Assembly: GCA_026874595.1 (NCBI GenBank)
Contig: CM049309.1
Location: 91,906,723-91,970,722, forward strand
Reading direction: 5' to 3'
DNA from: Sipunculus nudus
Lineage: Eukaryota > Annelida > Sipuncula > Golfingiida > Sipunculidae
DNA: 64,000 nucleotides
Shown here: positions 1-64,000 of the stretch, piece after piece
Position numbering within the stretch: the first letter of the stretch is position 1
How the letters are laid out: each line of letters opens with the position of its first letter
Translations under genes and position numbers: made by a program
Notes under the pieces: generated by a model
Told to the model about the DNA's origin: nothing
The model's database searches: none
Seen by the model: only the letters and a program-made list of their open reading frames with translations

Positions 1-66
1 CCCAAATACGACAACAGAAATAAACTCATCAACCCCTATAAACCTCTCCGGTCTATACAGCATACA

Positions 67-404
67 GGTGGGGCAGGCGTAATGACCTCTGGTGGGGCAG
101 GCGTAATGATCTGTGGTGGGGCAGGCGTAATGATCTGTGGTGGGGCAGGCGTAATGATCTGTGGTGGGGCAGGCTTAATGATCTGTGGTGGGGCAGGCGT
201 AATGATCTGTGGTGGGGCAGGCGTAATGATCTGTGGTGGGGCGGGCGTAATGATCTCTAGTGGGGCGGGCGTAATGATCTGTGGTGGGGCAGGCGTAATG
301 ATCTGTGGTGGGGCGGGCGTAATGATCTGTGGTGGGGCAGGCGTAATGAACTGTGGTGGGGCAGGCGTAATGATCTGTGGTGGGGCAGGCGTAATGATCT
401 CTGG
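67..404. repeat. 24-bp minisatellite, about 14 copies
   Basis: The unit is GGTGGGGCAGGCGTAATGATCTGT with a few point changes, in head-to-tail copies. Because 24 is divisible by three, frames stay open on both strands and give artificial glycine-rich or histidine-rich reading frames. No start context, splice signal or protein family supports coding. Confidence 0.95.
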
Positions 405-1888
405 TCTTTATTGCATTTGCTTTAGTAGGAAATCTATACACGGTCGACATTCGCTAATAGGATATATTTCCTACCCAACAATATATTATTAATTAATCTC
501 AAAGTCACCACCTATATAGGGCGTATGCCCAACATAAAGCACATACAGACAGAGTCTGCTTTACAACACGTCAGCCTAAGGGAGTTGACGGTTCCACGTA
601 TATACCTTGTCGTCATATTCACTTTTGTGTATAATTACTGCAACCTTTAACTGTCTGTTGAGCAAGGTAACAATTCATTTACAGGTATTTTCAAGTGTTA
701 TTTTCTGTGGTAAACTGTCATTTAACAGCTATACACTAGTTTTAGCACCTTTCCATGCCTTCAGGTCACGCATTTCGAGTCTCTGCTATTTCCTTAATAC
801 ACAGGTTATAATACGCAAGACTGAATACGGATATAACAATAACGTATATATACATATATTATTCTTGAGTGAGATATTATACGGTCCTCGAATCGGACCG
901 TCATATATATATATACAAGTACGCTAATCTTCTTCTGTGGAACGGTAATTGCAAAGGATCTTTATTTGAAATTCTGATGTCAAAACTTAGGCAACAGACG
1001 TAAACACGCTCTTCTGAGGTGTATCCGCGTGCATGCAGGTAATACGTCTCTATAGTGATGGACCATTTTTGCATCTCTGGCATATGAAAAAAATAGCTTT
1101 AATGAGTCATGCATTTTAAATTGCAGGGTCAGTTAAATGGTAAGTAGTGCGCGTGACATTATTTTATCTATAGTGACTGTGACCAATACCACAATATATA
1201 GTTTAAGGGATCAGTCAAGGCAATGCCAACAGCTTCATGAATGTTACATGGGCTTTGCGAGTATAGGATCACGTGATTGTAATGCTGTACTGGTGGTTAC
1301 CAATCTGTTATAATATTGATCAATGGCAGGTTGGACATTCCCGTCTCGGTAAGCCGACCAGGTCAGGGACTGTGACCTCGTCCTTAATGACTCATCGTAG
1401 AGACGTGATCCAGTCACGGTCCAGTAAACCGGGGTAACCAATCGTTACACAAGTTCTGAGACCCCCAGCAGTGAATAAAGTAATGTAAACACACGTCTGT
1501 AGTGTCACACGGTACACATCAACGTTGTACAGCGTATATTATCATCAGATAAATGTAACAACAATTGTTTGTTAACCCCATGATATCCGCAGTCGTTACA
1601 TACCTGCGTTCTTGCACAGATCTTCAGAATCTTGCAGGTCTGGGGGAACCTGGGTGCAAAGCTCTGTGCATCGATGTTCAAATAACACGTAGTCATGCGA
1701 TTGAAATTGATTGGTGTGATTAAGAAAGCGTAGTTATATCTAATACTCCATGAACAACAAAGATATGACATTTCGTTGTGATGATTAGTTGATTACTTCA
1801 CAAGACCCCATCGCTTCACCAGTCCCCATTCACCGTTTAATCCTTATGGAAAGTACAAATTCTTTCGTGTTATCTCCTGGACCAATGA

Positions 1889-1889
<1 letters not shown>
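405..1889. other. Unassigned intergenic sequence
   Basis: No exon, RNA gene or repeat structure that I can support was seen here. The sequence is AT-rich with short spurious reading frames only. Confidence 0.5.

Positions 1890-1973
<84 letters not shown>
1890..1973. repeat. (TA)n microsatellite
   Basis: About 84 bases of uninterrupted TA dinucleotides. They translate as artificial Tyr-Ile repeats on both strands. Confidence 0.97.
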
Positions 1974-1974
<1 letters not shown>

Positions 1975-3020
1975 GGACTGTGAATTTATACAAAAGTCCA
2001 TTGGTCAATTGTGTTATCGATTTGTCCTGATGTGGCATACCTTCAGGCACGCCACATCAGTAAGAAATGCCATATATCCATACTAAAAGAAAACTCGACA
2101 ATAATTAATTTTGATCACCACCTTTTCCTACGTAGTGCGCCCTATACTAATTTTATTTTATCAACACACAAATATAATGACTCCGCCTTTTATCATAACA
2201 TGCAGCATGATAAGACAAGGATGATGTAATAAAATGGACCGAAGGCTCAGCATTGATGCGATCACGGAAATAAAACCGATCACGTCACTGCACGGCCGTT
2301 ACATCATCATCTGTTATCTCCGTGGATTGAGTAGTGAAGTGATTAATGCAGGGTGAGATGTTTGAGCTTTTTTTTGACTTGTTATCGATGAAATATTAAA
2401 CTTTTATAACTATGTAAAACCACATTGCGTAATCTACACATCTGTATCTATGGTTAAATGGGTATACGTGTGTTATTGTTAACTGTTTAGGTATCAGATG
2501 CTGTATAACCATGGTCATGGTGCTTGATGTGTAATATTATATTTATAGTTTAATCTTCATAAATCATGGCAATATTTTAATGATGGTCTGTTAGTTATGA
2601 CATAACCAACCAATTTAGTCTCATCGTGTAAAAATTACGTTTGTCATATATATTTTTAATTAGGCTAAGCTTGTTTGCATGGTGGATGAGATAAAAATTT
2701 ATAAGGAAACCACAAAAAGGGCCAATACCATCGCGAGAGCAGGATTTTTTTAAATTGAATTATCTTCATGCAGATTTCTTTTTATTGCTTCAAATCTAAC
2801 CTTCATGCAATAGAATTTGAGACAAACCAAAAAATATTTTCCTGTTTTGTACACAACAAAAAGACATGAATGGACAGGAATGGATCCTCCGTCTGTATCA
2901 TGATCCGGGTCATCTCCAAAGCAATATAAAACACCTATTCACCTAAAGCCTTATCTTAACAAAAAGGAGGCAGGGGGCTGTCAAAATTAATTTATAGACT
3001 GATATCCTGCAAACAGACGG
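1974..3020. other. Unassigned intergenic sequence
   Basis: AT-rich single-copy-looking DNA. No coding, RNA or repeat feature could be supported. Confidence 0.5.
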
Positions 3021-3021
3021 A

Positions 3022-3051
3022 CATGCAGACAGACAGACAGACAGACAGACC
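3022..3051. repeat. (CAGA)n short tandem repeat
   Basis: A run of CAGA tetranucleotides, about seven copies. It lies just upstream of the larger CA-rich array. Confidence 0.9.
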
Positions 3052-3120
3052 GAACGATAGCAACGCGTGAGTGAAAATCTAAGCTGCGTTCTGTTGCTTT
3101 CAATCATTGTGTGAGTCACG

Positions 3121-3702
3121 CACATGCATATGTATGTACAGAGAGAAACCCAGAGACACACGCACACACATATATGTACAGAGAGAAACCCAGAGACACA
3201 CGCACACACACATGTATGTACAGAGAGAAACCAAGAGACACACGCACACACACATGTATGTATGTACAGAGAGAAACCCAGAGACACACGCACACACATG
3301 TGTGTACAGAGAGAAACCCAGAAACACACGCACACACATGTATGTACAGAGAGAAACCCAGAGACACAAGCACACACATGTGTGTACAGAGAGAAACCCA
3401 GAGACACAAGCACACACATGCATGTATGTATACAGAGAGAAACCCAGAGACACAAGCACACACATGTATGTACAGAGAGTAATCAAAAGACACACGCACA
3501 CACATGTATGTACAGAGAGAAACCAAGAGACACACGCACATACACATGTATGTGCAGGGAGAAACCCAGAGACACACGCGCACACACATATATATATACA
3601 GAGAGAAACCCAGAGACACAAGCACACACATGTATGTACAGAGAGAAACCCAGAGACACAAGCACACACATGTATGTACAGAGAGAAACCCAGAGACACA
3701 TT
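3121..3702. repeat. About 40-46 bp CA-rich minisatellite, about 14 copies
   Basis: The core is TGTACAGAGAGAAACCCAGA followed by GACACACGCACACACA and a TGTATG linker of variable length. This makes the period drift between about 40 and 46. All three forward frames and the reverse frames are open across it, which is a compositional effect of the array and not evidence of genes. Confidence 0.95.
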
Positions 3703-3803
3703 TGTGGCACGATTTAGGGTAGTACTTTCAAAACGAAAGTATAATGCTACCAAATACTGCTACTATATGTGTGTATTATTTTAACAATCACCTCTGGTAA
3801 CCA

Positions 3804-4400
3804 AGTCATCCCAGTCAGACCCCCTTTCCTGAGATGCCATCACAAATGGATGCAAACATCACAAATTTATTGAAAGGCCATACAGTAGTCTCTTATATCT
3901 ACCAAACATCACAAATGGATGTAAACATCACAAACTAACGAGTCATCCCAGTCAGACCCCTCTTTCCTGAATTGCCATCACAAATGGATGCAAACATCAC
4001 AAATTTATTGAAAGGCCATACAGTATTCTCTTATACCTACCAAACATTACAAATGGATGTAAACATCACAAGCTAACAAGTCACCCCAGTCAGACCCCTC
4101 TTTCCTGAGATGCCATCACAAATGGATGCAAACATCACAAATTTATTGAAAGGCCATACAGTATTCTCTTATACCTACCAAACATTACAAATGGATGTAA
4201 ACATCACAAGCTAACAAGTCACCCCAGTCAGACCCCTCTTTCCTGAGATGCCATCACAAATGGATGCAAACATCACAAATTTATTGAAAGGCCATACAGT
4301 ATTCTCTTATACCTACCAAACATTACAAATGGATGTAAACATCACAAGCTAACAAGTCATCCCAGTCAGACCCCTCTTTCCTGAGATGCCATATAGAAAA
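3804..4400. repeat. 138-bp tandem repeat, about 4.3 copies
   Basis: Near-identical units start at about 3804, 3941, 4079, 4217 and 4355 with AGTCATCCCAGTCAGACCCC. The last copy is truncated after about 45 bases. Each unit has an internal half-repeat, ACAAATGGATG(C/T)AAACATCAC. The third and fourth units are almost identical, so amplification was recent. Confidence 0.95.
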
Positions 4401-4430
4401 CATAACAAATTTATCGAAGGGAAATACACT

Positions 4431-4432
<2 letters not shown>

Positions 4433-4501
<69 letters not shown>
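4433..4501. repeat. Compound (CT)n-(TA)n microsatellite
   Basis: About 30 bases of CT repeats run directly into about 38 bases of TA repeats. Confidence 0.95.
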
Positions 4502-4504
<3 letters not shown>

Positions 4505-7500
4505 TAGATCTTTAGGATGATTAAAAATATTTCATGAGAAACGTTTCGGGAAGAAAGGGGGAAAGAAAACCATATACGTGCATGTCCCTATTATCACAAA
4601 TTATTACAGAGATCAGTGAATTTCCCGAAAACTCGGTGATAATTACAGAGAAATTGTATACTGGACAAAAGCAAACTCGGATGACACAATATTGACCTTC
4701 CTTATAGGCAGGAAGTATTGTCATGATTGTTGTTGTGTTACCTTTTATATCATAGCGGCCTTGAAGCCGGGGCTTTATATATCATGTTACTTCATGTGAA
4801 GAGAGTCATTATCATACTCCCATCCAACTTTCTGTGTACTTATACAGTTGCCTGGGAGAACAGACATACAAGGGAAAGAATTATTTATCATCTTCAAAGG
4901 AACAGAGCGGTTTATTTTCATTGATCTGTGATTCCTGTATTAACGTGTTATGCGCGGATGTCTTCCATTATACACGAACTCCTGTTCTTATATATTCATA
5001 CAATGCTTTACTAAAACATTAATATTTTAGGACAAAATCCCACATCCGCCATTCTTTTTATCTTTAATGCTGACTCAAATGGGAACGTAAGACCGACGAG
5101 TGAACAAACGCTTTATGACCGCGGGCTTGTGTCACCGTGCCTACACCTGGTCCTTATCAGTTTAATTATCAAATGTATACTGAACCGGAGATGTATAAAA
5201 AGTAAAAGTGTATTATGGAAGACATAACTCAGCTCTGAGCTGGCACATGAGATCAGAATGAGACAAAGGAACCTGTCATTTTCCGTAATGAGTGAATGTA
5301 ATTACACTTCCCCCGCGATCTCCCCGTGTCGTCTTGAGCTCTAACCGCGAGGTAAATCCCCATTAACGTCCGTGTACAGGTGAATGCACCGTCAAGCTGA
5401 CGTACAATGACTGTTTCCTAACCGGATGTCATTTGTGGATACGTCCCAGCATGCTCAGCAAAGCATACAACAATTTAAGCAGCGTAATATAAATAAAAAT
5501 AATGTGTACATGCCTCTATGTGTGCGGATGTTCCAGGAAAACGGTGATTTGCAGTGACATGAAATTCCTGATATCAACATTAATCTACATTTATTTAAAA
5601 AATACACTTACATACGCACACATTATCACTGGTACCCTTATCCCGGTTTACCCATGTTATTGACTACCACTATGATGTACCAATCAGTCATCATTTTTAA
5701 TAAAACCAATGAGTGATTCTGTGTAAATGTAAACACAAGCCCAGTTTATTAACTGTGGTAGGCCAAATCGGTAAACATTTCATGTTTTTGGAAAGGAAAC
5801 GCACCAAGGATTAATTATACTGTGAAGTTTGCCTAATCAGGAAGTACGCAAGATGAGGCATGATGTACGCCACAACAGGAATCGTAGTAAGCTGTATCGG
5901 GGTGTGTGTGAGGGTCTGTGAACGACATTGCCGTAACTCCACAATCTATATGTACTTGCACCTGTGTTACAGTTAATGACAATGTTGACTTTATTAAAGA
6001 ATATCCAAACAGACAAGAAGATACATATGATTTAAGCTCACATCTGTAGCAAGTCATTGAGTACAGGGTTCCGTATAACTGGTATAGCAAGTACATGTAA
6101 TAATATTCTATGACTTACAGCCAGTATGTCACATTCCAGGGATATTGCGTCCAGAACAATCACGTATATGGGGCCATGCTTACCGCAGACTTGCCTTGTC
6201 TTATTTGCATTGTCAATTACTTCACAAACACGTTAACGCATGTAAAAAGCCGGTGGTTTCACCGCAGGTGAATAGAGTCTGCATGCCTTCAAAAACTGTT
6301 TTTGTTTCCTTTCAGGGTCTTTGAATTTCATATGACTCTCTTGAACTCATGTGAACTTTATGAAGTGGTACATTGAGTGCAGCAAAGCCGACGGAACAGA
6401 TAAGATTAACGTGCAAGGATCTGCTAATCTCAAAGTTCCGAACCGTGTCTGTATGTGTACATAAATGTTTGGATTAAATACAATGTTCCCAGATAAATAG
6501 GCAGATGGTACAGCAGGGTATCGGGTTCTTTGTAGTGGCGAGGGTGTTCACCAAACTAGGGCGGGGCGGCCTCCGCAGACATAATACGCCAGATAAGAGG
6601 GGTTGAGCCGTACCAAGTCCCCGTCATACAAAAACGTTATCGGGTCAAAACAGGCGAAATGTTGGAGACTTTAAAATGCCTACTTGTAACATCATTACTC
6701 TATTCATATTGATTTTCACGTCATATCGGGGCGGATACATCGCACAGACTGCTGATAAACTATGCACTGGGCCTGGGGTGCGGAGAGGGGGTGGTTATTA
6801 AATGAAGGTGAAAAGATTAACAGGTGAGAGGGATGATCCAGGTATACTCCACATGGTAGTTAAACTAGATTTACATCCTGAAAGCTTTGGTGGATTTTAA
6901 TGTGATTAAGTGTTGTTATAACTGTTGGATGGCTGAACTCAGGGTCGATACTCCCAACGTAGTACAATATCTTACATAATAAATAAAGAGGCGAATCTTT
7001 GTCTGGCGCAAAATATAACCCTTTTTAAAATAGTAACATTAATTGATAAAAGTTTAAACTAACGAACGTCAGCTTGATATGAATTACGCATATTTTCCAT
7101 TAGCATTTGAAACAATAATGCCTAAAGTGTCTGTAAACGAAGACTGACATCGTAGGGTTACTAATGTGGTTAATTCACGACAAATAATCCAGCCTAATGA
7201 AAACTCACACCCTTGGGTTGTATACTTGGTCTAAGTCTCAATCAAAGGAAAATGTAATATGTAACACCACAAAAGAGGAGACTGAAATGAAATGTATATT
7301 CTAGTCATTCGGCCCTGGGACAAAGATCAGTTTAACATAATGGTTACTCATGTACAATATTACTCATCTTTTCAAAATATTACTTTCATTCGTGGAATAT
7401 CATAAAGGTCTTGATCACGTTGACTATCAATTTGCCCGTGGAATTTTCTTGATGATATAAAACTTCAGCATGTGTATTAGTTTGCAGTGTATTTTATCGT

Positions 7501-8460
7501 TTATTACCGTTTTGGGCTCCTGATAAACTATCCTTTATTTGTACCACATATATATGCTATACATATCATATTATAATTATCATCAGTAACAGATTAAGAT
7601 TTCGATCATGTTGACTACCATATTTGGATCGTTATTATCTGCACTTTCCCTCTGTATAATATAGCATCACGATTAACTATGGAAGGTTTATTCATTTGGG
7701 CTGATGCATGAGTGCTCCATGAGGTGCGCAAATATACATGTGATTTTAAGATCGTCGATTTGGATGCGATTACAGTGTGGAATATTTTAAGATTTACGGT
7801 ATTTGATATCAAGAAAATTATGTTATTCCTCAATTCAAAGTATTATATTCTTGCTGACAATAACTTGCTTTTTTATTTATAATTCTACAAATTTTGACTG
7901 ATTTAAAGAGTGTAAAACACAATGGTAAAAAAAATACCCTGATGTCCTCAGTGATTTACAGTTAGTCAGCTTGAAATGCAAAGATTCATCTGGACTTGTC
8001 TTTATGCAGATATTGCCCCCACATTCATATATTACCTTAACCTACTGGTATATCACTGAACATTTGTCAGGTGAATCAAGAGAAGATAGCAAGAGGACAT
8101 TAGCCAGAGGAGGACAAGAAGAAGCCTTGCACACATATAGGCTAACATAAAACTCACATTGACCTGACGAAAAACAGAATTTTAGAATTTTCTATCTCGA
8201 CCTTCGGTATGGCGAGTCACATTTCTGTAAGAACGAAAACAATGGGCTTAGAAGCCGTCCTCACACAGTGTTCTCACGACCGAACAACCAATTATCATTC
8301 AGCTGTTGTTTGGCCCGGCCTCTCAATGAAGCGACCCTGCCTTTGAACCATTTCGGGGAGGGGGGATAACATGCAACACCTGAGTAACATTTAATTAAGG
8401 ATAAATATGTGTTGGCATTCCACTTATCCCAAAATAAGGTAAATAATAAGCCTTTGACGT
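4502..8460. other. Unassigned 5' intergenic region upstream of the metalloproteinase gene
   Basis: I see no recognisable exon, RNA gene, mobile element or array in these 4 kb. Reading frames are short and have no family resemblance. Distal regulatory elements of the downstream gene could lie here but cannot be identified by eye. Confidence 0.45.
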
Positions 8461-8461
8461 A

Positions 8462-8468
8462 TGAGTCA
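8462..8468 (+). promoter_or_regulatory. Candidate AP-1 site upstream of the metalloproteinase
   Basis: A perfect TGAGTCA lies 363 bases upstream of the TATA box at 8825. AP-1 sites are typical of inducible vertebrate MMP promoters. One 7-mer is expected by chance every several kilobases on both strands, so the role is inferred from position only. Confidence 0.35.
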
Positions 8469-8561
8469 CGCTGGAGGATCTCCTGTGACACTGGATTTGC
8501 TCAGGCGTGGCGAGCGTGACTATGGAGTATGCCCAGGCCACTTCCCGCAACAGGAAAAGAC

Positions 8562-8569
8562 TATAAATA
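8562..8569 (+). promoter_or_regulatory. Alternative upstream TATA-like element
   Basis: TATAAATA occurs about 335 bases before the start codon. It could drive a longer 5' leader, but the TATA at 8825 is better placed for the assigned ATG. Confidence 0.2.
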
Positions 8570-8824
8570 CAGAAACCGATGGTGCATAGCACTGACTCCA
8601 GCCGGGACAGTCATTGAAGTAGGGAGACAGTAAGAAGATCAACCAGTATTTATAAAATTTCCTAGAACATTGGGATTAAATCAGCAGTGTAAACATCAGA
8701 CAAGAGTTCAGTGAAACAGGAACTTTTCGCGCAGTTATTGCTTTTCGAGTGGTTGGGTGCAGCAGAACACGGAACAGAGCGCTGTGCACCGCAAAGAGTA
8801 TTACTCATCGCAACCACAGAGGTG

Positions 8825-8832
8825 TATATAAG
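8825..8832 (+). promoter_or_regulatory. TATA box of the metalloproteinase gene
   Basis: TATATAAG lies 80 bases before the ATG at 8905. Transcription would start about 30 bases downstream, near 8855, giving a 5' leader of about 50 bases without an upstream ATG. Confidence 0.55.
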
Positions 8833-8904
8833 CCACCAGTCAGTGCTGCCCCATACAACCGGCAGTCTCCCACGGACATACACTCACTATCATAGACAGA
8901 CAGC

Positions 8905-10157
8905 ATGACAGCGCTTCGCTGTATGTTAGTGATGCTGGCCTTTGGGCTGGCAAAGCTTCAAGCACAGAATGCAAAAGAAGAAGATGATCCTTTCGTCATG
9001 GTATGTTGCTGCTTTGTTATCTAATGTAATCAGATTTAAACTATTTAAAATTCTCTTTTCCGATCTATTATTTTAAGCACTTTGTTGCCAAATTTTTAAT
9101 ATCACTCAATTACCAAAACAATTGTGTAAAATGCATATTTTTCTTTAAATTTAGCAATATTGAGACATATTGGAACAAATTGCTGTACTGAAAAATTATT
9201 AAATGTACCGATTGTATGTTTTCCAAAATTGGCAAGAAAATATAAAATATTACTTTCCACAAGTTACTTAAGCATCAAAGTGCTACTGTTTTCTTTTATA
9301 AATCGTTTCATAAATCTGAAGCCGATTGACTGGAAGTAAACCTTTTTATACATCCATAAATACAAATATCCAAAACTTTGGAATATATTGTCAACCTTGA
9401 CAGAATATCCCCAGATAATTCAGGCGTGCCCCGGTCCAGCGCATATATTTCTTCATGTGTACAATCATGACAATATGGAGACATCGCGAACACCGTGACT
9501 ATACACATTGAAGGGGAAAGTTTGATAAAAAAAAATACCAACAATTAGATGTTCATTTACGCTGCATTCAGAGATCCTTATACTTGTGTCATCTCAACGC
9601 ATGCTTACGTTATTACGACACGGGTTTATTGTAGGAATCAGTACCTCGTTTTTTTATTATGACAGCATCTCTTGTAAGTATGTGAAATCCGCTGTTTCTG
9701 CATCATATTGTGACGGACGTCAGATCAAAATCGACCATGTACAATTATGACTCTGAATTAATATATACAGAAATCTAAAGCTGAAAACTAGTATTTTTAC
9801 GTATGTCCCTTCGCATTATTTCAAAAACAAGATCAACTTTAAATTAAGATGAAGTGTAAATAGTTGGCTAAGTAAGGAGTGATGTGGACAAAATTTTTTT
9901 CAGTGTTTTCCACCTTGTATTTACATGACACACACACCATCACACATAGACAAACACACGTACATACACACACATATATATGTGTGTTTATGTGTGTAGA
10001 TATAACATATAAACTGTGATAGATACAAAGACACCTTATAGGGATGATTAATTTAGTTTTAATATTAAACTCAGCTATATATCTAACATTTTGATAAAAA
10101 TAAATAAGATTTACAGCATCTTAAACTATGATCATGTGAAACTACATCTTTGTTATC

Positions 10158-10206
<49 letters not shown>

Positions 10207-13200
10207 GTTCGTTTCACTTACAGGCCTACGGTAAGAAGGTTAAGTATTTCGGTGATTTAGGTACAGCACGCTAAAGGGCCGACACTCGGGTGACATATTT
10301 GTCTCAGTGGTTGGTTTCGTGCACGTATTTACACGCTAGCCGCCTTCAGACTGCCTTCAGCATTGTCTGGACCTGATAGGCACACACACTTACATTGAAA
10401 AAACTACCTTTTCATTCAGCTTTAAAAGTTTAGTTTAAAATGTGATTGTTTAGAAATAAATATAAGGCTTCGCTATGTCTGATTCATCTTTATTCAAATT
10501 AACCTTCCCGAAATGCTTCAGTTATCACATAACATGCCACATTACTCGTATTAGGAGCAAAATAAGGTTTGCTGTCTGCTCAGCGAATGCCACTGAGCGT
10601 ACAGGGGAATCGTGAATACCCCATGACTCAGAGCCCTGTGATAGTGGCCGGATGGTTATCCGTTCATGTACACACATGTATATGTATACCAAGAGTTACT
10701 GATCCCCGGCACACAGGCCACCTCTTTTACATATAAAGTTGTTTGCCTTAACACGGGCTTTCAGCTATTTATATTATTTTATATTTTTATGTGATTCATT
10801 CTGCATGTAGTTTATTCCGAAAAGCCAAATTTATATTTACTGAACACTATATACATGAATGTTTACAATAATAATCTTTACAATAATAAATAAATATGTG
10901 GATTTGTGTGTCACGTAAACGTTTATATTTTTACGCATGTGTTTGTGTGTCTAGTGTATACATGCATATATGTCTAGGTGTTTGTGATCCTGCATGTATA
11001 TATGTGTGTATTATTAGTGACTGAATGCCGGTAACAATGCTACTTTTCCCTCTATAAACAGAATTATCTGACCCATTATGGATACGCGGGTCCTTCTAAC
11101 CCTGACCCCAGGATGGAGGCCCTCACGAGCCCTGACGTCATTGAGAAGGCAATAAGGGATTTCCAGGATATGGCAGGCCTTCCAGTTACGGGTAGGTCTC
11201 TTGTTATACTACTGTTTATATCTATTTTATAACTGACGGTGGTGTCACTCAACCGTTGTCATGTAACTCCTCAATGGCCACGCCTCGGAAATGCCCATTT
11301 CTTTTAGTTGAACTGTCGGAACATACATCCTGAGAAATTTGACATTATTTCTTCAAGGGAATATCTGAGCGCAATCTGCATGAAACTTCATGAACTACAC
11401 AAGAAGGGGTAACACGCTGGTGAAAGGCTCTTGTCACTCATAACACATGCACACATACTAATACGTACGGGCACGGACATATCGCAGTGTACAATTTCAT
11501 GTATATTTATATTAATATTATATATGTCTATGTGTGTGTGTTTGTGAATTATAGCTTTGTTGTGACAGTGTTATCCTTGAACATTATAACTAAGTATTCA
11601 AATGTCTTTAGGATGGCGCAGTTTGTGCTATTGCCACCCAAAATGTGGGAGGCATAGGTTTATGAGCGGTATAGGCAAGTACAGGGTTTGTGTCTGGGCT
11701 GGCACTGCGTGAGACTGAATCATGATGAATGACCGACTACAAGTGTATCCATATCACATCACTCCGGGAGTCACAGCAAGGAGAGACGACAACCGGATTA
11801 CTAACCTAGTTTTAAAGATATGAGTTCAGATGTAGACTAACATTATGACTCAGGAACGAACACTATCATCCATGCGGCATGTATGTCATGTGTCATCACG
11901 GATGACTGACAGAAGTATATGAAGAAGTTCAAGTGTTTAGAGTCAAAGTTCAATCATCTGAACCACAGTGGCTGATGGAAAGCTCCTTGCGGGCAATATT
12001 TTGACATGTCAAATGCTGCATGTTAGTGTGAGCATGAGGGGATGACCAGTTTACAGGTTCCTAAATTCACGCATATTTTATTCGTAGTGTGATAAATCCA
12101 TTCACTGAACTTTCGTGTAGTAGGCGATAACAGAAAAAAAAGTTTTGACAGCCAAACGGTCATGTAATTTGCAGTTATATAGTACAATCAATAATAATGA
12201 AAAACCGTCAGAGCTGTATACACATCACACTTACAGTTAGAGGACGTTCATTCCACCCCTTTATCTTGAACTGCATCAGAATAAATTTTATCACCAGTTT
12301 TATTTAAATCTGTTTTGTAATGTTTGTGTAAAGTTGCTAACAATCAGACAAACACACGGACAGGGGTGACACGCATAGCCCCCACGGCTGATGTAATTAA
12401 CATCTTCAGGAAGTTCTCTTTCTAAATTTGATCAGTATAACTCGAAAAAGCATCCATTCTTATTTTTCCATTGCTTCCAATGATTATAATTAAGTATCAT
12501 CTAGGCTAAGTTTCTGATGTTCAAGGCATCAGACAATGCCAAGGTATATTTAACTCACAATTGAATGGATTTTCATTAACAAAATATATTCGCAACAATT
12601 TTGAAAGAGGGAAATATGCGGTCCCAAATCAAGGATAAATGTTGAAAAACAGGTTATTTAATAAACAGGCCGTGGAATCCTGTTTTGACAAGTCTCCAAC
12701 ATAATAGTCAATTAACCGCAGTATGTGATTTCCTGGAAAATAATTAATCTTCCCATTAATTGTTTAGAGTGGTTTTTGTTGTTCATTTATTTAAGAAACC
12801 AAATAAACCATATACATAACAAAAGCTGAGTTGATGGGCCAAATATTTGTGAGAGAACTTACGCAAGTTGTGGGTGTCAGGGTCTATATAACGATGTGGG
12901 TGTCAGGGTCTATATAGAACTGAGTGGAGGCGGACACCGATACCTGCCGAGTCAGACAGGTAGACCCGGATGTAACTCTGTGGTTTCAGCGTGTGTCACC
13001 AGACACGAGACCCGCAGTTAATTTACAAGAGGCTATTCACATAAACATATGGCCACAAAAAGTGCCCTGTGTCTGAGCGGACGGTCATTAATTCGGTACC
13101 TGGCCACAATGACTAGGAGCTGGTTTTCTCTCGACCACATATAAATGTTGTCTTGCGTAAGTTCTCTCACAAATATTTTGCCCGTCAATTCAGCTTTCGT

Positions 13201-16200
13201 TATGTATATGGTTTATTTGGTTTCTTAAATAAATGAACAACAAAAACCACTCTAAACAATTAATGGGAAGATTAATTATTTACCAGGAAATCACATACTG
13301 CGGTTAATTGACTATTATGCTGGAGACTTGTCAAAACAGGATTCCACGGCCTGTTTATTAAATAACCTGTTTTTCAACATTTATCCTTGATTTAGGACCG
13401 CATATTTCCCTCTTTCAAAATTGTTGCGAATATATTTTGTTAATGAAAATCCATTCAATTGTGAGTTAAATATATGTTTGTTGTGTATTTGTATGATTCC
13501 CGCCTGCTAAGAACAACATGGCATTTTTAGAAAGACGCAAGTTGAAAATGTCATATTTTTATCTTTCGATTATGTAACCATTTGTATGATTCTGTGTTTG
13601 ATTCTATGCATGCGTTTCTTCTATTAATAGGTGTCATGGATGATGCTACCAGAAAGACGATGAAACTGCCCCGCTGTGGCAACAGAGACCGTCTGGCGAA
13701 ATCTGATGACGCCAGGAGGAAAAAGAGATACGCCTTACAAGGTAACGGCCGAGCAATGTGAACCTGTCACATGTCTGGCAGGGTAGATATCAGACGAACT
13801 CAACATGTAAGATTTATGCTCGACATACTCGAGTAAACGTCTGACAAGCTCAACATGTGAGATATATGCTAGGCAACGTTAACCTGTAACATATATAGTG
13901 TGGTAAACGTCAGACAGTTAGCCTATAATTAATGAAACAGGATAAGCGTCAGGCATCGTTAACCTGTGATATATGTATTAGGGTAAACGTCAGACAACGT
14001 TAACCCGTTATATATTTGATAGGGTAAACGTCAGACCACGTTAACATGTTATATATGTGTTAGGATAAACGTAAGACAAAGTTTACCTGTAAAATATGTA
14101 TAAGGGTAAATGTCAGACGTTAACCTGTAATATGCGGTATTGAAACCCAAAGCAACGTTGACAAATAACAGTAGTTACACCCATGGTGAACGGTACACTA
14201 CCAGGCATCACGTGACAAGCTGTGGCAACATTACCACACTGTAGTATATGTAAGATGTAATTCCTAAATAATAAACATCAGGAAATATCCTTTCACATTG
14301 ATGTATATAACACGATAAATTAGGAATAGGGAACCACTGTCACACTGTGCCCTTATAACAATGTCACAAGCACAATATCATTAAGTAGCCTTATGGCCTT
14401 GTCAGTCGGGAATGAAGAAACCATAATTATATATAACCAGGTAACCACCCCCCCCCCCCCCCCGGGTGCAGCTTTCCGACTGTGGCTAGTTCAGTGTCTA
14501 GCCAACAAATGGCAGTGCTGTCAAAACTGAAAAACGTCATTAAATCACAAAATGGACGTTATTACATTTCTGTTTTATTTTTCACAATCTTGTGGAACAT
14601 ATGATCAGGCCTAGTTTAAGTTTGTTATTGCCTGACAAATATAAAACATAACACAACATGCTTTATCTGGTCTGAAGCAACGACACCCACTAATTCGTTG
14701 TTCTTCTGGAGAAATATTTTAAATACTTTGCAATGAATCTTAATGAAATTCAATGACAACTCTCCAGCTCATTTCTTAGCTAAATTACAAGGACGCCGCT
14801 TTTATTTATTTTTTTTCAAATTTGTTTTTTTTTTCAAAATATGTTACGCCGAAAATATTACATGATACCGGAATATGAAATCGTATTTTGTTATCCAGTT
14901 GGCCCGCGACTATATGACTGTATTCTGTTTGGTTGTGCTGGGGAATTATCAACCTTTCTTTACTGATTGCAGGCAGCAGTTGGCGAAATAAGAGAATCAC
15001 ATACCGGATTTCCGGTTACACATCTGACATGTACCGTTCACAGGTCGACAGTGAAATAGCACGAGCTTTCAAGGTAAGCCAGGCTTTATATTATACATTT
15101 TATCAGATCAATACGCCACTGAAGTCACATTTCTCACCATCCTGTTGTTCATCAGTTGTATTTTTACCGTTTCTTTAAGGAGTCAAATATTAAGGAGTTC
15201 ATATAAACACAAGAAAGACAAAATGCATAGAAAGAAGATTGGAGACAATAATAAATATTTCAATATATATCATGCACATTGTGTTTATAACAGTTTTAGT
15301 TCTGTTTAGGTATAATGCCATATCACCGATTGGTGTGAAACGTACAGATGAATGTATATGTGTGTTTTTTAAACTTTTAATTTAGTTTTCAACAGTACAG
15401 TTTCGTTTTGCAGTTGATGATTTGATCACTAATTTTAGGTATACCCATGTTTCTTTTCAAAGTGTCCACAGAAACCACAGGAACAAATCAACAGTGCATG
15501 ATATTACCGCCTCTGTTTCTTCATGTGATAGCGAGACATTTGTTAAACAGTTGTCTTGTCCTTATGTACATAAGTAAGTGAAGAATTTTTAACATGTTTA
15601 TGTCATGTCCCCAGGTCTGGAGTGACGTCTCATCGCTTACTTTCGTCAAAACTTACCGTCGAGCAGACATTGAAATCAAGTTTGCAACCGGAGAACACGG
15701 AGACGGTAACCCTTTTGATGGCCCCGGTGGTACCCTTGCGCATGCGTACTTCCCAGTGTATGGAGGGGATGCCCACTTTGACGACGGCGAATCCTTTACT
15801 TTGAATGTTAAGTCAGGTAAGATACTGATTAAGTGCGGAAAGTTAAAACCGCTTACAGATTACAGAAAATGTACCTTTATTGATAACAACACTGTTGTCG
15901 CTGGGATGAAAGTTGTTCTGAAATCAGTTTAACAACGAGGCAGGTTACATTAGATGGATACACGTAGGTTTAATTCAGTTTTGAAATATGGCTGACACAT
16001 GCAGACCAGTTGTTTTCATATTTATATCCCAGAATTGTACTAGAGGTTATAAAAGGAAAGACCGACATCTAATTATAGTTTATCAAAACATCTCTCCTTT
16101 TTAACAGATCTAATTAGAAATATACCATTCTTTTGTTGTGTATTAATTAGATAAAAAGATGATATATGGCGACAGATTTACTTAACTGTCCGTCTTTTTC

Positions 16201-17592
16201 AGGTATAAATTTATTCCAGGTGGCAGCACATGAGTTTGGGCATTCTCTGGGTCTCGCCCATTCTCGTGTTCGTGACTCTCTCATGGCGCCATTTTACCGC
16301 GGATATGTGCCAAACTTCAAACTTCATTCCGACGATATCGCAGGAATTCAGGCCATTTATGGTAAACCATTAATATATTTCTTATATACATACTATAGAT
16401 ATTGTTATTGGATATTATTATATTCCATGCATATACTTTTTGTTCCTCTTTTTATCTGCCTGACATTTTATTTAAATGTCCTATTATTATATTATACTTT
16501 TGACACTAATGTGTTAATCAACGATAAATGTAAAATGTTATAGCAATAACGTTACCACAAGTAATGTCATACTTATTACGCAAACAACCACTCCCTCTCT
16601 TATTATGCTACTGCAATACTTTGTGTCCTGCCTCGGAAGTAGTAACATTATTAACTCCGTATATTCCAGGTATTAATATTATTATCCTTATCACCACAGG
16701 TACCGGTCGACAGGCAACAATGCCTCCTGCTCTCCCTCAGACAACAAGGAGACCTATAATCACTCCGCCCCCACGAGCGACATGGCCCCCGGTGGGCCCG
16801 CGCACCACTTTTAAGTACCCTGAAATGTGCCAGGTCTCAAAAATCGATGCCGTTACGTACTTGGAAAATAACGACAGGACTTACATGTTTTCAGGTAAAA
16901 CAAAGGACACTTATTGGAATAGTACCGGTACTCTAATTATATTACAAATACGTTTATTTGTAAAGTTTTTTTTTAATTTGCTAATCCTAAACGCATGTTT
17001 TCGGTGACTAATGTATATAAATATGCTTATCCTTTGTGTTAACCTGCACTTAAATCGTTCAGAGTTATTTATGCCGTTATTTATTTAAACCTATGCTAAA
17101 CATCGAGAATCAGTTAATTGCTGGCAAATTAGTTGGATCTTTTCTAGCACACGCAGTAGACATAAGGCACTGACAAGCATATGTGGCATGTACCCTTTAA
17201 ATAATAGTAAAAATGGAGCATTTTAAACATTTCAATTCCTCGATTATATGTTTTGATATCATATTAATGTTGCATTCATCAGGTAATATATACTACCGCC
17301 TTAACGACTACGGTGTTGATCGAGGGTACCCGCGGGCAGTGGCGGCCGGATGGCGAGGGCTGGAGGGAAACATCGACGCCGCTCTTCACTCTAAAGACCC
17401 AACTGAGGCAGCTGTCATTTACTTCTTTAAGGTTCGTGGATCAATCTTTTTCTGGTTTCCACTGTAATACTTTTAACAGTGCTAACTACTGCTAGGTTCA
17501 CGGCTAGGAGTAAAGATTTTATCATTTAGCGAATCATTCAGCGACTTAAAACGGCAACAAAAGACGTAAGGAACAATATGGAACAGACGCTT

Positions 17593-17666
<74 letters not shown>

Positions 17667-17671
17667 ATAAA

Positions 17672-17714
<43 letters not shown>

Positions 17715-19642
17715 AAAAGATCCTTTTTAACTCCAGTCACCTCATGCATTTAATATTTGAATAGCATGGACAAGTCATCACTCGCTGAAATGATTACTTT
17801 AATTTATATCATTAGAAACACATATTTAAACCCCACCAAGGAGATATAATTTTGCTTATTTAAATATTATCACTTATACTTTACTCAAGCAAATTAACAG
17901 ACTTCGCTGATCATACGGAAAATTAGCGATATATGAGGACTAGCTGCGGGGATTTGCATGGGAGACATCGGCTTAAGTAGCATGTTAATTTGATCTGTAC
18001 TTGTATGACGTATTAGCGGTGAGGTAAGCTGATCTCTGTGTTTACAGGATTACCGGTACTGGAAGTTCATCGGGGGCAGGCCAGTGTTTGGATACCCAAA
18101 ACGGATCGGAGTGCAAGGGTTCTACGGCCTGCCTGGTAACATCGACGCAGCATTTGTTTGGGGCGGAAACGGCAAGGTTTATTTCACAAAAGGTCAGTCT
18201 TCCTTTGTAGATACATGATTTGCTTGATATTTGTGTATGGTTTAATATTTCGTGACAAATAACGATAGCGCGTGATCCAGCATGCCATTTGGACAAAGCA
18301 AAGGTATTATATTATTATAATATAATGTTATAATATATTATATTAACATTTTGATAAGATCATATTGACATATACATTGACATATGTATAATACAATGTA
18401 ATATGATAAATAAAAATAGATATAATTTATAAATTATAATTCATATAATTATAATCACATAAAAGTTATTATAATGGTTATTATTATTACTTTCTTTTAT
18501 TTTAAATTTATATTATTAGATAATTGATCGTATATTACAGGTAACAAATACTACCGTTTGTCGAACAATTACGGGAGGCCCTATGAATACCGCAACGTAG
18601 ACCGTGGGTACCCACGTGACCTGTCAGTGTGGGAGGGGCTGCCGTCATCCGTGTCAGCCGCGCTGCAGTGGAAGAACGGACGGACGTACTTCTTCAACAT
18701 GGCTGAGTACAGGAGGTTCAATGATAGAGAGTTTCAGGTAAACAGCTCATCACGTGTGTACTTAAACATCAATAAAGTACCCCCACCCCCTCCCGGCAAA
18801 CGCCGAGGTTCTCCAAAACAATTATGACACTGTGACACATGTTCGCGAGATTAAAATGTTTCCAGTATTTCGCGCTGGTTCCATTTTCGCGACTTAACTT
18901 TTCTGTAACCTACTCAGATTATATCCACAAAGATATACAGCCATTCGTTCCTTTCCTTAAGACCATACAGTAACAGTGTTTACCATATGTGAACAGTTTT
19001 AATTCATATCTGGGACAAGAGTACCAATTTGATCTAGATCCGAGTATCTCTTTGTTTGACCTCGACAATTTCTCTGTTAATTTACAAATTAAATGAATTA
19101 TAATTCATTGATACCTCAGACATCAGACATAGCACTCTACTTTATGTTTGAAAGGATTTTTACTTTAAAGATCTAACACTGCTAAACGAACATATGAATC
19201 ATATATATTTTTATTTAATTGGTTCTAGTCAACTCTCTGGTTCTGTATATGAAACCGTGGAATATGCGCTGGGCCATCATAAATGACGCCAGTAAATCAA
19301 TTCTTTAAAAGGGTTTAATCCCTCTCGAAAACGCTAGTATAGTTCTATAATACCTGCACCATACCCTGTTGTACATCATTAAAATTAAAAATGACCTTGA
19401 CCTTGGTTTTCTCTCAGGTGGACAGAGATTACCCAAGACGAACAACCAAATGGTGGTTTGGCTGCACGCAACAAGCCGGGCTTCAGGAAATCACGGAAAC
19501 TCCACCAATCATGAACGAGCAAAACGACAAGGGCATGATGGTCGTCAACAATAGAGGCGATGATACAAGTAGCGCCACCTACCATATTATGCATGTAACT
19601 CGTGTAATACTGCTAGTAATATTAGGAGTACTAATTTTATGA
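8905..19642 (+). CDS. Furin-activated matrix metalloproteinase with hemopexin domain and GPI-like tail
   Basis: Secreted or surface zinc endopeptidase (family M10A) that cleaves extracellular matrix or shed proteins. Exons: 8905-9000, 11062-11191, 13631-13741, 14973-15073, 15615-15816, 16203-16361, 16700-16894, 17283-17431, 18048-18192, 18541-18737, 19418-19642. They total 1710 bp (569 aa), every intron is GT-AG, and all phases agree. Residues 1-20 are a signal peptide. The prodomain ends with the cysteine switch PRCGNRD (89-95) and the furin site RRKKR (104-108). The catalytic domain has [11 protein letters not shown] (223-233, Glu224 catalytic), Met-turn Met241, and the calcium/structural-zinc segment in exon 5. 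A Pro/Thr hinge (about 267-306) leads to four hemopexin blades (DA motifs near 316, 363, 414 and 468), closed by Cys310-Cys511. The last 12 residues are hydrophobic with no cytoplasmic tail, as in GPI-anchored MT-MMPs (MMP17/25). An RGD occurs at 541-543. Exon 8 has a weak donor (GTTCGT). The domain call is firm; orthology is not assigned. Confidence 0.93.
10161..10200. repeat. (TA)n microsatellite in MMP intron 1
   Basis: Forty bases of TA repeats followed by a short CA run. Confidence 0.95.
12545..13474. mobile_element. Foldback element with about 323-bp terminal inverted repeats, in MMP intron 2
   Basis: The left arm (12545-12867) and right arm (13152-13474) are near-perfect reverse complements with scattered mismatches. 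They surround a 284-bp spacer. The outer ends read TATATTTAACTC and GAGTTAAATATA, consistent with a TA or TATA target duplication. No reading frame for a transposase is present, so it would be a non-autonomous foldback or MITE-like element. The spacer begins with a short direct duplication of GTGGGTGTCAGGGTCTATATA-like sequence. It sits wholly inside the intron and does not touch an exon. A local inverted duplication without transposition is the alternative. Confidence 0.8.
13770..14135. repeat. Degenerate about 53-bp tandem repeat in MMP intron 3
   Basis: About seven diverged copies share GGGTAAACGTCAGACAACGT followed by TAACCTGTAATATATGT. The array begins close to the exon 3 donor and decays in both directions, so it looks old. 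Confidence 0.8.
14448..14463. repeat. Poly(C) tract, 16 bases
   Basis: Uninterrupted C run followed by GGG, within MMP intron 3. The length is likely variable and prone to sequencing error. Confidence 0.9.
17599..17710. repeat. Interrupted (TA)n microsatellite in MMP intron 8
   Basis: Two TA runs (to about 17663, and 17673-17710) are separated by AAGATAAAG. Confidence 0.95.
18305..18520. repeat. Very AT-rich intronic segment
   Basis: Almost pure A/T with many short self-complementary TATAATATA words, ending just before the exon 10 acceptor at 18540. It may serve as an extended pyrimidine-poor branch region. No defined repeat unit is visible. Confidence 0.5.
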
Positions 19643-20508
19643 GACTTTTTATGACGTCACGATAGTTTACCTTTCGAAACCAAGGTAACATTCACACAGG
19701 GTTTAATACTGTTGCCTTCCAATGGTTTATTTTTATTAATCATCACGGAAACGTGAGAATTTCAGGTTAAAGGTCCCTTGCTGCCCGCTTAATTCTGTCC
19801 CCTCTTGAAGGAGAATCACATTTTTCGCCAGCAGTCTTGGATAACAAAAGGTTTGGTCATTATCATGGACATAGTACAGCATATTGAACCTGAAGCAATA
19901 TCCAGGGATCATTGTATGTCTCCCTGAAAATATCTGACTCGGTAGATTTACTAAAATGTGAACGGTTGGTCGAGATATTCAAGTCATTCATGAGACAAAC
20001 AATGGATCTTGATCATTATTGATGGCTCAGATGTTGGGGACTTACTGTGTCCTCTAGCACTTTCAGTCCACATGCGCAAAGATAGAACACAGTGCGCATG
20101 CGTAAATTAAAAAAAAAAACCTGTGCGGGTTGAAAGCCTTTAAAAAAAGTGATTTAATATGCACAAAGAAGACAGATCATATATGATATTTTGTTGTCAG
20201 GATTTACGCTCGTTAGAAATTAAATTAATTTTAGATTTAATCTAACCCTAAGGTTAAATAGGATCTTTCTATGTAATTTATTTTTCACGGGGTGATTGTG
20301 TATATATGTATGTAGATGTATGTATGTGTGAAAGGACTTTGAATATGTATTGTATAAAATGACTGAGAGTGCTTTAATCATTTGTTGATATCATGCCATC
20401 ATTTGTAAATTATTTCACTGTGCTTTAGTTTATATACATATATTTTACGTATAATCATATGACAGTTGCTTTTACATGGTTAGATTATGTATATATATTG
20501 TATACAGG

Positions 20509-20524
20509 GGAGCGCCGGCGCTCC
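20509..20524. repeat. 16-bp perfect GC-rich palindrome
   Basis: GGAGCGCCGGCGCTCC is its own reverse complement. It stands out in an AT-rich context about 36 bases before the poly(A) signal. In RNA it could fold as a short hairpin. Confidence 0.85.
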
Positions 20525-20559
20525 TGGTCTGACCATATCATTGCATTTGCTTCAACCTG

Positions 20560-20565
20560 AATAAA
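20560..20565 (+). promoter_or_regulatory. Poly(A) signal of the metalloproteinase gene
   Basis: Canonical AATAAA about 920 bases after the stop codon. A GT/T-rich stretch follows within 40 bases. Confidence 0.6.
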
Positions 20566-20900
20566 CACGTATTTCTGTCAATCAAATTGGATTTACTATG
20601 GTGTTTATATATAAAAAATCGTTTTCAAAATAATTCACTTATGTAATAGACGTATCTAACCAGTCTCTCCTGAACGTACGTATACCACCACCGCTCTTGT
20701 TCGCTTCTTCCATCGTGAAATGAGTTTTCCAGTTAAATGAGGGCACCCAGTTCAATTCAACAGCAGCAGATTATCTTTAGCCAAGGTAATGTTTTCTTAA
20801 ATGTCCACTAGAGGATGTGAGGGTTGTGAAAAGAGTCAACCGATATATGTCGTCAATTGAACAGAGAGTATTTCAATATTGACCGGAAACTGTCATGAGT

Positions 20901-21078
20901 AGACGACACCAGCTATTATGAAGACAGCAGACGACACCAGCTATTATGAAGACAGCAGACGACACCAGCTATTATGAAGACAGCAGACGACACCAGCTAT
21001 TATGAAGACAGCAGACGACACCAGCTATTATGAAGACAGCAGACGACACCAGCTATTATGAAGACAGCAGACGACACC
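20901..21078. repeat. 28-bp tandem repeat, about 6.4 copies
   Basis: The unit AGACGACACCAGCTATTATG plus AAGACAGC is virtually identical in all copies, which indicates recent expansion. It lies downstream of the MMP poly(A) site. Confidence 0.97.
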
Positions 21079-21481
21079 TATTTTAAGTTATAGCCACCAC
21101 GAATAGCGAGGTTAGTATCACCAAGGCAACGTGCGACCCATTTTATTAACGTGCCACCAATCTGTTGGTAAACCTTTGTGATAACTTTTTGTCACAACTC
21201 GCGTGACTTACTGAACATTATTCTTTGCACCTTATTAGAACTTTAATAACGCGTCATTGTCACGACATACACGGTGTACTGTAGGCCCAAATTACATGTT
21301 AATTTAAGAGTAAAGTTTGTAAATTGTTATTATATTTGTATTGACACGCTTGTACTGAGACAGTAAGACAGCTGAGCAACAAGCCAAATTTTTAACACAA
21401 GAGCACATACAGACGAACAGACAGACAGAATCTCGGTTGGACGAAAATCTTTTAAAACGTGTGTCGTCACAGAAACAAACA

Positions 21482-21535
<54 letters not shown>

Positions 21536-21542
21536 GAGAGAC

Positions 21543-21618
<76 letters not shown>
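21482..21618. repeat. (GA)n microsatellite
   Basis: About 137 bases of GA dinucleotides with a few interruptions (GGA, ATAG, ACAG). It is a long purine strand and can potentially form triplex DNA. Confidence 0.96.
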
Positions 21619-21621
<3 letters not shown>

Positions 21622-24010
21622 GAATTCTAGCGTGACTTTCGCTACTAGTGACTAGTCGTTTCAACAGAAGCAAAATTCTTCCTTATGAGTGGCCCAAATA
21701 ACAATATTGGTCTAATCAGGACCATATGCGCAAAGATAATGATGAAAACATCTGCGATTTTATGAATTTTTTATATAGATATCATAAACATGTGTCGATG
21801 ATTTATCTATCATTCAGATAACAGGTAACCTGTACCCGGTATATCAGAAACTCGTGAATACGCAGGTGTGAGTGAAACCATAAAGAAACGACACGACATC
21901 ATCACGCCATCCATAACCACCGGAGTCCTTCATCCTAGTGACGATGTTGACTGGCCTGGAATAGGGACGCCCCGTCACCGGGAAGATCCTCTGTGTCAGT
22001 ACATGTATCCTGTAGTCATATCACTTTTTATATCTGGAGGTTCTGTATGATTACACATAAACTCAGAGTACAGCGGTGTATGCGCTATACCTGGTAATTA
22101 TACTGTAACACGGGACAACTCGCCGCAGGAATATCGTGATAATTACAGTTATTACGGGTAGTTGTACTTTCTCCCCAAAAGCATTATCACAACAATGTTT
22201 AGTGTTTCCTGTCTGCTCTCAGAAGGCTGGAGGATTTTATTTTAAAAAAACTCTTTGCTCAATGAGAGTAGGATAAATAAAACCCTTGTATAGTACATGT
22301 ACAGCAACCCTGTATACAATAAACTGGCATTAACACAGCTGTAGGACAAGGGAAGTCAATCCATTCATTGAACATTATAAGAAGTTGTGGTTATGGGAAT
22401 AGTGTGGTGTACACCGTATAAAGATACTGGCCCTATTTGGTAAGCCACACACATAAATCTAAGTATATAACTATCCCTTTGTATACACATTATATGGTCT
22501 TATCACAGGACAGGTGACCGTGGTTTGACAGTTGACAAGAGGATTACATAAGTTTTACCTGGCGCCTAATATTGTTGGCCTATCCCACTTATATGGGCAA
22601 TCATATTTTTTTCATATAACACCTAATGACATTCCCATTAACTGATTTAACTGCAGATTCCGCCATTGATAAATTTCATCAAATCAGAACTTAAACCATA
22701 TTGTTTTACGACATGGGAACTTGTAATTACAGGCATTTATTTTGCCCTGAAGCATGACCAGGGAATATTTTAGAGCTAGTACGTCGCTAGGATAACAGAT
22801 GGCGCTTTAGGTTGAAGCAAATACAGACGCGTGCGCAGACACAGCGGTGAAGATGCAGTTACCAGGTTCTTCCTCCAATAAAGTTTTAATCTATCTAGTA
22901 AAATGCTTAATAAAAAAAACACAAATAAAAAAGAATAAACTAAAAGCAAGGTTTTAGCCGTATATAAATTACATTTTTTTTTATTCTGGAAGCCTGTTTT
23001 ATTGTCTTATATAACTAGCTGTCAGTGTCAATTTTTCCACCAATATGCCTGGTGAGTGGTCAGATATTTTGCACAGAAGATCGGCCTCTGTGAACAAGGA
23101 TCTCCTTTTTGGTCCTCAGGTCGGGCTAGCTCTGTTAAAGATCCACCCAAACTTTAAAGATATCATCATTCGTCTCTTGTTACTCAAGCCGTTACCTCGG
23201 TGTGGTTATCAGGGCGCCGTCCTGCGCCACCTGCCGGACCATATTCAAACTAACATCAAACCCAAACTTTCAAGGGGAGAATGTATAAACTTGATTAGAG
23301 CTGATCCCTGAAACCAATTTAAAGTAAGTTAGAGCCTTATTTGGAACACTATACCTGTTTTCCTTAAATATTCCTTAAAAATCCTGTCTAAATAATAAGA
23401 GTAGGTAACACAAATCCTCTTTTCGTGGACAACTGTAAAACATGTTAGACCCTGGAACCAGATGGACATGTTTGTCACTGGGTTATTTTTGCGATACTGT
23501 ATACATAATAAGGAAAATTGTATTAAACTTTCGTATGTAACTGAGTTTGCTTCCACAAATGACTTCGACAACATGTGGCAGTACCACTCAAAAATCTGAT
23601 GGACACTTGTTTTGTTTAGTGATAAGTGAATCAGCATACGCGTGCATGATAGAAACTGAAATAAAGTAGGGACATGCCATAGTGACAGTTATAAACATTT
23701 CTGACATTTTAGCTTTTACATGTTCTTTACAAGTATTCACTTCTCGCGATGCCCAAGCCAAACAACACAAAACAGTAAAAAGATTCGGATTCATTATAAG
23801 ATTTTAACCCTTAAGTCATTTTGAAGACCTAATACTTTACTGACATCCATAATCCGAGCTAATAGGTAGAATACTTTAAGTACGATCATAAAAAAATACA
23901 CGGTCTCCTGGGTAGGAAAAGGATTTACATTTTAGACTTCACGTTATACACAGCAGTCGCTACATAGATTTTGTCATCTTCGGAAGGTCTTTTCGACATC
24001 AGGGTGTTGG
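21619..24010. other. Unassigned intergenic sequence
   Basis: No supported feature. The 88-codon frame at 23045-23311 has no recognisable family, no splice context and ordinary composition, so I do not call it a gene. Confidence 0.45.
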
Positions 24011-24011
24011 A

Positions 24012-24063
24012 CTACCGTATCTGACGTAATAAGTGTCCCTCCCATAATAAGCCCCCCCCCCCT
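24012..24063. repeat. Dispersed repeat copy, forward orientation
   Basis: The sequence TACCGTATCTGACGTAATAAG, followed by CCCATAATAAGC and a C run, matches the reverse complement of 27028-27113. That makes two diverged copies of one interspersed family. Confidence 0.6.
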
Positions 24064-25835
24064 TCACTTTAAGAAAACTAAGGTATGAGCCATTCTAACC
24101 TCACTTTTCTCCCTAGCCAATATAACATGGAGCAACGTAATGCTTTCATTTCTTCCCACCAAGCTTAAAAGTTAGCGCCAGTTTTTATTATATCTCCGTT
24201 AGGCTTTATCATCTAATATTATAATCAGTCGTCAAGTGTGTAATACAATGAATAGATAGCATTGACTGACTGTGTCAGTGAAGGCCGACCCTGCAGGTGG
24301 CCATGCTGATCGGGTGACCTGACTTCAGGTACGTATGTGGATGTATTATGCAATGAAATATATATACTTACTGTATTTGCACGTGTAAAGGACAATAAAT
24401 TTTATCCTAAAAATATTTGGCAAAGAAGGGCGGCTGTCTTATATACGGGTACAAGTTTTTCAGCGTCCTCAGGATAATTTACGGCAATCAGCATTATTAC
24501 GTCGGTCGAACTGGACGCCATGGATATCGGTGATCATGTCCGTATTGTGGTAATATACACTCAATAAAGAACATTATTTGAATGTTTTGTTTTTATTTTA
24601 GTTTATCGTTTATACATCAGATTTACATGTGCACATAGTTAAATAATTGGTAAGAGGTTTGCCCTTGCCGCATTGACACAGGGATTTTAACTGAATCAAT
24701 ATATGAAAGCCCTTCTGACAGTAAAGCCAATGATTTTCAGCGAACGCGGACGGAATCGCGGATTTGACAGACCGAAACGGAATTCCCAGTCCTAAAAATA
24801 TATAAGTTTTAATGTATTTTTTTGCAAAAGAAATATCTTGGCAATTCACTTGAAACATGTATAAAATTGTCGATGCCGCTGAAAGCGTGCGGGGCTTACC
24901 ACTGGCTCAAAATCCCAGAGCCCTGGGTTGTTTTGTGTGTATACAGCGCTCGCGGAAGGGATGCTGGGAACTTACTAGCCTACTTGGCTAAATGCCGTCC
25001 AGTAGCACGAAATATGCATATTAAAACAGGGATGATTTTTTTCATATGGTGCCGTATTTACCGCGTAAATGTTCACGAGTCCAGTAAATGCGGAAGCTGT
25101 CAGCTGGCTTGCACACTGACATACACGGAGACTCGCACATGGCACTTCGATTACAATACAACCAGTAGCGCGTTATAATTATAAATATGAAGCGGCCTTT
25201 CCTCAGGTGAAGCGAAATTCAATGTTTGTCAAGCTTGAATTATTGGACTACGTCAAAAAAATTAATGTATTATAAGGGACCGTGTTTCCGCGGGATATAA
25301 ATATGACGAATTTCCTCACAATTTTAAAACAAAACCCCGGATTTGGTGCGTATACGCACTGAAGTTAATATAATAGGCTGGAGTCAGAGGGCTAGTATTT
25401 CAGCTTTTTTTTTAAATGTTTGCATGTAATATCATGCAAATCATGGAGGACAAAAAGGATAATTATTGTAGATGCTATTCCATGTCATACATCGGCTCAG
25501 CTCTGAAAGGTATTTGCGCAAGGTAACTGACATAATTTGGGTACCGACGTCCCGTATTATATTTTTTTTCATCTTTCAAATAAATACCGTTTTACATACC
25601 TTTATATGAACATTTTACATATTATACTACCTTATTAGGCGGTGACTTTTATTAAAGAGTTCATTTATTACCATCCTTATTTTTTTCTTCTTCACCTGCA
25701 AAGGAAATCTCGAACTGCAGTCATTCATACAATTCTCTCATACAACACAAAAAAAAATCGTCTGCAAATCGGTATCACTTGGATAAGTAATTATTTTTTG
25801 TACCACGCTCCGCGTGTGCGGGGTATATTGATTTG
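24064..25835. other. Unassigned intergenic sequence
   Basis: No exon, RNA gene or array could be supported in this stretch. Confidence 0.45.
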
Positions 25836-26830
25836 GGTTTGTCTGTCTGTCTGTCAGTCTGTCTGTCTCTCTGTCCGTCCGTCAGGTTTCGTTTCCGTGC
25901 GATAACTTTCCTACATATTATCCGATTTCATCCGAATTTGGGTCTGTGATCGCTCTCATGCATACCTTGGTTGGGATTGGTTTTGGAGTGTCTGGCTTCT
26001 GTCTTTCTGTCTGTCACTTTGTCTGTCTGTCTGCCAGGTTTTCGTTTCCGTGCGATAAATTTCCTACATATTATCCGATTTCATCCAAATTTTGGTCAGT
26101 GATTGCTCTCATGGTACCTTGGTTGAGATTGGTTTTGGAGTGTCTGGCTTCTGTCTGTCTGTTTGTTACTTTGTCTGTCTGTCTGTCAGGTTTTCGTTTC
26201 CGTGCGATGACTTTCCTAAATATTATCCGATTTCATACAAATTTTTGTCAGTGATTGCTCTCATGCTTACCTTGGTTGGGATTGGTTTTGGAGTGTCTGG
26301 CTTTTGTCTGTCTGTCTGTCACTTTGTCTGTCCATCCGTCAAGTTTTCGTTTCCGTGCGATTACTTTCCTAAGTATTATCTGTTTTAATTCAAACTTGGG
26401 TCGCTGATTGCTCTCATGCAAACTTGGTTAGGATTGGTTTTGGAGTGTCTGCCTTCTGTCTGTCTATCTGTCTGTCTGTCACTTTGTCTGTCTGTCTGTT
26501 ACTTTGTCTGTCTGTCAGGTTTTTATTTACATGCGATAACTTTCCTAAATATTATCCGATTTCATTCAAATTTTGGTCAGTGATTACTCTCATGCTTACC
26601 TTGGTTGAGATTAGTTTTGGGGTGTCTGGCTTTTGTCTGTCTGTCATTCTGTCTGTCTTTCTATCAAGTTTTCGTGTTTGTGCCATTGCTCTCCTAAATA
26701 TTATCCAATTCCATTCAAATTTTGGTCAGTGATTGCTCTCATGCTTACCCTGGTTGGGATATGTTTTGGAGTGTCTGGCTTCTGTCTGTCTGTCTTTCTG
26801 TCACTCTTTCTGTCCATCCTTTATCAAGCA
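25836..26830. repeat. About 152-bp tandem repeat with (GTCT)n modules, about 6 copies
   Basis: Each unit contains a (GTCT)n stretch, then AGGTTTTCGTTTCCGTGCGA, a segment ATTATCCGATTTCAT, and TTGGTTTTGGAGTGTCTGGC. The GTGCGA landmark recurs near 25898, 26050, 26202, 26355 and 26532. Spacing is 152-153 bases, except one unit enlarged by extra GTCT copies. Confidence 0.9.
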
Positions 26831-27027
26831 TAAAAACAACAAGATCCCAAAGCGGGGGACATTAATTCCACGAATTTGATTGTCAAAACTTCACACAACC
26901 ATGGTTTAAAGATCGTTGATTTTTCTTAATTGCCCTGAATGTGCTGTGAAGTCAAACACGAGTTTACAAGCCGCATTGTTAAATGAGAGGATCGAACTCA
27001 CTTAGAAAGTTGGCAAATGTGGGTTGG

Positions 27028-27113
27028 GGAGGGGCGCTTATTAGGGTATAAAAATATTTTGAAAAATTTAATTTTGAGAGCGCCCGGGGCGCTTATTAAG
27101 TCAATTACGGTAT
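27028..27113. repeat. Dispersed repeat copy, inverted relative to 24012
   Basis: The two GGGGCGCTTATTA motifs within this segment, and the end TTAAGTCAATTACGGTA, correspond to the reverse complement of 24012-24063. It ends about 35 bases before the SLC5-like orphan exon. Confidence 0.6.
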
Positions 27114-27147
27114 GTAGTATTTGTAGGTATGATGTTTTGTTCCTTAG

Positions 27148-27264
27148 TTATTGGAAGAGAGAAGACACGTCAGAGTTACTGATGGCTAACCGCCGCCTGA
27201 GCGTGTTCCATGTAGCCGTCTCCGTCGTGGTGACGTTCCTTTCCATCTCGATCAGGGTGTCAGG
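27148..27264 (+). pseudogene. Orphan SLC5-like exon fragment
   Basis: This 117-base open segment has a plausible acceptor (TCCTTAG) and a strong donor (GTAAGT). It encodes TSELLMANRRLSVFHVAVSV and continues to ISIRVSG, which aligns with [20 protein letters not shown] in the two full transporter first exons, ending at the position of their ILG. So it covers the loop before TM2 and TM2 itself. The donor is at a different place from the full exons. No neighbouring exon that completes a transporter was found in the next 6 kb. It could be a remnant, an exon of a gene with distant partners, or a cassette exon. The family match is by eye. Confidence 0.5.
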
Positions 27265-27299
27265 GTAAGTTGGGTCTTTTTTTGCGTTGCTTTGGTATG

Positions 27300-27860
27300 C
27301 GTGTGTGATGATTGGGGGGGGGGGGGGGGGGGGTTGGTGGGCGTGCCTTTTCCTGTGGGTGTTGGGGCCGCGATGAGCTGTTTGTTGGCGTGGCTTTCCT
27401 AGGTTTGTGTGTATGTTTTTATTTTTATTTTTGGAGGGGGGGGTCAGGGTGAGTGTTCTTGTGGGCGTAGCTTTGCCAGGTTGGGGAAGGGGTAGGGTAA
27501 GGGTCAGGGAGAGTTGTTTTTTGGCGTGGCTTTGCTAGGTGTGTGTATGTATGTGTGGAGGGGGGGGGGGGGGTCAGGATTATTTTTTTGTGGGCATGGC
27601 TTTGCAAGGTTAGGAAAGGGGGATGGGGGGGGGGGGGGGTTAGGGAGAGTTGTTTGTGACCGTGTTTTTTTTTGCGAGCTGGGTGTCGGGTTTTTGCATG
27701 GCTATGCTTGGTGGTGTCAGGGTTGAGGTGAGTTAATTTCATGCTTGGTTTCGCTACAGGATTTGTTTGATGACGTCGATTTTCTATTTGAGCTTATGTC
27801 GCGATAAGTTGTTTGTGGGCATGGTTTCCTATGGTAGCAGGGGATAGGGTGAGTTTTTTA
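27300..27860 (+). repeat. G-rich degenerate tandem block with long G runs
   Basis: Runs of 7 to 20 G (for example 27314-27333) alternate with GTGGGCGTAGCTTTG and GGGTCAGGG-type words. They form about five diverged units of roughly 115 bases. The + strand is strongly G-biased over 500 bases and has high potential for G-quadruplexes. Confidence 0.75.
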
Positions 27861-28139
27861 TACTTTGTGATTATTGGTGTTGTGCCTCTTATACTCATCA
27901 AGCAAGGCCGGCCCTTGTGGGTTTCCTGGGATTTACCAGTTGCAATCGCTCAGAGCAGGTTTGGCTTTATCATAATTTTATATCCGCCAAAAAACAGTTT
28001 TTCGGATGCTATATCTTCAGCAAAGTTCCGCCGTTGCCGCGAAGGTTTCCGTTAAACGCATCTGATACCCTGGACCGATCTTTCTGAAACCCGGCATACT
28101 TATCGGGTCGCATGTGAACTGGTGCGTAACAAATATTGT

Positions 28140-28650
28140 TGGTGCCACCTAAAATCCTTTTTGCGAAGTGCCTTTCTTTTAGTGACGATAGCACATATCT
28201 CATTAGTGAATAAAAGTATTGGCCTGAAATTGTGCATGTCTATAGATCTGCATACCCGCATCTCCTTTATAAGACTGTTTGCGCCATCTACGATCGTCTT
28301 TGCTTGGCGTCTATCTGAACGTTTGCTTTGGGTGACAATGTATAAGCCTGAAATTTGTCGTGTCCATCCATCTTGGATAGTTTTACATGACAGAAGACGC
28401 AACCTACAATCACGCATTTGTAGAATACATTCAGGTTTTTATCTAAGGAGTGGATAGATGTATCAACCTGAAAATCTGCTTTTCCACAAATTTTGGAATG
28501 GTTTATCTTGTATACAAGAATGGTGGCGCAAACTACAATAAATTTCATCTTGCGTCCATCTAAAGGTCTTTTTTTTTGTTGCGAAAATCATACATATCTC
28601 GGGAGTCTTTTAATGTAACGGCCTGAAACTTTGCATGAACGCTGTGACAA
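28140..28650. repeat. Degenerate about 120-150 bp repeat
   Basis: The motif CCTGAAA(A/T)TTTGC(A/T)TG recurs near 28223, 28348, 28467 and 28621. Each copy is accompanied by a CATCT/GCGCCATCTAC-like context. Copies are strongly diverged. Confidence 0.5.
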
Positions 28651-30038
28651 CCTGGCGACAATGCGGTGAAAGCGTCGTTACTACGGTTGATCCGTCGTTA
28701 ATGCGTCCTTATTTAGTTCTTACTGCGTCCTTATTCGATCACGTCCTCACTATGTAATTGTTTAACATGTACAAAGTTCGACCCCGTCCTCCACGTCCAT
28801 TGAGACCGTACCACGTCCTTATCGTTCCCGCTGCGTTCCTACGACCATATTAAAGTTCCTACTGAATTCACCCAGATTTAGAGGACCTGGTGGAACCTGG
28901 CTGAGTCTGATGGGGGTTTAGATGTGACAGAAAGAACATATTCGCAGTTTGACATACCAAGGCATAAAGCACAAGCAGAGGTCGCTCTGCTAATACCATC
29001 AGAAATAGCTTTTGTTTGATAAAACCCTGAAGACAGGTCCCTGACGGACAAGACTTGAACTAAAGAAGAATGGAAGGAAGGGACAATAATTATGCAAAAA
29101 TATAATCGGTGTTTCGATTTTCTGTGCCAAACCGGAATCAGCTTTCCAGGTGACAGCCTCTTAAATGTATTTCTTGGATACCAAGCCTCGTCTTAGCAGC
29201 CGCCTCAATCAGTCTAGTCTTGATTACTTTCCAACCCCCACTTTTTTTTCCTATTGTTTTTTTAAAAATCAAACTTGCAGGTTAGTATATATACATCATA
29301 TATGGATACTAGACTTAAGAAACATATACTTGATGACAATTTAAGACTAAAAACATATATCAAACGTTCACGCTAACTGTTCAAAACAAGTCTAACTCAA
29401 ATTAATATTTCTAATTGAAAATCATTTACTGTACACAAAGCATTATGTGTACACCAAAACTCCTTTAATTTCTGCTTACTACTACTCTCTTTCCATTCTC
29501 AGAAGTTTATTCTTCCCTTATTCGCCTCCTCACTAAACTGAAAAAATAATCTATAGAATTAGAAGGCTTAGTTTCCAACCGTTTCTTTCTATTAACCCAT
29601 AAAGCAAAAAAATTAGCAAAAAATTTAGTAATTTAATACAAGTTTCATTTAATATTCGCCATTTGTGTTCCCCACGTAGGAACTTAAACGCTATGCAATA
29701 GCTTCACTGATATCAGGTCATTAATGATTATTATAATAACTTTCAAAACTCGGTGTTCACCAGGTATCATTCATTCACGCTAAATGGCCAACGCATTAAC
29801 AAGACCCTTGATTTATCACCAGGGGTTTTTCTTTAGAGACTTTACTGCCATTTGCCATTTATTTCTCATGTTATATGAATTATTTAAATCAACGATTTAT
29901 TATTAAATAAATAGGAGCTTCAGCACAGGAGTCAAAGTTGGCGTAGTAGAACACAATGCGCCATCTGTCTGCCGCTGTTGAAACTTGAGCAAAAAAGAGT
30001 TGGTCCAATTGAGCATTCTTGGAATAATCGACTGTCTA
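28651..30038. other. Unassigned intergenic sequence
   Basis: The first 200 bases carry repeated GCGTCCTTA/ACGTCCT words that look like a decayed repeat. Nothing else could be assigned. Confidence 0.4.
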
Positions 30039-30042
30039 TCTA

Positions 30043-30985
30043 TCTAATACTTATAAAAGGAATTCGGTTCACGTTTGTGCGCAATGTTCTCTAAAACCGC
30101 GTTGTGTACAATATTGTGCCATACCTCACTTTAAAGGTTATTATCCCCGCAGTGACATAGGCGATATGAAAATAAATAATTTTTAATATACATATAATTT
30201 TGAGTGATTTTTCCGTTTTTTTACCGAGAACAGCCGAACTGCTTTCGGCAATCACCGGAATGCGTGCATCGTGGTCACTTAACCTCTAACACTAAGGACT
30301 ATTGTTCATATGAATAACGCTTGCTTTCAATGAGGGATTTGACCCACGTGCGTGGTCAGTAAAAGAGAAAAACACATGTTTCTCGCTTTATGAAATGGAG
30401 AGTTCAACCCAGGAGGATTAATGACAAAACCTAATTCAAGGTCCCAATTTCAGGAACAGGGCTGGGGTGGGGTGGGGTTGGGTGGTGGCGGGGGTTTCAG
30501 GCCTCAAACTTTCTGATACGATGGAAAAAAGGTTGCGGTGGCTGAAAATGGGATACGGACCAGCTGCATGGAGTCCCGCTGGGTCCGCTTCTGCTACATA
30601 CGATATTTGCATATTTCTGTTTCCTTCTTCTGGAACAGTTTCCTTGCAATTAATCTTTTATGTGTTCCTCACATCAACCTATTCTTTATACGTCCAATGA
30701 TAGAAAGCAGTCAAATCAACAAAACACTGTATGCTACCGCGTCTCATTCCTGTTCGCAATGTAAACCATCACTGACCAGGTCTTCAAGGGTTTGATTTTT
30801 GCCACGAGCACAGCGCCACAAAATAACAGTAAAAAAATATTTGTACATATCGTATTCCGAGAGTAACCCACTAAAATCTATATTTTCTTTTAACTTTTAT
30901 AATAAAAAATGAGCCAACATATATCTCAATTAATATATCTCCAAAACCCCGGTAAAAAGCCCTTTATACCGGGTTTATCAGCTAG
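30043..30985 (+). mobile_element. Non-autonomous Helitron-like element
   Basis: The left end is A|TCTAATACTTATAAAAGG; starting one TCTA earlier, at 30039, is equally possible. The right end is CTAG|T. A 12-bp hairpin precedes it by 8 bases: CCCGGTAAAAAG (30948-30959), a 2-base loop, and CTTTATACCGGG (30962-30973), with one mismatch. A 5' TC, a 3' CTRR with subterminal hairpin, insertion between A and T, and no target duplication or inverted termini are the Helitron hallmarks. There is no Rep/helicase frame in its 0.94 kb, so it would depend on a helper. An internal G-rich stretch lies at 30465-30500. Confidence 0.65.
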
Positions 30986-31488
30986 TAAGTTTATATATCT
31001 GTATCAATATGGTGTTATCTAGAAAGGGATATGAAGCACGTTTGTGTAAATATCAGGGCTTCGTCTAATATTATGTTTCTGACGAAGTCGCCGAGGGAGA
31101 TCCAGGGTTAACATTTAATTTACGTACCAGGTATTTCGAGTAAACCAGTCACTCCGGGAAGTACCGGGGGCGTGTCTGTGGGAATAAATTTCTGATGGCT
31201 GGCAGTGGTGACACTATGATATCACACTTGGGGTACTTGATATGTGCAAACATCTGACAGGAGACGTTAAGATCTATTTAAACAAATTGAAGGAGCTTAT
31301 CTCCACAAAAACGTATTTGTAGTTAAGATTAGGGCTGGGTATCGGTCAACCTATTCAGGTACAATACGTATTGCGATACACTTCCAACGATACCAAATAC
31401 GTATTGACGATTCGCTTAATTTCTTTCGCAAATAAAAGAGAGACCATTATGTATAAATATTTATATATATTATGGGTGTATACTTGTA

Positions 31489-31497
<9 letters not shown>

Positions 31498-31529
<32 letters not shown>
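31498..31529. repeat. (TA)n microsatellite
   Basis: About 32 bases of TA repeats. Confidence 0.93.
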
Positions 31530-31533
<4 letters not shown>

Positions 31534-31636
31534 GCATGTATGTATTCTCTTGATTCGCTCAAACATCCCTGTGACGCCATAATCTCAGAGCTCCAGTGTC
31601 TATTTCGGGGTTAGTACACACTCATTTAAAATGATG

Positions 31637-31637
<1 letters not shown>

Positions 31638-31697
<60 letters not shown>
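31638..31697. repeat. (TA)n microsatellite
   Basis: About 60 bases of TA repeats. Confidence 0.95.
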
Positions 31698-31702
<5 letters not shown>

Positions 31703-31854
31703 GGAAGATTATAGATTATATTTTATATATCAAGTGATTATACAGTTTCAGTTTAAACATATGGTTCTGGGAATGTAAATCCCCTGAATCAAATTTCCCC
31801 TCGAAAACTAATGTATGATTTTTCCCCATGGCTTCGACTACATGATTTATGTAG

Positions 31855-31915
31855 ACTGTCGTAAGGTAAAACGCTCCGCTCTCTCTGCTGGCGACCCGGT
31901 TTCGATTCCAAGCGT
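31855..31915 (+). mobile_element. tRNA-like SINE head (remnant)
   Basis: The sequence contains GCTGGCGACCC followed by GGTTTCGATTCC (31898-31909), a one-base-insertion variant of the Pol III B box GGTTCGANTCC. A degenerate A-box-like TGTCGTAAGGT lies about 45 bases upstream. It cannot fold as a functional tRNA. The 62-bp array begins directly downstream, as if the SINE body had been amplified. Confidence 0.45.
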
Positions 31916-31920
31916 CGCTA

Positions 31921-32973
31921 TGAAAGTGGATTGCAGTAGTCCGTTCAAGGTCGGTGGTTTTTTCCGGGTCCTACGGTTGCCATGGTATTGGATTAAGGTG
32001 GCCCGTCTAAGGTCGGTGTTTTTTTCCGGGTCCTACGGTTGCCATGGGTGTGGATTAAAGTAGCCCGTCTAAGGTCGGTGGTTTTCCCCGGGTCCTACGG
32101 TTGCCATGGGAGTAGATTAAAGTAGCCCGTCTAAGGTCAGTGGTTTTTTTTCGGGTCCTACGGTTGCCATGGGAGTAGATTAAAGTAGCCCGTCTAAGGT
32201 CGGTGGTTTTTCCGGGTCCTACGGTAATCATGGGAGTGGATTAAAGTAGCCCGTCTAAGGTCGGTGGTTTTTCCGGGTCCTACGGTTGCCATGGGAGTGG
32301 ATTAAAGTTGCCCGTCTAAGGTCGGTGGTTTTCTCCAGGTCCTACGGTTGCCATGGGAGTGTATTAAAGTTGCCCGTCTAAGGTCGGTGGTTTTCTCCGG
32401 GTCCTACGGTTGCCATGGGAGTGGATTAAAGTAGCCCGTCTAAGGTCGGTGGTTTTTTCAGGGTCCTACGGTTGCCATGGGAGTGGATTGAAGTAGCCCG
32501 TCTGAGGTCGGTTGTTTTCTCCGGGTCCAACGGTTGCCATGGGAGTGGATTAAAGAAGCCCGTCTGAGGTCGGGGGTTTTCTCCGGGTCCTACGGTTGCC
32601 ATGGGAGTGGATTAAAGTAGCCCGTCTAATGTCGGTGGTTTTCTCCGGGTCCTACGGTTGCCATGGGAGTGGATTAAAGTAGCCCGTCTGAGGTCGGTGG
32701 TTTTCTCCGGGTCGTACGGTTGCCATGGGAGTGGATAAAAGTATCCCGTCTGAGGTCGGTGGTTTTCTCCGGGTCCTACGGTTGCCATGGGAGTGGATTA
32801 AAGTAGCCCGTCAGAGGTCGGTGGTTTTCTCAGGGTCGTACGGTTGCCATGGGAGTGGATTAAAGTAGCCCGTCTAAGGTCGGTGGTCTTCTCCGGGTCC
32901 TACGATTGCCATGGAAGTGGATTAAAGTAGCCCGTCTGAGGTCGGTGGTTTTCTCCGGGTCTTACGGTTGCCT
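31921..32973. repeat. 62-bp minisatellite, about 17 copies, possibly SINE-derived
   Basis: Units of the form GGATTAAAGTAGCCCGTCTA, AGGTCGGTGGTTTTCTCCGG, GTCCTACGGTTGCCATGGGAGT recur with an exact 62-base spacing. The CCATGG landmark is at 31980, 32042 and 32104, and continues onward. Text resembling GGTGGTTTTCTCCGGGT is common in the central domain of marine-invertebrate SINEs, and the array follows a tRNA-like head. It ends about 0.6 kb before exon 1a of the transporter. Confidence 0.93.
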
Positions 32974-33397
32974 AGTTGCCGTGCTGTATAATTAACCAAC
33001 GTTTCGAAGAAAGTATGCTGTGTATTGTAGATGAAGCAGAAGTATTAAGACAACAGGCAATGTCATCCTATTCACGTCACTGTGGATGGCGAATTAAACA
33101 GTCGCAAGAGTCATGCTGGGCTCCTATTGACATAGCAGTTCTGGTATTTTTTATGGACACTTGGATTTGTCCAGCCACGCCTCATCGAACCCTCATACTC
33201 CGACTTTAATCCTCTTTAAGCTGTCACTCACTGATAATCCGTTACCAGTTTAATCCAAAATCAATCCCAAGTGTAGTTCTTGAGGCGTTGTTCATATTCT
33301 CATATAGAACAGATAACAAAAAATTGTCCAGACAGCCAATCACAAAGACAACGTCGAGTACCATTTAGCTCTCTTATCAAAATTTACAACCAAATGA

Positions 33398-33406
33398 TAT
33401 ATAAAG
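33398..33406 (+). promoter_or_regulatory. Candidate TATA box for transporter exon 1a
   Basis: TATATAAAG lies 160 bases before the ATG at 33558. This would give a 5' leader of about 130 bases. No better core promoter was seen. Confidence 0.35.
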
Positions 33407-33557
33407 CAGCTGGGTATTTAAGGAACAGGCCCTGGGACTCGCACAAGGTGTATGTTCTCCCCTTTCAGAGGAGCTGGGCGTACGATATTTTGGAAGGACA
33501 CTCTAAGGTTGAACTCAAGATATTTGGAGGGGGTGTTAGTATTTAGAATATTTCAGA

Positions 33558-33908
33558 ATGTCGACTTCGGAAGACATACCAGGATTCGGGGTGGTTGATT
33601 ATGTCTTGTTTTGCGGCATGTTAGTCGGGTCTCTGGGGATAGGGATCTATTACGCCGTCTCTGGAGGGAAGCAGAAAACAACATCCGAGTTTCTGATGGG
33701 GAACCGCGGGATGAGCATCGTCCCTGTAGCTATATCCATCCTGGTGTCTTTCATGTCCGCCATTTTGATTCTGGGGACTCCGGCGGAGATGTACACGCGG
33801 GGGACCATGTATTTCCTGTACGTGATCGGGATCTCACTTGCCATTGTATTTGCTACGCTACTCTTTGTACCTCTACTGTTTCCTTTGAAGCTCACGAGCT
33901 CCTACGAG
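33558..33908 (+). CDS. Alternative first coding exon (1a) of SLC5-family sodium symporter
   Basis: 117 intact codons run from an ATG with A at -3 to a strong donor (GTAAGT), in phase 0 after SSYE. They encode an N-terminus plus TM1-TM3 of an SLC5 transporter. The segment from [14 protein letters not shown] through YTRGTMYF is identical in protein to exon 1b at 40757-41095, and the rest is conservative. The first ~31 residues differ. Both exons stop at the same codon and phase, so this exon could splice directly to exon 2 at 42808 to give a 630-aa isoform. No private downstream exons are visible between 33909 and 40756. It is either an alternative first exon with its own promoter or the leftover of a duplicated gene. 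Intactness and silent-site divergence favour function. Confidence 0.8.
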
Positions 33909-34479
33909 GTAAGTCAGCACTGTATTTTAAAATACAAAAATGTAATTGAAAGTATAAAAAACTTAAAAAGTGAAAAAAAGTTCTTTTCTAAAATATAAAT
34001 ATAATACAATCATAACATTATTTACATATTTATATATATATAATTAATTTATCTATTCATGCAAGTGTTTAAATCATGACACACATTAAAATAGTGATTT
34101 AAAAATTGATTTTCGTGTGGGATATACACATTTCCTTTCACACCTGCGCCCTTTCTCACAGTAGGTAAATCAGACATACCACAGGTAACGTCGGGGGTGG
34201 CCTGGCGCCTGTTATGTCTCCCCACTGTGATTTGAGCGTTCTTAATGACAATGATTGGTAAACTACTTGAACAATACCCCGTTTCTTATCAGTTTGTTTC
34301 TTTGCCATATTTATTTGATTAACCTGTTCCAACCTTGAGTTACTTCTCTCTGTATCTTCCGTTCTCATTTCCCGTTGGAAGTCCTTTTGCTGATACATCT
34401 CCTATCCGCAACGGTACCCTTGAGAACATGAAAAGGATCCTTCATTTAATACACATCAAAGAGGACAAACCAGCTCAGA

Positions 34480-35070
34480 CCGGGCAAACTCGCACAGGAC
34501 ACAAACGCTCAAGGCACATCACACCTGAAAAACTCGCACATGACTCTTTGCTCAGGGCAACGTCACACCTGACAAACTCGCATAGTACATTGGTGCTCAG
34601 GCCACATCACCCCTGAAAAACTCACACAGAACACTTGCGCTCAAGGCAACGTCACACCTGACAAACTCGCATAGTACACTGGTGCTCAGGCCACATCATC
34701 CCTGAAAAACTCACACAGGATACTTGCGCTCAAGGCAACGTCACACCTGACAAACTCGCACAGTACACTGGTGCTCAGGCCACCTCATCCCTGAAAATTC
34801 ACACAGAACACTTGCGCTCAAGGCAACGTCACACCTGACAAACTCGCATAGTACACTGGTGCTCAGGCCACATCATCCCTGAAAAACTCACACAGGACAC
34901 TTGCGCTCAAGGCAACGTCACATCTGACAAACTCGCACAGGGCACGGGTGCTCAGGCCACGTCTCACCTGAAAAACTGACCTAGGACACTGGCGCTGAGG
35001 GCACGTCACGCCAGACAAACTTTCACAGGACACGGACACCCAGGCCACATCACACCTGAAAACTCTTGCA
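34480..35070. repeat. About 88-bp higher-order minisatellite of two 44-45 bp half-units
   Basis: Alternating half-units read GCTCAAGGCAACGTCACACC with TGACAAACTCGCATAGTACA, and GCTCAGGCCACATCATCCCT with GAAAAACTCACACAGGACAC. About six and a half pairs are present. Confidence 0.88.
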
Positions 35071-35179
35071 GGGACTGGTGATCAAGACTAGCAGTGAATA
35101 CATACATACTAAGTTCTGGGAACAAAACCTGCTTCATATAACTCACTTTTGTCACACAAGACACGCTCACCATGAACGA

Positions 35180-36015
35180 TGTCGCTCAAGGTGCGTTATA
35201 CAGGACACAAACATAAATGACAGGTCACAAAGAACACATCAACAAAGAACACGTCACATGAGACACATCGATAATGGGATACACTGTCAATCAGGACGGG
35301 TCACATGGGACACATCAACAATGAACACTGTCACTCAGGATGGGTCACATGGGACACATCCGCAAAAAAACACTGTCATTCAGGACACGTCACATGGGAC
35401 ACACCGACCATGAACACTGTCACTAAGATGGGGTCGCATGGGACACATCCATAATGAACACTGTCACTCATGACGGGTCACATGGGAGATGATAGGACAC
35501 ATTCATAATGAACACTGTTACTGAAACGGGCCACATGGGACACATCGTTATTGAACACTGTCACTAAGATGGGGTCGCATGGGACAAATCCATAATGAAC
35601 AATGTCACTAAGGACGGGTCACATAGAACACATCTATAAAGAGCAACGTCACCCAGAAAGCGTCACATTGGATAATCCATAATGATCACTGTCACTTAAG
35701 ACGCATCACATGGTACAAATCCATTATGAACACTGATACTCATGACACATCAAATGAAAGAATCCATAATGATCACTGTCACTCAGGACGCGTCACATGG
35801 GACACATTCCAAATGAACACTCTCACTAAGAACGTGTCACATGGGACACATCCATTATGAAAGCGGTCCTGGGTAAAAGTGTTAATTGTGGATGTGTACC
35901 ATGTGACGCGTCTTAAGTTACAGTGATCATTATGGGTGTGTTCTATGTGACCCGTCCTTAGTAACATTGTTCATTGTGAATGTGTCCCATGTGACCCGTC
36001 CTTAGTGACAGTGTT
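35180..36015. repeat. Diverged 44-bp minisatellite with an internal inverted block
   Basis: Degenerate copies of CACATGGGACACATCCATAA with TGAACACTGTCACT(C/A)AGGACGGGT. From about 35878 to 36015 the same unit appears reverse-complemented (ATGTGACCCGTCCTTAGTGA), so a block of about three units is inverted. Confidence 0.85.
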
Positions 36016-37328
36016 CATAATCGAAACACTCATAATAAATGCTGTCCTCAGGACGGCTCACATGGGAAACACCCATAATAAACATTGTCAATCAGGACGG
36101 CTCACATGGGAAACACCCGTAATAAACATTGTCAATCAGGACGGCTCACATGGGAAACACCCATAATAAACATTGTCAATCAGAACGGCTCACATGGGAA
36201 ACACCCATAATAAACATTGTCAATCAGGACGGCTCACATGGGAAACACCCATAATAAACATTGTCAATCAGGACGGCTCACATGGGAAACACCCATAATA
36301 AACATTGTCAATCAGGACGGCTCACATGGGAAACACCCATAATAAACATTGTCAATCAGGACGGCTCACATGGGAAACACCCATAATAGACATTGTCAAT
36401 CAGGACGGCTCACATGGGAAACACCCATAATAAACATTGTCAATCAGGACGGCTCACATGGGAAACACCCATAATAAACATTGTCAATCAGGACGGCTCA
36501 CATGGGAAACACCCATAATAGACATTGTCAATCAGGACGGCTCACATGGGAAACACCCGTAATAGACATTGTCAATCAGGACGGCTCACATGGGAAACAC
36601 CCGTAATAAACATTGTCAATCAGGACGGCTCACATGGGAAACACCCGTAATAAACATTGTCAATCAGGACGGCTCACATGGGAAACACCCATAATAAACA
36701 TTGTCAATCAGGACGGCTCACATGGGAAACACCCATAATAAACATTGTCAATCAGGACGGCTCACATGGGAAACACCCATAATAAACATTGTCAATCAGG
36801 ACGGCTCACATGGGAAACACCCATAATAAACATTGTCAATCAGGACGGCTCACATGGGAAACACCCATAATAAACATTGTCAATCAGGACGGCTCACATG
36901 GGAAACACCCATAATAAACATTGTCAATCAGGACGGCTCACATGGGAAACACCATAATAAACATTGTCAATCAGGACGGCTCACATGGGAAACACCCATA
37001 ATAAACATTGTCAATCAGGACGGCTCACATGGGAAACACCCATAATAAACATTGTCAATCAGGACGGCTCACATGGGAAACACCCGTAATAAACATTGTC
37101 AATCAGGACGGCTCACATGGGAAACACCCATAATAAACATTGTCAATCAGGACGGCTCACATGGGAAACACCCATAATAATCATTGTCAACCAGGACGAC
37201 TTGCATGGGAAACACCCATAATAAACATTCTCAATCAGGACGGCTCACATGGGAAACACCCATAATAAACATTGTCAATCAGGACGGCTCACATGGGAAA
37301 CACCCATAATAAACATTGTCAATCAGGA
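36016..37328. repeat. Homogeneous 44-bp minisatellite, about 29-30 copies
   Basis: The unit is ACATTGTCAATCAGGACGGC followed by TCACATGGGAAACACCCATAATAA. Copies are almost identical; rare variants are CCCGTAATAA, AATAGACATT and one 1-base deletion near 36950. It is continuous with the diverged array upstream and is the young, homogenised part. Confidence 0.97.
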
Positions 37329-37579
37329 CACATCCTACTTGACTTTTCCACTCAATACACGGAATACCAGTACCAGACATTCAGGGCATTCAGCAGACCT
37401 TTGTTTACTCACACTAGATATTATTTCTATTATAGTTTATCTTGTTGTCATACTTTTACATCCTGTTATTTTGTTTTTCTCTCATTTGTTCTCTTATCCC
37501 TCACCTGATGTTACTCAGTGCTCTTATTACTAACAGCATTATGAATCCAACAGATAAGGAGGACCTGAACAACTCACAA

Positions 37580-37880
37580 ACAATGATATATTTTTATAAC
37601 ACTTAACGAATTTTCATAGACACAACATAAACTTTCATATACATTTGATAAAATGTCAAATACCCATAATAAACTTTCATATACATTTAATAAAATTTCA
37701 TATACCCATAATAAACTTTCATATACATTAAATAAACTTTCATTTACCCATAATTAATTTCATAGACACTTGATAAACTTTTATATACACTAAATAAACG
37801 TTCATATACGCAATAAAACTTCATATACTCATAGCCTTTCATATTTATAGACACTTAATAAATTTTATAGACACTTGATG
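37580..37880. repeat. Diverged AT-rich about 42-44 bp repeat tail
   Basis: Repeated ACCCATAATAAACTTTCATA and TACATTTAATAAAATTTCAT words. The shared CCCATAATAAAC suggests an old, decayed continuation of the preceding 44-bp family. Confidence 0.6.
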
Positions 37881-40756
37881 CACTGCCATATAATGTTAAG
37901 TTATCACTGTTAATCATAATTACCTTCTGAACAAACCTTAACTCAGCTCTCAAACTGAGAACTCATACCCGGGTGTAATCTGTGCCAGACATTCCTTGTA
38001 CGAGTGGGACTTGTGTAACCCCCGTGGTGAGCACGTACGTTACCAAAGCGCGGTCTCTGTGATTTACTCGGCCTGTCTAGTAACTGAAACATGGAGTTTT
38101 CGATAACATCTCACTTGGTTAATCGTCCGGCGATGACGCAGACCTTGATATCGGGTGGTTTTTACTTGATATCAGGCGCTCTTTTACCATTAATCATCTA
38201 TGCGTTCAGACATAGACACGTGACTTTTCCATGTATCTGTGGTGCTTCAAGGCGTTCTCAAATTATATAAAAAAATGATTAAAACATGATATGGTGAGAC
38301 AATGGTGATACAGATCTACAAAACTATTTATTTATTCCAAAAATGTGTATTTCATTTCACACACATACACACACACATATATAAATAAATAAGACCCATG
38401 TAGACTATAAGAGTGTATAGTGGCCATCTTTTGACTGAGACGTTCGTGCTGTTATACCGTATCGGACTCCGCCATCCCTTGCCTGCACAGTCTTTTAAAG
38501 GAACCCAATCACCTATAAAGCATATTTAATTAACACGAAAATTAGCTTCTTTCTGTTAAATAAATTTGTACCTGCCAAAATATTGCCCTGAAATCGTTTG
38601 CTTACTCCTGTAAACAAGTGTTAAAAGCAGTGGACCGGGCGCGATCATAGGTGTAAACAAGGCGCGTGCATTGCCGGGCCACAGCACGTGTCAATCAGGA
38701 GATGCCTTGACGGAATTGGCCCAAAAATGTAATACATGTTCCCGCTGCTGAAACATCGCGTGTTGCTGCTCACAATCGAACCTCAGGTCACGCCTTTATT
38801 ATGGTAAACAAATACATGTGGACTGTGTTAACAGACACGCAGAGCAACAATAAAGTGTGCCGTATGCGTGGTACTGAGATTGTGTGCTTGGATGGTTTCC
38901 TGGAAAACTTTTATATCAAGCAAAACTGAACTGGTAGTGTTAAGTGTAGGCATAACATTTCTCCTGATTATGTCCCTTTAAAACACACAGGTCCAGGGGT
39001 AGGTATATGACGACTGAATCTTCACAAAGCTCAAAATCAACAAATGTTTCAAGTAATTTACGAGAAACGTTAAGTATATATCAACCAAGAAGTGAACTCA
39101 GGTCATCCTCACGTCAGTATTGTGATCAACCACTGACCACGCATCGTCCTTTTGAAATAAGTTCGGCTAAGTCAAAAAACAGCTTTTCTTCTGACTTAGC
39201 GGAAAGGATTAAAAAATCCGAAGAGAAGTGAATGGCGAACAACGTCGTGTGCTGACCTGGGCTGGACTCATTAGTGCAGTTATCAAGCTCCACTTTTTAG
39301 GAGGAGCTCCAGAATTCTTTATAATGTGCATATAATTTATTTTAACCAAGGTTACCGCATTTTAGTTTATTGGGTATTCTTTTATTTCAATAATGGAGTT
39401 CTTTTTCAATAAATTGTTCTTTTAAATTGTTGTGCAACGCATTAAAACGTACGTTTATGTTTGCGCTATATTTATGAATATATTATAATTATAATTATTT
39501 TAACCTTGAAACTGAAACCCTGAATTATAAAAAAATTAATGTGTTTGGTTTTTGCTGACCCTCAGCAATTTGCCTACATGTACAATCATAGCCCGCTTGT
39601 CACGTGACCACGCAGAACACTCATACACAGGTAAAAAAGGCAGCTGTACTTGGTCTCACACATTGATTCCTAGAACCCTGACCGTCCGTCCACAAAAAGT
39701 CATATACTGGTAATGTGGTATCTCAAAATCTGTTCCTAATATTCAATTCTAATTAAGATGACTTGTATTTTAAATTTTAAATTAAACATTCCAAGTGCGA
39801 TGGTATATCTAAAGTGTTACTAATATCAATTTCTAATGGGTCATATCACTTGGTCATATCTAAGGGGCATTCATGATTTATTTTGTACTTTCTCACTTCT
39901 GCATATCTCACATTCTCTATGAGCGGTGATCTAGGTCCTCTACAGACTTATACTTGTGGCTTCTACTGTCTTGATCGTCCCGAATGATTCACATCTCCCT
40001 CACAAACCTTATTAGGTCCGTAGAATTTGCTTTTCATAATAATCTTACTTTTACTACAAAATGATCTTATTAATTACGTGAATCCTAAAGACAAGTAAGG
40101 CTAAAAACAGCTCATCCGACCGTGCGAAATGATGAAATGATTTACCTGATGTTGGACTCACTCACTGAACTTCATTTCACTACTTTATCTTAGCCACAGA
40201 TTGGTAGAAGTGTTATGGTCAATCTGGCCCACTCCGCCAGCGGCCAGAAGTACTTACGATCTTGGCCCGCACCTCCTGTACATGCATGGCGTATCACCGG
40301 CATAGGAGATTTACTGCCGTATATTCATACCTTATCTTTATTGTGTACAGTCTATACACTCACGTTGCTGGAACACAGAAACCTCGTCAAACAACATCCA
40401 TATCATCCTCTTAAAACTAATATATAAATATTATCAAAGCATTAGGGTCGTGAAATTGATGCGGTTTAGATCGGAGGATAACGGACTTCAAGCGGCTATA
40501 CCCAGGTGATAATCATATCATGTTAATGATAAATGACAAATATCATTTACAGTCTACGTGACCTGTTAATGATATAATTTTTGTGTAGCCGGGTGATTCA
40601 TTGACTTTAAGGTACATAGGGCGACATCACCAGACACCCGTTCTGCGCCGTCAGATGGTCTCAGATGTAAGAACCGCTCACACCTCATATTGTCTCAGTT
40701 TTCAAATCTTTCTGAAGGCACATTTCTTTCAATATAAGAGGAAATAACCAGTCACC
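37881..40756. other. Spacer between the two alternative transporter first exons
   Basis: Apart from the repeats already listed, nothing coding is supported. A 74-codon Ser-rich frame at 39007-39231 has no recognised homology or splice signals. The promoter for exon 1b should lie in the last few hundred bases. TATAAG at 40733 is too close to the ATG to be a normal TATA box. Confidence 0.4.
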
Positions 40757-41242
40757 ATGACCCAAAGACGATTTCAGTGGCCGGACTATCTGGTTTTTGC
40801 GTTGATGTTGGTGGGTTCCCTGGCGATTGGCATCTACTATGCCTTTGCCGGAGGGAAACAGAAGACGACCTCTGAATTTCTGATGGGGAACCGCGGGATG
40901 AGTATTGTTCCTGTTGCAATATCCATTCTGGTCTCCTTCATGTCCGCCATCTTGATCCTAGGAACACCTGCCGAGATGTACACACGAGGGACTATGTATT
41001 TTATCTATGTGATCGGAATGACCCTTGCTATCATTTTTGCAACACTGTTGTTCGTTCCACTGTTGTATCCGCTCAAACTAACCAGTTCGTACGAGGTAGG
41101 GACACACTCAAGATGAAATTGTCTGTCTGCCTTTCTGTATAATATATGTATATATACATGTGCTTAATCATAAACCTATATATAATTTTATGTTGTATAT
41201 GTATGTAATTTACATTTCCAAATAAAGAATCCTTTAAAACAT

Positions 41243-41310
<68 letters not shown>

Positions 41311-41468
41311 GGTAGAGCTACCCTCCGTTGTAAAGTGCTCTATGGCCTACAGACTAGGCGAGAGCGGTATAACTCTGAAGAAAAGCAACACTGTAAAATT
41401 CACAACAGTCTATTTCATGGGATGCGACCCGATCATCAGGTGAATTTACGGTGTTGTTTTTCTTCAGG

Positions 41469-41518
<50 letters not shown>

Positions 41519-44500
41519 GTTTTCTTCTACAATGGAAAATGCAGGATGAGACCCCTACATTAATGTTTATAATAAACTGCCAGATTTTTTTTTCTTAAAA
41601 TGAAATTCTTTAAAGAAAGACAGTAATGAAACATATACATTTTAGGACATATACCCCAATAAGGTGTTAGAAATAATCGCTAAAATTTATTCGCCATCTG
41701 CTATTCATCACAAGCTGTCCCGACTGCCTCCTCACTGCCCCGCAACTCTCAGTTGTTACAAGCTGTCCCGACTGCATACTCACTGCCCCGTCACTCTCAG
41801 TTGTTAAAAGTCCTGACTGCCTCCTCACTGCCCCCCGCCACTCTCAGTTGTTGCAAGCTGTCCTGACTTCCTCCTCACTGCCCCCCGCCACTCTCAGCTG
41901 TTACAAGCTGTCCCGACTGCCTACCCACTACCCCCGCCACTCTCCGTTGTTGCAAGCTGTCCCGACTGCCTACTCACTGCCCCCGTTATTCTCAGTTGAT
42001 GCAAGCTGTCCCGACTGCCTACTCACTGCCCCAATCTCTCTCAGTTGTTACAAGCTGTCCCGACTGCCGACTCACTGCCTCCGCCACTCTCAGTTAATGC
42101 AAGCTGTCCCGACTGCCTACTCACTGCCCTGTCACTCTCAGTTGTTAAAAGCTGTCCTGACTGCCTCCTCGCTGCCCCCGCCACTCTCAGTTGTTGCAAG
42201 CTGTCCCGACTGCCTCCTCACTGCCCCAATCTCTCTCAGTTGTTACAAGCTGTCCCGACTGCCTACTCACTGCCCCCGCCACTCTCATTTGTTGCAAGCT
42301 GTTCCGACTGCCTACTCACTGCATCCGTTACTCTCAGTTGTTGAAAGCTGTCCCGACTGCCTACTCATTGCCCTATCTCTTTCAGCTGTTACAAGCTGTC
42401 CCGACTGTCTACTCACTGCCTCCGACACTCTCAGTTGATGCAAGCTGTCCCGACTGCCTACACACTGCCCCCGCCACTCTCAGTTGTGACAAGCTATCCC
42501 GTCTGCCTCCTCACTTCCCTCGTCACTCTCTGTTGTTATTAGCTGTCCCGGCTGCCTCCTAACTGCCCCCGTCACTCCTAGCTGTTACAAGTTATCCCGG
42601 CTGCCTACTACAAAAAATCGAATGTTTCAAACAAACAAAAAAAACTACCTAAAATAAATAAGCGTTTCATTGAAAAGTATTTCCGATTAACCACATTACT
42701 CACGTTATATGTTTTGTTTTATTGTTTTTTTTATATATATTTTTTCATAGGGTGACGTGTATTATACACAGTTTATTTATTTTCATGTTGGTTCTCTCAT
42801 TTTGTAGTACCTGGAAAAGCGGTTTAGCTCAAAGGCGGCCAAACTTACAGGTAGCCTCATCCTCTTCGTCATGCAGGTATGTACATTATATAACCCATCA
42901 GTTACGTCATATATAAACCTATCCACTATATATTGTACATTATAAGACCCATCAGTTACGTCATATATAAACCTATCAGCTATATATTGTACATTATAAG
43001 ACCCATCAGTTACGTAATATATAAACCTATCAGCTATATATTGTACATTATAAGACCTGTCAGTTACGTCATACATAAATCTATCAGCTATATATTGCAC
43101 TCTATACGACCCATCAGTTACGTCATATATAAACTTATCAGCTATATATTGTACATTATAAGACCCATCAGTTATGGTATATATAAAGCTATCAGCTATA
43201 TATTGTACATTATAAGACATCAGTTGCTTCAAATTCAAAGCTATCAGCTATCCTTGTGGATGGTGCATGTTTGAATCACAAAGTTTGACTGGTAAACTTA
43301 TTACAAAACACAAACATTTAATTGTGTCGTTAAACTATTTATACTTTGCGATGCTATTTCAGAATCTCACAATATTGTTTCAAACCATGTTCGTAAACTA
43401 CTTAAGGTTCTGAACATAAATACATTCACTTTAGCGCGGGCCAATACTGACCGCTTTCTCGTTACCAAATATTGCTTAAATATTTTATAATTCAGTCAAG
43501 TTTACATTATAATCTATATTCGAAAAATATGATGAAAGTGTTTAAAACATATCGATTATTTTGGCAATTCATTTTATATGCGCCTCTCAATATGGCTTGA
43601 ATACCAGTGGCTTTGTTTGCCCTACATACAACATAGAAAGGCATTGGTTTTTTTAACTACACAAACTACGGAAACCGACATACTTATTTGAAGGAAAATA
43701 TACGATATGTATCTAAATTATGCCCAAGGCTCTTAGACATTGGCCTGGTTTCAGGTGAATACCTGTGATACAGGTCTCTGAGCTCTCTCAGTAGGCAGTA
43801 TATCACTATGTGGGCTTCGGACCTTCGTGATATATTATTTGGGTGTACCTGAGTATGCCAGTGCATGTTTACCAGCGTAAACACGTGTATTCTTATGTTA
43901 TGAACTTTCCTATCCTGTCCTGAAATTTATCATTTGGCTTGTTCTGATGCTTTCGTTCCTTGTAAACCCCTCACCAGAGTACCTCTCATTGTGAGGCAGT
44001 CCTTCAGTAAAGAGATGTACTGAGAACAATCACTTTTTTCATGTAAGGACACGCGTGCGACAATTGTCCCACTTTTCATCGATCGTCTGGAAACGTGGGA
44101 ATTTGTTTTCGCAATGTGACGACACAAAAGAAATATGATAATTAGACCAATCTATATGTGAACTATCCCGTAATATGAATGCCTCCAAGAATTATGATTA
44201 GTATCCGGCACAGTGACCATCATCTAGAAATATGAACACCATCCCGCACTGTGACCACCAACAAGAATTAATAAACAAATGCCGCAAAGTATTATACCAA
44301 TACATTTTACCGACCTCCCATAAAATATTACTGTTTTTTCTTCTTCTTCGAAGAAAAATTATAAGAAATGGTTTCAATGTCCTGCAAACTGGTGACAATC
44401 TAGAAATGTGATTAAATGTGATGGCACTATGGTCGCATTCCATGGGTTAAAAAAAAACAATATCCAACAACGGCTCCGCCAAATGTTGATGTCTGTTGTT

Positions 44501-47500
44501 CCTACACCAGGTGATGCTCGTGATTAGATTTAACAAATGAGACAGTGAAACCAAAAGGACACGTGTTTTGTCATAAGATGATTTCCTGGCAGAAATTTTA
44601 TTGTCGTAACAATGAAACAATATAAAATTAAGAGAACACGTGATTGTCATCATATAATCATCCTTTTCAGGTTCTATATATGGGTATAGTACTCTACTCC
44701 CCCTCTACGGCGTTAGAGGCAGGTAAGACCTCATTTTAATCAGCTCTGCTCTAAACCTAATTAAATGTGAAGCAAGGTATATAAAAGGGACACATTGCCG
44801 CTGGAGGGACTCGTCCAATATTGCTATTCGCCATAATGTTTGTATATTATTGTATTTTGTATCATTCGAATGAGATCTGGTATTTGCGTAGGCATATTAA
44901 TTGACTATTCAAGCAAGCATTTGGCTGTCATGGTGATTTAAAGAACATTTTGTGTAAAAATGGCATTCATTTTGCTTTTCTCCAAAGTTATTCCAGATTT
45001 CCCAGCTCCCTTATTTATCTTTAACAATGGTTAAAATTTAAGTTGCTCCGTAACGTATCTTGCATGCAGATGAACATAAAATTTTAATCTGCTGATGTGC
45101 AATGATTACTCTATATATTGAGAACATAAGTTCAATGACATATACATGCAGCTCTGTGACAGGTTTTAACTCAGCATTTTGTAAATACCTTTGGTAAAAG
45201 TTTATAGAGAGCCGAAGAATGGATTTAGCCTTATATAATATCCAAGATTTTTTTATTAGGGAATAAAAAATATTTTCATTGATTTTATTATATCACCTGG
45301 CAGAAATGTCCTTGATTGTGGGTACACTAGCCATTGTGATGTTACGTACCAGTGATTGATTGTGAAAGGTGAAGAACAAATTAGATCCTTGTGATCACTA
45401 AAACAAAACCGTCATGACACGGAGACAAATCACCCGAGGTTCAAGTGGCCGCAAGCGAGAAATGATCGTCTTATGTCAGTCACATATAGTCGTAATCTGT
45501 GACATGCTCTTTGAAGGAATCTGAAAAGAATTCATTCAGTTGACCAATCAGAGTTAGCCATATCAACTTCCTAACCGATCAGATAACAACAAACGATTCA
45601 GTCTGACCATATATAGCACCGTTTGATATTCTCGGTATTCTTCTTTATTGGCTTGAATGCAATATTAAATAGGACTTCATTGCTTTGTGGACTAGAGTTG
45701 TCGTTTTTCATGCGTTTAACGGGACAAAAATTAAAAATTTTAATTTTAAATTGTGTTACCGTATAAGCATTGATTCTGAATCTGGAAGAGTATTTGTGAT
45801 CTATAGGGCCAGGACGGTTAAAATATCTAAAAAAATCAATATACTTTTTATATATAAGGTGTCACGTGTATAGAAATAAGCCATATTTTGGACTTTCCGA
45901 CAAACACTGCCAGTATTAATATTAAAAGTATTGTTATTAAAGTAATGGTTATCATTACTGAGAAAAATTTCCCTGAAGTAAAAAAACTGTCTGTCTGTCA
46001 TTAATGGTTCCATTTACGTATGAAAACCAACGAATAAACACATAGAATTATCATTTAACCGTACGAAAGAAATACATATTTTTATATGTTACTTGAAAGG
46101 CTATTTAAAAAGAAAATTCAGACCATGAAGTATGAGATTTAATAGAATTTTTTTTTCAGTTACGGGTTTTCCAACATGGGCTGCAATCATCATTGGAGGT
46201 GTTGTGTCTACTGCATATACTACCCTGGTATGTGTTTTGGCATGCACAGATACGCGTACACATACATACACACATACACAAACCTACAACGAGTCTCATC
46301 ACGGAATAAGTGCCGCCATCGGCGACAGTGTTTGTTGTAATGCGTGAAGGGTGATTGTCCTGTAATACCTGACATTTAGCTAGTTTATTTCACACTACGT
46401 CAAAACACCTTGTTATATATCTAAATTATCTGAACTTCATTCTAACATCAAAAAGCAAAATGCTGCTCTCTTTTATACTTTCCTTTGCTCTAGAATCGCG
46501 TCATGAGTTTTTTTTGTGTGCACTTCTCTATCAGTCTCATTAATTGATATCCCTTTGTTGTGTACACCTCTCAAGTTCGGTTTACCTTTGTCACAACAAT
46601 TATGTCCTTATTTTTAACCTTAAGATAAGACGGTATGAACTCTCTGGTATGAACAATCCACATTAAGTGAACAATGGGGTACATAAATCACCTTCCGTCT
46701 GGGGTTCGCACAGGAGCACACAAACCACACGTTTCGGAATTTGCCCTTCGCTTGTTCAAACATTTGAATACACGGCCAGCTTCATGCGTCGGTCAAAATA
46801 AAAATACACTTACAAATTATTAACAGGTGCCGGATATGCGATATATTGTAGACTTACATAATTCTTGAACTTCACTAAAAACTTTGCTCTGGTTCTATTC
46901 TTGAAATTTGCGATAGCTAAGAGTAATATTAAAACATTTTTGTTATCCCTAAAAACAAGATGGAATACCACGTGACTGGTCTGTTGTCTGTTTAAATGAC
47001 AGTCCCTGAAAAGCAAACTACCCTACTAGCGAAGAGCGGTGAATTGTGTTAAATAAAACAGGATTATATCATGCAGATTTAGTTCTATAAAGCAGACACC
47101 TTCTGCCAGGAACGCCACGTTGTTTTTTAGTCTTCTTCACCTCCTCCCAGCAAACACTGTCACTGAACATGCACCGACAAAAATTATAATTTCGAAAAGC
47201 AACATACACCCGCATTTTTAAATAAGGTTCATCGGGCAACTCATGAAAACAACAGTAGTTTAAACTGCCATATATATCTGTCATATAGCATTCAGATATC
47301 TATGGAATGTATACATTCATATGCCAATTTGTATACATTCTATTGGCTATCGTAAGAATGTATACATGCTATGGTCAAAAATACGGAATGTATACATGCC
47401 ATGGCAAGGGTCAATTCCACTTAATTTAGATATATATCAGCTCTTTTATTGAGAAAAAAGACTTTGAAGCCATAAGATACAGCCTGTTTTCAACAAATAA

Positions 47501-47802
47501 GTAAATACATAATGTGCCAATTTGATGCTGGATTCTGTCTCAGTAATTAATTATGTATTTAATGTCTGTGAGTATATATAGTGTCAAATTATATATTACA
47601 GCGTTGAGAACTTTCAAGCTCCAAATGAGCACAACCAGCAGTTTGTTACATAAGTTATTGGGGGACAAAATCATACATTTATCGAAAGCCTAGTGCTTTT
47701 ATCATTGAATGTACGCTTTTTATGTATGGCTATACCCATGGAATGTACACATTGAATAACCATATATATATTCTATGACTTAAACCTTTAACAAACACAC
47801 AC

Positions 47803-47864
<62 letters not shown>

Positions 47865-50800
47865 GTATTTACATTATCAACTTCACAGTCTCAGTCTGTG
47901 CCCTGAGTACTTCAAAATATGTCCGTTATGGTCTTTTCACCAGCCTGTGTACAGTCCTGTACATGTCCGTGTTTTCGTTATCAGGGCGGGATGAAGGCGG
48001 TCGTATGGACGGACGTGTTCCAGGCGGGAATCATGGCCGCGGGTCTGCTCGCTGTAGTCATCAAGGTACGTTTCTGATTCAGCGACTAATAATGACACAC
48101 TAACAGTTAATGTTTCAAAATGAATCATCATTCGGTCCAGTCAAATATACAGGTAAACAAAATGTTTGGTGAGAATTTTCTAATCCTAATTATCTGTCTC
48201 TTTTTTTTATTACTGGCCATGGCCTGAACTTGGCGCTAACTGCTACAAGACAATGAACAGACCATGCATATGACAATGGATAAGAGGAGTGGTCTTGATA
48301 GCAGGTGTTCTATTCATGCATAGAAAATCTCTGGTCAGATTTCACCGTGCACCGAACTTTGTCTTATTAGTCATAGGAAACATGAGGGAAAGTCCAAAAA
48401 ATAACTACGGTGTCTAGTCAAACGTAAATCTTAGTCTACTTAGACCACTAATCTGATGTAAAAAAACAGTATGAGCCTGCTGTCCCCACATGTGCAAAAA
48501 TAGGTCATGGTTTGGGTGCAGATATGGTTTATATATATGCTACAGTAAATGTGTGTAATCAGTCAATCTGTAAAATGCCTGAAATTTTCAGTCAATTTAC
48601 AAAGTGCCTGGCTAATTCATTCAGGAATATTTAAAAATGTCTGAAATTTAGGCATTTTACAAATTGACTGAAAAATTAGTTTATTTGATAGATTTACTGA
48701 ATCGATATGAAATAATCTTTTGTTTTAACATATCGCATTATTGTACGGAGCCCGGGAGACGACATGGTGAAAAATATTTATTAATCCGTGCGCACGAATT
48801 ACTAATCCGTGCGCACGAATCATTGGGTGTGAAAAATATATTTGCAAGTTGAAAAAATATTTATTAATTCGTGCGCACGGATTAGTGATCAATGAGAACA
48901 GCTCTCTTATGTTGCTGGCTCAATGCTCATTGGCTACTAATTCGTGCGCACGAGTTATTAATTCGTGCGCACGAATTACTAGTCAGTGAGAAGCAAGCAC
49001 ACATCGACTCAGTCTAGGCACAGGCTGGCAGATTCAGCGGGCACACACGGTTGTCAAAATGCAGCCCAGCGCCTTCCGACAGTTCCGTGACTTCCTACCA
49101 GGGAAAATTCGGAACTCTGTATATTGAAAATAGAATAAGGGATACTTAAAGAATAAAAATACAAAACTCACAGAATCAGTTGCCTTGCATGGTGGAAAAT
49201 TCCTAAGGTTTTCTCTGGTTAAAAAACAACAGCCTACATTATCATCGTTGGGGCATAATGGGAACATAATTATAGACAAAGCCGATCAGGCTGAAATTTT
49301 TAACAGTTATTTTGCTTCACAGAGTAACTACAGTTACAGTTCTCAATCGCCATTTGACGATGATTCTAAATTGCAAATTACACATAAACTAGATGAAATG
49401 AACTTCACAGAGACTGAGGTATCTCATGTCATATTTGGGATTCGCTTTCCTGATAGGAACACATAAACTTGATATGTTTGAAACCCAATAAGCGTTTGGA
49501 AATTTTTAAAAGATTATAAATTCCATTTCTCTATGAAAGTTTTAGATCGTATGAACAAATCATTAATACGTTTAGTACTGGAGTGTGGTGTTTTAATACT
49601 TAACAATTGTTCAGTCAAACAGTCATACTAACTGGAGAGTAAACAACGGAAAGCATGTTTAACATGTACTGGAGCGCTCTCGACTTCCAGCACTGGAGCT
49701 ATGGTAAAAGAGCTATGATGGTCAAGTATAAAAATAAGAAGAGATCTGGCTATACAATCCACATTTTATGAAATGATTAATGGACTAGCTCCTGATTATC
49801 TTTTAATATATTAACTCAAACTCTATCTCATGCTCAGCCTTATACAGTTCGCGCAAATCGCATTTGCTAAAGATACCGAGGTTCACACGGAAAGACTGTC
49901 GCTTTTCTTTCCTTCCTATATTCTTTTCTTTCCTCTCAATAGCCTGCAAACTTTGGAACAGTTTCCAATAATTCAGTCTACTTCAATAGATTCCTTTAAG
50001 GAAAATGTCCGTGACTATTTAAACCCTGCCTCTCGAGAAATATACAGTTATTATTGTGACAATCATCGTCAACATGTAATTATCCATACTCGGTTACGAC
50101 TAGGTGCCAGTTACTTAAATCAATACCTATTTTCAATTGGAAAGACCGATTGTTTTAATCTAATTGATAAGCTCGATATGGACTGAGACGTTTATTTTTA
50201 TTGTATTTCGCCTACCAGTAATAATACAAGTATCTGTGTATGTGGAATGTCAATCTGTATTAACGTATATTATGTATCTATATATTTATATATCGTCGTG
50301 TGTGAATATATGTGCACTTTTCCAATCTGATCATTTCTATATACATATATACATTCATGTAAATTTTTCACTTTCTTATAATTGATATGCAGGAGAGCAG
50401 TTGCATGAGCCTTATCGGCTACTTTGTTATCCTATTGAAATAAATATTTTTCCACCTTGGAAATGTATTTTTCACACCTAGGCTAGTAATTCGTGGCCAC
50501 GAATTAGTAATTCGTGCGCACGGATTAGTAATTCGTGCGCACGAATTAATAAATATATTTCACGATGTCGTCTCCCGGGCTCCGTATTATTGTGAAGGAA
50601 ACATTGACAAATATTTTTACCAGCTACTTTTGAGTAAATTTTCTGCTTTTTTTTCTAAGCTATTTATGAAGAATACTCATCAAATAATAAAAAACACACC
50701 TGATGAGAGGTAACCAGAATCATATAGCTGTGTATATCATATATGTACACTGTTATAATATAACGAAATATGCATACTAATACTATTTTACAACTCATAT

Positions 50801-53800
50801 GACCGCATGGTAAGAGGTAAATGTCAAATTTGGAAGCGTTTGATTTAATAAAACATTAAAATGTGCAATAATATTTGAAATTTATGATGAAGAACGGTAA
50901 AGGATAACCGCAGTTACATCAGTTGTTAATTCCAAATACATGATTAAGATATGCTTAAATTAGTGACAAATGGTAGGGTTTAATCACAATTGCCGACTGT
51001 GTTTGTTAATTTTAATGAGTTTGCAACAGTGGCGTCAATTTATCTTCCAGAGGTGGGGGGGGGGGGGTGACTCGTTCACACACACACACACACACACACA
51101 TATAGAAATATATAATTTTATATATACTTTATTTACATATACCTTTTTAGCGTCTGTATGACCCATTTCAAATATATTTGTACTTAATCACATTTCAAAT
51201 ATATTAAAATTAAGTATAAGGTTTCAGAAAATAAAGCATTATGTTTCAAGTATATGTTAATTCTAAACAAGGTTTAATTATTTTATATAGTTTACTCATC
51301 TATGAAATCAAAGTCTATTATTTTATTAATTTAAAATAACCCCCCCCCCCCCCCCCACGGATCCCCCTATTGACGCCCATGGTTTGCCATCAGCATTCTT
51401 TTAGAGGAGCCAGACTGTGGTCTCTGGGAATGTTGAACAGTCAATTTTCCTAACAAAGTGGACATAACATATAAACTGTTCCCTCCCCTGTCCCCTTATC
51501 ATCATATAAAAAATTGTCATTTTGCCATGAAAAAGGCTCTAATTTTGAGTTATTTACAAAATTGTCGACAGTTTCCTCAAATATTTATGTAGTGTAATCT
51601 TTCAGATATAACGTTTATTTAAAAAGAATACTATTAATATGACATGATTCACTCTTTGAGAATTGTGAAACTCAGTTATTAAAGCACGAGTTAAATAATT
51701 CATACAGATTTCAAGAATTCAAGCAAGCGTTTAAGTTTTATTGTGAAATAACCAGCGGGGATCTAAGGATGGGGGGGGGGGGGATGTTCTCAGGGGATGT
51801 TTGCTCCCTATAAGTATTTTCAGGTCCAACATTTTAATATGTTGTTTGTTTCTGAAGCGAGAATATTCCCTATTATTTGGTACCAAAATTGCTTCGAAAA
51901 TTAAATTCTGAAATTTTGAAAGAAAATTATAACGATATTCCCACTCTGAGTGAGGGAGACAAAACTCCTTCACCCGCTCCCAAAGTGGAAAAGCAATCTG
52001 CACCCCAGAGAAAGTATTATATTAAGATCTCATTTCATTTCATGAGTTTTTCTCAAGAACCAGAATTAGGCCAAATTAACGCTTTTAATTATATGATACA
52101 TTAAAATATGCAATAACATGATGTAAAATATATCAACATTTTGTAAGACTGAGGTTTATTTAATATATGAAAGGTCATTTAAACCTTTATTATTGTATAA
52201 CAATAGTATATCATTCTGTTTTAACATTTCAGTCAATGTTTCAAATAAGCTGACTGAAATCTCGAAAATTTCAGTCATTTTACAAATTGCCTGAGTGACT
52301 TTGACTGTAACATATATGAGCATTAATAAGACAAACGATTGTTTCTGACAATATTTTCTGCCCGACACCATTAATTTGACAATTAATTGAAAATATAAAT
52401 ATAGACAACAAAGATGATAAATGCAAAAACGACACTCCAAAGAGCGTTTATTAATAAATGACTTAACGCGGATTATCTTTGTATACTGCCGATGATGATA
52501 TCAGCATGACGTGTCAAAGGAGCATTAACTTTTTATTAATACACACACTTACACACACACACAAACACACACACATATATATACATACATATCTTCGGGT
52601 AGTTTACATTTCCTTTTTACTACTTAATTCTGATACATAAAACCACTTAATAAAGTTTAAATTTTCATAAATTTTATCCCGTTATTTCCTAGTATATACA
52701 CAGGAGACTATCACGATTGCTATCAGGGGCAGATTTTTTTTTCTGTCAGTCCCGTTTATGACAGAAAAAATTAAAGTAAGGTGCATGATCTCTGGGGCTT
52801 GAGGGCACTTATAACATTTTTCCTGACAGATCTGATATCCTTCGTTATGAACCGTGTCATAAAAAGGAGGACATTATATGATAAGGAATAATCTAGCCCT
52901 ATATACACTTGTATAGACAGTGTTGTACCTACTCACTACAAAGGAAGCTTATTCACGGACAACAGATTAGATAAAAATAACATAAAACTCCCTGAGGGGT
53001 AAGGTTTATGCCAACCATTGTAAATGCCACTAACTGATAATGATTCAATATAAAAATCAGAGATATATATATATATATATATAAACTTATGCATTTTATA
53101 ATTCAAGCGTTATTATATATAGTGTAATCAGTTAAAAGCTGAAATAGACAGATCACAGCTAATTTCAACATGAAACTGGGGAGGGGGGGGGGTGAGTTAT
53201 AATATCAGTAAATCATGCGCATGGACGATAGGAGCACACGTCTCAGCGAGATAGGTGTTTTCTGTATAATGGAGGATCCGAAATGTTTAGAACTGTAAAA
53301 CAATATTCCAAAATTTTAGGGCAAATAGAATAGTTGTGAAAAATAGTGCAAGAATAGTTGCAAATTATCTGAAGTTTTAAAGAAAATGTTTCAGACATAT
53401 AGACTACTTTCAACAAGTTATAAGCTCTTGCAACACGAAGACATGACATAAATACACTGATGTTGTCATTAATGTTCTCTTTTATTCAGGGGACCATAGA
53501 TGTGGGCGGAATCGGAGAAGTCTGGGAAATTAATCGACGGGGTGGTCGTCTTATCTTTTGGGAGTGAGTATCTATTTATAATAATTATTTATTAATTATA
53601 AAGATATTATTACAATAAATGAAATGTCATACTCAGCCTCAGAATCTGTAGCTGTGCGTTATAGCTGTACCGTTACCGGTGTTTACATATATTATAAATT
53701 TACACCTGAACTAGTGGGCATACATCTACTTGCACATTAAGATAGGATTAAGCTTATTTTTCTCAATTACAATACAAAAATACGAAAAATAACACAACAA

Positions 53801-56800
53801 ATGTCTTGCACTTCCGTAATAGTAAATTACAGTTATTTAGCTTTATATTTCAAATTTTAAAAGCAACAAAGTTAGTTTTTCTAATTTAAAAGTTACTTGC
53901 ATATTAAGAAAGGATTGAGCTTATGTCCCTCAATTAAAATACGAAAAAAAACCCCGAAAATGACACAACAAATGTCTTGCTCTTCCGTAATAGAAAATTA
54001 CAATTATGTAGCTTTCAATTTCAAACTTCAAAAGCAACAAAGTTAGTTTTTCTAATTTAAAAGCTATATTTTCTTGATTTAGCATGGACACGTTTGTCGA
54101 TGATACTATAGAAATGTCTGATTTATGCCGGGAGCTCATTTGGGGGCGGTTTTTCAATGCGTTTTCGCACGAGGTTGGTCTTGGTTTATTTAAAGGCGAT
54201 CCCTTGTACAGTGCTACTTCTTGCTACCAGATTAAAGCTAAGATTGCTTATGCATGGAATGCGGAATGCGCTATGGGGAAAGCGGGATGCTGACAAAATC
54301 ACTATTGGCTAAATAAATAAGGTGAGATTCCATATGCGCGGATCCGCCATGCAGGATGCGTTTTCGGCAAAACGAATCGCTACATGTAGCGACTTTTCCC
54401 GGTTCCGATTGGTATCAAGGGGAAACATATATAGAAAACATACAAACTGCCATGCATTCCTCATTCCACATACCGGATTTCGCATCACGCATCCCTCATT
54501 CCACATGCCGGATTCCGCATCACGCATTCCTCATTCCACATGCCGGATTCCGCATCACGCATTCCTCATTCCACATGCCGGATTCCGCATCACGCATTCC
54601 TCATTCCACATGCCGGATTCCGCATCACGCATTCCTCATTCCACATGCCGGATTCCGCATCACGCATTCCTCATTCCACATGCCGGATTCCGCATCACGC
54701 ATTCCTCATTCCACATGCCGGATTCCGCATCACGCATTCCGCATTCCGTACATAAGGAATCTTAGCTTAACCCTGTTCTGGGAAAAAAACCATTACATCT
54801 AGTCAAATTCTAGCCTTTCTGGATATATTCCCCGTTCATCCGCTTTAGTATGCTCAACGCAATTATCAACGACCTTACAAATGACAAATCCTTAACTTTT
54901 AATGGCACGTCACTTGTAACCCACAAAGCCAGGGAAGTAGATAAAGCAGATGGAGAGGAAAGTATTGCCGCCTGTCGCTTCTAGGTTTATGTTCGCTGTG
55001 TATCTAGACGGCACGGGAACATTTCATGGGACATGGTTTTTAAAATATGTAAATAAATAAGATAAGCCCCATATTTCACACACTCCTTGTAAAGTGGATG
55101 TACACGTGGATAACCCATATGTGGAATAAGCTCGTTCATAAGCAAAATGCAATTGAAGTAAACTTTTCACCGATGGTTTAGAAAATATACATGTGCAGTT
55201 CTTTGAATTATACAGGCTGGCATTTTATCCGTTCTTTCGTTGAGACAGGACTGCGCGAATTAGGCGGGGCTTGTCAAATGGCAGATTTTGACAGATTTTC
55301 TATTGGCCGAGTTCTCAATACACTAGCGTCATTTCTGATAGATGGCGCTACGATAGACCGTTCGCACAATATCCCATATTATGTCGAATTCTTTGGGATT
55401 TATGGAAAAATATGTTCCCGATACCTGACGATAAAAATGGGCGTCAACATTTTTCGAGGCATGACCACAGAGAAATAGCGTTGCAACAATTTTGTGCTAC
55501 CATCAAATAACATATAGATACAGTTCCTCCGGGATACTCATCCTGGTTTTTTTATTAATTTATTTTCAGCTTTGACCCTGACCCAACAAAGAGACATACT
55601 TTCTGGGGTCTAACCATTGGTGGTCTTGTTGGATGGCTTTCTACATACGGCGTGAACCAGGCCAGTGTACAAAGATACTGCTCACTTCCTACACTCCAAA
55701 AGTCTAGAATGTAAGTCATATCAACGATACAGAGATATGGATCATTCTCTCCACACTCAAAAAAGTCTAGAATGTAAGTCATATCAACAATACAGAGATA
55801 TGGATCATTCTCTCCACACTCAAAAAAGTCTAGAATGTAAGTCATATCAACGATATAGAGATATGGATTATTCTCTCCACACTCAAAAAAGTCTAGAATT
55901 TAAGTCAGATGAACGATACAGAGATATGGATATGATCCGTGTTTCCCTGTAGGGCATTGCTTAAGGTTAATGATATGATACGTATTTTTCTGTACGGCAT
56001 TGTTTAAGGTTCAAGATTTGATCCGTGTTTACCTGCTGGGCGTTGTTTGTGGTTCATGATATGATCCGTGTTGCCCTGTAGGGCGCTGTTTAAGGTTCAT
56101 GATATGATCCGTGTTTCCCTGTAGGGCATTGTTTAAGGTTCATGATATGATCCGTGTTTCCCTGTAGGGCATCGTTTAAGGTTCATGATATGATCCGTGT
56201 TTCCCTGTAGGGCATTGTTTAAGGTTCATGATATGATCTATGTTTCCATGTAGGGCATTGATTAAGGTCCATGATATGATCCGTGTTTCCCTGTAGGGCA
56301 TTGTTTAAGGATCATGATATGATCTGTGTTTCCATGTAGGGCATTGCCTAAAGTTAATGATATATTCCGTGTGTCCATGTATGACTGGCCATACTTAGGG
56401 TATAAATAAAAAAAAGAACATTATTTAATTGGAACAGTTATTTTTGGTGTTACATAATATTTCCACAGTCGTTACCATTTCCTCACACTGATTTTGAAAA
56501 TGGTTCCAATAACTTCATCATTATTTTCTTTCACTTTACCGACCTCTTGTATGACTCTAAAACATGAATATATTCCTATTTTTAGTAAAGATTTTCTATA
56601 TTGAATCCAACGAAATAGTCATACATTAGAATAACACAAATTAAAAAAAAAACATGTGGCATCACAAGTAACTTGTGAATATAAACAGGTTTGGGCTTCG
56701 CAAAGTAGTTTGTCTTTGCATATTACAATTTTCATCATATGTTTTTATGTTATAAGGAAATTGTTATTGATATTTTTCTGACTAATAATGTGTATGTGTT

Positions 56801-59800
56801 GGTGTGGTTACAGCTCGGTGATACTCAATATCCCCGGGGTATTGTTCCTCATGATCATCACGTGCCTTAGCGGTATCGTCATGTACGCCTATTACGCCAA
56901 GAAGCAATGTGACCCCCTCCGTGCAGGCCGCGTGTCAAACCCTAACCAGGTGACGACTACCTACTTCTGTACCCTCAAAACCTTATAAACAGGATATTAT
57001 TTGAACCTACAGTCTTTTTTATTTCTCATCTGCCATGCTTCCCTTTTATAAAAACTGATAATTAAATAATAAAGTTTCAAACAGTTCATTATTCGACTTA
57101 AAAAAAAAAAAGTTACAGACGCAGCTTGGTAGTCATGTTCGAGAATTGTTTTTGTTCTTGTTTTTTATGACAAGTTTAATTTGTAACCACGTAAATAATT
57201 AGACATCAAGATGTTTAGTGGACCTTGTTGTAAAGCTGTCCATCAAAAGATTACACAAGAAAGCAGAAGAATTCTTTGAAGAATGTCTTTTGGATTAATG
57301 TGATAATGATATGATAATAAAAACAGGTTGTCCAACAGAGCTCATATTTATTTTAAACGATCACCTAGGTGTAAGAACCTGCCTTGAAGAAATCTGTCAA
57401 TATATAATCACCATATTAATAAAAATAAAAAACAAAAGTGCTCCAATATTGGATTAAAAAATATGAGTTGGCACTTGTTTGAAATGTTTTCCTGGCATTT
57501 GATCTATTTGAGATGTAGTGGAAATAATAATAAATAACCATTAATCATCATCAGACGTCATATTCATTTCAAAATAACATTAGCTTATATCACTGATAAT
57601 TATAATATTGTGACCTTTTACCTTAATTTTTCTGGTGGCATTGTTTGTTTCAGCTGATGCCATATTTCGTGATGGAGGTCCTGAACGTTCCCGGCCTGCC
57701 CGGCCTTTTCCTCGCCTGTCTGTTCAGTGGCTCCCTCAGGTAGCAATAACAGGAAACTTCTCATCTTCACTAACTCAACCACAAACTATTTTGTTATGTT
57801 ATGTAAGAGTATTTGGCATCTCGCCTTTATAGTCTAGATACATTTGAAATAATTTTCTGAAATATCTGTCATGATCGGAACTTGTACCTTTAAAATTGAG
57901 CAAACGTCAAACTGAAGAGAATTTAAAGCATATTAAATCACATCGGTCTATATTTAACAAGATTAGCTCTTTAAATCTGAAGCAGTTATATGATATCTTT
58001 GTGCTACTTTATTTTTGCTAGCACCATGTCTTCCTCTCTGAATGCCATGGCCGCCGTTTTCTGGCAGGACATTCTACAGTACAAGCTCGGCCATATCTCC
58101 GAGTTCAAGAAGGCTCTCACCACTAAAATTCTTGGTAAAGTTCGCCTCCTTATTATATTTATGACAAAACCAGTAGAAAAGAATTGCATCATGTAAACAT
58201 TAAAAGTAATGTCGTAAACATTGAATGTAATGTCGTAATGTTTGTGTGGACAGTCATATTTTTTAATAATAAAAATAATATCAATAATAATAATAACTTA
58301 TACTTATAATGCGAACTAATACTACTAATAATAACTAACACTAATGCTAGGTGTGATGATGATGATGAATCAGTTTTCATTGCATCTACGTTAACTTTAA
58401 ATGATGATAAAATTACATACTGGTCTGCTTTTTAATACATGTTATGACTTCTGAATTTATCTAGTGATAATATTTGGTGTCGTTGGTATCGGATTTGCAT
58501 TCATGGCACAGAACCTCGGTGGAACTGTTTTACAGGTAGGACTTGTGCCATGGTGAATCTTACAGTAGAAACAATACCATCTCATCCACACATCGAGGTC
58601 GTTGCACTTCCTTTTGTAGTTTACAACAATCTATATATGTAATTGAAATCCTATGATAATAAACATTTTGAATGAAAAAGATATACTTTTATAAAAAGCT
58701 TTGTGTCTATCATTTTAACTGTACCGGAAATGTTAGTCTTTGTGTCATCGTTTCTGTCTTGATAAAGAAAATCAACAATTGTTTGTAAATACTATTGATG
58801 CCTTGTGACTTGTACATTTTTCGTCCGCCAGGCGTCGCTGAGTTTTACGGGCGCAGCGTCTGGCCCTCTCCTTGGCCTGTTCCTTCTTGGCGGGGTATTC
58901 CCATTCAGTGGATGGCTCGTGAGTTAATAACTGTCGTCTGCTTCCATTCAGTTATAATCGTTAAGAATTACTTAAATTAGCAATAGCTAAAATTGCAGCG
59001 ACACTTTATCATGTTAAGCGCAGTCACGGTACTTTCACTAATTCACATGCCATGTGAAAAGATATGAGATCTAATATTCGTTTATGTCTCACGTTTAGTT
59101 TTTAGTTTGGCTGATGTTGTGATTAAATCTTATTTTATCATTAGTAATTATATATATAATACTGGACATATATAGGTTTCATTTTCCTTAAACCTTTCCA
59201 AAAGGATCTTGTAGAGGCTTTAAATAAGAAGGCTGTAACTCTTCAATTCTTTTCCAGGGTGCCGTAATCGGAGGGATTATTGGATTAGCGTTTCCGATGT
59301 GGATAAGTGCCGGAGCTTATTCTACCCGCATTCACCACCCGACTCTTAACACATCCATAGCCAACTGTCCGGCGAACTGGACAATCCCGACGCCAACGCC
59401 CCCTGGCCGTACAGTGGACCAGCTGTGAGAATAAGTTTTAAAACATACAGTATGGTATCGTTCATTTGACACTCGGTTGTCTGAATTTCTAATTTGACAG
59501 AATATGAAATAATTCCAGTATTTTAATTTGATGTTAGCATCACGTGATAACAGGTTATTCCGTAGGAGCCAATATACTGATACATTCTGATATGTAGGGA
59601 ATCAAGTTTGTATCCCCCTCCTTATAGACAACAACCACAATACTTTGGCTCAATGTGTGCGCCCGTAAAACGGTATATGTCTGTATCCTCTTGAGTCAGG
59701 TGTTATACACTCCGGTTCTATACACATGTGAACCCCGCTTATACGTCATATGAATGCAGTCGCGGAGTTGTCACTGTGTTTCTGGAATACTTAAGTTACA

Positions 59801-61652
59801 AATGACTAATTGAATGATTCTTTGTTCATATTTATTTCAGTCAAGGAATAGAAAGGCTGTATGCTATATCTTATCTGTGGTACCCGTCGATAGGAAGCGC
59901 CACCGTTGTTGTCCTTGGTCTTCTCATATCCTGTGTTGTAGGTGAGTGCTTTTGTTTCGTCAGAGATGATACAACAGGAACACAGCGAGAATAGATATAC
60001 ACAATAATTCATTTTATGGTATTATTCATGGTGCCAGCTTGCCCAGTTTTAAAGTGCCAAGAAGCGTATGCATAAAACACTGACTTGTTAGATGCTTCGG
60101 TTTCAGGAATTCTTTACAGAACAAAACACGTTTGATGTGACGTCACAACTGGTCTAGTATTAAGTAATAATATCTACGCTATAATGCATAAATGCTATCA
60201 TGCAACCTTTCAAACTTGCCAGCGCCATCTACCGGCGGGGGTGTTATATTTGCAAGAAATATATTTCGTTATATCTCAAATTAAAAATATAGTTTTAATA
60301 AAGCTGCCTGTCTTATCTTTTAATGCAAGGGTCCTGACAGCCTACCGTTTGTATTTGACTGCAAGCACATTAGACTTTAAGTATTAGAGTAATTTAAATA
60401 CTCTGATACGTGAAGTCTATGTCTGTCAGCAGCCACCGGTTACTTCTGTAGTAACACGCGTGTTGATGGACGTTTATCAAAGAACTCTGAGAAAACACGT
60501 TTTCATTAGAAAAAACTGACCCACTTCCATTAGGAGGAAAGGTTACTTAGCCTTGGCTTGGCATAGGCTTCCCTGAAGTATTATTTGTAGTTCCATGACA
60601 TTGGAGAACACTTTCTCGTGCATCTACGTGATATCTGCATCTTATACAGTCACAGAGTAGCGCTCCGCCATCAGACACCTCAGGTTGTTGGATACATTTG
60701 GAGGGTTAGTGTTTGTAGTCGAATACTAAAAACGTACATGTGTTCATGTCAGTTAGGTAACAGTTCTCAGAGCCGTATTTAAAACTGCTTAATTTTCCAG
60801 GTCTTCACCGTCCTTCTGACGTAGATGGTAGATATCACCTTCCAATCGTAGACCGCCTCTGTTGTTTCCTGCCGAAACGGACGAGAGAGGTCGCCAGGTG
60901 TGGCGTGGGTGAGCCCGACTACACGGAGGAGGAGCTCGCCGCGCAGGCGCAGGTAACCCTGAATTTTACCGGAGGAGATCGTGTATCTCTAATTCTCTAC
61001 ACCTCATTCAGAACTGGAAAAATAAGACTTGTCAAATATATTCTGACAACCTTGTTTTTGCACCGGTTTTGTAAAAGAACACTACTTGAAGATCTGTTTT
61101 TTTTTTCATTCAGGCTCCTCTCTTACTTGTTATATGCCCTGAAATATTACAGCATAGTGAAGTCTAATTCCAGCAGCATGGAGAGGTTAACTCATTCAAT
61201 ATTTCATGCCTGGGGTAGTAACATTGATACAACTTTAAACAATACTTCTTTTCTTGGTGGTATAACCTGTCGTCCATGATTGCCATAGAAACATGAAATC
61301 ATTCTTCACCAGAGACTGCTTGGTACCTACATTGATTAAATTTAAAATATTGTTTGCACTTCTCAAAAAAAATTATCAGAGGTAAAAGGGTATAAATTCA
61401 GGTAGCGACCGCTTGATTTAGAACTATGTTAATCAAATACTAAACATGTCCGGCCCTCTGCGGGATTTAGTATATGCTGTATTTCTTATCCGTGTGTTTA
61501 TTCAACAGGCCGAGGGCAGGGCCAATATCGCCAACTCAGATGACAAGCCTTACCTGACGGAAACGTCCGGAAAGTTCCGAACGTTTAACCCGGAGTCACC
61601 CCCTGCTTACTACACTAATAAGGCTTTTGAAACGTCAGCAACGGCAATGTAA
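40757..61652 (+). CDS. SLC5-family sodium-coupled (monocarboxylate/multivitamin-type) transporter
   Basis: Plasma-membrane Na+/solute symporter, closest by eye to SLC5A8/A12/A6. Exons: 40757-41095, 42808-42876, 44671-44722, 46160-46227, 47985-48065, 53490-53563, 55570-55710, 56814-56949, 57654-57739, 58022-58134, 58465-58535, 58832-58918, 59258-59424, 59841-59941, 60801-60952, 61509-61652. Total is 1881 bp, 626 aa (family about 610-640), all GT-AG with consistent phases. Family marks are [12 protein letters not shown] (exon 1), [13 protein letters not shown] (residues 177-189), [11 protein letters not shown] (exon 7), and the TM8 sodium-site motif [16 protein letters not shown] (345-360). LYAISYLWY is in exon 14. 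N470-T-S and N479-W-T are likely glycosylated in an outer loop. The C-terminus TAM fits a class I PDZ ligand, like SMCT1. Substrate cannot be read from sequence. Exon 1b can be replaced by exon 1a (33558-33908). Confidence 0.93.
41244..41307. repeat. (TA)n microsatellite in transporter intron 1
   Basis: About 64 bases of TA repeats. A second run at 41474-41515 flanks the hairpin described next. Confidence 0.95.
41375..41467. repeat. Inverted repeat (29/28-bp arms, 36-bp loop) between two TA tracts
   Basis: CTGAAGAAAAGCAACACTGT...TTCAC (41375-41403) pairs with GTGAATTTACGGTGTTGTTT...CTTCAG (41440-41467), with one bulge and two mismatches. The hairpin is flanked on both sides by (TA)n. Confidence 0.8.
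41474..41515. repeat. (TA)n microsatellite in transporter intron 1
   Basis: About 42 bases of TA repeats. Confidence 0.94.
41707..42610. repeat. 49-bp minisatellite, about 18 copies, intron 1
   Basis: The unit is GCTGTCCCGACTGCCTACTC plus ACTGCCCCCGCCACTCTCAG plus TTGTTACAA, with moderate divergence. Open frames of 100-200 codons across it are artefacts of its composition. Confidence 0.95.
42881..43222. repeat. 54-bp minisatellite starting at the exon 2 donor
   Basis: Units read GTACATTATAAGACCCATCA, GTTACGTCATATATAAACCT, ATCAGCTATATATT, about 6.3 copies. The first copy begins 4 bases inside the intron after exon 2 (donor GTATGT at 42877). Confidence 0.95.
47304..47410. repeat. Cluster of GTATACAT palindromic words
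   Basis: GAATGTATACATTC (a perfect 14-bp palindrome near 47305) is followed by variants near 47330, 47356 and 47389. Looser ones lie near 47705-47760. It may be a decayed small inverted-repeat element. Confidence 0.5.
47808..47863. repeat. (TA)n microsatellite in transporter intron 4
   Basis: About 56 bases of TA repeats, ahead of exon 5. Confidence 0.95.
48745..50585. mobile_element. 1841-bp terminal-inverted-repeat DNA element with 8-bp target duplication
   Basis: The ends ACGGAGCCCGGGAGACGAC and its reverse complement begin TIRs of at least 76 bp (48745-48820 and 50510-50585, few mismatches). They are flanked by identical 8-bp ATTATTGT at 48737-48744 and 50586-50593. An 8-bp duplication is typical of hAT and P-type cut-and-paste elements; superfamily is not decided. 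Terminal and subterminal regions hold about eight copies of the palindrome ATTCGTGCGCACGAAT or close variants. No transposase is present; the interior carries LINE debris (49185-50186). It lies in transporter intron 5. Confidence 0.85.
49185..50186 (+). pseudogene. Internally deleted LINE (non-LTR retrotransposon) remnant inside the TIR element
   Basis: The frame at 49185-49466 contains [20 protein letters not shown], typical of the region between endonuclease and reverse transcriptase in Jockey/CR1/RTE-like LINEs. Around 49760-50186, with stops and frameshifts, are a [14 protein letters not shown] word, [12 protein letters not shown] and [20 protein letters not shown]. These resemble the tail after the reverse transcriptase. 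The catalytic core (including FADD-type motif) is missing between them, so this is a dead, deleted copy. Confidence 0.65.
51054..51100. repeat. Poly(G) tract followed by (CA)n
   Basis: Fourteen G at 51054-51067, then TGACTCGTT, then about 24 bases of CA repeats. Other homopolymers in this intron are poly(C) at 51340-51356 and poly(G) at 51771-51783. Confidence 0.9.
53730..54061. repeat. Tandem duplication of about 166 bp in intron 6
   Basis: Two diverged copies begin with TTGCACATTAAGATAGGATT (about 53730) and TTGCATATTAAGAAAGGATT (about 53896). Both run through ACACAACAAATGTCTTGC and end at GTTAGTTTTTCTAATTTAAA. Confidence 0.85.
54451..54741. repeat. 35-bp minisatellite, about 8 copies, intron 6
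   Basis: The unit ATTCCTCATTCCACATGCCG plus GATTCCGCATCACGC is nearly identical between copies. The array end (GCATTCCGCATTCC) is the inverse of GGAATGCGGAATGC at about 54257, so the array sits between short inverted repeats. Confidence 0.95.
55701..55927. repeat. 63-bp tandem repeat that copies the exon 7 splice donor
   Basis: The unit begins with the last bases of exon 7 (AGTCTAGAAT) and its donor GTAAGTC. Donor copies lie at 55711 (real), 55774 and 55837, exactly 63 bases apart. The fourth, at 55900, is mutated from GT to TT. In the coding frame the first intron bases give TAA, so use of a downstream donor would truncate the protein. Confidence 0.92.
55928..56385. repeat. 43-bp minisatellite, about 10.6 copies, intron 7
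   Basis: The unit GTTCATGATATGATCCGTGT plus TTCCCTGTAGGGCATTGTTTAAG directly follows the 63-bp array. CCCTGTAGGG is a short internal palindrome in most copies. Confidence 0.94.
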
Positions 61653-61739
61653 CAGTACCAGTGACGTCTCACGTCAGCAACGGCAATGTAACAGTACCAG
61701 TGACGTCTCACGTCAGCAACGGCAATGTAACAGTACCAT
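61634..61739. repeat. 39-bp tandem repeat spanning the transporter stop codon, about 2.7 copies
   Basis: The unit ACGTCAGCAACGGCAATGTA plus ACAGTACCAGTGACGTCTC contains the last six codons and the TAA. Copies two and three repeat the stop region in the 3' UTR. In-frame read-through of the first TAA would add only three codons before TGA. Confidence 0.93.
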
Positions 61740-61802
61740 AACTAATTATTTATCTGAACATTTGATGGTTGTACAGTGAACAACGCGTATTTTATATCAC
61801 AT

Positions 61803-61804
<2 letters not shown>

Positions 61805-61853
<49 letters not shown>
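61805..61853. repeat. (TA)n microsatellite in the transporter 3' UTR or flank
   Basis: About 48 bases of TA repeats, 150 bases after the stop codon. Confidence 0.95.
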
Positions 61854-61856
<3 letters not shown>

Positions 61857-62094
61857 GTGCAGTAAATATGTTAATTGCTTTATCATAAAGCAACTTAAAT
61901 ATATGTTTTAACGTCAAGGATAAACATAAATGTGATAAAACTGCAGGTGCAAACAAACAATTATTTATAGTTATCATTTCAAATAGGCTAAATTATTGTC
62001 TTTAACTTGATACTGCATCTAATTACGTTTACAAGAAAATCAGTTGGTTTAAAATTGATAATATTTTCTGGACGAAAACAATGATTTTCTTGGA

Positions 62095-62100
62095 AATAAA
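62095..62100 (+). promoter_or_regulatory. Candidate poly(A) signal of the transporter gene
   Basis: The first AATAAA after the stop codon, about 440 bases downstream. The region is AT-rich, so chance occurrence is likely and the true 3' end could be elsewhere. Confidence 0.3.
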
Positions 62101-63706
62101 AGGTTTCTTAAAAAACATAATTGGTTCTTACAAAATGAGACAAATGGTCCATAAAAGATATAAAAGAAGACATTTGTGGTAGGAGGACATATTTAACATT
62201 TGTATAGATATAAAATGTAAGAGTATTATAAACCGCTGTGTACTACACGCATGAAATGATCATAAAGTATAAGACCAGGGTTTGAGTTAAACTTTTTATC
62301 AAGTTTGATTAAATAAGTTAGTCCAGTTAAGCGATGGTTATTCTCATTAACCACTATTGACAGGGTTTTGTTTTTACTATATATTGACAATATTACGTAT
62401 TAACATGTTTTATATATACTGTCATGGATCCCTTAAGACAATATGCCAATTTACTGATTTACTGAATGTTCGGTGATAGTAACACTGTTTCGTATGAGAT
62501 TAAATACAAGGCCATGTTTTATGACGCATATGTAATGTCGTACAGCAGGTGTGAGGATCTGCTTCATTTCTGGTTTTTTTTATACTTGGAACTGACTGTA
62601 ATTAAAACTATAATGTTTCTGTGTTTTTGTTTGACTTTAATGAGCTGTAGTTTATGTAGTTATTTGTTGATATCCTCAGTGTCAGCAGCATGTTGTCTCT
62701 AAAGTCTGTCATAATTCATGACCGAGACAGGGAGCAATTCCCCATCCCATAATCCCTAACTCTGATGAGGTTCTGCCAAAAGCAACATGGATCAGCGATA
62801 AAATCATCCATGTCGAATATAAAAAAGCTCTGCAGTCGAATTAAAAAAAAAATGCCGGGTGAAGCAGCGGTCGTTTTGTGTTCACTTTAAAAGTTGATCG
62901 TGCTCTCATGCATTGGTGAATTTGTACAGCGATACCAATCGACGTCACACTGTATGAGTGAGAAATATACGTTTGTATTTTCAGTACATGCTTTACAGTC
63001 ACCAGTACCCCTAAAACCCCCATTGAACATTTCTTTAAATGCACTGAGTAAATGGTGTTATAATGGGATATTCCAGAATTAACTTTATTTAAAACCGATT
63101 CCGCGAAACATTTTCCGGAAATAACAAAACTGAGCAAACTAAATCAGGTTCTGCGTTAAAGTCACACTAACCCTCCATCTCGCATAGAGCGACCTCTGGT
63201 GTAGGATTATGGAGACAAGACAACATGCCAAGTATCCATATAAGTTTGTGGTCATGATATTTTATGTTTTTTTTCTTTCTTTTTTTTTTAATATTGAAAT
63301 AACCGTGAAACGTTCCTTTATTTTTGAAAACATAACAGGCATTTGGGCTTTATCTTCGAATTAAAAAAAAAAAGTTTTTTTTATGGATTTTCAAATGGAT
63401 TATTCTTGGAATGAATGATTTTGTAATACATTAATAGAATATTAAGGTTTTACTCTGTTTTATTATCAACCGGATCATATGGATACATGAATCTTGATAT
63501 CTATTCTTGTTCTGTATTCAACGTTCAAACATTACTATATATTATAATGTCAAGACTTTACCTGTATAATTTTTTGCACAACAATGGTTTAGGTCATTTC
63601 AACAAATTAAATTAAAGTTATACGTGGGTGTGGCAAAGTTTAAATATTATACTAACCTATTAGGAGGTGGCGATCACCAAAACAGCAATGACAAAATGAT
63701 AATACA

Positions 63707-63707
<1 letters not shown>
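62101..63707. other. Unassigned 3' flank
   Basis: AT-rich sequence with no supported exon, RNA or repeat. Short frames at 62466-62702 and 62841-63137 look random. Confidence 0.45.

Positions 63708-63781
<74 letters not shown>
63708..63781. repeat. (TA)n microsatellite
   Basis: About 74 bases of TA repeats, with one AAT interruption near the start. Confidence 0.95.
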
Positions 63782-63783
<2 letters not shown>

Positions 63784-64000
63784 ATATGGGGGTGATGGTG
63801 TGTGCGTGTGTGTGTCATATATGTGTGTATAAGTCTGAGGAGGATCCAAAGATCACCGTCTGTTAATCAGTCATTAGTGCTACGCTCAAGCACCATCTGC
63901 TAAATACACCATATGGCGATATTTAGACAACTTAAGAAGTTTGTGCTTGATCAGTTTACACAGTTAATTAACAGCTTAGGAAAGCTTCCTTGTAGGATGG

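Follow-up and report, generated by a model that had tools for sequence, protein, structure and literature searches.

A single SLC5 transporter gene of Sipunculus nudus is preceded, in the 64 000-nucleotide stretch of DNA analysed here (the window), by two coding exons of very similar sequence, 1a and 1b, and the question is whether both serve as alternative first exons of that gene, as proposed by a first-pass annotation, or whether exon 1a belongs to something else, living or dead.

The gene and its two first exons

We rebuilt the gene, which is SMCT/SMVT-like, with 16 exons in the window (Table 1). Joined to exons 2–16, exon 1a gives an open protein of 630 amino acids and exon 1b one of 626; both proteins match the Pfam SSF domain over its full length (1–406 of 406; 122 and 124 bits), and the encoded protein matches TIGR00813 at 307 bits. 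Its closest solved relatives are SMCT1 (SLC5A8; 454 bits), SMVT (423 bits) and NIS (389 bits), the last two of which we take to be SLC5A6 and SLC5A5, with weaker matches to a bacterial SSF symporter (125 bits), the Sodium/glucose cotransporter entry 2xq2 (69 bits) and SGLT1 (43 bits). By its predicted sequence, the protein is closer to the SMCT/SMVT/NIS branch than to SGLT and the other SLC5 branches.

Table 1. Positions in the window of the exons of the gene model and of neighbouring features.
Feature	Position	Strand	Remarks
Third first-exon copy, decayed	~27104..27265	+	no in-frame ATG (by eye), frame break, cut short
TATA-box-like site TATATAAAG, putative promoter of 1a	33398..33406	+	152-160 nt before 1a ATG
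Exon 1a	33558..33908	+	ATG start, 117 codons, donor GTAAGT, phase 0
Exon 1b	40757..41095	+	ATG start, 113 codons, donor GTAGGG, phase 0
Exon 2	42808..42876	+	gene model; acceptor common to 1a and 1b
Exon 3	44671..44722	+	gene model
Exon 4	46160..46227	+	gene model
Exon 5	47985..48065	+	gene model
Exon 6	53490..53563	+	gene model
Exon 7	55570..55710	+	gene model
Exon 8	56814..56949	+	gene model
Exon 9	57654..57739	+	gene model
Exon 10	58022..58134	+	gene model
Exon 11	58465..58535	+	gene model
Exon 12	58832..58918	+	gene model
Exon 13	59258..59424	+	gene model
Exon 14	59841..59941	+	gene model
Exon 15	60801..60952	+	gene model
Exon 16	61509..61652	+	gene model; stop codon TAA

Re-reading the sequence bore out the coordinates, shared ending, donors and exon 2 start of the first-pass annotation: the two exons share their final codon and their phase (GAG/GTAAGT at 33908 and GAG/GTAGGG at 41095), and TTTTGTAG directly precedes the start of exon 2 at 42808. 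The donor of 1a, which had been called the better one, fits the consensus at eight of nine positions, against six of nine for 1b. An in-frame stop precedes each ATG (TAG at 33537, six codons away, for 1a; TAA at 40745, three codons away, for 1b), and both therefore look like initiating exons. The locus holds at least two related coding first exons, lying in tandem and on the same strand; each has its own ATG, and they share a phase and the downstream exons of the gene model. These are features of a variable-first-exon cluster, in which each first exon would also have a promoter before it and transcripts that join it to the constant exons.

The open frame of exon 1a runs on beyond its donor to a stop ending at 33998, which would give 146 residues counted from the ATG, as it would if the exon made its own short protein by intronic termination. 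We consider this very improbable, because the donor fits the consensus well and the conserved block described below must presumably fit a body encoded by exons 2–16.

The 357 nucleotides before 1b contain 19 AG sites, and a phase-0 splice from exon 1a to any one of them leads to a stop before exon 2. Inside 1b there are ten AG sites; with four of these, a message that runs from 1a into part of 1b and on to exon 2 would stay open, so that the reading frame alone allows a mixed 1a/1b message. The argument that a double-headed message cannot make a transporter, true for the 19 upstream sites and not for those four, was dropped.

Divergence between exons 1a and 1b

The first-pass annotation had counted 25 silent and no replacement differences over the 51 codons from GGKQK to TMYF, and our recount agrees. 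An alignment of all 113 codons, anchored at the 3′ ends of the exons, shows 55 silent and 20 replacement differences. By blastn, the two exons match at 76.6% over 304 bases (E=1.7e-43), the match ending three bases beyond the exon end; in the ten pairwise comparisons made among five segments of the window, nothing else matched at E <= 1e-3. Identity of the 51-residue block exceeds chance: when 12 differences were placed at random over 104 codons, such a run arose in 0.12% of 5000 placements (permutation p 0.0012), which is a fairer value than the Fisher p of 0.00025, inflated because the block was picked for being identical. Seven of the 12 replacements in this 104-codon aligned part precede the block and five follow it; the earlier statement that the residues before TM1 differ is correct as regards the seven, but leaves out the five.

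Over the 113 codons, the NG86 method gives no finite dS and maximum likelihood gives 3.2, while values inside the 51-codon block are 1.7–1.9. The duplication is therefore old, as had been proposed, because synonymous sites are saturated. Purifying selection on both copies, also part of that proposal, is supported by the absence of any change at about 116 nonsynonymous core sites, against 25 silent changes. In simulations of neutral drift, the core stayed unchanged in 4% of 2000 runs at 0.025 substitutions per site and in 0.2% at 0.05, and the 95% upper limit on neutral drift of exon 1a is about 0.03 per site. Among 406 pairs, drawn from 29 of the 30 exon-1 sequences described below, 1a/1b is the only one with at least ten differences and none in the core.

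Recent gene conversion is ruled out by the 25 silent differences within the identical block. An old conversion of the block may be the source of its identity, because silent changes at degenerate unchanged residues are somewhat rarer there (25 of 46) than outside it (30 of 41; p=0.08). Beyond the exon, no similarity between the 1a and 1b regions was found at the settings used, save simple TA-rich matches, and this rules out recent duplication of a longer unit.

Relatives of the first exons

Within the 1.43-Gb genome, exons 1a and 1b are closer to one another than to any other of the first exons compared, namely 1a, 1b and the best 28 of 115 other matches (30 sequences). In the tree of these sequences they form a sister pair with support of 93/85, which falls below the star level of the tree tool, and the next relative is an exon at C4:19.998 Mb (95/95). 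That the nearest of the 30 first exons to 1a is 1b rules out 1a as part of another paralog. No relatives were confirmed among viral contigs.

A third first exon, overlooked by the first-pass annotation, lies in decayed form upstream of 1a. It was recovered by tblastn as two pieces in two frames (27111–27155 and 27155–27244), and its best relative in the genome, itself aside, is exon 1a, followed by the exon 1 at C4:19.998 Mb and then by exon 1b. Decay of this upstream copy suggests that the array of first exons has been losing or gaining members.

Exon 1a could likewise be a dead, disused relic of a duplicated gene. Such a relic exists in the third copy; the 1a branch is the longer one (0.12 versus 0.009 for 1b), and 1a lacks the N-terminal F-x-W-x-D motif present in 1b and in 20 of the 28 paralogs (counted by eye). 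Derived residues number seven in 1a and two in 1b, an excess that falls short of significance (p about 0.1 in a Tajima test calculated by hand). Set against decay are the open frame of 1a, its ATG, its good donor and its unchanged 51-codon core, and the limit on neutral drift given above, with which only a very recent death is compatible. We regard a dead exon 1a as improbable.

One set of constant exons

The single set of exons 2–16 reported earlier holds in the window and in 8 kb on either side. The first-pass annotation had also pointed to a separate exon set for 1a as one outcome that would overturn its proposal, and there is no second close set among the genome matches listed. Of 407 candidates in that search, 84 were scored, and the gene's own constant exons listed were 7–10 and 12–16 (nine of 15), so that the search may have passed over short or weak exons elsewhere. 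The best identity outside the window among the matches listed was 82% over 33 residues, in a paralog at C4:19.98 Mb that has its own exon 1, and the remaining matches listed were at 64% or below.

These results bear on the possibility that a second tandem gene begins with exon 1a and that its exons 2–16 are missing or misplaced in the assembly. Tandem copies do carry their own exons in both of the family intervals read: two paralogs on contig C6 each have exons 2–15, with 39–62% identity in the same kind of search. Minisatellites are also abundant in the interval between 1a and 1b, and assemblies can fail in such DNA. However, the window holds no N letters and, with 84 of 407 candidates scored, no other close constant set appeared among the matches listed. 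A second gene is thus unlikely, if a little less so than a dead exon.

Promoter signals

The TATA-box-like site upstream of 1a could be a chance occurrence, because the plus strand of the window carries 39 copies of the eight-base motif TATAWAAR, or 34 when TA runs are left out. Upstream of 1b, no TATAWAW site lies within 330 nucleotides, and no TATA-like box is closer than 334 nucleotides. We found no upstream motif common to 1a and 1b, the two shared 8-mers equalling the control median.

Proposed isoforms and their meaning

The reading we prefer, with a probability of roughly three in four, is that two intact, old, alternative first exons stand before one body and would give two proteins that differ in their first helices. 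Each exon would have its own promoter, and, as the first-pass annotation suggested, the use of the two might differ between tissues; a transcript from 1a would be spliced from 33908 to 42808, passing over 1b, and one from 1b would be spliced from 41095 to 42808. Aligned to SMCT1, the identical block corresponds to a loop and a helix, and we take this helix to carry substrate and sodium ligands in this fold. The isoforms diverge in the N-terminus, in the helix before the block and in the helix after it. Because the ligand-bearing block is identical and the flanking parts differ, the swap of exons is more likely to tune the targeting, partners or kinetics of the transporter than its choice of substrate.

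More tentatively, and at somewhat less than even odds, the locus may represent an ancient three-member array of first exons in a sodium symporter, two live and one dead, in which the substrate and sodium helix is frozen by selection while the N-terminus and the neighbouring helices diverge, giving one transport site in two membrane settings. The saturated silent sites suggest that such an array would have been retained from a time before many related species separated. A variable-first-exon plan in a sodium symporter, if true, would offer a natural experiment on the role of the helices that flank a frozen transport block. Annotation could miss an isoform here by omitting exon 1a or by labelling it a separate fragment.

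Comparison with known systems

Among the matches listed from the open-licence PMC literature, we found none that names an SLC5 gene with a duplicated first exon. To our knowledge, no duplicated coding first exon has been described for SMCT1, SMVT or NIS. The tandem variable-first-exon plan itself was known before, and this SLC5 sodium symporter gene would be a further case.

The tetrapod GCNT2 (IGnT) gene has two or three very similar variable first exons with a promoter before each (PMC1885805). As is proposed for the present gene, these exons encode a membrane segment near the N-terminus and are joined singly to constant exons (PMC1885805), but GCNT2 is a glycosyltransferase with two constant exons, whereas the present gene has fifteen and encodes a multi-helix sodium symporter; functional mRNAs are described for GCNT2, and the two messages of the SLC5 gene are predicted. 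The exons of vertebrate UGT1 diversify substrate recognition (PMC1885805), in contrast with the identical middle block of the two intact exons found here. The shortened Dscam genes of chelicerates are a parallel in being invertebrate genes with variable 5′ units before constant exons, the Dscam units having their own promoters (PMC4835542), although the Dscam cassettes are of two or four exons, encode Ig domains and number at least 40 copies in one gene (PMC4835542). Exon 10 is duplicated in the AOX gene of an oyster, and the authors of that study regard it as the earliest example reported from a mollusc (PMC5589949); in this bivalve gene, as proposed here, a duplicated exon gives two protein variants, but there the last exon is concerned, and an alternative 3′ splice site makes the choice (PMC5589949), whereas in the sipunculan gene it is the first exon, for which we propose a choice of promoter.

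Exon pair and gene model

Exons 1a and 1b, the two probable coding first exons ('heads') of one SLC5 transporter gene, lie where the first-pass annotation had placed them when checked on the sequence; both have GAG as their last codon and end in phase 0, with exon 2 starting at 42808. The reading frame, the splice sites and similarity to SLC5 proteins served to position exons 2-16 (the 'body'), and the predicted joined products, of 630 (1a) and 626 (1b) amino acids, each contain a complete SSF domain. Among solved structures, isoform b scores best with SMCT1 (454 bits), SMVT (423) and NIS (389), well above SGLT1 (43). The borders are GT...AG in every one of the 1b form's 15 introns and in the intron from 1a to exon 2, partly by construction, these borders having been chosen. 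The donor of 1a is indeed the better, matching the consensus at 8/9 positions against 6/9 for 1b; the remaining donors match at 5 to 8.

Features of the region
Feature	Position	Strand	Remarks
Open frames	15574-19642	+	presumably matrix metalloproteinase with hemopexin-type repeats, judged from the zinc motif
Relic	27104-27265	+	third first exon, in decay; belongs to the same gene branch and lies 6.3 kb before 1a
Exon 1a	33558-33908	+	head
Minisatellite	35281-37329		44-base unit; 36023-37329 holds ~30 copies, matching at 97%; within 1a-to-2 intron
Exon 1b	40757-41095	+	head
Second array	41710-42609		49-base unit, 18.5 copies; directly before exon 2
Exons 2-16	42808-61652	+	body
Open frames	49134-50186		intron 5; by eye, resemble a non-LTR reverse transcriptase relic

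Our recount of the block from GGKQK to TMYF again gave 51 codons with 25 silent differences and no replacement. The differing residues had been placed before TM1; of the 12 in the 104-codon aligned part, 7 precede the identical block and the other five follow it. An alignment of 113 codons from the 3' end shows 55 silent differences and 20 replacements, and the synonymous distance is saturated (maximum likelihood 3.2; 1.7-1.9 in the block), these values being rough, from an experimental Biopython routine. Simple TA-rich matches aside, the similarity is confined to the exon and ends at the donor.

A probable common body for two heads

The single set of exons 2-16 noted earlier was recovered: in a sensitive tblastn search of the whole window with both proteins, each exon was matched once at E < 0.001, a level otherwise reached only by the first-exon relic, other matches being at chance level (E 0.5 or worse). 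The 8 kb flanking the window on each side held no match better than E = 6. The genome to which the window belongs (153 contigs, 1.43 Gb in all; the window is C4:91906723-91970722) gave 117 matches to exon 1b, every candidate being scored; the top two were 1b and 1a, and the third, at C4:19998210-19998542, was 72% identical. With exons 2-16, 84 of 407 candidates were scored and the matches listed include the gene's own exons 7-10 and 12-16, not 2-6 and 11, so this search tests the longer exons only. Among these matches one set, that of the window, reaches at least 84% identity; the best outside it (82% over 33 residues, C4:19.98 Mb) belongs to the gene that owns the 72% exon 1, and the remainder are at most 64%.

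As a control we read two tandem intervals of a cluster on contig C6, which has five first exons. Both (2/2) held their own exons 2-15 between one exon 1 and the next, detected at 39-62% identity; the match to exon 2 reached no better than E 0.01-0.03, and exon 16 was not seen in either. This argues that the family duplicated whole genes in the cases read; the 1a/1b pair, as judged from sequence, shares one body.

Many long SLC5 frames, intronless in the matched part, mostly of ~510-680 codons and often clustered, coexist in this genome with intron-bearing SMCT-like genes (C1, C2, C7, C9, C10, C11 and C112; for example, frames L001-L020). Ten further SSF frames of 592-593 codons, with near-equal scores, lie on nine small contigs (C61, C62, C63, C65, C66, C69, C72, C75 and C89), and may represent either a gene in repeated copies or contigs from a bacterial associate.

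Selection and history of the heads

An idle exon 1a would be expected to show changes in the block; its ~116 non-synonymous sites show none, which excludes drift above 0.026 per site at 95%. In simulations, drift left the block unchanged in 4% of runs at 0.025 per site and 0.2% at 0.05. Because the block was picked for its identity, the fair value is that from permutation: given 12 differences, a 51-residue identical run arises at random in 0.12%. Among 406 pairs of 29 exon-1 sequences (L029, a copy with a stop, omitted), 1a/1b alone combines an unchanged block with 10 or more differences. Silent changes occur a little less often inside the block (25/46) than outside (30/41; p = 0.08), so an old gene conversion may have helped its identity; any such event would date ~1.7 silent changes per site back. 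Our reading is that both heads must fit the common body, with the helix that carries the binding site in this fold fixed, and the N-terminus and neighbouring helices free to vary.

Of the 115 matches besides 1a and 1b, the best 28 were placed in a tree with these two (30 first exons); there 1a groups with 1b (93/85) and the C4:19.998 Mb exon is next (95/95). The branch lengths are 0.12 for 1a and 0.009 for 1b; polarised by that outgroup, seven changes fall on 1a and two on 1b, an excess that is not significant, with three ambiguous. An F-x-W-x-D start is kept in 1b and, counted by eye, in 20 of 28 paralogs, and is absent from 1a. The relic lies in pieces in two frames with no in-frame start codon (tblastn), and its best matches in the whole genome, itself aside, are 1a at 40.6 bits, the exon at C4:19.998 Mb at 39.5 and 1b at 37.7. 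Read in order, the array thus has a dead member first, then a derived one and last a conservative one.

Choice of head

In both heads an in-frame stop precedes the exon's own ATG, so translation probably starts in each. The 357 nt upstream of 1b contain 19 AG sites, and 1a joined to any one of them would run into a stop before exon 2; of ten AG sites within 1b, four would keep the frame open and could yield a protein with parts of both heads. The choice would most likely be made at the promoter, as first proposed. Direct signs of promoters are few: a TATA-like site lies 152-160 nt upstream of the 1a ATG; none was found within 330 nt upstream of 1b, nor any motif common to the two upstream regions.

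Comparison with known systems

A duplicated last exon is described for AOX of a bivalve (PMC5589949), and a razor-clam survey reports 16 SMCT genes in a main text that does not use the word 'exon'. No duplicated first exon in SLC5 is named among the open-literature matches listed. The plan here of variable first exons and constant exons would be a known one, that of UGT1 and GCNT2 (PMC1885805), the clustered protocadherins and the chelicerate Dscam 5' cassettes (PMC4835542).
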